From Tetraselmis striata (lineage: Eukaryota > Chlorophyta > Chlorodendrophyceae > Chlorodendrales > Chlorodendraceae): a stretch of DNA of 64,000 bases. The notes under the pieces are model-generated. The model was given only the letters and a program-made list of their open reading frames with translations, had not been told where the DNA came from and did not search any database. The stretch is from the NCBI GenBank assembly GCA_006384855.1, contig VCJN01001601.1:62001-126000 (forward strand), in the 5' to 3' direction. The translations under genes and the position numbers were made by a program. Positions 1 through 64,000 of the stretch are shown one piece after another (the stretch's first letter is position 1; the number at the start of each line of letters is the position of its first letter).

Positions 1-382
1 CAGAATGAAGGGATTCGTGGGGTCGAGTTGCAGTGCCTCCTACAGACATGCAGACTGTTAGGGCGGTGTGGCACATGGGGTGCGAGGTCATGGGGAAGGG
101 TCCCACGCAATGACCGGCAAACCGTCCCTGCTGCCGCAGCAATTAATTGCTGGGTTCGAAGGTGACAAAAATAATACATTGTTTTGCACCGTGGGAGTCG
201 GAAAAGCCAAAGCGGACCCACATTGTGGTCACGGTATACACCAGCATCGCACCTGGTAGAGGCTGCGTGCGCCCGTGATGTCAAGGTCCGCCTCGAGCTT
301 GATGCCTTGTACCAGCAGGTGACGCGCCTTCCCACTCTGTGCTGCGGCGGCTCTGCTCGCACATCAGAAGCACGCCGGTGTG

Positions 383-712
383 TTAGCAACCGCCGCTGTC
401 AATAACAGAGCCGATGCAGAGGGCGGGGATGCCGCACCTGCTGCCAAACATCGCCTTCCCCGTTTTACTCCTCCCGAAAATCCCCTCGCCCGAGGTGTGC
501 GCGTTCATGCCGTCCGTCAGCTGCACGCCTACGCGCGTCAGGCCCGCTGCAGTCATGCCAACTGCCAGCCCAACGAAGGTCACTAGCTCCCGGGTCCCGG
601 TGTTCTTCCAGACTTGCGGCGTGAAGAAGGTGGCCGCTCCGCCTGTCAGCACCTTCACGGGGTGAAGAGGATGTACTGCCAGCCGCCTCCAATGTTCGGC
701 GATACGGGCCAT
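383..712 (-). CDS. Small one-TM protein, unknown function
   Basis: This single-exon reading frame of about 109 residues starts MARIAEHWRRLAVHPLHPVK. The start at 712 is chosen because the codons after it look well conserved in composition and the upstream part of the frame does not. Residues 10-45 (HPLHPVKVLTGG, then TPQVWKNTGTREL) resemble the N-terminal region of small mitochondrial membrane proteins that begin with a short basic helix. A hydrophobic segment follows at about residues 45-65 (VTFVGLAVGMTAAGL). The C-terminal third, after GEGIF, is less protein-like and could instead be read through an intron. A long G tract lies upstream (about 786-812). I do not recognise the family. It may be an accessory subunit of a respiratory complex, but that is only an inference from size, basic N-terminus and single membrane span. 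Confidence 0.4.
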   Translation of the reverse strand: MARIAEHWRRLAVHPLHPVKVLTGGAATFFTPQVWKNTGTRELVTFVGLAVGMTAAGLTRVGVQLTDGMNAHTSGEGIFGRSKTGKAMFGSRCGIPALCIGSVIDSGGC

Positions 713-2300
713 ATGGTGCCGTGGGCTTATCACCGCAAACGGGCCATTATGAATCTACCAATGCGTGGTGTGTGTTTTTTGGTAAAGGGGGGGGGGAGGG
801 GGGGGGGGGGGGAGTCAGCAAGGATCGCTCGACAAGAGCAGGCGAGCACGTCAAGTGACAGCATGGCCGTGGGCACCAAAGGCATAATGTGGAGATCGTC
901 ACCTGAGGAGCATGGCCTGGGCCGTGCTTTGCAACGAAGAGACGCGAAAGGGCGTGGGGTTCCCTTGCCATGGGCACCGGGCGCGCATAGGGTTGCGAGG
1001 TGCCGTCCATTAGCGGGTTGGTAGATGCTTCAGCTCCCACTTTGCACAGGCGCTGGTGGTTACGTGTATCGTTCTCCAGGGGCGCCATGCTTCACAGCGG
1101 CCTGGTTGCGAGCTCGGTGCTCAGGATCGACACGCGCCGGTGGCGGCATGGCAAATGCAATTTCCTCGTCGCTGGCATGACAGCGCCTGCACCCACCTGG
1201 ATAATTCTTGCCGCACTTGCTTTCGGCCTATGAAAGCCACACGTACGCGCACTTGCTGGGTAGCAGTGGGCGGTGCCCGGATGGCCCCCAAATCTTGCAA
1301 GCTGCAAAGCACCTCGTTCGTCAGCGACGGTCGTGCGCCTTTTTTACTTGAGGCCCTTCTATCATGATTATTTCTCGCTATTTATTATTGATTTTCGCTC
1401 CGCACGGGCGATAAAAAATGCCGAGCCGGAGCACCGTTTCAAGCAACCAGTGGCACTGTCACGACAGATAGCGTTCCTCTCGCATAGATTGTCCACCAAG
1501 CGCCGAGTAACGCCTGCTGGAGAGTGATTTATATCCCCTTCACCGATAGCAAGCCAGCTGGTAGAGAAAAGCCCCTGGGGGTTGGGCGGGTGGGGGGCGC
1601 CTTCCCACTTTTTTTCCGGGCTTGCCGGAGGGGGTTGATTTATGTCCACTGATGCTCCAAGGCCGGTCACAGCGTGGACACGCTCTCAACCACAGTAGGC
1701 AGGGAAGTTCTATGTTGTTCGGGTGTGAGTTTCCGCAGGACCAGTGCCCTCAACTGGCGTTGGACGACTTCTCGTGCTACCTGCCCTATCACGGCCCACG
1801 GAAGGATTCCGCTGCAGCGACCGCCTATCGTTTTTTACCCCTTATTTACATGCTGCGCCAGCTAGCGCCAGCCGGTGCCGCCGCCCGCTCGTCTCGACCG
1901 CCCAAAACCCCACCGCCGCCGCGTCATAAGCACGTCAGCGCCTCGACAGCAATTCTACATTTACATCAGTGCCTCAGTGTATGCGCACCAAAAGCAGTAC
2001 TAAAAGCACGAAAAGAAGTGCTAAAAGCCTCGCCAGCAAGACTCGAGGAAATGGTCGACTTGGAATTCAGCGTCCATGTACAGCGGAGTGCCTCTCATTA
2101 CGGCGGTACATATAGATGAAATCGATATATTAATCGGGATCAGTATAAGAGTAGGTCGCCACAGGAAGTAGCGCAGGTACTGTACATGTAGGCGGAGGTA
2201 CAGGTAAACTCATACCCCTTGTCATGGTTGTCATCACAATTCCATTACTACTCTTAATGTCTTAACTACTGGCTCGGTGACTCGGTCAGACGTATAGCTG
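713..2300. other. No supported gene
   Basis: Short overlapping frames occur in all phases, with no recognisable domain and no convincing splice pairs. A near-continuous G tract lies at about 786-812. From about 2,120 onward the base composition becomes AT-rich. Confidence 0.5.
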
Positions 2301-2317
2301 ATTGGATACCGGTATTT

Positions 2318-3275
2318 TTTGTTTGGGGGGGTATTAATTTATAGTAAAATACTATTAATTATTGTATTACTTTTCGGGTGGTTTCCTGATCGCCTGATCA
2401 TGTGACTGTATGATATCTATTAGCGACTAATTATTGCTGCTTTTATTTTGGTGATTTCCGATATCGCCTTCTGCTGCTAGCTCATGTAAATAATATGTGA
2501 TTATTGCTACAGCCAGGTACTTTACTGGTAAAGTAGTCGCTAATATTAGTTTCGGGCAAGTAGCGTGCGGCGGGCCTTTACTTAAGTAATAGTTTCGGGC
2601 TTTCGGGCGTGCGGCGGGCCTGGAGCCGCATCAAGCGGCGGAAAACCGCCTAGCGGCCGTCGCCTAGTGTTTCGACCGCCTTCCGTACCGCCGAAAGGCT
2701 CCAGAAAGTATACAACACCTGTCGCCACGTCGCGAGCAGGCGGCCATGGTGACTTTTTGCGCGATGAGCCAGCGTCTTGCCGCGGTGCTTGTCTTGTGGA
2801 GCAAATAAATAAACTCTGTTCATAAGCGCGTGGCCGCTGTCCAAAGGCCGTGCTTCTTACTTTATATACTCTGAAGCATGACAATGTTGTCAAGCCTTTG
2901 TTCTGCTATGTCAATGTGCGCCTACTTGAAAATTATGATCATGATGTGTTGAACATGGTCGAGGATGCCATGCTAGACGCCATTGAGGCTGATGACAAGC
3001 TCGCTAGGCATGGCGCAAGACCCCCAGCAACCCCTGCCGGTGACTACGATATTGTTCTAGAGTGATGTTGGGATGCTACCTATATCTAGAACTGTCGTTC
3101 TATGGATGTAACCATTCCCGACCTCCCATTGTCGACTGCTGTGATTTGCAAGCTCCTTGATGCATGCATGCTGCACACTGCAGCAAAATAATACTCAGCA
3201 ACATTCTTCAGACCAAGAAAAATTCGAATTGAGGGGGTATCAATTAATATAGTAAAATACTACTAATTTATTTTT
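2318..3275. repeat. AT-rich segment bounded by two related palindromic motifs
   Basis: A block at about 2,326-2,362 and another at about 3,232-3,270 share a G-run followed by an AT-rich palindrome around TAGTAAAATACTA. The two copies are in the same orientation and about 0.9 kb apart. Between them lie a copy of a dispersed motif (about 2,449-2,490) and a short open frame (2850-3065) with no recognised homology. This could be a non-autonomous element with related ends, but I cannot define exact termini or a target duplication. Confidence 0.3.
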
Positions 3276-3539
3276 CAAAAAGTTACGGTAATTTTGTCAT
3301 GTCACCTATAGTAAGACGTACGACAGGATGAGTCTACTCCTGCTGCCAATACATAATATATTCATATGTGCTTGTAGCCGCCGACGTACCTTGCTGTAGA
3401 CTCGTAGCGACTAGATAGTGGTATCGATATGCGATGACTGATTTATTTTTACATCAGTGCTTTAACATATAGCAAATAGCCCCGCCCGCTTTTGCCGCCG
3501 TTGGGTCAAGCGTCACCATTCGCAAACGAAATGCGTATT

Positions 3540-4919
3540 GTCACCTTGGTTCTTCGTCCCCGTTCGGCGCCCTTCCTTTTGGGCATGCATCATTCGGCGC
3601 TGCCGCCCTTGTGGTTGGCCAAGCTGTGACTTTCCTCCGTGCTCAACATGCCAGCCACCCTCAGCGACGCCGGCGCGTTCCTTTCCGAGCCGTCGGGCGT
3701 ATCCAGTCCTCATACCTTCTACCTTGTTGGGGCGTCCTCGATTCACCAGGCTTTGGCCACCCCGCCCGGCGTTGGCGCCCGATGCCGGCGCCAACGTGTC
3801 GGTGCCGATGTGGGCTGTCGAGCTTCGCGCTGCTCATACCCGTGTCGTTGACGAGTGGGGAGACGCGGTCCTGGAGGAGCTAGCGGGGCCGTTGGCCTCC
3901 GCACTAATAAAGTTGCTCCCCTCCAAGCGCTCTCACGTTGCCCGTGCCGGTTGCTCGGCCGTTGGGCGGGGCTGAGCCGGCGTCTGCGATGCGCTCGGCG
4001 GCCGACCTCCAAGCTATCCCGCATTACTCGGACTTCCCCTTGCACTCCATACATGCGGAAAGTCTAGGAAACCCTGAGCCACCGCATCCACACGGTCCGC
4101 TTCGCAAAGCCTGATGCGCGTATGCCTACAAGCGGCCCTGGCAGTAACCGCTTCCGGGGCCGCCTCTTACGCGCTGCGACAGCGTTCTTGGTGACTGATC
4201 CTCCAAGTGAGGGTCGCCTTGGTGAAGTCCGTGAGCGTTCCCCTGAGAACTACGATTCCATGTTATGCGTTGCCGCTTGCCGCCCATTTGGCCTTCCGGC
4301 GGCTCCTGTCCTCTCCCTTATTGGTGGCGAGCCTTGCCCTTGTGCTTTTTGCTCCTTCTCGGTACAAGGCATGCTGGCCCGTTTTGAGGATGCTGGCGTG
4401 GAATTCACTCCTGCTTTAGCTCGGGCGGCGGTCGCTTACGCTGATCACGTGGCACGTTGCTCCGGGGGCGACTCCAATCACGCCGCACACGAGTGGGCGG
4501 CACATGGCCTTTCCGACGCTTGCCACGACGTGAAGTCCGCCCTGGGCGTGCTGGGTAGTGTCCAGATCCTCACGGACCCGTCGGTGCTTGTTTCACTTCC
4601 GAAGGGCAGCGACGGCCGGCCGGCCGATGTTGGGCTTTTTGGGTATGGTGGTATCCGCGGGAACACGGTTGCTGTCGATACCACCATTGCCCCTATCCTC
4701 GGCGTGTCAAGCTCGGATCCAACGACTGCATTGCGGGCTGCAGAGCGCCACAAAATCCAAAAACATGACGAGGGTGTACGAAACACCGCCGGCATGCTTC
4801 GCTATGTTCCACATCCTTTTGCCGTCTCCGAGTTTGGCTCGTTGGCCCCGCACGCTGAGGCCTTCTTGGTGGACCTCGCGAAAGCTAGCCACACACACAT
4901 TGGCCAGAAAATCGGCTAG
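3540..4919 (+). mobile_element. LINE-like 3' fragment with putative restriction-like endonuclease domain
   Basis: The best-supported part is the 265-residue frame at 4122-4919. Its C-terminal half has the order RPADVGLF, then VAVDTTIAPI, then RAAERHKIQKHD, followed by a PFAVSEFGSLAPHAEAFL block. This resembles the PD-(D/E)XK-like region found at the C-terminus of reverse-transcriptase proteins in several non-LTR retroelement families, where D, D and K residues are spaced this way. No reverse-transcriptase motif is visible upstream. Only a weak in-phase stretch (about 3,780-3,870, LRAAHTRVVDEW) may be related. I read it as a truncated 3' piece of a non-LTR element. The assignment rests on motif spacing alone. 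Confidence 0.35.
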
Positions 4920-5452
4920 CTCTTGTCTGCGTGGCGCCGCCGTTTCTCCTTGCTCATCAATGTGGCACATGCAAACAACGTTCTTGGCGGGGTCGCGGCG
5001 GCGCGCACGGCACGTGATGGTGCTCCTGCGCGTGCGTCGCGTCGCTTGTCGGCATGTGTTGCTATGACCGGGGTCATCGGCTGCAAGCGTACTCGCCGCG
5101 GCTGATGGCCTACCCCGGGGCGGTGGTCCCCATTGGTTTCATGTTCCCCTTTCGGTCTTTCTGGTCGTTCCTTGGCTTCAATGCTTCCCTTGACCCTATG
5201 GTACGTAACAACTCGACGTATAATGAATATAAACAGCAACCCGTACACTATATCCATCCGTACTCGTATAGCGTTCGGGCTAATAAAAGTTCGCCCCGGG
5301 ACATCGGCCGAAGCCGCCCCAACACCTGACCTCTTGCGCCAACTGCAGTCGTAGGTCTGGCATAGCCCTCAGACCATTGCCTCATTCGAACCCCGAAGGG
5401 CCAATGCATCAACCGGGTTAACCCAGGACACGCCGGGACGATAGTGCCGAAA

Positions 5453-5529
5453 TACATCGGCGACGAGGAATCGATACCCGGACCTCTCGCGTACGAGACG
5501 ACCGCTCAACCGAGCGGACAAGGGATGTA
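5453..5529 (-). other. tRNA-like relic (possible SINE head)
   Basis: Read on the minus strand, this 77-nt segment folds like a degenerate tRNA. It has a perfect 6-bp acceptor-like stem (TACATC with GATGTA), a D-arm-like hairpin (CCGCTC-GGTT-GAGCGG), an anticodon-arm-like hairpin (TCTCG-TACG-CGAGA) and a T-arm-like GGGTATCGATTCC that matches the B-box consensus with one extra base. The D loop and anticodon loop are too short for a working tRNA. A second B-box-like GGGGTTCGAAT lies on the same strand just downstream (about 5,388-5,400). A tRNA-derived SINE or tRNA pseudogene is more likely than a functional tRNA. Confidence 0.35.
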
Positions 5530-6450
5530 CCGTTCGGGCTACTGTAATACGGGTGCGTGACTTTCGAGCGAATCCTCCGGAATTCCAGGACCTTTTCGAG
5601 TTTTATTATCCGACTACATATCACATTATTTAATTTTCAGATTAACCCTGCGCCCCATGGCCTGCTATGAACTAACCGGCATTTTCAGATCCACCCCGGT
5701 CTTCTGCTGTACTCCGCAAGCTGCGTGCACCCACGTTGATATCTGATATAGCAACGCTCAGGCGTATTTTTAAGATAATTTAATGTAGTCGCTAATTATT
5801 CGATCGGAGCGCGTGAAGCGGCTGGAAGGGTGAGCAGCGCCAGCAAGCCTCTGCGACGACACTACGACGGGACGTCGCCGGGTCCTGTTCAACCACCGCT
5901 CTACCGCCGGGGGCACCACGAAGGCGCATACGGAGCAACCCGAGGGCAGCGGCAGGCACGCACGGAACAACCCTCTGCAGCACACCTACGCGCGCACTGT
6001 TGTGAAAGTATGCATTCCACAGAGACAAGCCAGTCCCTGGACACCCCACTCCTTAAGGTGATCCCGCGCCCCATGCCGGTGCTCGCCTCGTCTATTGGAG
6101 GCTCAGGAGCTGTGGCCATACGATTACGAGTACAGCCATACCAGCGGGTGGGTGTCGCTGGCGTCTGCGGTGAAATGAGACCACGGCGCGGGAAGGGGGG
6201 GGGGCGGAGGGTTACCACCTGGGTCCCACCTTCACCAGGGGCCAAACAGTCTTCCATCTATCTTCCGAGCTGTGCCCGGCTGGAACACCCTCTCAGTAAA
6301 TTCTCTACTTTGGCAACAACTGGGTGCAGTGCCCTGTATGTCACTGGTACAAGTCGCGTCGTGTGAGCTTTCACGGCGTCAGAATGCGGTAGGGGAATGG
6401 GATTTTTTGTCGCTTCACGGATTATCTCTCCCTGACACTTTTAAACTAGC

Positions 6451-6460
6451 CTATATAAGG
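6451..6460 (+). promoter_or_regulatory. TATA-like sequence upstream of the MAEA-type exon
   Basis: The string CTATATAAGG lies 30 bases before the first well-supported exon (6491). If it is a real TATA box, transcription would start near the exon start and no in-frame ATG would follow, so it may be chance sequence in an intron. It is listed because it bears on where the gene begins. Confidence 0.25.
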
Positions 6461-6490
6461 CGTACACTGTACCTTCGTCATGGCTCGCAG

Positions 6491-7896
6491 GTACCATATG
6501 ATTCGCTGCGCCGCAATGTGCGCGACCGGAAGCACATTGTTGAGGGCATAAGAAGCGCGGTGCTCAGCTTGGAGGCCAGTGCTAGCAACAAACTCAGCAA
6601 TGAAGAGAGGCTGCAGGATATCGACAAGCTCATCTCCAAGCTGAAACGCATGAAGCGCAAGGTGGGTATTTTGTGTTGATTCCTGCTGATTGCTGCTACC
6701 TGGATATCATGCTCCCAGTTGTGCCTCCTGCATCATCCGACCAACCTCGTTTTGTGGGGTCGATGGGTCTGCAGCTTGTAGAGACAGGGAAGGCTGAAGA
6801 CGAGGACGCCAATCGCTGTGTCCACCGTCTACGCCATCTCATCTCCATCGGACCCCAGGTCCCAGACCAACACATTCCTTGGAACAAGCAGCGGCTGAAC
6901 CCAATCCTGCTCGATCATCTTCTTCGTGCTGGCCATCAGAACTCTGCCGCCAGCTTGGCGTCGGAGACTGGCGTGAAGGTATGCCGCTGCAAACCCCTCG
7001 ACTCATGCATGAGGTCGGCGGTGTTTGATTTCCATTGATAGGTATCCTGATGCAACGGCCCATTGCAAATTTGCGCAGGACCTCGCCGACACGGAGATTT
7101 TCGCTGCGGCTCAGGGTGTGGTCAAGGCACTCAAGTCCCGGGATTGCAGCGTGGCTCTCGCCTGGTGCGCCGAGAACAAATCGCGATTGAAAAAAGTCGG
7201 CAGCAACCTGGAGTTCAAGTTGAGGGTGCAGGACTTCATTGAGCTAGTGCGCAAGAATACGAAGATGGAGGCAATCAAATATGCCCGGAAGCATCTGTCG
7301 CCGTGGGCTACCAGCGAGATGCAAGACTTGCAGCGGGCGATGGCGGCGCTGGCTTTTCAGCCGGAGACGGATTGCTTCCCGTACATGGTCCTCTTCGATC
7401 CTTCGCAATGGGACATCCTCATCAATCACTTCCTGCAGGAGCTTTACCGGCTGAACAGCCTGACGCCGACATCCCTGCTGCAGATCCACCTTCAGGCGGG
7501 GCTGTCTGCGCTGAAGACGCCAAACAGCTGCAACAACAACCACAATAAAGAGGACCCCCTCAGCCAGCCCCAGTTCAAGGAGCTGGCCATGGGGCTGCCC
7601 ACCGCCAAGCACGGGCGCTCCAAGCTGGTGTGCAGCGTGACTAGGGAGATGATGAACGAACACAACCCTCCCATGGTCATGCCCAATGGCTACGTGTACA
7701 GCCAGAAGGCAGTGTCCAAAATCGCCATGGAGAACGGCGGCAAGATGGTCTGCCCAATTACAGGTGAGCAAGGGCATCATCGTGTTTGCGCACCACGCAT
7801 TCCACATTTTCCGCCACATCTGACGCCGCTGCCACACCCCCGCCTCCAGGTGAAACATGCTCGCTGGATGCGCTGAAACGAGCCTATCTCGCGTAA
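6491..7896 (+). CDS. MAEA: MAEA/Gid9-like subunit of the GID/CTLH E3 ubiquitin ligase
   Basis: I can join four exons in phase: 6491-6661, 6775-6978, 7079-7763 and 7850-7896 (stop TAA). The first begins VPYDSLRRN, the conserved core of MAEA N-termini, so an upstream exon with the start codon is missing. Exon 2 carries HLISIG and RLNPILLDHLLRAG, the LisH-like region. Exon 3 carries DLADTEIFAAAQGVVKAL (CTLH) and ARKHLSPW (CRA). It then has the Gid-type RING-like module with C and H residues in LVCSVTREMMNEHNPPMVMP and KMVCPIT. The last exon gives GETCSLDALKRAYLA, the closing pattern seen in plant homologues. In known systems MAEA pairs with RMND5 as the catalytic core of the CTLH ligase in nucleus and cytosol. 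Identification is strong; the 5' end is incomplete. Confidence 0.85.
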
Positions 7897-8140
7897 TTTG
7901 CGAGCATGTCCAAGGAGTTTCCGCCCAACCTGCAAGGTGGAGGCTATTGGAGACCTTGACATGATGATGGGTTATCTTGTTTCAGAACGGGCGACTCGAG
8001 ATTGAGGGCTGGAATACCAAGATGTAAAATACACCAGTAGAAAGGCCCGCACAACAGTCTTTGCATGTCTACGTTTTCGGCCGCATCGCCACGTCAGCAG
8101 CTTCGGCGGTTGGAATGTCGGAATGTGCGATGAGGGTGCG

Positions 8141-8171
<31 letters not shown>

Positions 8172-9795
8172 GGGGTATCACAGTGTCCTTATCGTACACC
8201 ACCAGTTTGAATCTCCGTGAGTATAAACGAGCGGGATGAGGAGGGGGGGGGGGGCAATATGTTTCCTCACACTATGTACCCTGAGGCCTCTCGACGCGCG
8301 CCTGATCTCCTGACGAAAAGCGGTTGTACTCGCATTTCACAGCCAAGTTGTACTGTCCTTTGGGGGCGCTAGCTAGGCGCTGCCTGTAGTTTGCATGTGA
8401 TTTTGGGTACCTGTGGAGGACAAACCTACCATGTACCCTATATGACGCCCTAGCAGGTAGCCCAATGGATCAGCCCATTGGGCTGGGGCTGCACGCCACT
8501 GCAGCGCCAGCTGAAACCCGCCGGCCCTATTGAGGGCGCATGGAATGCATATAGCGTTTTCGGGCGAGTGGGCTAGTTTTGGAGCCGGCCGTATCTGCAG
8601 CTTCGGACCGTTTTGCGCGATAAGACACGCTATGGGTTGTACCTAGGCGGCCGTGTAGGTAACATACATCGTCCATACCCTGTTATACAATTAGCTCAAA
8701 TGGTGTGAGGTGGTATGTGTGTGACCTGTTGCATGTACAATGGACCAACAAGTGATATTTGCCTCATTAGATGGTGTTGGCGGCGTTGCGAGCACTGGCG
8801 ATGTGGAGAGTGTGTAGAGCACGCCTTTGCAAATCTGTTCCGTGATAAGGATGAATAGAGCTGGCTTTGGCGTGGGACTGTACACATGCATCGCATTCAC
8901 ATGCACACCATAAATGCACACCCTCTTGACATTGGCACCTCGAGTTCAACACTGACACTGAACGGCGAAACACACACAGATGGCTCTTATAGCAAGAACA
9001 CAGCCAATGCCATTACAGCCTGTCTCCCGGCACACAGGGCGTCATGTCTACGTATCACAGATGGAAGGGCGCGGCCAGATATGAAGGCGGGGCGGTTTGA
9101 CAACCCACCGATATAAAATCGCCAATTCAAAAACGCGCAAATGCTTTGTGAAGCACTGAAGCAAATAGGACGTGCAAGTTGTTGCAGTGATGCCTGCCCC
9201 CTCTCTATTTCTCTTTATGTGAATATGTGGCCGGCACATTACGAATAAGCATTCTCCAGCAGGCGATAGCAGGGAGAGATTGGCACCCTGAAACACTGTT
9301 TCATGAAATGCTAACAATGCCACGGGCTTGGTTGCCAATATAGTCCATGCACAGCCCCTGCACCGCCACGGACCCCCAACTTCCCATGAATACTCGTAGA
9401 AGGCTTGAGGTCTGTCATAGCGTCATCACGGCACAAAGCGTATGCGCGATCCTACCCAGCAGCACCCTGCAGCAACATTGGTATGTAATATCGGATCGGA
9501 TTTCCTGTAAATACACATGCACATGCAAAACTTGCAGCATGTGTGTGGCGATATTGCAAGTACTCGCCATCTGAGGCGCCGCGAGTACGGGCATGATTTC
9601 ACACTGTATCGGTATGCTCACGTGCCTGAAGGAGGAGGATTGAGGGGGGTGCCGTAGTGTAGAATGCTCAGTTACACTCGGAGACAATGCCCGTTACGTA
9701 ATCCTTACACCTGCCCTTCGCCAGGCAGGGCTGACGCCCCCGGCGGCTGCCGTGGCGAATTAAATAGTCCAGGTGCCAGCACGGGCGCTGTGCAC
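7897..9795. other. Intergenic, with G tracts and a small hairpin
   Basis: This holds the 3' side of the MAEA-type gene and the downstream flank of the SERF gene. Visible features are a TG repeat running into a long G tract (about 8,138-8,176), another G tract (about 8,241-8,253) and an inverted repeat AGCCCAATGG/CCATTGGGCT at 8459-8483. The short frames have no recognisable domain. Confidence 0.45.
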
Positions 9796-10095
9796 TTAGG
9801 CCCCCTTCGCAGCCGCCGCCGCTTTCTTCGCGGCTTTTTCCTGCAGTGCCTTGGCGTCCCTGGCAGCGGGTCGAGGGAAAGGCGGCGGCCAGCCTGGGTC
9901 AGCGGCAATGTGATAGTGTGGCAAGGTGCTCGCAATTGACTAGGCAGTGTCCCCCTGGGGGCCTGTAGCTGGCACGCACCGTTCTCTCCGCTGAGAGGCA
10001 CTCAAACCATCCTTCGCTTTTGAAGTCTGCCCCTGCGCCGCAGCCCGGTTGGCGGCGCGGGCCCTGTCGACGTCACGCTTGTTACCGCGGGACAT
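9796..10095 (-). CDS. SERF: SERF/4F5-family small basic protein
   Basis: Two exons join in phase on the minus strand: 10095-9980 and 9859-9796, giving 59 residues. The protein opens MSRGNKRDVDRARAANR, the family signature of the 4F5/SERF N-terminus. It continues with KDGLSASQRRERDAKALQEK and ends in an alanine-lysine tail (AAKKAAAAAKGA). The junction splits an arginine codon (CG|G) with a consensus donor (GTGCGT) and acceptor (CTGCCAG). SERF proteins are small, disordered and highly charged, and animal homologues modify protein aggregation. The length and composition match the family. A double palindrome resembling heat-shock elements sits a few bases upstream of the start codon. Confidence 0.85.
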
Positions 10096-10096
10096 G

Positions 10097-10115
10097 TTCT
10101 AGAAGAGTTCTAGAA
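10097..10115 (-). promoter_or_regulatory. Heat-shock-element-like double palindrome
   Basis: Two copies of TTCTAGAA are separated by GAG, directly upstream of the SERF start codon. TTC and GAA blocks in alternation are the core of heat-shock elements, but the spacing between the two palindromes is 3 rather than 2 bases and the position is very close to the ATG. Suggestive only. Confidence 0.25.
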
Positions 10116-10898
10116 GGTGGAAAAATGAATTTGCTGCATCCTACTGCCGCGCTTTCGGCTCTTGTGTCGTCAGCCATGTCGCGCACGCATTCTGGCCGGC
10201 CATCATCCTGGCGAGGCCGCGCGCCAAAGCATTATTTTCACGTCGTCATCGTCATCACCGTCATCAGGTGATCAAGCCAACGGTCCCCAGCAAGCGAGAT
10301 CTATCTATACTACTGTGTTCGTACTGGCAACTTCGTAATATATCATCGGGTACAAGGCAAGCCGAGCCGCGCAGCGACGCATTTTGGGATACGAGGAGCG
10401 GCAAGAAACCCTATATACGTACAGTGTTGAAATCGACGCCGCTGTCCATAGTACTTTAACGCGCGCGTATTAGATGGCCGCCGCCTCCGCGGCCATCCGC
10501 TCCGCCGCTCACCAGTATGATCCCAAAGCGAGAGCCTTGGGTTGGGTGCACCTGCACCCCAGCTCAACGCTCGGCGGCCGTCACTGCCAGTGCTGCAGCC
10601 TGCCTGCAGAGCATCTGAGGTCTAGTTCCATTTGCGAAATCACTGCTTGAAGAAGCAGTTGCGCTGGCGCGCGTACAGGGGCGCTGGTGGGCGGCGTCGG
10701 GCTCCCCTCTCCGGCAGAAATAACAAATCGCGGTAAATCTGAGCGCGAGCCGCAGCACAATACAGCTGGGCACAGGTCCGCAGGTTTCCTCAGGGACTCT
10801 GAGCCACAGCATACTTTACCAACTCTGCTGCCACCTACCCCGTGTTCGCAAGATAAGGCCGTCTTATTCCTGCTCCGCCTTGACCGGAACGCGGCAAG
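10116..10898. other. Intergenic region between divergent SERF and U2AF35 genes
   Basis: About 0.8 kb separates two genes pointing away from each other, so it should hold both promoters. No clear TATA box or further coding region is visible. Confidence 0.4.
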
Positions 10899-12091
10899 AT
10901 GGCTGAGCACTTGGCGAGTATCTTCGGCACCGAGAAGGATAGGGTGAACTGCCCCTTCTACTTCAAGATGGGGTTAGTGCCCCCGCCTCCCCCTCCCATC
11001 TTCTCTTTTCCCTGGCAGTCCCTTTGAGTCCTGGTCACAGCAACAACTCGAACGGAAGCGCTCCCGAGATTTGCGAGGACTGATGAAGTACCCCCACAGC
11101 AGAGCTTGATCGCACTCTTGATCGCGCTGTCTAATCCTGAGCCGTCACCAGCCTTCCCCACCCTTTTCAGCTATTTGCGCGGCTGAGCTTTTTTTGGGGG
11201 CTGACTGCGTAGAGCGTGCTGTCCCGGTGTATAGAGCCTGCCGGCACGGCGACCGCTGCTCCCGCATCCACAACCGGCCGACCATGAGCCAGACGCTGCT
11301 GCTGGCGAACATGTACCAGAATCCGGCTCTCCTCGCGCCCCCGGGCCCAGATGGCCAGCCGCAGCAGTTCGATGCGAAGAAGGCTCAAGAGCATTTCGAG
11401 GTACCTGCTGCCTGATCCATGGAGTGCTTTGCTGCTGGGGATTGATTGCAGATCATTGGACGGGAAAGGCCTGCCTGTGGAATGAAACGCGGCGTGGATG
11501 TGCACACAGGACTTCTACGAGGATGTGTTTGAGGAAGTGGCGCAGTTTGGCGAGATTGAGAACCTCAACGTCTGCGATAACCTGGCGGATCACATGGTTG
11601 GCAACGTGTACGTGAAGTTCAGGGACGAGACCGCGGCAGCTGCGGCCCTTGGAGCGCTCACAGGGCGGTACTACAACGGGCGCCCCATCGCTGCCGAGTT
11701 TTCGCCGGTCACTGACTTCCGTGAGGCCACATGCCGCCAGTACGAGGAGAACACCTGCGCCCGCGGAGGGTACTGCAACTTCATGCACCTGAAACCCATC
11801 TCCCGGGACCTCCGAAAGCACTTGTTCGGTAGATACAAGAGCTCCAAGCGAGATGACAGAAGCAGGGACAGGGACAGGCACGATGACCGCGATCGTGATC
11901 GCCGTGACTCGCGTGACCGGGATAGGCGTGACAGGGACCGCAGCCCCAGGCGCGACAGGGACAGGCGCGAGCGCAGCCGCAGCCCTGTGAAGCCCAAGCA
12001 GGAGACGGATGAGGAGAGGCGCGCCAAGTTTGCGGCGTGGAATGCGAAGAAGGCGCCAGATGCGAAGGACGAGGTGAAGGAGGCTGCGTAG
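10899..12091 (+). CDS. U2AF1: U2 snRNP auxiliary factor 35-kDa subunit (U2AF35)
   Basis: Three exons join in phase: 10899-10972, 11235-11400 and 11510-12091, giving 273 residues from [15 protein letters not shown]. The first CCCH zinc finger spans the exon 1/2 junction (C-x8-C-x5-C-x3-H, with [12 protein letters not shown]). The U2AF-homology RRM follows, with [11 protein letters not shown] and [14 protein letters not shown] and the [12 protein letters not shown] strand. The second finger is [19 protein letters not shown] (C-x7-C-x5-C-x3-H). The C-terminus is an RS/RD-rich tail of alternating arginine with aspartate or serine, ending KDEVKEAA. The protein recognises the 3' splice-site AG in the nucleus as partner of U2AF65. 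All domains are intact and the length is typical for plant-type U2AF35. Start choice is secure because the N-terminal [14 protein letters not shown] is a family hallmark. Confidence 0.96.
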
Positions 12092-13270
12092 GCGGCGCAC
12101 AATCGGACGGCTGACAGGTGGGGCAACCTGCACGCTAATGACAACCGCTGAGTGCGGGCCTTAACAGCGCATTGATTGATGTGGTTGGGCACGTGTACAA
12201 ATGCTGGAGAAAAACCGAGGATGTGCGCACTCGAGGCTGCGTAAGCTAAAGCTCAGTAGCGGTCACAGGTGCTTATTAATTGTGAAAGCATGCAGTGATG
12301 GTGGATACGACTGCTGAGGCTGTGGCACCACTGCAGGGCCGTGGCACCGGAGTGAGGTGAAGCGCGCCTGATGGCATCATGTGTGGACGCAAGGCTGCGC
12401 TGCGCTGTGCTGTCCGCATCGGGTGTTGATGCGCCGGCCGCAAAGTGCTGCGTGTTTGTTGTGGTGCTCGTGGGGCGCCTGGGCAGCTTCCCTGGTCTGT
12501 CCAGCCGCTTTGAAATCAGATGGATGCTCGGCGTTCCAACCACGGCCGCTTGCATATTTACGCATGCATGTAAAGGCCCCGAGTGCAACATGGAAGCTGC
12601 TCTTGAATGCCTCCACATATGCCCTCCACTGTCAGCCCCCCCACCTCCTTTCGTTCCAGCGATCGATGTTTGCGTTGTGCTTTTTACATGGTAGCGGAAC
12701 TTGTTTCAGCAAGACTAGGGGCAAGTTTTGCTCGAGATGTCTCCCAACGGTACTGGTTTCAATAACATCGGCGCAAACGAGATAACAGCACTGGTACATG
12801 CAACAGCATTTTATAAAGGATGTGGCACGGTATGTTCTCCCACGGCACAGTGAATGCGAAACCTGGAACGCGGCGGCAAGAGCGCAGCCAGTAGGAGCTT
12901 GCTCTAGCTGCCAAAGGCCAGTTTCAGGTGCCTTGACACCCATGGCAGTACCGGGAGCGCAGATGCTGCGCTGTGTTTCTGTAGTCAGTGCTGTGCGGAT
13001 GAGCTACCTCTCCTGTAGTTCAGCTCCAAGCTACGCAGCGGCGCTCATCGGCGACCCGCCTGTATGATGTTTCCAAGTTATTCATCATGTTTCCAATCCA
13101 TGCGGCAGTGAGGGAGAGGATGCACACCGAATGAAGGAAGCGGACCGAGGTCCCGATCGCGTTTCGATGCATCACTGCTCAATTGCATAATGTAAAGTGT
13201 CATCGATGATGTTTATTGACTGCGCCACTACCAAGATGTGCTCCGCAGCACACTCGCGTCTATTCATGGA
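12092..13270. other. Intergenic, 3' flanks of convergent genes
   Basis: This lies between the 3' ends of the U2AF35 gene (plus) and the glycosyltransferase gene (minus), so it should contain both 3' UTRs. No additional coding region is supported. TGTAA-type polyadenylation signals, common in green algae, occur nearby (for example about 13,190 on the plus strand), but I cannot assign them firmly. Confidence 0.4.
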
Positions 13271-14619
13271 TCATTTCGTGTGATGCCTTCCGAAGATTCG
13301 CTTGATCCCGGTGCTGTGGTACACCGCTGCCAGCGTCTGCACCGGTATGCCTATGCGCCAGCCCGACATCACGCAGAAGTTCAGCGCCACCGTTTGCCAC
13401 GGACCGATGACTTCGTACCGCCTCGCAGAGGTGGCGATGGGCGCCTTGGCAATGGCCATGGGGCCGGTTTTGCGCAGCCTGGCAGAGCAGCAACACGCCC
13501 GGCATGACGTCAACGGCGGCAAACGGCGCAGACGAAGCTGGGCATGGCACACCAGGCACGGGGGCTCCACCTTGAGACGAGGTCTACGTCCTCGAGCAAA
13601 GGTATGTCGCGAAAGCCGTCCACATTCTTGAACGTGTCTCGTTGCACAAAGAGCGCCTGGTCCCCGTACGGCATTCCGAACAGCGAGGTGCGCAACCTGA
13701 CCCCGTGCTCGATCACTCTATACGTGGAACCAGCAGCCTGCAGCATCACGCATCATGCAGCTGGTTGGTAACCTGGCGGGTTTATCCGCCCCTCCAACAA
13801 TGGTGCGGGCATCAGTCATAGTATGAGGAGGGAATGGCGCACATCGAACTTTATCGACTCAAAGCAGCCCCAGGCTGCTTGCCGCCGGGATGATGACGAC
13901 GCCATGGCGTCCTGCACGATGCCCGGGTACCTGTGGAGTACAGGCATTTTCATATCAATAAAAGGGCCGTGCCATGACCATTCACTCGACGCAATCACAA
14001 ACAGATAACCGCTTCGTCCTCGTGGCTTGGGATGCAGGTTTGCCATGTGCCGTACCCGTGTGGCAACTGGCTGTCAGCATGAAGAAACAGCAGCAGATTA
14101 CCAGTCGCGGCAGCAGCGCCGGTGTTCATTTGCCGTGCGCGGCCCCGCTTCCCCTCTAACACCTGCCGGCTCAACATACCCACCCATCTGCATGGTCAGC
14201 GGGGTGTAACAGAAACTGCCCATGGACCGGCGTGATCTGAGGAGGCTAGATCACGCCGGTCCCATGGGCAAGTAATCTAGCCTCCTACTAGATCACGCTG
14301 TAAGCATGCGAGTGCGCGTGTGTCACCTTTGCCCCGAGCCGCCGAGCTGCCTTCACTGTGTTGTCAGAGCTGCCGCCGTCCACGACTATCACCTCCCGCA
14401 GGCTTCTATCCCAGCAGCCTGCTATGACACTTCAGGCCCGGAGAACACGCACACGCAACCGTAAGAGGTAGCTCACCGTGTCAATCAACCGCAGCCACTG
14501 ATGATAGATGCTGGCGCTGCACGGTATGCCTAGGTCAATGCTGAGTCAATGACAAGTCTAGGGACGGCGGAGACAAATATGTACCTATTGATTGCTCGGG
14601 AGATGTTCCGTTCCTCATC
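13271..14619 (-). CDS. GT2-like glycosyltransferase (TIGR04283-type)
   Basis: Minus-strand exons that I can support are 14619-14585 ([11 protein letters not shown]), about 14407-14327 ([19 protein letters not shown]), 14162-14056 ([35 protein letters not shown]), 13930-13843 ([22 protein letters not shown]), 13737-13571 ([34 protein letters not shown]) and 13478-13271 ([20 protein letters not shown]). A further small exon at about 14516-14477 is possible, but its phase does not fit cleanly. The order [44 protein letters not shown] is that of the TIGR04283 family, where VVDGGS binds the nucleotide sugar and HAD is the metal-binding D-x-D equivalent. This family is frequent in bacteria and algae. 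The start codon is not identified. The substrate is unknown. Confidence 0.82.
14217..14270. repeat. Strong intronic hairpin
   Basis: A nearly perfect inverted repeat (TGCCCATGG, CCGGCGTGATCT against AGATCACGCCGG, CCCATGGGCA) has a loop of about 9 bases and falls within an intron of the minus-strand glycosyltransferase gene. A partial third copy of the loop and arm (CTAGCCTCC, TAGATCACGC) follows at about 14,277-14,298. Confidence 0.7.
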
Positions 14620-15464
14620 CTGTGCAGAGGGCAGACATGTGAACGGAAGAGATAATATTTTTGCGATATCTGAGCGCATCAAGACGTGGGTGATCATGCA
14701 GCAGTGGCTCCGGCGAAGGCGGGGCAGTGCGAGCGCACGCCTATGCGCAGGCGTACCAAAGCCGGGATGACGACCGAAATGTCCAACTGATCTGGCGGGT
14801 GCTCCGCGTGCGTTACTACTCGAGGCTTGCTGGCCCAGGGCCACCACGGCAACATCCTCGCACGGACACCTCTCGTAAGCTCTGAAAGCAGGCGCGACTC
14901 TGCTGCACGGTCGCTACTGAACAGCGCATGCTCTTCTCGGGCTCGGGCTAAGCAGCAGCGATTTGATAAGCGCGTCTCTGTCCTTTCTGGGCCCTGCTGG
15001 GCGATGGCTCTGCTGCTGCTGCTGCTGCTGCTGCGATGGGATGTGGGATCGATGCTAACTGGATGTAACTACTGTACATGTCTTTTTATGGGTGTTGCCC
15101 GGGAATGTACCTGGGTACGGCTGCACACTTCTGCACTCCTGCACACCGATGGGCCCTTGCTGGCGTGCACCCCGCGGGGTGCAAGCCCTTGGGGCAGCAG
15201 AAGGCCCTAGCGCGAGGGCTGCGAGACGCCCCACGGCACGCGACGTCGAACGACCCTCCCCCCCCCCACATTCCCCTTCCCGCCAAGCGTAGCGAGATGC
15301 ATGTCAAAGGCGCCGTGGGCGGGCACGCTGTACGCCTGAGGTAGGCAGTGCTGTCGGCAGCAGCTCATGGCGGGGGCACCCGCCGCTGCAACCGCCCCGC
15401 TTGTACTGCCGTCGTTTTCAATGTGAATAGTCGCTTCTAGATAACGGCCCGAAACGGTAATATA
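14620..15464. other. Intergenic, with a short CTG repeat
   Basis: This probably includes the unidentified 5' exons of the glycosyltransferase gene. A CTG run of about eight units lies at about 15,011-15,034. No other supported gene. Confidence 0.4.
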
Positions 15465-15640
15465 CAGTGACATTGCCTCTAGATACGAACCCCCTATAAT
15501 GAACCCACCGCTATAATGAACAGTTGGGAATACGGGGCCATAAACAAGCGTGTTAGTACTTTAGTTCACTATAACGAACCTACGCCCATAGTGAACACGG
15601 GGAGGCCCCGCAAATGTTCATTATGGAGGTAGTGTCACTG
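15465..15640. mobile_element. MITE with TA target duplication, Tc1/mariner (pogo-like) type
   Basis: The ends are imperfect inverted repeats: CAGTGACATTGCCTC at the left, and at the right the complement of CAGTGACACTACCTC. Each is flanked by TA (15463-15464 and 15641-15642). The 176-bp interior has several copies of a TATAATGAAC-like motif in both orientations and no coding capacity. Start CAGTG, TA duplication and size fit a non-autonomous Tc1/mariner-superfamily element of pogo/Tigger style. Confidence 0.65.
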
Positions 15641-15866
15641 TATAAACGGCAATTTTGAGTGAGAAAACCTCGAAATGTTTTCTCATCTGGCCTGGTACCA
15701 GGCTATACGGTATACGTATGACCGTTTTATCATCTGTACTTTCCTCTACACCACTCGTATTTAGTGTGAATAAAGGCTTAACTACAGGGAAATCAAACAT
15801 CCTTTTAATTAAAAATGCTACTATACTGGTATTACATGAGCTAGCAGCAGAAGGCGATACTGGTAT

Positions 15867-18800
15867 TGATCTAAACTAGTTTATGGGGTTTCCATCCTTG
15901 ACCTAACCGCTTTTCAGCTACAAGTGCTGCGCAGTGGTACGGGAACTAGTAACTGTTGTTGCGCCCTTGTTGGGTGCAGCACGAGTAGACATAAAAGCAG
16001 CCAGAACAGCTGAGCCTGCCATCTTCCAGTTTTCGCTGCGTTCCACGCAGCGATGTAAAAACTGTCTCGTAACCCGTTGCGAGCAAGGTCACCCCAGGTT
16101 GTTCAAGACCACACCTACCCGGCTCGCCATCCGAGTGTGATATTCTCGTCCGTACGTCCGTGCGTTACTATGTCAGATGGAGAAGAACCCGTCGCTGAGC
16201 CGACGTTGCAGTCGCTGAACGCAGATATGAGGGCCCAGTCTTCATTACTGCGAGAGCTGGCTACAGCTGTGGCACAATTGACGGTTCGTGATCGCGTTGT
16301 TGATGGAGAAGGGGCACATGGCTCCGGCTCAGGGCAGCGCTTCGCGAGACAGCCGACAGGCAGCGGGGGAGCCGCAGAGCGCCCCGACTTGCTAGAGCTA
16401 GCCCAGAGCGGCCGTGTCGGAGCAAAATCCGTGAGTGCCGAGGATGATTACCTCGCGGTGCCAGAGCTACTGCAGAGAGCAGAGTCTGGTTACGAGGCCG
16501 TTCGACCGGTCAGCCGAGTGCCTGGACTTTTCCCTTTGAGCACCGACCTAACGAACGAGTACCTCAAGCAGGATGACCGGCGTCTGCCGGCCCAGGAGGA
16601 GTACTTGTGGATGTCGTGTTTCGGGGCCCACATGGCCGCCCTTTTCGTGGCGCTCGACGAGCTACTGCCCTACGTCCCTTCCAGCAACCAGGACTTCACC
16701 CCCTACCTCGCGAGAGCCCGGAATCACGCCGAGGCCATCGACAAGGCGTTTCGGTTTCGTTTGGCCTTCCTACGGAAGCTCAATGAGATCAAGCGTGTGC
16801 ACGGTGACCAAGGTGTTCTGGATGTGCTGCGAGCCCAGCATTTTCAGCCTGCTTCGGAGCATCTGGGTTCCGCGATCTTTGGGGACCTCATGCGGGACTA
16901 CGAGCGTCGTGTCTTCGAGGCGACCGTTGCCAGCAGCGCCAATGCGACCGCTACTTCTCGAGTGGCGGCTGCAGTTGCAGGTCGCGGGCGTGGGCGAGGA
17001 CGTGGCGGCAGACGTGGACGTGGCCGCGAAGGTGAGCACGAGTGACGGTGTGGGGCGCCGTTCGTCGGAGCTGCAGGAGCCTTGCGAGGCCACCTTTCGG
17101 TGACCGCCGCAAGACGCACCCTTGCAGCTCAACGGCGGGATGAGCGCCCTGTGTCAGGACCTGACCCCCCCACCTTACATACTTCATTTAGACCTTCCTC
17201 GGTGCGGCGCTTCTTACAGCTACAGCCGAGTGCGGCTCAACCATCCGCACACCTGCACATGGCGGCTCAACCATCCGCCTTTCGTACAACCCCATCTCCG
17301 CGTTCGTCGGTTGTTACACTACGAGTTACAACCGGTTCGCAACGACCAAGTTTCGCGCGTGTACGTTACGCACGGGACAGGCGCTATGAGCGCGAAGGGC
17401 GCGCGGGGCGGCCCTCCTACCTGAACCTAGCCCCGCAAACCCGTACTGAAGCTACTGCAAACCCGTCCAGCAACTACCGGCCAACCGCCGGGAACCTAAC
17501 CGCTGCTGCCGAGTACTTTGCGAACAGTGGCCGTGCCGGTGGCACTCTGTCAGTAAAACGACGCACTTACGTAATCGACGAGCCCGCAGCTATCGCTCCG
17601 TGGGCTGCGTCACTGCGATCCCGACTACAGGACGCGTTCGGCTCAGACGAGCTAGGCCAGCGGACGCTCGACCTGCTCTCCAGCTCCCTCAGCGCTCAGA
17701 CCCTCAAGAGCTACGCCGGCAGGTTGGCTCAGTTCGCTGAGTTCTGCCACGACTCCGAGAACATCAGCCCGCTAGAGGCGACTACTGCTACTGTTGTTCG
17801 GTACGTTGCCTGGATCGGGGAGCGAGGACATATCGCAGCTAAGTCGCTGCAGCCCTATCTGTCTGCCATCAACACCTTCTTCGAGCTGCACAACCTCGTC
17901 CCGATCGCCAAGGACAGCCTACACCTCACTTCGGCAAGACGTGGGTTAATGTTACGTCAGCGTCGACTGGACGCTGCCCCTTTGCGTGTCCCTCTGCCTG
18001 CGGATGTAGCTTACCGCTTCGTCTCAAAGGCCGAGCTAATTGTGTCTGCTCCTTACCCAGAGTCCCACCTCGACTACCGAGCTCTCTTGGCCTCGGTTGT
18101 CAACTTCCTGTTCTTTGCCAGGGGCCTTACTGGCGTCTCCTGTCGAGTGCAAGATGTGCATGTCGACACCTACAACATCACCTTGCAGATCTACCGCGAG
18201 AAGGGTCGCGCCGGCCGGCGGGCGGGGACCTGACGACCTGCGAGTACTTCTCCTTCCAGTGTCCGAGCACCCTCGAGTGGCACGTCTCTCGCGCAACTTC
18301 ATCGACAACGTCCAGTCTGTCCCCCTGGTTACTGTTGGCTTGGCTACCTCCAACTTCTGGGCTGTCAATGTGGCTGAGCAGTCAAAACCTTGGACTGCTA
18401 CTACGATGTCAGACTGGTTGTCTACAGCAGTCAACCTAGTCAACGCTGCCCCCCCTGCTGGCACTTCCTGGACTTCACACAGTCTACGCAAGGGCGCAGC
18501 CTCTGCAGCAAACGCCATTGGAGCGCCACTGTCCCACATCCGCTACCAGGGCGGTTGGGCCACTAACTCCGATGTCGTTCTGGACTACATCGACCCCAAC
18601 GTTCTTCCTTCTCCTGGCGCGTGGTTCTTTTTTGGACACATCGCCCCCCTCCGCCACTTCCAAGTCCAACAGGACTCCGCAGCGGTGGCCTTCCCAGTGC
18701 CTCCTTCATGACTTGGCGCTACCCCTTCTCCGTCAATCCACCGCTCTCTCCGTTCGCTTATGACTGGCAAAACCAGACTCAACTTTGAAATGATCTAAAC

Positions 18801-19097
18801 TAGTTTATGGGGTTTCCATCCTTGACCTAACCGCTTTTCAGCTACAAGTGCTGCGCAGTGGTACGGGAACTAGTAACTGTTGTTGCGCCCTTGTTGGGTG
18901 CAGCACGAGTAGACATAAAAGCAGCCAGAACAGCTGAGCCTGCCATCTTCCAGTTTTCGCTGCGTTCCACGCAGCGCCCCCCCTGACTCCGTTTTCCCTC
19001 CACGCTTTTCGCTAAACCTTCCTGCCAATTTCGGCTCTTGACCGTGTAAAACAGCCTGCGCGACCGTTTTGGCAAAACCAGACTCAACTTTGAAATG
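15867..19097 (+). mobile_element. Split-direct-repeat tyrosine-recombinase element (DIRS/PAT-like), no RT visible
   Basis: The element has the layout A1 - genes - B1A2 - B2. A is a 186-bp repeat (15867-16052 and 18791-18976) ending in the hairpin CGCTGCG-TTCCA-CGCAGCG. B is a 28-bp repeat beginning TGGCAAAACC (from 18765 and 19070-19097). Split direct repeats of this type define the PAT/Ngaro branch of tyrosine-recombinase retrotransposons and reflect a circular intermediate. Inside are a gag-like frame (about 16,170-17,045) with an RGG-rich tail and a recombinase region (about 17,082-18,711) with the HSLRKGAASAA signature around the catalytic H-x-x-R. No reverse transcriptase or RNase H lies between them. 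The two A copies look almost identical, so the insertion is probably young, although the recombinase region looks broken. Confidence 0.8.
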
Positions 19098-20123
19098 GTA
19101 CTATACTGGTATTGGTACCCGTACTTGCTACTTTGTGCTGCTGCTGTGCTGTTGGCTGTAGCAGCAGTGGCCCCGCCCCGGACGGCAGGCGCAGCGCAGT
19201 AGGGCATGATGTTCTGACGATGGTCAACAGCGCGTGCATAGCCGCCACCGTAGGCTCGCGAGCCCCACTACAGGCCGCGCCTCCAACGCGTGCACACGTC
19301 GCGGTGCGTCCACGTTGCCGCCTCACGAGTGCTTGCACACAGGCGCCCCTACAATCCACGTCAGGCGGCGGCTATATAGCCTCCCTTGGCTATCTTTCCA
19401 CCCCCGGTGAGCCGAACGAAGGCGAGGATGTTCGGCCTTTCCCGCAGCGGCCGCTTTCAAGCTGGAGAGAGCTCAACTCCAGGTCAGCCCTTTTATCCCA
19501 GCACATACGCGCAAGCACACAGCTGCCCGTACTAGTGACATCCCCCTGTCACTCAGGGGCTAAGTAACTCCCATTCGCTGTTCGTGATCCCTTTCACCGA
19601 CTACTGCGTGACATGCCGTGCTGGTCAACGTGCGGTTTCCGCTTTGACCACCTAGTGTCTTAGCATCAACGCACCGGCTGTGGCCCCTTCTATCACGACG
19701 CCCTCACCTGTTGTGGAGGCTAGCGGGTCATGCTTATAGCAAAAGCGTGAGGGGAGCTCCTTCACAGAGGGTTGCTGTTCCGAAAACAAGTGAGTTCTAC
19801 ATGATGCTCAATGGTTGATGCGCGGCTCGGCGCTCTGCCTCGAGAGTATTTTTAGATGTCGGATGTTGCGCGCCCCTGTCGTCGTGTTCCCTATTTTCAA
19901 CCCTGGAAACAACGACTGCATGACGATGTAAGTTCAATCGTTTCCTTGCTCGACCTGCCACTGGGGCCATTCCCTCAATCCCTCCTCTATCAGGTCGACC
20001 CTTGCCCTCGCACACGTGCGAAACTGTGCCACCCGTACAGGAAAACACCTGATCCAGCTGCACCCAACCGTTAAGTGGTGTCTCTTTGGGCAACCCACAC
20101 TCACCCGGTGTCACCGACCGCAG
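19098..20123. other. Region upstream of the coiled-coil gene, start exon not resolved
   Basis: The first exon or exons of the giant coiled-coil gene should lie here. A frame starting at 19856 (MSDVARPCRRVPYFQPWKQR) ends at a good GTAAGT donor (19928), but its phase does not fit the next supported exon. I therefore do not join it. Confidence 0.35.
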
Positions 20124-23100
20124 GGCCCGGAGCATACGATCCAAAGGCGAAGTATGACGTCGGGTGGCACGCGGACCCGAAATCCGCTTTCAAAGGAGGC
20201 GACCGAGGCCTGGACGGCTCTTCCTTCTCCGGTAAGCGTGCCCGCTCGGTGCTGAGAGGTCCATAACGGCGGTCGGCAGGGCCGCGCTCTCGACGACAGT
20301 TGCCTGACTTCCCCAATTACGCCGCAGGGAGCGAATGTGAGATGTTCAAGAAGCCCGAGACACCGGCGCCGAAGAAGCCCGAGCTAAAGCAGATGCTCCC
20401 CGAGGGGCGGAAGTACTCCTGGGCGACCGAGCAAATCCACAAGCTGCAGACCGAGCTGCAGGCGGAGAAGCAAAGGCACGCGCCTCTGCGGGAGACGCTG
20501 GCCTCCAGAGAAACCCAAATCAGCGAGCTGCAGGCGGAAGTCGAGAGACTCGAAGCCTGCAACCGCACCGAGGAGGAGAACAGCGCAGGCCTGCTGCAGA
20601 GAGTCGGTAGGTCCCAGACGCTATGGCGCATCCTTCGCCACTCTGCCCACAGGGATGACATGCACTAGCCCCCCGCATCTCTGCACTCACCGCCTCATGC
20701 GAACCCTCCTGCGTAGACGAGCTCACCTCCCAGCTGGATGCCAAGAAGGCATCGCTTGAGGAGATGGAGTCAAAGATGAGCGATCAAGCTGACCATATCC
20801 AGGAGCTTGTGGCACAGCTGACGGACAGCACTGGTGCCAACGATGAGCTGCAGGTGTGTGCGCCCACTTGATGGCGTTCCACCACAGCACCCAATGCTTT
20901 TCAGCTCAGAATGCACTCATGTCGAGCTACGATGACACGATGTTTTGCCCTTGTGATCATATACACTTGCTTGACGCAGCGTTGCCTCCCGGCCATCTCG
21001 GAGGCACTGTATGCAACACTGTATTGCTGAGACTGTGCTCACCTGCATACACCACCAGGCGCTGAGGGATAAGCTACAGTCTGACGTCTCAGCGATGGCG
21101 GCTCAGTGCGAGGAGCTCAGCGCTGCAGTTGTGGCGGCGAACGAGGAGAGGTCTGCCGCACAGGCTGACGGCGAGGAGCTGGCCTGGCGTTTGGAAGCCG
21201 TGACAGCGGAGAGGGCGGCAGCTGATGCACGTGGGGAGGAACTTGCGGAGCAGCTGGCTGCGGCAACGGGTGAGAGGGACGTCCTGGCGCGGCTGCGGGA
21301 GCAGTTAGCTGAGCAGCTTACGTCTTCAGAGGACGCCAGGTCTGCGGCTGAGGCACGCGGGGAGGAGCTAGCTGTACAGCTTGCAACGCTCGAGGATCAG
21401 AAAGAGGCCGCGGTGCAGCACGGGCACAAGTTGAGCGAGGAGCTGGCTGCCATGACTGAGCAGATGGATAGCGCCGTTCAGCACGGCAACGATCTCGCCC
21501 AGCAACTGGCAGCCACGAAGGCAGAGAAGGACACCGCCCTGCAGCGCGGCGAGGAGCTTTCATCTCAGCTGTGTGACATGACTGCAAAGAAGGAGAGTGC
21601 TGTGCAGCATGGTGAAGACCTCGGCCAGCAGCTGGCTGCCGTGACGGAGGAGAAGGGCGATGCGCTGCAGCGTTGGGAGGACGTCTCTGAGCAGCTGGCC
21701 GCCATGACGCTGGTGAAGGACGACACAGTGCGGCGCGGTGACCAACTGTTGGAGCAGTTGGCGGCAATGACTGTGGAGAGGGACGGCGCAGTGCAGCGCG
21801 GGGAGCACCTTGCCCAGCAGCTGGGAGTCATGTCGCAGGAGAGGGAGGCTTCCGTGCGCCGTGGTGAGGAGCTCGCATCACAGCTCTCTGCGATGACAGA
21901 GGAGAAGGACAGCGCCGTGCAGCATGGCGAGAATCTTTCCAAGCAGCTTGCCTCCATGGCCGCGGAGAAGGAGGCTGCAGTTGAACATGGAGCAGAGCTT
22001 TCCAGGCAGCTTGCTGTCATGGCGGAGGAGAAGAAGGGCGCCGTCCAGCGCGGCGATGTGCTTTCTCAGGAGCTCACTGCCACGTTAGCGGAGAGGGACG
22101 CAGCGGTGCAGCACGGAGAGGAGCTCATGTCTCAATTGGCATCAATAACGGAGGAGAAGGAGGCTGCGGTGCAACATGGGGAGGAGCTCACGTCACACCT
22201 GACGGCAATGGCGGCGGAGAGAGGCGCTGCAGTGGAGCGTGGCGCCGAGCTGTCTGAGCAGCTGGAAGCCATGACGGCTGAGAAGGAGGCCGCCACACAA
22301 CATGGGGAGGACCTTGCCCAGCAGCTGGTGATCATGGCGGCTCAGAAGGAGGCCGCTGTGCAGCACGGCGAAGAGCTGTCCTCTCAGCTGGCGGCCATGA
22401 CTGAGGAGAAGGTGGCCGCTGTGCGGCACGGGGAGGAGCTGTCCTCTCAGCTGGCGGTCATGACCGAGCAAAAGGAGGTCGCTGAGCAGCGCGGCAACCA
22501 GTTGTCCTCTAACCTGGCGGCCATGACAGGTGAGAAGGAGGCCGCTGTGCAGCATGGCGAGGAGCTGTCCTCTCAGCTGGCGGCCATGACGGAGGAGAAG
22601 GACAGCGCTGAGCAGCACGGCAACCAGTTGTCCTCTCAGCTGGAGGCCATGACTGAGGAGAAGGACAACGCTGTGCAGAGTGGCAACCAGTTGTCATCTC
22701 AGCTGGAGGCCATGACTGAGGAGAAGGACAACGCTGTGCAGCATGGTGATGAGCTTTCCTCTCAGTTGGCTGCCATGGCGGAGAAGAAGGAGGCCGCTGA
22801 GCAGCGTGGCGAGGAGCTTTCTTCTGAGCTGGCTAACATGACACAGCAGCTGGCGGCCATGACCGCCGAGAAGGACGCCGCCGTACAAAGTGGGGAGCAG
22901 CTCGCATCCCAGTTAGCAGCTGTGACGGAGGAGAAGGACAGCGCCGTGCAGCATGGGGAGGAGCTGTCCTCTCAGCTGACAGCCATGACCGAGCAGAAGG
23001 AGGCCGCTTTTCAGCGAGGCACGGAGGTTTCTTCTGAGCTGGCTGCCATGACGGAGGAGAAGGACAACGCTGTGCAGCATGGTGAGGAGCTGTCCTCTCA

Positions 23101-26100
23101 GCTAGCGGCCATGACTGATGTGAAGGACAGCGCTGTGCAGCGTGGCAACCAGTTGTCCTCTCAGCTTTCGGCCATGACTGAGGAGAAAGAAATTGCGCTG
23201 CAGCATGGCGAGGAGCTGTCCTCTCAGCTGGAAGCCATGACAGATGAGAAGGAGGCCGCTGTGCAGCATGGCGAGGAGCTGTCTTCTCAGCTGGTGGCCA
23301 TGACGGAGGAGAAGGAGGCCGCCGTCCAGCGTGGCGAGGAGCTGTCCTCTCAGCTGGCGGCCATGACAGAGGAGAAGGAGGCCGCGGTGCAGCACGTGGA
23401 GGAGCTGTCCTCTCAGCTGGCGGCCATGACTGAGGAGAAGGACAGCGCTGTGCGGCATGGGGAGGAGCTGTCCTCTCAGCTGACAGCCGTGACCGAGGTA
23501 ATGGAGGTCGCTGTTCAGCGAGGCGAGGATCTTTCTTCTGAGCTGGATGCCATGACTGAGAAGATGGAGGCTGCTGTGCAGCACGGCGAGGAGCTGTCCT
23601 CTCAGCTGGCAGCCATGACGGAGGAGAAGGAAGCTGAGGTGCTGAATGGCGAGGAGCTGTCCTCTCGGCTGGCGGCCATGACCGAGGAGAAGAACAGCGC
23701 TGTGCAGCACGGCGAGGAGCTGTCCTCTCAGCTGGCGGCCATGACGGAGCAGAAGGAGGCCGCTGTGCAGCACAGCAAGGAGCTGTCCTCTCGGCTGGCG
23801 GCCATGACCGAGGAGAAGAACAGCGCTGTGCAGCACGGGGATGAGCTGTCCTCTCGCCTGGCGGCCATGACTGAGGAGAAGGAGGCCGCTGTGCAGCGAG
23901 GCATGGAGGTTTCTTCTGAGCTGGCTGCCATAACTGAGGAGAAGGACAGCGCTGTGCAGCATGGTGAGGAGCTGTCCTCTGAGCTGGCGGCCATGACTGA
24001 GGAGAAGGAGGCCGCAGCGCAGCACGGCGAGGAGCTGTCCTCTGAGCTGGCGGCCATGACGGAGGAGAAGGAGGCCACTGTGCAGCGCGGCGAGGAGCTG
24101 TCCTCTCAGCTGGCGGCCATGACTGAGGAGAAGGACAGCGCTGTGCGGCATGGGGAGGAGCTGTCCTCTCAGCTTGGGGTCATGACCGCCGAGAAGCAGG
24201 CCGCTGTACAGCAAGGCGAGGAGCTGTCCTCTCAGCTGGCGGCCATGATAGATGTAAAGGAGGCCGCTGTGCAGCATGGCGAGGAGCTGTCCTCTCGGCT
24301 GGCGGCCATGACTGAGGAGAAGGAGGCCGCAGTGCAGCATGGCGAGGAGCTGTTCTCTCAGCTGGTGGCCATGACCGACGAGAAGCAGGCCGCCGTCCAG
24401 CGTGGCAACCAGTTGTCCTCTCAGCTGGCAGGCATGACGGAGGAGAAGGAGGCCGCTGTGCAGCACGGCGAGGAGCTATCTTCTCAGCTGGCGGCCATGA
24501 CGGAGGAGAAGAAGGCCGCTGTGCAGCACGGCGAGGAGCTGTCCTCTCAGTTGGTGGCAATGATGGAGGAGAAGGAGGCCGCCGTCCAGCATGGCGAGGG
24601 GCTGTCCTCTCAGCTGGCGGCTGTGACAGATGAGAAGGCGGCGGCTGTGCAGCACGGCGAGGAGCTGTCCTCTCAGCTGGTGGCCATGACGGAGGAGAAG
24701 GAGGCCGCTGTTCAGCACGGCGAGGAGCTGTCCTCTCAGCTGGCGGCTATGACTGAGGAGAAGGAGGCCGCTGTTCAGCACGGCGAGGAGCTGTCCTATC
24801 AGCTGGCGGTCATGACTGAGGAGAAGGAGGCCGCTGTTCAGCATGGTGAGGAGGTGTCCTCTCAGCTGGCGGCCATGACTGAGAAGAAGGAGGCCGCAGT
24901 GCAGCACGGTGAGGAGCTGTCCTCTCAGCTGGCGGTCATGACTGAGGAGAAGGAGGCCGCAGTGCAGCGTGGCAACCAGTTGTCCTCTCAGCTGGCGGCC
25001 ATGACTGAGGAGAAGGAAGCTGCGGTGCTGAATGGCGAGGAGCTGTCCTCTCAGCTGGCGGTCATGACAGACGAGAAGGACAGCGCTGTGCAGCATGGCG
25101 AGGAGCTGGTCTCCATGACGGAGGAGAAGGAGGCCGCTGTGCAGCACGGCGAGGAGCTGTCCTCTCAGCTGGCGGTCATGACTGAGGAGAAGGAGGCCGC
25201 TGTTCAGCACGGCGAGGAGCTGTCCTCTCAGCTGGCGGTCATGACTGAGGAGAAGGAGGCCGCAGTGCAGCGTGGCAACCAGTTGTCCTCTCAGCTGGCG
25301 GCCATGACTGAGGAGAAGGAAGCTGCGGTGCTGAATGGCGAGGAGCTGTCCTCTCGGCTGGCGGCCATGACTGAGGAGAAGGAGGCCGCAGTGCAGCATG
25401 GCGAGGAGCTGTTCTCTCAGCTGGTGGCCATGACCGACGAGAAGCAGGCCGCCGTCCAGCGTGGCAACCAGTTGTCCTCTCAGCTGGCAGGCATGACGGA
25501 GGAGAAGGAGGCCGCTGTGCAGCACGGCGAGGAGCTATCTTCTCAGCTGGCGGCCATGACGGAGGAGAAGAAGGCCGCTGTGCAGCACGGCGAGGAGCTG
25601 TCCTCTCAGTTGGTGGCAATGATGGAGGAGAAGGAGGCCGCCGTCCAGCATGGCGAGGGGCTGTCCTCTCAGCTGGCGGCTGTGACAGATGAGAAGGCGG
25701 CGGCTGTGCAGCACGGCGAGGAGCTGTCCTCTCAGCTGGTGGCCATGACGGAGGAGAAGGAGGCCGCTCTTCAGCACGGCGAGGAGCTGTCCTCTCAGCT
25801 GGCGGCTATGACTGAGGAGAAGGAGGCCGCTGTTCAGCACGGCGAGGAGCTGTCCTATCAGCTGGCGGTCATGACTGAGGAGAAGGAGGCCGCTGTTCAG
25901 CATGGTGAGGAGGTGTCCTCTCAGCTGGCGGCCATGACTGAGAAGAAGGAGGCCGCAGTGCAGCACGGTGAGGAGCTGTCCTCTCAGCTGGCGGTCATGA
26001 CTGAGGAGAAGGAGGCCGCAGTGCAGCGTGGCAACCAGTTGTCCTCTCAGCTGGCGGCCATGACTGAGGAGAAGGAAGCTGCGGTGCTGAATGGCGAGGA

Positions 26101-29100
26101 GCTGTCCTCTCAGCTGGCGGTCATGACAGACGAGAAGGACAGCGCTGTGCAGCATGGCGAGGAGCTGGTCTCCATGACGGAGGAGAAGGAGGCCGCTGTG
26201 CAGCACGGCGAGGAGCTGTCCTCTCAGCTGGCGGTCATGACTGAGGAGAAGGAGGCCGCTGTTCAGCACGGCGAGGAGCTGTCCTCTCAGCTGGCGGTCA
26301 TGACTGAGGAGAAGGAGGCCGCAGTGCAGCGTGGCAACCAGTTGTCCTCTCAGCTGGCGGCCATGACGGAGGAGAAGGACAGCGCTGAGCAGCACGGCAA
26401 CCAGTTGTCCTCTCAGCTGGAGGCCATGACTGAGGAGAAGGACAACGCTGTGCAGAGTGGCAACCAGTTGTCATCTCAGCTGGAGGCCATGACTGAGGAG
26501 AAGGACAACGCTGTGCAGCATGGTGATGAGCTTTCCTCTCAGTTGGCTGCCATGGCGGAGAAGAAGGAGGCCGCTGAGCAGCGTGGCGAGGAGCTTTCTT
26601 CTGAGCTGGCTAACATGACACAGCAGCTGGCGGCCATGACCGCCGAGAAGGACGCCGCCGTACAAAGTGGGGAGCAGCTCGCATCCCAGTTAGCAGCTGT
26701 GACGGAGGAGAAGGACAGCGCCGTGCAGCATGGGGAGGAGCTGTCCTCTCAGCTGACAGCCATGACCGAGCAGAAGGAGGCCGCTTTTCAGCGAGGCACG
26801 GAGGTTTCTTCTGAGCTGGCTGCCATGACGGAGGAGAAGGACAACGCTGTGCAGCATGGTGAGGAGCTGTCCTCTCAGCTAGCGGCCATGACTGATGTGA
26901 AGGACAGCGCTGTGCAGCGTGGCAACCAGTTGTCCTCTCAGCTTTCGGCCATGACTGAGGAGAAAGAAATTGCGCTGCAGCATGGCGAGGAGCTGTCCTC
27001 TCAGCTGGAAGCCATGACAGATGAGAAGGAGGCCGCTGTGCAGCATGGCGAGGAGCTGTCTTCTCAGCTGGTGGCCATGACGGAGGAGAAGGAGGCCGCC
27101 GTCCAGCGTGGCGAGGAGCTGTCCTCTCAGCTGGCGGCCATGACAGAGGAGAAGGAGGCCGCGGTGCAGCACGTGGAGGAGCTGTCCTCTCAGCTGGCGG
27201 CCATGACTGAGGAGAAGGACAGCGCTGTGCGGCATGGGGAGGAGCTGTCCTCTCAGCTGACAGCCGTGACCGAGGTAATGGAGGTCGCTGTTCAGCGAGG
27301 CGAGGATCTTTCTTCTGAGCTGGATGCCATGACTGAGAAGATGGAGGCTGCTGTGCAGCACGGCGAGGAGCTGTCCTCTCAGCTGGCAGCCATGACGGAG
27401 GAGAAGGAAGCTGAGGTGCTGAATGGCGAGGAGCTGTCCTCTCGGCTGGCGGCCATGACCGAGGAGAAGAACAGCGCTGTGCAGCACGGCGAGGAGCTGT
27501 CCTCTCAGCTGGCGGCCATGACGGAGCAGAAGGAGGCCGCTGTGCAGCACAGCAAGGAGCTGTCCTCTCGGCTGGCGGCCATGACCGAGGAGAAGAACAG
27601 CGCTGTGCAGCACGGGGATGAGCTGTCCTCTCGCCTGGCGGCCATGACTGAGGAGAAGGAGGCCGCTGTGCAGCGAGGCATGGAGGTTTCTTCTGAGCTG
27701 GCTGCCATAACTGAGGAGAAGGACAGCGCTGTGCAGCATGGTGAGGAGCTGTCCTCTGAGCTGGCGGCCATGACTGAGGAGAAGGAGGCCGCAGCGCAGC
27801 ACGGCGAGGAGCTGTCCTCTGAGCTGGCGGCCATGACGGAGGAGAAGGAGGCCACTGTGCAGCGCGGCGAGGAGCTGTCCTCTCAGCTGGCGGCCATGAC
27901 TGAGGAGAAGGACAGCGCTGTGCGGCATGGGGAGGAGCTGTCCTCTCAGCTTGGGGTCATGACCGCCGAGAAGCAGGCCGCTGTACAGCAAGGCGAGGAG
28001 CTGTCCTCTCAGCTGGCGGCCATGATAGATGTAAAGGAGGCCGCTGTGCAGCATGGCGAGGAGCTGTCCTCTCGGCTGGCGGCCATGACTGAGGAGAAGG
28101 AGGCCGCAGTGCAGCATGGCGAGGAGCTGTTCTCTCAGCTGGTGGCCATGACCGACGAGAAGCAGGCCGCCGTCCAGCGTGGCAACCAGTTGTCCTCTCA
28201 GCTGGCAGGCATGACGGAGGAGAAGGAGGCCGCTGTGCAGCACGGCGAGGAGCTATCTTCTCAGCTGGCGGCCATGACGGAGGAGAAGAAGGCCGCTGTG
28301 CAGCACGGCGAGGAGCTGTCCTCTCAGTTGGTGGCAATGATGGAGGAGAAGGAGGCCGCCGTCCAGCATGGCGAGGGGCTGTCCTCTCAGCTGGCGGCTG
28401 TGACAGATGAGAAGGCGGCGGCTGTGCAGCACGGCGAGGAGCTGTCCTCTCAGCTGGTGGCCATGACGGAGGAGAAGGAGGCCGCTGTTCAGCACGGCGA
28501 GGAGCTGTCCTCTCAGCTGGCGGCTATGACTGAGGAGAAGGAGGCCGCTGTTCAGCACGGCGAGGAGCTGTCCTATCAGCTGGCGGTCATGACTGAGGAG
28601 AAGGAGGCCGCTGTTCAGCATGGTGAGGAGGTGTCCTCTCAGCTGGCGGCCATGACTGAGAAGAAGGAGGCCGCAGTGCAGCACGGTGAGGAGCTGTCCT
28701 CTCAGCTGGCGGTCATGACTGAGGAGAAGGAGGCCGCAGTGCAGCGTGGCAACCAGTTGTCCTCTCAGCTGGCGGCCATGACTGAGGAGAAGGAAGCTGC
28801 GGTGCTGAATGGCGAGGAGCTGTCCTCTCAGCTGGCGGTCATGACAGACGAGAAGGACAGCGCTGTGCAGCATGGCGAGGAGCTGGTCTCCATGACGGAG
28901 GAGAAGGAGGCCGCTGTGCAGCACGGCGAGGAGCTGTCCTCTCAGCTGGCGGTCATGACTGAGGAGAAGGAGGCCGCTGTTCAGCACGGCGAGGAGCTGT
29001 CCTCTCAGCTGGCGGTCATGACTGAGGAGAAGGAGGCCGCAGTGCAGCGTGGCAACCAGTTGTCCTCTCAGCTGGCGGCCATGACTGAGGAGAAGGAAGC

Positions 29101-32100
29101 TGCGGTGCTGAATGGCGAGGAGCTGTCCTCTCGGCTGGCGGCCATGACTGAGGAGAAGGAGGCCGCAGTGCAGCATGGCGAGGAGCTGTTCTCTCAGCTG
29201 GTGGCCATGACCGACGAGAAGCAGGCCGCCGTCCAGCGTGGCAACCAGTTGTCCTCTCAGCTGGCAGGCATGACGGAGGAGAAGGAGGCCGCTGTGCAGC
29301 ACGGCGAGGAGCTATCTTCTCAGCTGGCGGCCATGACGGAGGAGAAGAAGGCCGCTGTGCAGCACGGCGAGGAGCTGTCCTCTCAGTTGGTGGCAATGAT
29401 GGAGGAGAAGGAGGCCGCCGTCCAGCATGGCGAGGGGCTGTCCTCTCAGCTGGCGGCTGTGACAGATGAGAAGGCGGCGGCTGTGCAGCACGGCGAGGAG
29501 CTGTCCTCTCAGCTGGTGGCCATGACGGAGGAGAAGGAGGCCGCTCTTCAGCACGGCGAGGAGCTGTCCTCTCAGCTGGCGGCTATGACTGAGGAGAAGG
29601 AGGCCGCTGTTCAGCACGGCGAGGAGCTGTCCTATCAGCTGGCGGTCATGACTGAGGAGAAGGAGGCCGCTGTTCAGCATGGTGAGGAGGTGTCCTCTCA
29701 GCTGGCGGCCATGACTGAGAAGAAGGAGGCCGCAGTGCAGCACGGTGAGGAGCTGTCCTCTCAGCTGGCGGTCATGACTGAGGAGAAGGAGGCCGCAGTG
29801 CAGCGTGGCAACCAGTTGTCCTCTCAGCTGGCGGCCATGACTGAGGAGAAGGAAGCTGCGGTGCTGAATGGCGAGGAGCTGTCCTCTCAGCTGGCGGTCA
29901 TGACAGACGAGAAGGACAGCGCTGTGCAGCATGGCGAGGAGCTGGTCTCCATGACGGAGGAGAAGGAGGCCGCTGTGCAGCACGGCGAGGAGCTGTCCTC
30001 TCAGCTGGCGGTCATGACTGAGGAGAAGGAGGCCGCTGTTCAGCACGGCGAGGAGCTGTCCTCTCAGCTGGCGGTCATGACTGAGGAGAAGGAGGCCGCA
30101 GTGCAGCGTGGCAACCAGTTGTCCTCTCAGCTGGCGGCCATGACTGAGGAGAAGGAAGCTGCGGTGCTGAATGGCGAGGAGCTGTCCTCTCAGCTGGCGG
30201 CCATGACTGATGTGAAGGACAGCGCTGTGCAGCATGGCGAGGAGCTGTCCTCTCAGCTGGCGGCCATGACGGAGGAGAAGGAGGCTGCTGTTCAGCACGG
30301 CGAGGAGCTGTCCTCTCAGCTGGCGGTCATGACTGAGGAGAAGGAGGCCGCAGTGCAGCGTGGCAACCAGTTGTCCTCTCAGCTGGCGGCCACGACTGAG
30401 GAGAAGGAGGCCGCAGTGCAGCGTGGCGAGGAGCTGTCCTCTCAGCTGGGGGCGATGCAGGAGGACAGGGAGGCGGCGGTGCAGCAAGGTGTGGAGCTGT
30501 CTGAGCAGCTGGCTACCGCCGAGGCTGCCAAGGAGGCGGCGGACACTCGCGCGGAGGCGACCCAGAGGCAGAACAAGTCCCTGGCCGCGGAGACAGCGTG
30601 TCTGCAGCAGAGCCTGGCGGAGCTAGCTGAGGAGGTGGCAGCCACGGAGTCCGCCAGGGCGGAGGCCGAGACGCGCCTGGCGGAGCTGGCAGACCGACTG
30701 GCTATCGCGGAGGAGCAGAAGGAGGACGCGCTGCGCCGCCGGGAGGAGCTGCGCGAGCAGCTGGCTGCCGCTGAGGACGCAAGGAGTGCTTCCGAGGCGT
30801 CTGGGGAGGAGCTGGCCCTGATGCTGGCGGCGCTGAGGGAGGAGCGCGAGGCGGCGCAGCAGCGCGTGGAGGAGCTGGCGAGCGGGCTGTCGGCTGCCGA
30901 GGGCGGCCGGGCGGCCGCAGAGAGCGCGCGCGCCGCCGCAGCCGCTCGGAGCGAGCAGCTCTCGCAGCGTCTGGCGGACCTGAAGGACGAGGTTCAAGAG
31001 GTGCTGGCCAACGAGGCGGCGTCTCAGCTCCTCGCGGCCAACATTAAGACCGTCCACCTGGAGCGCGACCGCCTGCTGGCCGAGAACGAGGTGCTGGATC
31101 AGCGGCTGGCCAAGTGCGAGGAGGCGCTGATGGCGGAGAAGGCGGTGCTGGGGCACGGCAACGCGAGGCAGAAGATCCAGTACCACCTGCGCCTCAAGCA
31201 GGAGCTGGAGGAGATGCGCCATGAGTGCACCGGCCTGCTGCGCGAGCGCTTCCATCTCGAGCAGTGCATCAGGTCCCCCCCCCCCCCCCCCCCCCCGTCC
31301 TCGCACCCCGTTAAGGGCTACATGTGCAAGCAGTGCGTCGTGATGACATGGTGTGACGCTCCCTATGGGCTGCCACCCCCAGCGGGCCGGCGAATGTGTG
31401 GCGCCCTTTCTCACAACGCGCTATTGGCATGCAGGTACCTCGCTGTGCGGAACCGCGTGTCGCCTTCGGGCGTCGCGGCGTCAGGCTTGAGGGCACGTGC
31501 GGCCAAGGACAAGGTAGGCGATGTAACACCTCCCGCCCGCGATTCGGCATGAAGGAAGTCGGACGCCGCGGATGTCCGACTTTTGTTGCTCCGCGCAGGT
31601 TCTGCCAGCGAGTCTGGCTCCGCGCAGCGAGTTCGCCACTCCGACGGGGAGGAAGATGATGGCCTCCTCTGCTCGCGGGCAGCACGCCCGCAATGCGCTC
31701 GACAACAAGGCCAACGCCTCGCACCACGATGAGCCCGCCCTGAGGAACAAGGAGAACGTCACCCCGAACGCGGCACACGATGTCATCGCTGCTGACCTCG
31801 TTGGTGAGCGCTCGCTTTGGTGTCCTATTCCCCGGATTAGCTGCCTCGTAAGTCGCCGTGTCTGGCGACGTCTGAATCATCTCCCACCGACCCTGTGTGC
31901 TGTATTCGGCAGAGCAAGCATTTGGCACGGACACGGTTGGGCACGAGCCGGTGGAGGCCTCCATCCTGGAGCGCATCCGCAAGGTGTGCGCGCCAAGCAG
32001 CCGGCACGGCGCGCCTCAGGCCGAGACGGCGCCTCGCGGCAGCCCCGCCGCCTCCAACGCCGCGCCCGGGGGCAGGCACAGCGAGTCGGCCATGTCGCCG

Positions 32101-32133
32101 CACAGCATCGCCGACCTGAGGGCGGCGAGGTGA
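20124..32133 (+). CDS. Giant coiled-coil protein with about 144 copies of a 21-residue repeat
   Basis: Exons that join in phase are 20124-20231, 20327-20606, 20717-20853, 21059-31272, 31435-31513, 31599-31803 and 31913-32133. The first gives PGAYDPKAKYDVGW, which resembles the PG-rich STPGR motif of ciliary microtubule proteins. The next two are ordinary coiled coil (IHKLQTELQAEKQ, QISELQAEVERLEA). The huge exon holds about 144 tandem copies (roughly 21,400-30,480) of a 21-residue unit near MTEEKEAAVQHGEELSSQLA, exactly three heptads. A non-repetitive coiled coil follows to HLEQCIR, then a low-complexity tail ending SIADLRAAR. The visible protein is about 3,750 residues. The intron after 31272 is 162 nt, a multiple of three, without stops, so its retention would add a proline-rich insert. 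No motor or enzymatic domain is visible. A cytoskeletal, flagellar or basal-body structural role is inferred only from coiled coil plus the PGAYDPK motif. The start codon is not identified. Confidence 0.8.
21400..30480 (+). repeat. Nested coding repeat: 63-bp unit, 1,059-bp and 3,777-bp higher-order units
   Basis: The base unit is 63 bp (21 codons). A segment from about 22,570 recurs with a shift of exactly 3,777 bp, which makes two long copies plus a partial third. Within each, a 1,059-bp segment recurs in tandem (for example 24180-24560 matches 25239-25619). The arithmetic closes: 1,059 is 17 units minus a 12-bp deletion (the HGEELVSMTEEK unit), and 3,777 is 60 units plus a 21-bp insertion minus two 12-bp deletions. 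Long copies look essentially identical, which implies recent duplication or ongoing homogenisation and makes the assembled copy number uncertain. Confidence 0.9.
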
Positions 32134-33359
32134 CGGAGGATGGCTCCGCCTTCGCCATGATGGCTCGCTGCAGTGCGGGCGCGGTAGCGCCCCAGGAACT
32201 ATTAGAGCGAGTGCGTTGTAAGGGCTCCTACTATCGATTCAGATATCACGTCATTATGCATTTGGTTGGACCCCCCCCCCTCACCATTCCCCTTGAATCG
32301 TGCCGCTGTGCGGTCTGCTTGACGATGGCACTCACCCCGTTGACGCACTTCTCATCCTACTACCCGTACCCACATTGTATTTCTGTTATTGGGCCACCGC
32401 AAAGAGAGCAGGAAAGCTTTGTTTCCCATCTTGAAATGTAAAATGGTGCGCCGCGAAAATGCAGCAACGGAATCCACGTCTCGATGCTGGCTGGCGCACA
32501 GCAACTCGTTCCCTATGCGACCCGCGGACCCGAGACTAGAAATGGCACGGGTGATGGTCCGTCAATCAAAGTGCTGATGCTCACCGTCAAAATCCTGTAA
32601 CATGACGCGACCGGTGAGATGCTTGCGTGCGCATGTATCCATGGCATCGGGATAGCGATGTGCTGTTGAGTCTGTGCAAATTGCCTTGGAGACAAGTTGG
32701 CACGGTGGTGGCTTAGAATCTGTTGAAATAGAGCCTTTAGTACTGCCAGCAGCAGCTCCTGCCGGCTATGGGCTCAGCTGGGGCTGCAAGCTGGTGCACC
32801 TTAACACTGCTGCATTCTAGTATGTAAAGCCTGCTGAGCCGCCAGTCTCGCGGCTCCTGTCTCTAAACTACTGGTTGGGGTGATGCTCAGCGTTGCATGA
32901 CCATCTGAGGTCATTCTAGAGTGGGCATGTTCACCACATGCCAACTCACGGATGTCTAGGAGCTGAGCTCCTGCGGAAGCTCTCCGCTCCCTAATATACA
33001 ACGCTGTATATGTACCGTGCCTAAGTACTAATACCAAATATCGCGGCACAACACATGCAGCTCCCAGCGGGCAGGGCAGTCTGCCCAGCACTGCAGCTGG
33101 TGGTCTTACAGTCAGATCAGTAGATCAAGGACAGACCAGTGTCATCTATTGATCCTCATCAATGCTCGCCGCGTGCCTGCTGATGTTGCTCCTGGTGCTC
33201 TCCGCTCCTCAGCGCATGCAGCTGTACATGTACTATTCCTAACTACTGATTCCAACTATCGGCACAACACATCCAGCTCCCAGTGGGGATTCTGTCTGCC
33301 TAACACTGCAGCTGGTGGTCTTACAGTCAGAACTGTCTCAGATCAGCAGCCGGCCTGTG
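32134..33359. other. 3' flank of the coiled-coil gene and LTR-like direct repeats
   Basis: No coding region is supported. Two related blocks of about 145 bp (about 32,976-33,120 and 33,197-33,340) lie in direct orientation about 0.2 kb apart, next to the 3' end of the minus-strand Copia remnant. They share CTCTCCGCTCC, GCACAACACAT, CAGCTCCCAG and GCAGCTGGTGGTCTTACAGT. They may be remains of terminal repeats. Confidence 0.35.
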
Positions 33360-36300
33360 TAATCTACTGACTCTTCACACCCCTTCTCACTGGTGGCTGC
33401 CGATCGCGTAACATTCATGACTTCAGCGCTGCGCAGTTCAAACTGTGTTGGTGGCAGTGCCTTGGTGAACATGTCAGCAAGCATCTCTTGTGTGTGCACG
33501 TAATGGATGTGGAACGGACGGCACCTCCTCAGTGGGCATCTGGAACCAAGTGCACATGGATGTCCAGCTGCTTGGTGCGGGCTGGCGCCATCTCCGAAGT
33601 CGCGATGATGATGCATGCCTGATTATCATCCCCGATGGGAGTAGAAGCTGTCGTGCAGTCTGCTTGAAGCCCAACTCCTCCGGCGTCTGACGCAGGAACA
33701 TTGCCTCTTGCACCGTCATGCAGAGCGCAACGTACTCGGCTTCTGCTGTTGGCAGTGCCACCCATATTTTGTTGACATGGAGAAAGAGATTTTGGAAGGC
33801 CGCAGGTGGCACTTCTCGGATGAGAGGCGAGCTTGGGAGGATTAAGAAAGAAATTGCTTCGTTCCGTGAGTTGGAGACGAGGGATCGCTCTCCCTTCCAG
33901 GCGTTTTGGCCCGGAGTCTACCCCGGAGCTAGATACTTGGCTTGCCGCCTTGACGCCGGACAGGAAGCTGATTGCCCCCAACACAAGAAGAAGACGTAGC
34001 CAGTAGTGAACTTTCGCAAATGCACTGACTGGGATACATTGTCGGCAATTTGGCTGGGATACACTGTCGGCAAGTTGGTATCGCTGCATCTGTGCAGCGT
34101 CAGCTCATTGTCACCACCACAGTCGATTCCACGGCTGCGTCCCCTTTAGGTACCGTGGACAGTGACGGGCATCCTCCATGTGTGCCTTGGGTGGGACAGA
34201 CATGAACCGGCACAACCGGGCAACTGATTCAGCAGTATCCGGTCGGGTGTCTGGCCGCTGCGGCGTATGGTTGGGCTCCCACAATGCTACCGTATATGTG
34301 CTTATCTCTGTGTCAGTACACGGTTCAGACTGACGAGGATCGTCGGCCACACTTGGGACCTGGGTTGCATAGCACTGCTCCATCCCAAACCGCTGCCCCA
34401 GGTCGCGGATGTGCTTCGACGGATGGATGGTAACGGTGCGTGCTGCAAGGTCCCGCTCAACCTGAAGCCCCAGTAGCCATGCGCAGCTGCCAAGGTCCTA
34501 GATGTCAAAGCGAGCTGCCATGGACTCCCAAAGCCAGGCCATGGAGTTGCTCGCAATCAGGATGTCGTCCACATATATATGGCCATCATCGCCAAAATGG
34601 TTGTTGCATCGCTGCCGCCGTAGACGTAGGCACCAGAGTCTATCCGCAGCTGTCTGCCGTGCTGTGTAATCATGACGTCTTGGATAACACGGACTGGCGC
34701 CTGGTTCATTCCGTACACAGCCTTGCGCAGACGACAGACATGCGGGCTGCCGTTTGGGCCATACTGATTGAAGCTCTTCCAGTGCTCTAGGCAGATCTTT
34801 TCATCGAGGTCGGCGTACATGAAGGCACAATCGACAAATGTTTATTCCATATGCATGTTGAGGTGAACAGCGATGGGAAAGATGAGTCGGAGAGTGGTGA
34901 ACTTCACCGTCGGTGCACTGGTTTCCGCGAAGTCAGGGCCCTGAGCCTGGGTGAATCCCTTTCCGTCCGGCCTGGACTTTTCTCATGAGACAATCCAATC
35001 TGCGTTGTGCTTGGTGATGTAGACCCATTTGGATTTGACAACGTTGTGGCCACCCCCACGTTAAGGCCAAGTGTCCAAGTCCCATGAACGACGAGAGGGG
35101 TATATACTCCTGCCTCATGGATTCCATCCACTCTGCCGCCTTGGGAACAATGATTGCCACCTCGGAGGTTACGGGGTCGCCCAGCGCCTCGCCCGGAATA
35201 AATGCCGAGTCCGTAGGGTCAATGCTGCGGTCAACACGTCGCACAGTGAAGAGCGCTCATATGACTGGGTCTGCCACGAGCCATCTTCCGGGGTGTACAC
35301 TGCGATTGCGAGCGCGCATTCCTCGAGCGTCTTGACGCGTCTGACTCGCATCGGCAGGTGCTGGGTTGGAAGCCGACGCTGGGGTTCTAGCTGGCGCGGG
35401 CGCTGGAGCTGGAGCGGGCGCTGGCCCTGCGGGTGCTGCAGGGCTGTCCCTGGGCATTGGTTGGCTGGGGGCGTTCGGTGTGGGTGTGGCAGGTGGGTGG
35501 CAGCGGGGCGACCCCAGGGGGCGGGGCTGCAGCCGAGAGGGGGAGTGATTCCCCTGGTGTAAGTTTACGCTGTGCTGCGGTGTAAGGGACATACCTGGGG
35601 TGCTGTGGGTGTCGTTGGGGGCGTAGTCACTTGTTGCTGTCGCTGTCACTGTCGATGTGGACACGATTGCAGCTACGTGCCGAGCTCCACTCAGAGGGCA
35701 TTGGATATAGGGGCTGACATGTTGCTCACATAGGGCAGCGGGAGGTCGATGCCCCTCCTGAAGTTGGTGGCTGTCTTGGTGGCTGTGCCCTCATGACGTC
35801 GTGGCCCCTTCTGAAGCTGATGATGGGCTCCTCCCCTCCCGTGTGCCCGGACATTAGACACTCATCCGGCACATCACTTAGGTCAGTAAGGTGGCAAGCC
35901 ATGTGGGATTGCATCAAAGGACACACAGTGTCTGGCAATAATGGCAGGGCGGGTGTCTGGCATGTAGACCAGCCACGCATCGAGTCAGTGAGTAGCCAAC
36001 GAAGATGCCTTTATGGGCTGAGGGCGCTAGCTTGCGGCGACTCTCGCGGGGGGGTGTGCATAGGCTGGGCAGCCAAGTACCCTGAGGTAGGACAAGCCAG
36101 CTTCACCGCCAGTGATGATTCGCAGGGGAATGTCCGCAACGCCACGTCGCATGGCGCGATTGTGGATGCGGACGACATCAACCATCATGGCAAACTCCAA
36201 GTAATTGTCCGGCACGGCAACGGCGCCCCCGGGACAGATTCCGAGTATTATTTGAAAGCCCCCGGTAGGGCTACCCCGTCGTCGTAGGATCCAAGAGCAT

Positions 36301-36690
36301 TCCATTATAATTCCAATTTCAGTTCTTCCAGGATCCGCGAAAACTGGCCGCACTTCTAGACCCCCACCGCATACGGATCTTAGGTACGGATTATACGTAC
36401 GCATCTTAGGGGTTACCAATGCCCACCGCGTGGAGTTGGGGGTGGTGCCGCCAGGCCTTCCGCACTCGGGATCCTTCGCTCCTGGTGGGCCGCTGCCTGG
36501 TGGCGGGCGCCGTGACGCGCATAGAAGCCGTAGTCTTGCGGCGGCATGGCTTCTACGGCCGCAATCGCCGCTAAACTGTCCAATTGCTCCCTGGCAGTTT
36601 GGTCTACATGTTGTGCATGTTGTGGATGGGTCTGGCGCTGGCGGTGATGATCGACGTGCAACACACCTATTGCAGAAGGCTTGGTGCATT
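33360..36690 (-). mobile_element. Broken Ty1/Copia LTR retrotransposon
   Basis: Read right to left on the minus strand, the segment shows integrase-type sequence ending LSYLRVLGCPAYAHPP, then reverse-transcriptase blocks with the Copia-type YGMNQAPVRV region and the segment leading to HIRDLGQRFGMEQCYA-like sequence. It ends with the RNase H region (TAEAEYVALCMTVQEA, then the MLADMFTKALPP terminal motif). The order integrase-RT-RNase H is diagnostic of Copia. It is broken in many places and includes foreign-looking sequence in the integrase part. No clear pair of full LTRs is visible, so it is an old copy. Confidence 0.8.
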
Positions 36691-37711
36691 AGACGCCTGC
36701 TGCGCTTGCTGCGGGAAGGTGTATGTACTGATGTTGGCGGTGCGGGCTCGAGCGAGCACTAGCAGACGTATTGAAACTTGCCACCCGAGTTCAATACCAC
36801 GGCGTTGTGATGCACCATCCTCGGCGTGCATGGTCTGTGCGGCGTCGATGGTATCAGCATTCTCAGCCTCTGCTTTAGGGGTCTTTACGGGTTTTAGGGT
36901 ATATAGGGTTTATGGCTTCAAACCCACAAACCCAAAATCCCCCACACTCGATGACGGATTGGGCAGTTGCGGTGGTCAGTGCTAAACTAAAACAAATCCC
37001 CTACAACTCGCACATGAAGAAAACACAGGAAACACAGAGTCCACAGAGGCCTCTGAGATGTCAGCAAGGCAAGTCCGGCGTGGAGTCACCCATAACCCTT
37101 TGGACTTTGTGCCGGTCTGGTCAATAATTTCGACTACAACGAAGAAGCGCCCGTGACATCAGTACCCCGCTTACAATGAGTGTTTGGACCTGCCCTCATA
37201 GTCTTCACCATCCATGCGGATAGGTCAAGCACTGTAATGGTATAAAACACAAGACTGAAGCCCCTCGAATGGCCCCCGCCTCCCCCACGGGTCACTGTAG
37301 GGGGACCGCGGGGTGGGGAGGGTTCTCGCATTCCCTGTACTCGTAGGGTAAATATATTTTGACTGCCACGGCACGTGCGCGTACTCAGGTACTGCAACCC
37401 TGCACAATGACTATGAAGCATGTCCGGAGCGCGGCACTGCAACAGGCGAACCGCCTGGCTAGTGGCTACCGACCAACTTGACGTGTGTAGTCGTACTTAA
37501 TACTACCTCCTGCAAAGAATGCGGCATCACACGCCCCTCCCGCCGCCCCCTGAGTGCAGCAGTCATCCAGCTACTGGTACCAAAATTCACCGGGATTAAA
37601 CTGCACCGGATGCTTTAAAGTGAGGGCGAGCCGACAGGAGGCGGGTACTCGTCTGGGTGTCCGACCCGTCTCTGTCTTGAGCGAGGGGTGTTTGGCTGCA
37701 GGCGAGCCGCC
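36691..37711. other. Spacer with no supported gene
   Basis: The short frames lack domains. A stretch at about 36,868-36,912 has a few degenerate TTTAGGG-like units. Confidence 0.45.
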
Positions 37712-39993
37712 TCACGCCTTTACGGCCGCGGGCATGGTGGGGGTGAAGGAGCCGCTGTGCACGAGGTCGCGCACAAAGTCGCGCGACCAGGAGTCGTAGT
37801 GCACGATCTCGTCCAGGGAGGGCTTCAGGACGAGCTCGTCGCGGTGCTTGTCGCAGCACTGCTCGATGACCTTGCAGATGTCCAGGTACCCGATCTCCTC
37901 ATTCAGGAACATCTCCACCGCCTGCGCACCGAAATGTGTCAGAGCACTATAGCGCAAATAGGTGCCACGATAACGAGGGCGCTCGGTGGAACCAGAACAT
38001 TGACGGATTGTGTGAATCCATTAAGACAGATAAAATTAGAGGCAGAGCCTCTGGAAGACACGAAGACATGCAATGAGAGCATTCATATACTGCAACTAAT
38101 CCAAACAATAAAATACAGTAGCATTCAACTGCCTTCTCGGGCTGCAAAAGCAGTGAACTGTTTTGCGCCATTGAGACCAGGATTCCGCATGGATCTATTT
38201 GTGGTGTATCGCGTGGTAGGTTTCCAAATGATGAATATATATGTATGCTCTTCGTGTGAGGGTCGTCAAAAACAGTGGTGTGTACCGAGCACAAAGCGTC
38301 ATGGCCATGGGCTAGCATAGGCACCCGGCACTGTAACGAAAAGTAGCGGTAAACTGAGTCTGCATATCGTCAATAAGATGGCTTCCAGAGTGCATGTGGG
38401 AGCACGTGTGAGTGGCGCGAGTGAGGAGGCGGTGACGATGGGTTGCGGCAATTTGAGCCGCGGGGCCGCTTCACCTGCTCGTTGGCGGCGCTCAGCACGC
38501 CCGTCATGGTGCCGCCCGCGCGGCCCGCCGCGTACGCGAGGCCCATGGCGGGGTACTTGGCGGTGTCCGGGCTCCTTGAAGGTGAGGTCGCCCATCTTGA
38601 TGAAGTCCAGGCGCGGCCACGTCGCCTCCGACGTCTGCAGCCGCTCCGGCCAGGACATGGTGTACAGGATGGGCAGCCGCATGTCGGGCCAGCCCAGCTG
38701 CGCCAGGACGCTGCTGTCGGCGGTCTCCACCATGGAGTGGATGATGCTCTGCGGGTGGATGACGATCTCGATGTTGTCGTAGTCGGTGCCGTAGAGGTAG
38801 TGCGCCTCGATGACCTCCAGCCCCTTGTTCATCAGCGTTGCGCTGTCCACTGTGATCTTCTTCCCCATGGACCAGTTGGGGTGCTTGATCGCGTCCTCCA
38901 CGCGCACGTCCTTCAGCGTCTCCACAGGCCGGTCGCGGAACGCGCCGCCGCTGGCCGTGAGGATGATCCGCCGCAGGCCGTCCTCCGGCAGGCCCTGGAT
39001 GCACTGGAACAGCGCGCTGTGCTCGCTGTCCGCGGGCAGGATCTTGACGCCGTACTCCTCGGCCAGCGGCAGCACGTACGGGCCGCCCGCGATGAGCGTC
39101 TCCTTGTTGGCCAGGCAGATGTCCTTGCCCTGCTTGATGGCCGCCACGGTGGGCTGCAGCCCGGCGCAGCCCACAATGCCGGTGACCACGGCCTGCGCGT
39201 CGGGGTGCACCGACACCTCCACCACACCCGCCATGCCCGTCACGATCTCCGGCATCGGGCTGTGCCCCGCCAGCAGCTCCTTCAGCTCCGCCAGCTTGGA
39301 CTCGTCCTGGATGCACACCAGGCTCGGCTTGAACTTGCGCGTCTGCTCCGCCAGCAGCTTGGCGTTGGACCCCGCGGCGAGCGCGCACACGGCGAAGCGG
39401 TCCGGGTGCTCTTCCACGATGTCCAGGGTCTGCGTGCCGATGGAGCCGGTGGAGCCGATGAGCGAGAAGGTTTTGAGCCCCTTGGGCGTCATCTCCGGTG
39501 GCACGCAGCGGCCGGGCCAGGCGGGCGGCACAACGGGGGTGCCGCTGGAGGCGCCCACGTGCACTGCGCGCTCGCGCCCGCCGCCGGGCCGGCTGCTCTT
39601 GGGGGCCACCCGGCTGAGCTGCTTGCCCTGGGGCGACAAGACGGCGGCGGCAAAGAGGGCGGGAGGGGGGTGGCATGTGAGACCATCTCCACCACAGCCG
39701 TGACCACAGTCGAACCACCCGCACTTCACCGCGGCACCCGATGATGCAAGGATGCCCGTATGTCCAGTGAGCAGTGGATAATATATGTAGATATATGTAT
39801 ATTTAGGTAGATAGATTTCAGTTACTCACGCTGTTATGCCCTTAAACCACCCCCAGCTCCATGTATCGTCTCCCTCCCTCCCTCTCTCTCTCTCTCTCTC
39901 TCTATTTTAGCTCTCGCAAGCAGCCAATTGAGGACCCTGCAGTAAAGCGTCTGACCTGAGAGGCACAACATCTCAAGATGGAGAGAGAGCGAG

Positions 39994-40040
<47 letters not shown>

Positions 40041-40150
40041 ACCTGCAGGCCGCCGCAGCGCGCAGTGAGCTTGCTGCTGGTTGATGCCGTTTTATTGGCC
40101 ACTGACGGGCGGCGGGCCGCCACCATCCGGCCGGCGCATGAGCTTGCCAT
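37712..40150 (-). CDS. DXR: 1-deoxy-D-xylulose 5-phosphate reductoisomerase, plastid form
   Basis: Three minus-strand exons are supported: 40150-40043 (36 residues, [20 protein letters not shown], a transit-peptide-like start), 39627-38475 and 37921-37712. The enzyme converts DXP to MEP with NADPH, the committed step of plastid isoprenoid synthesis. Visible motifs are the NADPH-binding [28 protein letters not shown], the metal-binding [17 protein letters not shown] and the substrate region [10 protein letters not shown], with [20 protein letters not shown] and [10 protein letters not shown] following. The C-terminus is [15 protein letters not shown] to [11 protein letters not shown]. Near 38,567 the reading frame has one base too many in a CCC run (GAGCCCGGACACC). 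A one-base-shorter run would continue the expected [22 protein letters not shown]. Everything else is intact, so a sequencing or assembly error is likelier than a pseudogene. Intron 1 contains a 43-base homopolymer. Confidence 0.93.
39880..40039. repeat. Simple repeats in DXR intron 1: CT repeat and 43-base G tract
   Basis: A CCCT/CT microsatellite lies at about 39,871-39,903, and an uninterrupted run of 43 G on the plus strand at 39997-40039. On the gene strand this is poly-C that starts just after the 5' splice site (CTGCAG then GTA and C43). Confidence 0.95.
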
Positions 40151-41544
40151 CTCGGTTACGGACTGCCCACCTGCGCGCCGCAGGAGATGCGGTTTAGCGC
40201 ATCGTTCCATATACCGCTTCTCCCGTCCCACCCAACACCGCTTGTTACTGCCACGCGCGCCAAACCAGTTCCACTTACGCATACATCTAACAGAAGGACT
40301 CCCCGGACCCGGCGGCTGCCACTCCTCGCACAGCCCTTTGTGGGCGACGGGGCACGCGGCGGTTTTTCACCCACCTCTCTGTAAGCAGAACAACACAAGC
40401 TCAGTCGAGCGCTGGGCTCGTCGACGACACTGCTGCGATTGCTGACCGTGTTGAGCAGGAGGGAGTGTCGTGAAGGAGATGTCGCGGTCCAACCATTATA
40501 TCGTCCGAATTGCGGCGCGGAAATTTTGCGGCGCGCGGCGCAGTACATGACAGGTAGTCGCTCTCGTCTCATCATGGTTGTCTGGCTACGGTATCTGCTG
40601 GCTATGCTGGTCAGATGACGATGGCTATCGATAATCATAATCCTTAGCTAGGCCGGATAAACAGCAGAACATGCTGCGCATATGGTTCCGTCACCTACAT
40701 ATAATCCGGAATAAATTGAATTCACTACGTCGCGTCCGATTGTGTCTCGCGCGCGGCGATAGTTTCGCGGATGGATTGTGCGCGGGCAGCGGCATTGATC
40801 CGGCAGACGACAGAAAAACCACCGTGAACGAAATCTTATGTTCCTATTATTAATACTGTAGTAGTTATGCCTTGGACCTCGTACAGCTCATATCATTATC
40901 GATCGTCGTCAACAACATCATCCTGGAAATCTACCTGAAATCCTCGTACTGCAGAGTTCGTCCAGCCTGTCAGCATGATCCTTTTATCATTATTCATTGT
41001 CGGCTTTGTCGCGTCGCCTACCTGTACGCTGCCGAGCTGCTAGCGCAGTAGCCACCAAATTCTCGACGCGCGTCGACGTCCGTCGACCGCCCTGGTCGAC
41101 CGCTCTCGACGCCCGTCGACGCCCGTCGACAACGCTAGTCATCGATATAAGGATTATACAGGCTTTTCGGGTGGTTTCCTGATCGCCTTTTGCAGCTGCT
41201 AACTCATGGTTATGATTATGATTAGCTCATATGTAAATGCTAATCCTTATATACAGGTACGCGGCTTATATACAGTACGCGGCTCAGTAAGTACGAGTAC
41301 CGGAGTGCTACCAGTGTACTATCGACCGACATACATTATATACATGAGCTAGCAGCAGAAGGCGATATCGGAAATCACCAAAAAAAAGGCAATCAGAGAG
41401 GTCCTCTACAGCGACGACTGCGGAGTGGAAGCAGTAACATGAGAAGACGCAGAGTGGGCACGAGCACACGCATCAGACTTGGCCATCTGCACACCGGCAG
41501 AGAGAATGCCGCCCAGGGTACCATGCACGCAAGCCATACATTAT
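40151..41544. other. Region upstream of DXR, no supported gene
   Basis: It should contain the DXR promoter. A cluster of CGTCGAC units lies at about 41,068-41,133, and a reverse-oriented copy of the dispersed GATATCGCCTTCTGCTGCTA motif at about 41,343-41,387. Confidence 0.4.
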
Positions 41545-43439
41545 ATGGTCAGATGTAGTCATCTAGAGGTTTACAGTACATTAGCTATGTTGTACTGCGC
41601 ACGACCCCCGAGGTCGGCGCACGGACTAAGGCCTGCCGGCCCGCACCAGCACTACGACCTGAGGGATCCACCCTCGGGCACCGGCACTCTCTGCTTTGCG
41701 CTCGCCTCAACCGGCTCGCGCAAGGAGTCTCGACTCTAGCAGTCGAGCAGAGTGTCAGCTTACTCTATGCCGACTCGGACCCGAGCCTCAGCCTCCCGAG
41801 ACGCTACACCTTCCCCACCCCGCGACAGTAGGATGCCCCCTCGCCCTGTACCGGAAGACGCCCTAGTCGACGACGCCCCGGGCGGCGCCACAGCGGCATC
41901 CATCGCGGAATTGGGAAAACGCCTGACGCCCCAAGCGGAAGCCCTGGAGAAGCGGCTGGCCGAGCAGTCCATTCCCGCGGGCGCGCCTGCGCCCGAGGGT
42001 GGTGAGCAAGGAGCGCAAGAGCCCCTCTCTGTTGAGATGGACGCACTCGACACCGAGCTCGAGTACGTCGACTTCGCCTACTTCGGTCAAGTCCCCCCTT
42101 CCGGTCTACAGCCACCCCCACGCGACGGCGACGAGCCTCGCTTGTGGATTCTGACCGACGACGACACCGAATTGGAAAAACGCCTGACGGCCCAAGCAAT
42201 AGCCCTAGAGAATAGTCCGGTTAAGCACCTTGCTGGACCGCCTAGGCATGCTGCGCAACCCCAACAAGGGAGTCTGGGAGCCCACCCAGGTCGGCCCTCA
42301 CCTGGGGCTGATCGTCGACCTGCAGCGCGGCGAGTTCCGCGCCCCCGAGGAGAAGCTCATCGCGCTGGCCAAGGCCGCCCGTTCTCTCCTTGGCCGCGCA
42401 GCCTCCAACAAGCGCTGGCTCCCAGCTCGGCAGCTGGCGTCCTTTGCGGGCAAGGCGCAGTTCCTGTACTCGGCAGTTACGCCGGCCCGTTTCTTTTTGC
42501 GCGAGCTGCACTGCGTCCTCGCAACCCGGCAGGGCTGGGGCGGGCGCGTCAAGATGACAAACCAGCTGCGCCGCGACCTGGAATGGTGGACCCAGGTACA
42601 TGCGCAGCACAACGGTCGCTCTATGTACAAGCCCGTGGAGACCGCGTATCTGCACGCGGACTCCAGCTCGTATGGATGGGGGGCTGTGCTCAACAACAAC
42701 AACGCTTACCAGGCGCGCGGCTTCTGGTACGAGGACGACCGCTCGCATCACATCACGGGGAAGGAGCTTCGCGCGGTACGACACGCGGTCGAATCCTTCC
42801 TGCCGCATCTCCGAGGACGGCGCGTCTTGCTGCACGAGGACAACACGGCCGTGGTGGCAGCGCTAACCAACCTTACCTCTCGGTCACCCGTCATGATGGA
42901 GGAGCTCCGCAAGCTGTGGCACCTCTTGGATATGCACTGTGAGATTCAGATGTGACATACAGGTGACGAAGCACTACTACGAGCGACTATTATTTATCCG
43001 TGAAGGCTGCTGCTGGTGGCGGCACGTCCATCCAGTTACGTGCGAGTACATCCGGCGTTATTGCCGGCGGGCGATAAATCCTTTTTGTCATCATTCTGGT
43101 AGTCGTACCAGCCCGGTGAAGCGTACATGGCACTGACGTACAAGGTACAAGGTTGTCCGTGTAGTACCGGGTAGTACGCGATATATTTATTACGCCGGTA
43201 CCGGGGATGTAGTACCCGGTACCCGGTACCCGGGCACGAACCCTAGTCGTCCTGTGGATAACTACGACTATTAATACATTGGAGCGCAAATCGCAGCCGT
43301 ACGTACTTGGTAACACTGGGGAATTTGTAGTACTAGTACTGCTGATCGGGCCTGCCAGCCGTCCGATCAAAGGTCATCAGATGGGCGGTTTGGCTGCCAT
43401 GTTTTGCCAAAGATTGCTCACGTTACATAAATATTCGCG

Positions 43440-44280
43440 AGGGGGAGGGCGGGGGCAGGCAGCGGTTTGCCGAAGAATGATTGAATTACAATATTCGCGA
43501 CAGCTGCCATCGGGGGATGTGGCCCGGGGGGGGGGGGGGGGGGTGCGGGGGCGGGGGGACCACGCCCGCCCCGCCCCCCCCCGCCCCCCCTCGCCGCCAG
43601 CCGCTCCCGCCTGGGGGGGGGGGGGGGGGGGGGTAAAGGGGGCGGGGGCTACTGCTTGTTCTTGTTCTTGCGTGCCCGGGGGACCCTCCGCTTCGACGAT
43701 CTCGCTGCCTCCGCCTCCGCCTCCGCCTCCGCCTCCGCCTGCGCCTCCGACTCCGCCTCCGACTCCGCGACCGTCAGTTTCTTACCTCGGCGTTTCTTCA
43801 CTGGCCTCTTCCGCTTCTTGTCATCCGTCAGTGTCTTCACCACCCCGGGAGGCTGTGCCGTCGACGACGCCGCCATGAGCTTCCTTACCTTGGCGTCGGG
43901 ACGCCCCCTGTGCCCAGACACCCACAACAAGCCACAATCGTTTCGCCTTTAAGCGGCTGAGGATGCGGCCTCCTCGGCCACCACGAGTTGCGCCGCTGGC
44001 ACTGTGGAAGCCTTGGCGTTGAGGTGGGCCTTACGGCGCTCCCGGACGAACCTGCGCGCGGCACAAGTTAGCCACGAGTGGGTGCGTGCTAATGCGGAGG
44101 ATGGAGTGTTTTGTTGCGCGCCCACCTTGTCACGGGTTTCCTCATGTCTTTCTCGTCCTCCTCGATGCCGGCGGCGCGGACACGCGAGACAACAAGGCTC
44201 GCCGCCCACTTTTGCCCGGGGGGGCGAGGTCGGCCATGGCGCTGTGAGCGGTGAAGGGGGGGGGGGGGGGGGGCGGCCGA
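43440..44280. repeat. G/C homopolymers and low-complexity repeats
   Basis: This includes G tracts at about 43,525-43,542, 43,612-43,634 and 44,257-44,273 and a CCTCCG array (about 43,706-43,745) next to a frame of alternating acidic and alanine codons on the minus strand (KKRRGKKLTVAESEAESEAQ). That minus-strand frame (43649-43930) is basic then acidic-repetitive and may be part of a transposon gene, but has no recognised domain. Confidence 0.5.
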
Positions 44281-44508
44281 GGTGGAGAAACTAACACCCA
44301 GTCGACGACCGCCTTCCGCAGCAGTCAACGACACATCGGAGGCGAGGAGCAGCGCGCCACTACTATTTATATGCACGTATTGTCAAGAGCTAGTCGGTGC
44401 GGCATTGTGTCGGTGTAATTTCGCAATGTTTATTGTTGAAGTAGCACGGCGTAATGGATACGGCGAGTGAATCCGGGATAATGTGTGCGACGAATGTGCG
44501 CGCGCAGC

Positions 44509-44553
44509 GTTGTGCGGCGGTGTGCGGCGGTGTGCGGCGGTGTGCGGCGGTGT
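44509..44553 (+). repeat. TGTGCGGCGG tandem repeat
   Basis: Four consecutive 10-bp units (TGTGCGGCGG) inside the CACTA-like element, just before the larger tandem array. Confidence 0.9.
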
Positions 44554-44649
44554 GCACCGATGTTAATATAGTGTGAATATTATATCGGCCGTAGACGATC
44601 AGGTCTGGCAGCACCGCCCGTGCTTGTAAATAAGCGACAATGGGTCTAG

Positions 44650-45830
44650 TCTCCCGCTAGTCTGTGCACCGCAAGTGCACTCCGCAAGCCTCGCCTCCAT
44701 CCGCGTCGGAACCGGTAGCGCGCTAGTAAGTGTTGTTGTGTGCGCACATCGTGACAACATTACACGGTGGCAATTGCAATTATTAGCGGTGGATAATGTG
44801 AAGGCGTTTTCGAAATCGACAGAGAATGAGGCGGTGCTGGCGGAGTGCATTGGCGGTGCACAGAATAGCGTGTTGCTGGGGTTTTGGCTGCATCGGACGC
44901 CGTATTCCCACCCATCCGGCACGGAATGTCCGGTTTTCACACATTTGTGTGTTAATAAAGCAGTGTGAATATTACGCGTCTTTTACGCCGGGTGGATGGG
45001 CATCCGGCGTCCGATGCACCCCAATTATTTGCAGCACGCTACTCTACGCACCCCCAACGCACTCCGCAAGCCTCGCCTCCATCCGCGTCGGAACCGGTAG
45101 TAAGTGTTGTTGTGTGCGCACATCGTGACAACATTACACGGTGGCAATTGCAATTAGCGGTGGACAATGTGAAGGCGTTTTCGAAATCGACGGAGAATAG
45201 TGGCGGTGCTGGCGGAGTGCATTGGCGGTGCACAGAATAGCGTGTTGCTGGGGTTTTGGCTGCATCGGACGCCGTATTCCCACCCATCCGGCACGGAATG
45301 TCCGGTTTTCACACATTTGTGTGTTAATAAAGTGTGAATATTACGCGTCTTTTACGCCGGGTGGGTGGGCATCCGGCGTCCGATGCACCCCAATTATTTG
45401 CAGCACGCTACTCTACGCACCCCCAACGCACTCCGCAAGCCTCGCCTCCATCCGCGTCGGAACCGGTAGTAAGTGTTGTTGTGTGCGCACATCGTGACAA
45501 CATTACACGGTGGCAATTGCAATTAGCGGTGGGTAATGTGAAGGCGTTTTCGAAATCGACAGAGAATGAGGCGGTGCTGGCGGAGTGCATTGGCGGTGCA
45601 CAGAATAGCGTGTTGCTGGGGTTTTGGCTGCATCGGACGCCGTATTCCCACCCATCCGGCACGGAATGTCCGGTTTTCACACATTTGCGTGTGAATATAT
45701 ATAGTGTGAATATTACGTAGGCGTCTTTTACGCTGGGTGGATGGGCATCTGGCGTCCGATGCACCCCGAATCTCACCAACACGCTACTCTACGCACCCCC
45801 AACGCATTCCGCCAGCCCCCCCTCTTTCCG
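44650..45830 (+). repeat. Tandem array of about 370-bp units, each with two diverged inverted halves
   Basis: Three units begin near 44,690, 45,070 and 45,425, with a partial fourth. Each carries TCCGCGTCGGAACCGGTAG, then CGTGACAACATTACACGG, then GGCGTTTTCGAAATCGAC, then a block that translates as AVLAECIGGAQNSVLLGFWL and HRTPYSHPSGTECPV. The complementary strand of the rest of the unit encodes a related sequence (EARLAEC, GVHRTPDAHPPSV). Each unit is therefore two paralogous segments facing each other. The units differ by only a few percent, mostly small indels. No full-length gene is present. Confidence 0.8.
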
Positions 45831-46728
45831 CGCAGGTCCTACGTTCCATTGTATGTATATACATACGTACATGTATTGCTCCGAAACCAGCCCAAACTTT
45901 ATGAGTGCACAAGTGTAAATGGGGGGGGGGGGGGGGGGTGGGGGGGGGATGTGGCGGCGGGGCATCCACTCACACATACCCCGGCGATGCATGACAGATA
46001 TTACATGCCGTGGCGGGTCGGCGGGCCGACCCGGCGGGCCGACCCGGCGGGGGGGGGGGGGGGGGGGGGACGTCTATTCAACACGTGCGACAGTGTCGTT
46101 TCGTGGAGCAGTATATGTGCCCGGCCTCATTTATACCGCCCCCTACCTGCGCTGCATGGTCTACCCCTAAGAATTACTTAGCACAAACCGCCATTACTTA
46201 ATAGGAACCTAGCACAGCCAGGCTTATATGCCCGCTTTCCCGATCAACTTCTACGCACTTTCCGTCCCTCAACCGCCGGACATGGGGGTTAAGCCGCCAG
46301 CCTCGGCAGTTGCTTAGCCAGACTTGGCATCCCGTACCGTGTCCATGGCTTCGCAGCTCTGCCGCTGGCACACGCCGAGTCCGGCGCTTGCTGCCGCGGG
46401 GTTGCGCACGCATGCACGCACGGTAATACGCCGCCGACGCCGCCACGCTTACTTCCACCACCTTCGCCAGCCGCAGCTTCGCACGCCTTTCCGCCGACAT
46501 ACGAAACGCACGAATCCCCCCCCGTCCCCGCGTCATGTATATTATATTCGAGGCGACTATGCGGGGCGCAGCACACGCCGCGGCGTGGGTCGGCGGAGCG
46601 ACAGGCGGCGGGAGCCCTAATGGCCGGGCAGTATCCACACCCACACAGGCACCGCCGCTCACCTCCGACGCGGATGAACCGCCTCCCAAAGGAAACATGC
46701 CGGTTGGCGGTAAGCCCAACAGGCGTGC

Positions 46729-47430
46729 GTGGGGTGCCGGCGCCGGTACTGGTGCGACGGAGCTGTCGCGTCAGGAACCGCACCGCATGTGGAGCAACAC
46801 ATGGCGGTGCCGGCCCCACCTATGTCTAGGGCCACCTCCTCACAACACCCCGCCACGACGGCGTCGGCCACCGCCGACGGCGCCGTTGCGGGGGGGGACG
46901 CCCTGCCAGGCGACGATGAGGCGCCTGGTGCGCCGCGTCAGGAGGCGGAGGAGGCCGTGGTCGAGGCGACTGATCGGGCTGAGGGGGTTGTCGAGGCGAG
47001 CGAGGCTGCGCTCGCGCCACCCGCCCCGCAGCCACCTGCGGGACATGCCGACTTGCTCGTCGCCATGTTGACCGGAGCACTACGAGCAGTGGCGGGAGGC
47101 GGCCACATGCACTATCATGTGCGTGTCCTGGCCGGACGCCCGTCATGCGTGGACTGCGGCCAACGGACGGACTGGGAGTGTTGCTGCGACGGCACCCCGG
47201 CTTTGTGCGGCCCCAAGTACCCATGCATGGCGACCCATCAGCGGGCAGTCCCCTGCCCGACCACGGCCACGGTGAGGGCGGAGTTCCGCCATGTCAGGGA
47301 CGCGTTCCACGACGCGACTCGCGCCGCCGTGTGTGAGGCTTCCGAGAAGGCACGCGCGGCTGGTAGGGTGCGCAGGGTGAGGCGGCGGACGGCCCAGGAG
47401 CTGAAGGAGAGCGAGACATGCCGTCAGTGA
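46729..47430 (+). CDS. Cys-rich ORF inside the CACTA-like element
   Basis: This is a 233-residue open frame. Residues 1-115 are low-complexity (Ala, Glu, Pro). The C-terminal half has a compact Cys/His cluster (PSCVDCGQRTDWECCCDG, then LCGPKYPCMATHQ), followed by a basic region (RAAGRVRRVRRR). The C-x2-C, C-x-C, C-x4-C, H pattern resembles the small zinc-binding modules at the C-terminus of piggyBac-type transposases, but no DDD catalytic core is seen. The same kind of motif appears again just downstream (47,472-47,790). I would treat it as a transposon-encoded zinc-binding protein of unknown role. Confidence 0.45.
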   Translation: MGCRRRYWCDGAVASGTAPHVEQHMAVPAPPMSRATSSQHPATTASATADGAVAGGDALPGDDEAPGAPRQEAEEAVVEATDRAEGVVEASEAALAPPAPQPPAGHADLLVAMLTGALRAVAGGGHMHYHVRVLAGRPSCVDCGQRTDWECCCDGTPALCGPKYPCMATHQRAVPCPTTATVRAEFRHVRDAFHDATRAAVCEASEKARAAGRVRRVRRRTAQELKESETCRQ

Positions 47431-47471
47431 GGTCGGGCGCAATGTCATTGGGTGGGGCACACGGACGTGTA

Positions 47472-47790
47472 ACACTTGCACTTTGCGCGTACTGCTGGGT
47501 TACATCCAGGCTGCGTCACACTATGCAACCGGAAAGGCTGCGTTGCTACTGCAAACAATGCGACGCCTCACTCTGTAGCAACCGCTGCCGCGCCTATCCC
47601 ACAGCCGCTGCCCCCCCCCCCCCCCCCCCCCCCCCCGCGCGGGATCCCCGCCATCAGCAGCTTGCACTTGCACTTTGCGCGTACTGCTGGGTTACATCCA
47701 GGCGGCGTCACACCGGAAAGGCTGCGTTGCTACTGCAAACGATGCTACGCCTCACTCGGTAGCAACCGCTGCCCCGCCCATCCCACTCGG
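47472..47790 (+). repeat. Duplicated Cys-rich segment split by a poly-C tract
   Basis: About 130 bp (47,472-47,600) is repeated at 47,657-47,787, and the two are separated by a run of about 27 C (about 47,611-47,637). The first copy reads LALCAYCWVTSRLRHT and then RLRCYCKQCDASLCSNRC, a C-x2-C plus C-x-C-x2-C-x4-C-x3-C pattern. This is close to the cysteine-rich domain that ends piggyBac transposases. Confidence 0.7.
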
Positions 47791-48376
47791 GATGCTGAGA
47801 GCAGCTAAAGGGCACCGGGGGCGGGGCAAGAGGGAGCAGGGCCAATGATTGTGGAAGAGCGGGGACCCGCTTGCATGCCATCGTATTATATCTTGCACGA
47901 TATCTGTTGTTGCACTCATATCTCACATCACTAGCTTAGCTATAGTGATCCCCCCCCCCCCCCCCCCCCGCACCGCGTACGCACAAGCCTGGGTATACGC
48001 ATCAACTGCCCGCCGGGATGAGAAACTGGTATTGGTAGTGTGTCTGTGGGGTGGAGGGGGGGGGCAAAAGAGCTGCCAATTGCTGCCAAGCTGGTGCGTT
48101 ACATTGGGGCAGGCGCTGGGCAGACAATTGGGGCTCGCTTCAGAGCATTGTCTAGTGCCTATGCGGCTGCGCCGCCTCCGCCGCATGCAGACTCTGCGGG
48201 CTCACCAGCACCGCCACCTCAGTCATGCGGCCCTGCATCCCGCAGCCCGCCGCCGTCAGCCAGATCAGAGGTATCCAGAAGCCAGTGCTGGGGTTGTTGC
48301 GGCATGACCGCATAGTTTTCAGCGGCTGCCGTCCACAGCTTGTAATGCATCCCTTTCCGCCGATTCCGCTGTATGC

Positions 48377-49025
48377 GCTGTCTTGGCGCCGCGCTGCCCC
48401 GGCCGCCGCTGTCTTGGCGCCGCGCTGCCCCGGCCGCCGCTGTCTTGGCGCCGCGCTGCCCCGGCCGCCGCTGTCTTGGCGCCGCGCTGCCCCGGCCGCC
48501 GCTGTCTTGGCGCCGCGCTGCCCCGGCCGCCGCGCCTTGGCGCCGCGCTGCCCCGGCCGCCGCGCCTTGGCGCCGCGCTGCCCCGGCCGCCGCGCCTTGG
48601 CGCCGCGCTGCCCCGGCCGCCGCGCCTTGGCGCCGCGCTGCCCCGGCCGCCGCGCCTTGGCGCCGCGCTGCCCCGGCCGCCGCGCCTTGGCGCCGCGCTG
48701 CCCCGGCCGCCGCTGTCTTGGCGCCGCGCTGCCCCGGCCGCCGCGCCTTGGCGCCGCGCTGCCCCGGCCGCCGCGCCTTGGCGCCGCGCTGCCCCGGCCG
48801 CCGCGCCTTGGCGCCGCGCTGCCCCGGCCGCCGCGCCTTGGCGCCGCGCTGCCCCGGCCGCCGCGCCTTGGCGCCGCGCTGCCCCGGCCGCCGCGCCTTG
48901 GCGCCGCGCTGCCCCGGCCGCCGCGCCTTGGCGCCGCGCTGCCCCAGCCGCCGCGCCTTGGCGCCGCGCTGCCCCGGCCGCCGCGCCTTGGCGCCGCGCT
49001 GCCCCGGCCGCGCCTTGGCGCCGCG
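48377..49025. repeat. GC-rich 30/31-bp minisatellite
   Basis: About 21 head-to-tail units share the core GCGCCGCGCTGCCCCGGCCG. Units ending GCTGTCTTG are 31 bp and those ending GCGCCTTG are 30 bp. The left block is mainly 31-mers, then 30-mers, then a single 31-mer near 48,712, then 30-mers to the end. On the minus strand it lengthens the reading frame of the adjacent gene (ARRQGAAAGAARRQGAA). Confidence 0.95.
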
Positions 49026-49039
49026 CGGGGTATCGAGTC

Positions 49040-50504
49040 CTCCCCTCCCTAGTGAGCGCGTCCACCTGCGCCTTGCGCTCGGGGCCGTCCTCCTCCGTCA
49101 CCACATTCTGCAACCCCCACCGCGTGACGAACCACGCAGCTCCTTGCATGCGCTTGTACATGTGCCCAAGCACCGCCTAGGGACGCGAAGCTCCTTCTCG
49201 GTCATGATCGCCTTCACCCGGGCCTCCTCGAGCAGCGGACCGGCGTTAAGAATGGAAAACGTTTCCATGTGGTGCAAGCAGTCCTCCATGACCCAGCCGG
49301 ACTGCACCGTCACCTTGCCTGACCCTGCAGTCATGGAGGGGAAAGCCGTCACGCCCACGCCCACGCCCACGCCCACGCCCGGGGGGGGGGGGGGGGGGGG
49401 TTACCTTTCGATTCTTGGACACTGCAAACGAAGGGCGCAACCCGCGTTCAAAGTTGCTGGGTATCGGGACTAAAGCCTGGCGCCGGTCTTCCTGCTTCAT
49501 AGCTCGGAATCCAATGTGGCCCTGCACGGTGACAAATTTCCTCCAGAAGTCCCTTCCCAAGCCAAAAAAAAACAGGTGGAACGGCGCGAGGGGGAAGAGG
49601 TTGATCATGTTGACATAGCCCAGGACCACATGCACATGGCACACGCCATGGCAGCCAGTGTTCTGCTTGGCCTCCGCCAGCCGGGTTGTGTTGAACGCAC
49701 GCCGGGCAAGGCGCGTGATTCACTGGACAAGTCATCGCCTTGATGGACGGTTACCAAGCGAGCCTCCCCGTCCGCATCCACAGTGGGGTGCTCCTGGGCA
49801 GCCGCCATAGCCTCCACAACCTGCCACGCCGACCGGGTGGGTGCGTGTGATTCCATACAACCGCAGTTGAGTGGTGCCACCAGCACGCAGGCCGGGCCCA
49901 CTCACCTCTGAACGCAGAAGGTCCACAATGTCACCGTCCTCGAAAACAGCGCGCCACTGGGTCGCCCCGCCGTAGTCCTCCAACACCCACTCGGTAACGA
50001 CGCCGGTTATCACGCCGTAGTGCCATACTCCCCGGAACTTCTTGGCGATGACCTTCATGTAGAAGTCGCCGGGATCGCCTTTCCATATCACGCCCTCATC
50101 GCGGGTTCGACGCCCGCCGGCGGCCACGCAGGCGCGTCGATGTCCATACCGTCTTCGCCAACGGGGTCCTCCCCCACGCCCATCACATCGTCCACCTTCG
50201 AGCCGCCGTCGTCCGAGACCGGCGCCGGCGGGCCGTTTCCGACGGCTGCAGCTACTCCTGCTGCCGCGCTTGTTGCTGCTGTTGCTGCTGCTGCTGCTGC
50301 CGCCCCTGCTGCTGCTGGTTGTGATAAGGCGGCCTTGCGGCGCAACTTAGCCGCACGCTTCAACGAGTGGCTACAGTTCGGGTATTTCCGGAAGTGCCGC
50401 TCTCGCGCCGTCCTTTCACTACTACCCGTCACGATGCCGTGGCAGTGCTTGCATGTGTACACGCCATCCTTCGACACACTCGCTATCCATCCCTTTGCCG
50501 GCAT
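49040..50504 (-). CDS. Transposon-borne multi-exon gene with CCHC finger and Tudor-like domain
   Basis: On the minus strand, in order: a frame from 50,504 with a zinc-finger-like VYTCKHCHGIVTGSSERTAR plus H and C (C-x2-C-x17-H-x5-C) and a polyalanine linker; a block at about 50,090-49,920 (FYMKVIAKKFRGVWHYGVIT, VVTEWVLEDY, WRAVFEDGDIVDLL) shaped like the Tudor-type domains of plant chromatin proteins; a short block EAMAAAQEHPTVDADGEARL; and a conserved-looking block (VNMINLFPLAPFHLFFFGLG, RDFWRKFVTVQGHIGFRAMK) up to a donor at 49,404. After a poly-C-leading intron come WVMEDCLHHMETFSILNAG and MYKRMQGAAWFVTRWGLQN. Exon joints are only partly resolved. It lies wholly within the CACTA-like element, so it is probably element-encoded, as transposase or accessory protein. 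I do not recognise the family. Confidence 0.5.
49351..49400. repeat. GCCCAC repeat adjoining a 20-base G tract
   Basis: Hexamer repeats (ACGCCC) at about 49,349-49,379 run directly into 20 G (49381-49400). On the gene strand the tract is poly-C right after the 5' splice site AAAG|GTAA. Confidence 0.9.
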
Positions 50505-53218
50505 GCCTGCTGCCGCGCGCGGGGGGCGGGGGGGGGGGTTGAGAGTTGGGGTGGATGTAACCCACCACCGGCAGGCAACACAGATGCGAGTGCGCGGCTG
50601 TCCGCGCTTGATTCAACGGTGAGCGGCGGTGACCGTGAGGCGACCCCGTACTTCATGCGCGTGCTGGGGCGTTACACAATCATCAGCAGTTAGGGCGGCT
50701 GCATTAAAACGCGCACCTACGAACACCACCTACCGCCTACCGCCTACCGTACCACCTACATCCGCCCACACCTCCGCCCGTCGTGCCGCACATCGCGGCA
50801 CACCGCGGGGTCAGCGGTCAGCGATGTGCGGTCAGCGATGTGCGGCGATGTGCAATGAGTGCGTACATCCGCCTGTACTTAGCCCGGGTGCTCCGCGTCG
50901 GCGGGCGACACGCGAGCCCGCGTGCGCATATCAATTTGATGAAATTATGGAAACGAGAAATTCATATAGTACTTTACAGGTCGCGCGCGATAGTCGTCGC
51001 TACTGGGTATGAAATCCACGTCCCTCGTCCGTCCCGTATCGTCCCCGTATGTCGTCGTTCGTCACCAGTAGGGCACATTTACGTCACATCTGAATCTCAC
51101 AGTGATGCACGACATCTCCATCAGGCCCCGGTACATCCAGTCTGCAGCCAACGTTTGGGCGGACCGACTCAGCAGGGAGCTGAACGACTCCGACTGGCAG
51201 CTCAATCCGTGGATATTCGCGTACCTGCAGCGCTTGTGGGGTCCGCACACTGTCGACAGATTTGCGTCGATGGAAAATACGCAACTTCCGCGGTACAATT
51301 CCCGCTGGCGCGACCCGCGTTGCGAAGCGGTGGATTCCCTCCATTTGCCGGACGAGTTCTGGCGCAGGGAACACAATTATTGCAATCCCCCGTGGGGTTG
51401 TTGGACGATTTGGCGGACAAACTGCGACAGTCGGGCGCGGCCGCCACGGTCATCGCGCCTCACTGGCCAGGACGGCGTTGGTACCAGTTGCTGCAAGACC
51501 TCGCCACCGAGACGATCGTCTACCCGCCTACCCGCGACCTCTTCTTTCGTGGGCGGCGGGGAACGCGCGGGGGGGTCGGACGGCCCGGCTGGAGCGTCGT
51601 GGCCTTTCGGCTGCCACGCCGGCATGGCTGCACCTCCGCCGTCGGTCGCTAGGCCGGGCTATGGCCGTGCAGCCGTCGCTGCAGTACAGTGTACAGTACC
51701 CGGGCCGCCTGTCCCACGCTCGACGCGCGCGCTACCGGCTTGCGATGCGCTCCGGCTCTGAAGCGCCCTGGTCGGCATCGATGGCGGCCGAGCTCCGGTC
51801 TTTGTTGGGCACCGCCGACGACGTTGGTCAAGCGGCGCTCGGGTTGCTTACGGGGTCGCTGGCTGCCGGCACCTACCGCAACTACGACAGCGGCATGCGC
51901 TCTTTCGCTACTTTCTGCGAACAAGAGGGCTTACGCCCGCTGCAGGCTACTACCAGCACGATCGTCCGCTACACTGCATGGCTGGGCTTGCAAGGTACCG
52001 TCGGCGCGGAGTCCCTTCAGCAGTACTACTCGTCCATCAACAAATACTTCCGCGACCATCAGCGCCAGCCTGTCGCCCTCGGCGAGATGGTGGCCGACGC
52101 GCGCCGCGGTCTGGCCATCCAGCAAGAGCGTCTTGCGGCGGAAGACGTCCGCGTCGCCCTGCCTGCGCCCGTTGCGGCTGACATCCTGGACACCGCGATT
52201 GGATTTCGGCGGACATTGGTGTGGGAACCCGCTACTATTGCGGACATCCGCGCTTTCAGAGCCGCGCTCGCGACGATTACGGCGTACGTCTTCGTGTGCC
52301 GCACGGAGTCCGGCATTAGCTGCGAGACCGGTGATTTAGTGGTCGACCGACCGTCCGGAAGCATTCTGTTGTACGTCCGCAAACAGAAAGGCGACCAGCG
52401 TACGAGGGTTTCCGCTAAGCCCCTGATAAATCTGCCCATCGCCGCCGTTCCGGACTTCGCTGACCTGCTGGAATGGTACACCATCAGTCGCGACGCCTAC
52501 TGCCGCCGTCTCTACGGCGCCAGCCCGCCGCCCAAGTTCTGGAGCGTCTCCCCGCCGGAGTCTTCCGCCACTTGGTCGGTTTCAGCCACTCTTACCGAGT
52601 GGTTACGGGAAGCCTACTTGGCGGCAGGCGCCCGACCTCCCACCGGTTTCAAGTGGACATCGCACAGTTTACGCAAGGGCGCCGCTTCCGCAGCAAGCTG
52701 CATCGGCGTCCCCTTGCCGGCCATCAAACACATGGGCGATTGGTCGAAGAACAGCGACGTGGTCACAGGGAAGTACATATATACATCGACCCGACCATGC
52801 GCCCGACTCCTGCGGCCTGGAGGTTCTTCGGCTGGCTCGTCCCCGTCCGGCCGCCGGCCTAAGCTACCTGTGCTAGCCTTTGGTTTTCGTCTCTGGCAAA
52901 CAGTGCCTCCTTGGGTAAATGGTCATATGTAGTCATCTAGAGGTTTACAGTACATTAGCTATGTTGTACTGCGCACGACCCCCGAGGTCGGCGCACGGAC
53001 TAAGGCCTGCCGGCCCGCACCAGCACTACGACCTGAGGGATCCACCCTCGGGCACCGGCACTCTCTGCTTTGCGCTCGCCTCAACCGGCTCGCGCACCCA
53101 CCCACCCTCAGCCATTTTTTTGCGCTAGGAGACACCCAGGCCAAGCATGTGGTTCTTGTCTTAGCCTTCGATGTAAGCGAGCTGACATTCTTTGGCAAAC
53201 AGTGCCTCCTTGGGTAAA

Positions 53219-55340
53219 CCACCGTATTATTTATCGCGCGTCGATACGAGTACCCGTTAGTAATATTAATTTTATAATATACATCAGTGCCTTAACAAAA
53301 TTAACAGCAACTATGAAAGGTTGCCAGCAAAACAGAGACATAAGCCCGAAACCAAGGTCGAGCAGGATGCCAGGGAGCCAAGAACCAAGGGAGAGCCAAG
53401 GGAACCACGAAGTCGCCAAGCTGCCAGGAACCAAAGGGACCACCGCCCCGGGGTAGCCATCAGCCGCGGCGAGGACGCTTGCAACCAATGACTCGGGTCA
53501 TATCAACCCGTTAGTACCTACATGTATTGGTGTGAAAATAACCATCAAGCAATACTAAAAGGTCAACACAGACCGCTGTAAAGCAGGTACGGGTACCAAT
53601 ACAAGTATTGGTGCTGCCAATTAGTCTTGCAGAATGCTTCAGCAATTTGCTTGATGACTATAACGGAGCGTCGCCTACCCTGGGCTTTCCATAATTGGAT
53701 CGCTGCCCAAACAACCGCCGTGCGGGTGAGACGCTGCAAGGATTTCACCGGTTCCAGTCCTATCCCGGGGAGCGAAGAAAACAAACTTGTGGCCGCCAGT
53801 GAGAGAGCAGAGTAGAGAAACCTCAAGATAGTGCTACGAGTAGCGCTACTACATATCAATCATGCATTCGAGTCTATAACGATGCCAACGATGTCGGGGC
53901 GAGTGTGACGACGAGGCGGCCGCTGCTGCTGCACCATCCAGCGACGGTCGCCGAAGTCCCAAACCCATAGTTGGCCAGGGGTGGTTACAGACACCACGAT
54001 GAGACGCCAGGCACGCCAGGTGGTAGAGATGCCCCCCGCGGGGCAGCTACATGTTGTCGTGGTCCTTGTGACGAAGCGACGATATGTTGCAGTAGGAGGC
54101 GTCGGAGACGCATCGGCACGAGCCGCACAAACGCCTCCCATTGCGAGCACAAGCAAACGTTGCTGAAGCATGATTGGGGCGAGGGCAACGAGCCCTCTCA
54201 AAACACCGGCGCATGAGCGGCGCCAACCGCCCCGTTAGTGACATATCAATTACGATAGTAGTTCCGGAACACCACAACATGTAACGACCGTTGATGCCAC
54301 GACGCCATGTTGCGAGGACACGCGGACCAGCGGGTTGCAGTGTCTTGCGGGACAACAAGTGGTCGCCCCGACGACACGGACGCCCTCCTCCGTACGCGCC
54401 GATTTGTTGCGGTGGGCGTAGTTGTTGTCGTTGACAACCGTGACGAGCAGCGGCCATGGTGCCGAGCGCCGCCACCTCACCTAAACCTCAAGAGTTGACT
54501 ACTGCGAGAGGGCGCTCCACTGCGAGGGCCCCGAAGGCATGTAATGCGACTCGACTTCATGGAGTTGAGGTTTAACACCCCCCCCCCCCCCCCCCCCCAA
54601 CGGGGACCCCGCCCCCAACTCCAATTCCTTGCCGTGCGCATCGCAACCCGAAATCGTCCCAACTGCAAAGCCATGGCAAAAACGGAAAACGACCTCGGGC
54701 GCACGAGTAGGGAAAACCACATTACCGAGGGGCTGTCTGTCGCTGCCTGATGTTGTAACGCATTTGCGCGGCACGTCGATTCACTACCGGGTGCACCTCG
54801 GTGCGGACTTGTTCAGCCTCGGTGACCCTCGCGCGCACAAGTACGCGAAGCCGCTGCCGAAGGCATGGATGTGGAAGATGACAAACGAGCTGCTGGTGGC
54901 TGTCCTAAGTATGCCCCCGGCCGGGAACGCAACAGGGCTCGCGGGCGATGATGGGGCGTATACCAAAACCCGATGGTAACAGGTACTTAACCGCTTGAAA
55001 CCACTGAATACCGCGTACGGGTCGCACTGGGACAGTTTTCGTCCGTTAGGAAACCCCATAAACACGTTTAGAACGTACCGTAATGTTGTAGCCTGATGTG
55101 GGGCGGCGTTGTACCGGTACTGCTAGCATTGAGTGTTTAAGGAGTGTTTGGATATATAATTCAACCCACCCACCCACCGCATGGGCGGGCCCGACGACCG
55201 TCATTGGGCCTCGAAATCGCGGGCCCTTCCTCCGCCCCCATTCCCAGCCCACCCCCGGCTGGGGATGGGGGCGGGGATCGTGCACGGGTGGCGCCTTGGT
55301 AGCCCTTGGCCCCGCCCGTGCTGCCACTGCCACGGAGGAG
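53219..55340. other. Repeat-rich spacer, unassigned frames
   Basis: Several moderately protein-like frames exist but have no recognised domain: minus 53860-54201 with QLWVWDFGDRRW, minus 54047-54475, and plus 54629-54979 with RVHLGADLFSLGDPRAHKYA. They may be decayed transposon genes. A C tract lies at about 54,580-54,598. Confidence 0.35.
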
Positions 55341-55930
55341 CAGTGTGAGCGGGACACCGGCGTCTCACGTCGTTGCTGGTCCGGTCAAGTCCCCGTTCGC
55401 TGTTCTTTGAGCACCCTCTCCCCTTCCTGTCCTGTCGGCGCCTCCACATCACATTCGGCCTAGTGCCGCTATTGGAGTGGCCCGGGATGTTCGGCGGAAG
55501 GGGACGCGGCCGAGCTGGCGGCGGATCTGGCGCTGGGCGGAACAACGCGGGCTGGACACCGGCGTCTTACGTCGTTAGGTTGCTGGTCCGGTCAACTCCC
55601 CGTTCGCTGTTATTTGAGCACCCTCTCCCTTCCTGTCCCGTCGGCGCCTCCACATCACATTCGGCCTAGTGCCGCTATTGGAGCAGTGGCCCGGGATGTT
55701 GTGCTGTGGAAGGCGTTCTACGTTTGGCGGAAGGGGACGCGACCGAGCTGGCGGCGGATTTGGCGATGGGTCTGTTGCACACCCATGGCGCCCCGTTCTG
55801 GGTTGGACCCCCCCACTTCCGCTCCTTGCTGCGAGACCTCTACTTCGAAGCCCCTTTCCTGTCGGCGCCTTCACATCACATTCGGCCTAGTGCCGCTATT
55901 GGAGTGGCCCGGGAATGTGTGCTGGGAGAG
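55340..55930 (+). repeat. Three imperfect tandem copies of a segment of about 220 bp
   Basis: Each copy has TCCCCGTTCGCTGTT or a relative, then GTCGGCGCCTCCACATCACA, TTCGGCCTAGTGCCGCTATT, and a GGAAGGGGACGCG block. Copies start near 55,372, 55,576 and 55,810; the third is the most diverged at its left side. Confidence 0.8.
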
Positions 55931-57330
55931 CGTCCCTACTGCGTGGAGCGGCGGCTGGCTGGTGGCGACGCCTGATCGGTGGCTGTCATGGCGGTTCCCG
56001 CCTCGTGTGACCCAGCTGGATTTTCTTCTGGATTTCTGTATGGATTTCTTGAATTTTGCAGCTAGCACATGTAATCAGTGTTTAAGGAGCGATTCCTCGC
56101 TCCACAGCGATTCCTCGCGCTAGTATTTCTTTTTTTTGTGATTTCCTGATATCGCCTTCTACTGCTGCTAGCTCATGTAAATCGTTCAAGGAGTATTATT
56201 AATCTTTGTGTACCAGCCACGTATGTAGCAGCCGATTGTGTAGCAGCCGATTATAGCAAAATAATTGTATAACACATCCAATTCTTCATATTATTTATCG
56301 TAATTAAATCATCCTTGTTTTATTATGATACATGGCGCCGAATAGCGACCACTGCCTGCCCGCGCACGGACTTCCACCGCGAAGGGGCTCGCTGATGATG
56401 CGCAGTGCATGATGCGCTGCTCGTCGGGTACCGGTACCTGCCTATAACCGGTAGCCGTAGCAACTGCAGCGCGCGCATTATCACCGGAGCACCGGTATTA
56501 ACGGTATTTTCACCTGCCGACTACCACTCGGCACGCCTGCACACCACCCCTACAACATCGACGACAGTACGTAGGAACGTACAGCTGCCGCCCAGACTGC
56601 TCTCTGGAGGCCAAAAGCCGCTTTTGCGCACCGGACGTGGAGCAAACACCCCGCACTCGCCGACGCGGGCTGCAGCCGACGTGATGACGGCCTACAGTGA
56701 TGGCGGGTACATGCCGAGCTGGAGGCCGACCGCGCAGCGCGCGTTAGACATCGGTACGCTACTGCAGCCTGCGATGGTGCATCGTCTGTAGTTTCGTTAA
56801 CCCTAAGTCCATATGCCTGCTGCTGAGTTCTTCGGGGTGTAGGTTGGGCATGGTTGATGTGTTGGCGATGCAAGTGCGTGGGAGGGACGCGAGGAGCGGG
56901 CTCTTGGTGCTGCTGTTAAATAGTGAGGCGGGTCATGACAAACCCTCACCGTTAGAACACTACTGAAAACACGTTACAAACGCGAGCGTGCGGCGCACTC
57001 GGGATATTGCTTGCGATATCTCCTCTCGTGTGTGCTACTCAGGAGCATGTGAATATGCTATGGGCGTACACACAGCTTCGACACATTCCAACTTGCACCC
57101 GAGCCATTTCACGTTTATACTCGCACCGGGAACGAGTCGTCTTGATTCTAAGCTAGTGCGATTCCAAATTTCTAAGCAGTCACACTGAACAAAGGCGAGC
57201 CCCCACAGAATTTGGCGAAATTGCAGACGCTAATAAACAAGAACGTAAACGTATACTGTGGGATGTCAAATGTGCAAATGTGCAAATCCATGGCAAAATG
57301 TGCTTACGTGGTGGTGGCGTGTCAACGCAG
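55931..57330. other. Spacer, including a dispersed-motif copy
   Basis: The dispersed motif (GATATCGCCTTCTACTGCTG) lies at about 56,136-56,180 within an AT-richer stretch. The 5' exon of the GYTG-motif gene should lie at the right end. No other coding region is supported. Confidence 0.4.
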
Positions 57331-60300
57331 GTTCCACCGACCTGAAGGCAGCTCGGGACCCCGTGGCGAGAGGCGCCAGCTTCGACACGCCCAACCAGGT
57401 GTGCCGCTCTTCCCGCTCTTGCCAGGGCTGCTCGCTTGACTGCGCACTCCGCCCATCAGAGGTTTTCCCTATTGTACGTATCAGCATGCCGCGTCCTGTC
57501 CCGACAGAAATATACCATGAACCAGCGGTCCACCCAGCCCGTGATCAACCACTGGACGCGCGTGAAGCAGGACGGCACCACCAAGCCCGATCCCGACATC
57601 AACCGTTCCAGGGACTATGCTGAGAACAAATGCGAGTCCCCCTGCACTGAAACCTGTCAGTGCCACATTGAGCTCATCGCCGCACGCGCCAGCTGCTCCT
57701 CAGAGTACGCATGCGGTGCAGGTTGCATTGGGCAGCCAGGGGCGTGCGCTCACAAGGGCACCGCGGCGTGCCATTGATCCGCGCTTTGCTATGCTGCAGA
57801 TCGTGCGTACAACGACTCTGTGGCCATAGGCCAGGCGGTGCCTCACCAAACCATCCCAGGCGTCGTGCAAGTTGCGTCAGCCACCCAAAACCTGGTGGAT
57901 GAGTTCGAGCAGCGAAGGTATCATACACGCATACGCGCATGCCGACTGTGCCACAGCCAATTACACCCCCAGCCCCCATGGCCGCACTCTGTGAGCTGTA
58001 TGTACGCTGAGCATTCATGCGAAGGTGTGTAGCGCATGCTGCATGAAACTGGGTGCCCGCTTGGACTTATGCGCATCATGGTTGCCGCTCTGGTCCAGGA
58101 CACGCGGCATCCCTGGGTACACGGGAAAGCAGCCGCAGCCATTTCAGAGGCGGCCGGAGAAGGCCGAAGGTAAGCGACATGGGGGAGGGACTTGGCGATG
58201 TATCCCTCAGCGGCGCTGGGATGGAAGCACCGTACCGTAGCACTGGGTAGTCTCTCATTGGATTGCTGCCTGTGAAGTCCGTTGTGGTGACGCTGCCAGG
58301 GCTCCACTGTTTTCCTGTCATGTCCCCAAACGGGGGAAGGGGGGGGGGGGGGGGCACTGCGGCATGCGGAGGTCGTTCGAAACCCCCGCAGAGGGAAGTC
58401 CATGGGTGGGGCATTCCATGGTGGACACCCCTACTCACAGCCCATGCGGCTGCGTAATGCTGTGTTCACGATGTGTATGTGTGTGCGTGTGTCTCTCATA
58501 GAGGCGGGCGATCCCTCCAAGCTCTACGGCCGGGGCGGCTCGAGCGTGCGCAAGCCCTGGAGCCGAGGCATCGCCGGCTACACTGGCCACCAGCCAGCGC
58601 AGGAGTACCTCCGCTCCGGCAGGTTGCCCCCTCCTCCGCACCCAGATGGCTGTGGGCATTGCCCCGCTCATTGCCTGTGCACTTTTTCAGCGTCGAATGC
58701 TGCCTACTTACTGCCGTGTGCACCCAACCTCCGCAACGCGCAGCGAGCTTGAGCGCCACGGGGTGTACCTGACCATCGACTTAAACAGCAAGGCGGGCCG
58801 TCATGTGAGTGTCCCTCCGTACACGGCGCTGTGTCGCATGTCATTCACATGGAACTGCCGTCTCCGGCTCTGACAATGTGTGCTTGTTTATCTCCCTCAC
58901 AGGAGTACAACCTTGCTCCCGACAGGGACATGGACGACGAGGTAGGTCGCTGCACTGCCGTTACTGGTTTACTGCGGCTAACAGCTGCGTTGCATCAGGG
59001 AGGAGGAAGTCAATTATTATATATGTTGTGTGATCTGCAATGTTTTTAGCCCTTGCGGAGAACACGCAACTTTGGTGCCAACAGCTGCGGTGGCTGGTTC
59101 TGCGCAGACAATGTCGAGCCCAATTTCAAATCACAGCTCGAGCAGCCAAAAGGTATTCAAGAACAACATGGTTGTCGGCAACGCCCCCGAGGACATTGCG
59201 CGCAGGAAGATTGAGGAGGCGCTCCAGTACGGCGACCCGATGATTGAGCATGAGGGGTCGGTGGCCACCCTGAGGCTGTCCACCAAGTACCACAAGGCGC
59301 CTCCGCGCGAGCAGGAAGGCAACCTCCCCAAGCCACCAGGTGTGCCGTCATCCCCTGTCCTGCTTTGCCCGCCGCTGTGTGCCTGTACCCGTGATTCCAG
59401 GGCGGTGATTGAGGTGCGCCATGGGATGCAGTCGACCATCCCAAGCCGGGGCCCCTAGCGGAGGGGAAAGGCGCATGGAAGACCACAAAGGGAGACGCTC
59501 TTCATGCTCCTGCTGCGGAGTGCGACTTTGACTGGTGCGCACCCGATCATGCAACCGCGTCATGGCGGGCCTGCCTCTGCCCCGTCCCTGTGTGTCCACT
59601 CCAACCTGTCTAAAACCAACCGCGCCCACATTTATGCTGCGATAGTACACTGTGCCATTTAATTGTGTTTTTGGATCCGAAAAATGATATATTGGTTTGC
59701 AACATGGTGTCGGGAGATCCAAAAGGCTGTTGTGGTTCAATTCTGTACATATATTTGATGTCCTCTTCATCTCTTCGCAGGGTGGTCAGAATTTATGTAC
59801 CGCGTAACAGCATTAGCCTGATCGCTTTATAAGCATATCGCTAGTGTACAGCGAACCGGAAGCATGGTGACGTCGCCTTGTTCTGTCCCCAATCACGGCT
59901 CGCATCGGTCATGTAGCTTTCAAAGTGAGAAGAAAAAGTAGAGGACTCGGCAACATTGGGAAAGGTGGGTGCAGGGGGACATATGCGGTGGACAGGGCAA
60001 CGAAGCACCACTGCAATGTGCCTGTGGTGTGAAACATGCGAGGCGGGTCTCACCCGCATCACGCGTGTCCCAGGTTCATGTCGGAGCCGAAGCCTGTGGA
60101 CAAGCGGCCGGTGGCTTCCAAGCCATCAACGCACTGGAACACCATTTCTGAGATGATTGAGCACAATGGTAAGGACATTGCGACCTGATGCTACGGCATG
60201 CATGTCAGTGTCTGCCGGCTGCCTTGTCATGCGCGCACGGCACGCACACTCTCACGGTAGCACGTTTTCGCAGGCCCGCATGCAGGCCGGCCGCGTGTGC

Positions 60301-60389
60301 CCTACGAGGCCGTCGCTCAGAGAGGGAGGCCAGTCGCGTACGGCGGCGTGAAGAACAGTGTGCGGACATACATTGCGAAGCAGCTGTGA
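57331..60389 (+). CDS. GYTG-motif protein, CIMIP2/FAM166-like ciliary microtubule protein
   Basis: Eleven exons join in phase: 57331-57398, 57508-57655, 57800-57917, 58099-58169, 58502-58622, 58744-58804, 58903-58941, 59050-59339, 59432-59534, 60074-60168 and 60274-60389, about 408 residues without the missing start exon. Key motifs are SRDYAENK, TRGIPGYTGKQP and SRGIAGYTGHQPAQEYLRSG. Two R-G-I-x-GYTG repeats are typical of the DUF2475/CIMIP2 (FAM166) microtubule-inner-protein group, which binds inside ciliary doublet microtubules. The rest is low in hydrophobic residues and rich in Pro, Arg and Asn, as in other microtubule-associated proteins. It ends VAYGGVKNSVRTYIAKQL. In exon 8 an AAAA run (59148-59151) appears to have one base too many: upstream codons end SQLEQPK and downstream codons continue VFKNNMVVGN in another phase. 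The family call rests on the GYTG motifs; a ciliary location is inferred. Confidence 0.65.
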
Positions 60390-61997
60390 GAGGCTGTCAC
60401 ACACTAGCCCTCTGTCAACTCGTGTTTGGCGAGCTGAAGTGTTTATAGAAGAATTCGGCATCGAATGCGGATGCGGTACCTGCGATCAAGCATGTAGCAA
60501 TCCCAGCAATATCCGCAATTGTTCTGCAACATGCAGATATTCTGGCGTCTGCCTCGATGTCCAAATGATGCGTCAACTTGGTTGCCTTTGAGCCGGCGTG
60601 GCTACTCTTGTGGCTAACCGCCCCTCCATGACAGCATGGCTGGTACCGGCTGCACCAAATGGGGTGACTACACATCTAATAGCTATACCGTCACAGACAT
60701 CCACCCCGGCTTGGAGTGGGAGTCATGCATTGTGCATCAACCACGCGCTCATCTCATCATGCCCACAGTCTCTGGCCGCCTGAATGCACAGCTCCGCATC
60801 ACAGGCGCAGCGCTGCCCTCGTGCCCAGTGCAATGCCGCTAGGGTCGAGTGTGTGCCCCTGTGTCCCCGGCGCCGCAAACAATGGAGGACAGTGCCGCAG
60901 ACAATGCCGAGCCTCCATTCGGACCCTCATCGGGGATATGGTCGCGATATCGCGATACCAAACAAACGCCACACCAGTAACCGCATACAAGAAAGGCCAG
61001 ATACGAAAAAGATACGAAAAAAACAAAAAGGCGCACAACCAGGGTGTTAAATGCAAGGCCAGCCTCCTCCCGGCCAAAAGGGATGCGCCCGCGCTCAGCG
61101 GCACGGAGTTCACCGTGGACCCGGACGTAGGCCATGTGGAGGCATACTTCCAGAAGCAACTTAGCCGGGCCACCCCTGAGAAACTGCCAAAAGCCCCGTG
61201 GACTGACACTGACAACCCCGGACAACTACACCATCTTCCCTAGGGGGACCCGTCCCTGCCTCTGTCGGACATACTACGCAGGGACATGCTGTGTGCCCAG
61301 TCTAACTTGTCTAAAACCCAACCGCGCCCACGTTTATGCTGCGATCGTACACTGTGCCATTTAATTGTGTTTGCGGATCTGAAAATGATAAATTGGTTTG
61401 CATCATTGCGTCGCGATATCCGATCGGTTGTGTGATTCTATTATCCTATATACAGAGGATAATAGAATATATATATAGGATAATGGAATATAAATACCAA
61501 AATATATGAATAAATGAATCAATACAAATATGGATACATAACAATTAAACTAATATATGAATATGAATATATTTTTATGTTGTACACTCTTCATTCTTCT
61601 CAGGGCGGTCGGCATTTATGTACAGTGTAACAGCATTAAACCGGCATCACGGTATATGGTTTGGTAATGTTTCTTGCCCCGCCGCGGATGCCCGAGTATT
61701 ACAAACATACAGCGACATGTGCGGGTCTTCAACAATAGTCTCTTGTGGTATTTATTTTTCAGCCTGTCAGGATTGGCACACTATATTGCGCAACGCTACA
61801 GTAATTTGCATGTGATTGACGCCTGCAGGTGAGCACGTCACTGCCGCAGCAATCCCATATCCACAAACGTGCTGTACAATGCAGATATTCTGGCGTCTGC
61901 CTCGCTGTCAGAAGCGTCAACTTGGCCGGTTGCCTGCGAGACGGCATGCCCACCCTCAATGATAGAAACATGACACCGTGAAGTGGTATGTACATAA
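60390..61997. repeat. Partial duplication of the neighbouring gene's last intron and 3' flank
   Basis: About 61,290-61,640 repeats 59,610-59,820, which lies in intron 9 of the upstream gene (shared CCGCGCCCA, TTTATGCTGCGAT, CACTGTGCCATTTAATTGTG, ATTTATGTAC, GTAACAGCATTA). About 61,835-61,950 repeats 60,490-60,600 (shared GCAGATATTCTGGCGTCTGC and GCGTCAACTTGG). An AT-rich insertion (61,440-61,600) is present only in the right copy. The frame 60716-61243 (with KCKASLLPAKRDAPALSGTE and FTVDPDVGHVEAYFQKQLSR) looks partly protein-like and may be a diverged exon of the duplicate. I see no complete second gene. Confidence 0.55.
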
Positions 61998-63317
61998 TCA
62001 GGGGGTGAAGGTCGGGCACGATGCTCTGCATCCCACCTGGAGGTAGAAGGGGCGCATTTCCGCCGGTTGCAGGTAGTGCTGGATGATGGTGTCCTCCCTG
62101 TAGATTGGCCAGGGTCGGTATGGCCGCACAAGGGGGTCGTGCACTGGGGTCACCGGCTCCGGCATGCAGCACCTCTCCTGCACCAACAGTGAGTCAGGTG
62201 TGATCAGGTGACGATAACGGCATGGATGGCATCCATGGCCCATTTGTTTGGGAGGGAGGAGGCTGAGCGGTGCCTTTGCAAGCTCTAGGAGCCCGAAAGA
62301 GACGGACGCAGCTCAGAGAGGCTGGCCGCCACACCTTGCCAGTCAGGTGGATTCCGAAAGGGGGGTCAAGCAGCCGGTAGTCCGGCAGCGGCTGCGCCAG
62401 GAGTGCCTGCACCAGGTCCCAAGACAGCACAAAGCCGCACCCGCTGGCAAAGGGTGGGTAGAAGTCGAAGGGGTACTGCTCCTCGGGCATAAACGACTTG
62501 TTGGCTTGGTTGCGTATGGGGGCCGTGTTTCTGGTGGATGCCGGATCCCATATGTAGCCCCAGTACCACCGGCTGCATGGCCAGGTTTGCTGCACCGACA
62601 GGTGCCCTCTGTGTCAGTACTTTGCCCACTTGGGGCATAACCTAAGCATAACTCAATCAATCCAATCATGTCAAAATCTACACGCAATGGAGGAGGGTAA
62701 ATGTTGCCATGGACGGCCAATCAGCAGTGTGGTCAGACCATCAGCGGAAGGAGCTTGTCCAGCCGGACAAACGAGTCGTCGTCGGCATGCATGAAGAAGC
62801 GCTCGCCGGGGGCGCGTGTCGCTTCAGCCCTCTGGTCGGCCCATCGCAGAAACTCGAGCGTCTTCCGCCACAGATTCCCGTACCCTTCGGGCGCGTCGAT
62901 GAATAGGAGGTCGCCTGACGTCTTTGCCTCGTCCCGCAGCTCAGGTTCACTCTGTCCGAGGGCAGCGGCGCGTGTCATCATGGCATCTCATCCCGTGTCA
63001 TTGGGCTCGCAGCCACCTCCTTCGTAGTGTCAGGCCGCTCTTGGGTGTGAAAGGGACTGATGTATACACGGACTGGGTACAACAGACATCAAACCGGGGC
63101 ACAGCAGCGGATTGGTAAGGTGAAGATGTGACGCCCGCACCTCTTTGCCAAGCACAAAGTAGTACTCCACACAGGAGCGCAGATCAGGGGGCAGGATGCT
63201 ATCAGCTGATATCAGGTAGCCCAACCAGCTGCACAGCGGACGAGCGGCACGCAGAGCAGCCTTAGGGGCATGGCGACGCGCGCAAGGCCGTGAAGGAACC
63301 ACACATCCGCCATTCAA
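61998..63317 (-). CDS. GT31-like (beta-1,3-galactosyltransferase-type) glycosyltransferase
   Basis: Five minus-strand exons join in phase: 63317-63141, 62951-62739, 62589-62335 and 62177-62037, the last running on without splicing to a stop near 61,998. Motifs follow GT31 order. LRSCVEYYFVLGKE is the first strand. SGDLLFIDAPEGYGNLWRKT is followed by FFMHADDDSFVRLDKLLP, where DDD is the metal-binding motif. Then come RWYWGYIWDP and YPFDFYPPFASGCGFVLSWD, with DYRLLDPPFGIHLTGK at the acidic acceptor region. The last exon has RPWPIYREDTIIQHYL. GT31 enzymes act in the Golgi on glycoprotein or polysaccharide chains using UDP-sugars. A membrane anchor is not visible, so an upstream exon may be missing, or the first ATG (63317) may not be the real start. 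The fold class is clear; donor and acceptor are unknown. Confidence 0.83.
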
Positions 63318-64000
63318 CAGTTTAACTTCTGCAACATGCCTTCAACACTGTAGGCAACGCTTTCGCGAAGCAGGGTGAAGTAGGGAAAGAAACATTAGAT
63401 AGAGCGATGACAAAACAGACAAGGAGCCTGGCGCTGTTGGTAATTGATTCAGATGGATGGAGGCCGGGTGATTACTCCTCAGCGGCGAATGATGAGGAAA
63501 CCTACTTTACAAACCATTTGCGCAAGATGCATTTGACGGAGCGGCTGGTAAGGATGTCACGTGACAGTCATCGCACGCACACTGAACATGCTTCTCACCA
63601 TGCACAGCAGAAGCTGCAACAGCCATGCAACAAGCACATCAGAGATACCCAAATTATAGCAGATGTGAGGGAAGACGTGTGGTATGGTCTTTACGTAGTG
63701 TTTACAGCAGACGACAGTAGGCTGCGATGTTTTTATTGCAGGATAGCGGATTTGCTTCTAAATGCATTTATCAGTGTTGATGCAAGACTGTGGACACGCG
63801 TATTATCCCGGGGGTTCGCCCGCAACAAAATAGACCTGCAGCAGATGACTCCGGTGTGGGCATTCCACACCGCTTCTCGCAAGCGACCCCAAGCATATGC
63901 GACGCGCGCCAACCCGAGTGCGCGGCCAGCGCCGGTATTGGCTGTGCCGGATTCGGGCTTTCGATGGTTCGATCAGGGAGAAAGTCGAAGATGTGGGAAG
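63318..64000. other. Edge region, no supported gene
   Basis: It may hold the 5' part of the GT31-like gene. I see no further exon with recognisable motifs. Confidence 0.35.

Follow-up and report, generated by a model that had tools for sequence, protein, structure and literature searches.

A locus of the green alga Tetraselmis striata carries a coding repeat nested on three levels, which raises two questions: what kind of protein is built around such a repeat, and by what steps did it reach its present length? The window (the whole 64,000-nucleotide stretch that was analysed) contains a forward-strand open reading frame at 21011-31552 with 3,513 codons free of stops. In the PDB, rbcL of this genome is nearest to chain 1gk8, from Chlamydomonas, and the genome gives 63 chlorophyll a/b-binding matches, both of which point to a green-algal host.

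The gene model and the repeat array

Eight exons with GT/AG borders, all joining in one frame, can be predicted around this reading frame, giving a putative product of 3,765 aa and about 405 kDa:

19428-19482, + strand: exon 1, prediction only, with the start codon (MFGLSRSGRFQAGESSTP), a GT donor and a stop-free frame into exon 2
20124-20231, + strand: exon 2, AG/GT borders, PGPGAYD head (SHIPPO-like) matching PF07004
20328-20606, + strand: exon 3, AG/GT borders, start of the coiled coil; the joined frame is open and the other two have stops
20717-20853, + strand: exon 4, AG/GT borders
21059-31272, + strand: exon 5, 10,214 bp, carrying the entire repeat rod plus the HMMR_C-like segment (open reading frame, gene model)
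31435-31513, + strand: exon 6 (gene model)
31599-31803, + strand: exon 7, with a KEN motif (gene model)
31913-32133, + strand: exon 8 and stop (gene model)

Exon 5 codes for 3,404 of the 3,765 residues, and its length in the model agrees with the 10.2-kb coding exon described by the first-pass annotation; its donor, GTCCCC ahead of a C run, is weaker than any other splice site predicted here. The head matches the SHIPPO-rpt profile with 18.3 bits (E 0.005; cut-off 20). KEN occurs once, at residue 3675, where composition leads to an expectation of about 0.5 per protein. An Rfam scan of the window gave no match, and a tyrosine-recombinase mobile element lies just upstream of the gene, at 15.9-19.0 kb.

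The rod consists of the following elements:

21410-30475, + strand: 144 units of 63 bp (21 aa) (unit table, TRF)
22844-22864, with a copy near 26621, + strand: 21-bp insertion of one heptad, position approximate (rows 29/30 and 90/91)
25085-25135, with copies at 26144, 28862 and 29921, + strand: unit with a 12-bp (4-aa) deletion (rows 66, 83, 127 and 144)

Each unit encodes three heptads. Wraparound alignment yielded 163 rows, degenerate end rows counted in; the core comprises the 146 rows numbered 7-152, and because rows 29+30 and rows 90+91 each amount to one unit plus one heptad, it holds 144 units, the approximate number proposed earlier. Degenerate 21-aa units precede the core in rows 1-6 and follow it in rows 153-162, and divergence among units is about 24%. 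The array reaches a TRF score of 7,343 (reporting threshold 100); TRF also reported three further arrays elsewhere in the window, with units of 6, 369 and 30 bp. A genome-wide search with the unit at E<=0.01 gave at least 66 matches, all of them located on contig C1298.

Comparison of 68 non-redundant unit rows (2,278 pairs) gave a dN/dS of 0.36 overall, with 0.10 at a/d positions, 0.49 at other positions and values of 0.17-0.84 for the six other phases. Among 54,264 six-column sets, the a/d set ranks first in conservation. Purifying selection is concentrated at the a/d positions of the units, and the interpretation of the rod as a coding coiled coil under selection is supported. AlphaFold2 models predict a single helix across the 4-aa deletion (mean pLDDT 90.4) and, for the C-terminal rod, three long helices (pLDDT 86.3). 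The presence of Gly and Lys at two of the three a positions implies a weak hydrophobic core, which counts against the explanation preferred below. Selection on the coil had originally been argued from indels in multiples of three; the selection itself is borne out by the dN/dS values and the a/d pattern, while the indel argument is weak, since the core indels are only two independent events multiplied by duplications, bear on the reading frame rather than on the coil, and include a 12-bp deletion whose 4 residues are no multiple of a heptad and shift the heptad. That such indels prove selection on the coil was rejected, two independent events having a 1 in 9 chance of both being multiples of three.

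The HMMR-like C-terminus

The end of exon 5 provides the main indication of what the protein may be:

30968-31237, + strand: HMMR_C-like segment, with LGHGNARQKIQYHLRLKQELEEM (genome profile scan, 25.9 bits)

Against the HMMR_C profile (PF15908), a 124-aa core scores 27.8 bits (E 3.5e-6), and all scores obtained here (27.8, 25.9 and 22.3 bits) lie below the curated cut-off of 28.6. HMMR_C is the sole Pfam family matched at E<=1 by the 430-aa C-terminus, and none of ten reversed or heptad-preserving shuffled controls matched it. When the best candidates in the 224-Mb genome were scored with introns ignored, two HMMR_C matches were found at E<=10: this gene and a locus on another contig, where the match lies downstream of kinesin motor exons on the same strand. 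The tail at that second locus scores 29.1 and 30.4 bits, above the cut-off, and the PDB chain closest to the larger of its motor pieces is KIF15 (167.7 bits, against 120.9 for the next non-KIF15 chain). Among 14 control genomes, one, a bacterium, gave an HMMR_C match at E<=10, below the cut-off.

The N-terminal family profile behaves differently. HMMR_N (PF15905) had no match at the locus among 8 candidates scored genome-wide on unspliced exons, the best score elsewhere in the genome being 17.2 bits (cut-off 30.1). It was absent from the 25 of 55 families listed for the spliced first 260 aa, and in the spliced first 93 aa SHIPPO-rpt was the only match at E<=10. Since HMMR_N was not found, the protein is not assigned to the HMMR family. 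It does share the feature of being largely coiled coil without a motor, as judged from the share of exon 5, the two helix models and a motor search.

On balance, and judged from sequence, the locus is probably a functional nuclear gene of the alga, with predicted splicing, that would encode an HMMR-like (RHAMM-like) microtubule-associated protein lacking a motor, its rod about 0.45 um long. In this proposal, in which splicing, oligomerization and binding are themselves inferred parts, the PGPGAYD head may contact microtubules, and the C-terminal KIF15/HMMR-type zipper and KEN box may direct the protein to the pole or basal body and provide for its removal during the cell cycle. The alpha-helical coiled-coil rod of 144 units would hold the two ends apart.

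An alternative that keeps an appreciable, if lesser, probability accepts the array as genuine coding sequence and sees the product as a long coiled coil of generic type, comparable to golgins, rootletin or nuclear-pore proteins, with convergent heptads producing the HMMR_C match. Weak matches to many families are usual for coiled coils: at E<=1 there were 55 for the N-terminal 260 aa, led by STX6_10_61_N (E 7.7e-5), and in one shuffled control a different family came up at E 6.5e-4, which shows that low E-values arise by chance in such sequences. The sub-threshold HMMR_C scores and the failure to find HMMR_N fit this alternative, as does BLASTP of this tail against the KIF15-like tail, which was not significant (best E 0.16). 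It accounts less readily for HMMR_C being the only family detected in the C-terminus, for the ten negative controls, and for a genome scan whose scored candidates placed HMMR_C just here and at the KIF15-like motor locus. A PDB search with the C-terminus gave 8 weak matches (best E 0.037), and viral contigs searched with 123 aa of it yielded no relatives.

Duplications within the rod

Two higher levels of repetition are superimposed on the units:

22566-26367, + strand: 3,777-bp block, first copy (3,802-bp exact match)
26343-30144, + strand: 3,777-bp block, second copy (exact match to 22566-26367)
24276-25308 versus 25335-26367, + strand: 1,059-bp copies of the first block, single mismatch at 24710
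28053-29132, + strand: 1,059-bp copy 1 of the second block, versus 29112-30191, single mismatch at 28487
26343-26367, + strand: 3,777-bp duplication junction, in chimeric unit row 86 (informative sites)
29112-29132, + strand: 1,059-bp duplication junction (87 and 57 informative sites, 0 exceptions)

The near identity that had been noted for these copies amounts to one mismatch between the 1,059-bp copies and none over 3,802 bp between the larger ones. Their lengths, explained from the outset as 17 and 60 units with the 12-bp deletion and the 21-bp insertion, follow exactly from the unit table (17x63-12=1,059; 60x63-24+21=3,777). The history of amplification can indeed be read from this nesting. 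The single mismatch, a V/L difference, is carried in both 3,777-bp blocks, and the 1,059-bp match of the first block is truncated at the later 3,777-bp junction; the 1,059-bp event is the older of the two. Dating either event in years was rejected, there being no clock.

Both junctions are clean switches between in-register units, located inside common sequence of 25 bp (3,777-bp event) and 21 bp (1,059-bp event), as unequal crossing-over predicts. For the larger junction, with 315 bp considered per side, all 113 informative sites on the left follow one parent and all 100 on the right the other. The rod probably grew by unequal exchange between in-register units, in the order of old single-unit growth, the 1,059-bp duplication, the V/L point change and finally the 3,777-bp duplication. 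If fully helical, it would have gained about 52 and 187 nm in the two events; as these lengthen the rod and leave its ends unchanged, it would be a spacer or tether adjustable in one step. From this one assembly, it is plausible that rod length differs between strains.

It is rather unlikely, though compatible with the HMMR-like reading, that faulty assembly created the 3,777-bp duplication, and perhaps the 1,059-bp one too, and that the true gene is shorter. Zero mismatches in 3,802 bp is striking where units are about 24% apart, and the assembly does contain contig pairs resembling separated haplotypes (two pairs examined; identity mostly 94-97%, one piece at 86%). Against an error, the window contains no N, and the junctions share stretches below the usual overlaps of assemblers, which are longer than 25 bp. 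The 1,059-bp mismatch was passed on to both blocks, and short-read assemblers would be inclined to collapse such a block. Searches of the assembly for a second haplotype also indicate single gene ends: 19400-21400 matched itself alone, and for 31000-32200 the matches beyond its own position were 8 short C-run stretches. The left flank (6800-9800) matched itself and short diverged repeats among the best 40 of 338 candidates.

Motor search and known relatives

The suggestion that the gene is a kinesin-12 whose upstream motor exons were split off by the mobile element deserves almost no weight: it could appeal to the directly adjacent element and to the C-terminal zipper that HMMR and KIF15 have in common (PMC7226759), but the model opens with a methionine exon and the PGPGAYD head, motor exons with an HMMR_C-type tail sit on another contig, and tblastn of the genome's four motor pieces against the window found no motor, the best match (E 0.021) covering 15 residues at 20453-20497, within exon 3. 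The HMMR-like protein would resemble KIF15 and kinesin-12 in its HMMR_C-type C-terminal segment and differ in having no detected motor domain.

Human HMMR has roughly 720 aa and a PG-rich N-terminus, and mouse RHAMM contains tandem 21-aa repeats. The algal protein resembles the human one in its PG-rich N-terminus, yet at 3,765 aa is about five times longer. With HMMR/RHAMM (PF15905, PF15908), as PMC7226759 describes them, it shares the motorless, mostly coiled-coil build. Its HMMR_C-like segment may correspond to their C-terminal zipper, and its one KEN, a candidate APC/C degron, stands in the C-terminal tail, where that source locates the KEN of Hmmr. According to a section of the same review, HMMR-like genes occur in chordates and insects, whereas the host here is a green alga, HMMR_N is undetected and HMMR_C falls 0.8 bit short at best. 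In titles and abstract openings, with few subscription papers covered, no report of HMMR in algae was found. PMC10540734, on Ostreococcus, was set aside as such a report because "hmmr" in the part available is a program, and PMC1434745, on plant kinesins, was dropped as a KIF15 source because the word is absent from its available text.

A broader proposition is tentative and, taken whole, rather doubtful: an HMMR-type protein of the spindle or basal body, lacking a motor, may predate the plant-animal split and persist in green algae alongside a KIF15-like kinesin, here as a tether of variable length that measures about half a micrometre, recently extended in 52- and 187-nm steps by unequal exchange. 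If an algal relative of HMMR does exist, the origin of this spindle factor would be far older and its basic function separable from hyaluronan.

With near-identical blocks assembled from diverged units within a single reading frame, the locus is also a coding higher-order repeat. Hornerin, with a 39-bp unit and four repeat levels, and NBPF are likewise coding higher-order repeats (PMC9584774), sharing the arrangement of units, unit groups and groups of groups in a single gene; the algal unit differs in being a three-heptad coiled coil, and its upper two levels are nearly mutation-free. A search that covered few subscription papers found no report of green algae with giant coiled coils made of tandem repeats. 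On the side of the HMMR-like reading, a TPX2-domain match above the cut-off is present in the genome. Because the lengthening of this rod can be followed at single-base resolution, natural length variants could show how rod length affects spindle or basal-body geometry.

The repeat rod and its heptad core

The giant gene carries an exon-sized array of heptad units with a conserved core and in-register exchanges between units. The assembly comprises 224,097,584 bases in 2,903 contigs, and the window (C1298:62001-126000) contains no N bases. On its + strand, positions 21011-31552 form one uninterrupted open frame; wraparound alignment of the translation yields a 21-aa unit in 163 rows, with the consensus AVQHGEELSSQLAAMTEEKEA. 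Rows 7-152 hold 144 units at 21410-30475, counting once each of two units whose 7-aa insertion spreads them over two rows, and this equals the approximate number in the first-pass annotation. Degenerate units of the same period precede the core in rows 1-6 and follow it in rows 153-162. Joined by eye and script, the predicted gene model has eight exons (19428-32133, + strand) and 3,765 codons without internal stops. Exon 5 spans 10,214 bp, and its donor, a GT followed by a C run, is the weakest border of the model.

Selection was measured with the heptad register taken from the consensus hydrophobic spacing. Across 68 rows (7-69 and 148-152, with rows 29 and 30 as halves of one insertion-bearing unit), 2,278 row pairs give pS 0.415, pN 0.189 and dN/dS 0.36; the 95 of 163 rows left out are recent copies (70-147) and degenerate units (1-6, 153-163). 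The dN/dS ratio is 0.10 at the six a/d positions versus 0.49 elsewhere, and 0.39, 0.84, 0.17, 0.20, 0.65 and 0.55 in the other six phases; row pairs have a common history, so these counts are not independent, and the phase control has that same history. Among 54,264 possible six-column sets, the a/d set ranks first in conservation. An earlier argument for coil selection, from indels in multiples of three, proves weak, since only two indels of independent origin occur in the core, and of these the 21-bp insertion preserves the heptad but the 12-bp deletion disrupts it. An AlphaFold2 single-sequence model runs one helix across the deletion (mean pLDDT 90.4), although such models are biased to helices and uninformative on oligomer.

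A candidate HMMR-like protein and a probable KIF15-like kinesin on another contig

By a slight preference, we read the product as a motorless HMMR-like microtubule-associated protein whose long coiled-coil rod was extended by in-register exchange. Head and tail would bind microtubule structures, and the rod would hold them apart. The predicted head includes STPGPGAYD (SHIPPO-rpt 18.3 bits, E 0.005, under the cut-off of 20). For the C-terminal 430 aa, HMMR_C is the sole Pfam family at E<=1 (22.3 bits, E 1.6e-4); a 124-aa core scores 27.8 bits (E 3.5e-6, under the cut-off of 28.6), with the next family at E 0.12. Profile searches found no HMMR_N match at the locus, and the protein is therefore termed HMMR-like and kept outside the HMMR family. 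In PMC7226759, HMMR is a spindle factor of coiled-coil build that binds microtubules and is known from chordates and insects; it shares a C-terminal zipper with Kif15, and its C-terminal domain carries D, KEN and TEK boxes; the tail here has one KEN motif, at residue 3675.

Smaller but still appreciable is the chance of a generic long coiled coil whose HMMR_C match reflects convergent heptad sequence. A warning of chance matches comes from this protein's own N-terminal coil, which matches 55 Pfam families at E<=1 (top E 7.7e-5). The HMMR_C scan matched 1 of 14 control genomes, below cut-off. One reversed and nine heptad-preserving shuffles of the tail gave no HMMR_C match (0/10), and their top match to any Pfam family was E 6.5e-4.

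Genome-wide, with introns ignored and the best candidates alone scored, the scan reported two HMMR_C matches at E<=10, one on contig C2359 (29.1 bits) and the other in the giant gene (25.9 bits). The C2359 locus (L021, 55000-64500) has kinesin motor pieces upstream and an HMMR_C tail over the Pfam cut-off downstream, on the same strand; its larger motor piece scores 167.7 bits against KIF15 structures and 120.9 against the next non-KIF15 chain. Searched against the 64-kb window, the motor pieces gave a best match of E 0.021 across 15 residues, and BLASTP between the two tails gave no significant alignment. Because HMMR_C and motor pieces occur together on C2359 and the window gave no stronger motor match than this, it appears that the genome encodes both a KIF15-like kinesin ending in an HMMR_C tail and a separate motorless protein. 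Elsewhere, one TPX2-domain match lies over cut-off and a second under; there are 63 chlorophyll a/b-binding matches, and an rbcL frame on C1177 best matches PDB chain 1gk8, from Chlamydomonas. These matches make a green alga the likeliest host.

Among the papers listed by literature searches, with most subscription papers outside them, none reports an algal HMMR. If true, an algal HMMR-like protein with a giant, recently lengthened rod would be new. More speculative, and rather unlikely, is an ancient motorless HMMR-type protein persisting in green algae beside a KIF15-like kinesin, its rod serving as a length-variable tether.

Order of duplication and the assembly

Offset matches within exon 5
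22566-26367, + strand: 3,777-bp offset match, exact over 3,802 bp
24276-25308, + strand: 1,059-bp offset match in the first 3,777-bp block, one mismatch at 24710
28053-29132, + strand: 1,059-bp offset match in the second 3,777-bp block, one mismatch at 28487

The mismatch is a codon first base: rows 60 and 121 read GTT (V), rows 77 and 138 CTT (L). Since it is present in both 3,777-bp blocks, the 1,059-bp duplication and the V/L mutation predate the 3,777-bp duplication, whose junction truncates, in the first block, the match of the second 1,059-bp copy. At the 3,777-bp junction the parent changes cleanly: of the informative sites counted within 315 bp either side, all 113 on the left fit one parent and all 100 on the right fit the other; the 1,059-bp junction switches parent likewise (87 + 57 sites). 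The parents have 25 bp and 21 bp in common at these junctions, respectively. Such clean switches mean chimeric units joined in register, the pattern that unequal crossing-over or some equivalent exchange leaves. Identity of non-redundant units to the consensus rises from 71% to 91%, 5' to 3', and may be read as marking the 3' part as younger. Nested repeats within coding exons have precedents: hornerin has them at four levels (PMC9584774).

The helix rise is 0.1485 nm per residue, at which 144 units would make a rod of about 449 nm, and the two recent duplications would have added about 52 nm and 187 nm. In-register exchange preserves frame and heptad, so one event could change length greatly while sparing the ends.

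The main doubt concerns the reality of the exact 3,777-bp copy, although an assembly artefact seems improbable. The 5' part of the giant gene was found once in the assembly, as were its 3' part (besides 8 short C-run matches) and its left flank (besides short diverged repeats). In the two pairs of contigs compared, similarity over 5.8-8 kb is mostly 94-97%: C1057/C2075 (L045/L046) about 97%, and C476/C1576 (L047/L048) about 94% with one piece at 86%. These pairs may be haplotypes kept apart or segmental copies of recent origin, and the assembly may therefore hold haplotypes separately.

Neighbouring elements

15867-18976: tyrosine-recombinase element between two identical 186-bp direct repeats, with Phage_int_SAM in ORF 17046-18233
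41542-53096: pair of 181-bp direct repeats with 98.9% identity, 11.4 kb apart
44655-45832: 369-bp tandem repeat, 3.1 copies, 93%
48382-49026: GC-rich 30-bp unit, 21.4 copies, 98%, within open frame 48373-49473
7013-7873: CTLH domain (E 6.2e-45) in an open frame

The first element, some 450 bp 5' of exon 1, is probably recent, because its flanking repeats are identical. The second 181-bp repeat adjoins another tyrosine-recombinase ORF (51184-52932), and 41542-53096 is perhaps one large mobile element. The 7013-7873 frame, whose RING/U-box matches are weak and under cut-off, resembles a GID/CTLH ligase subunit.
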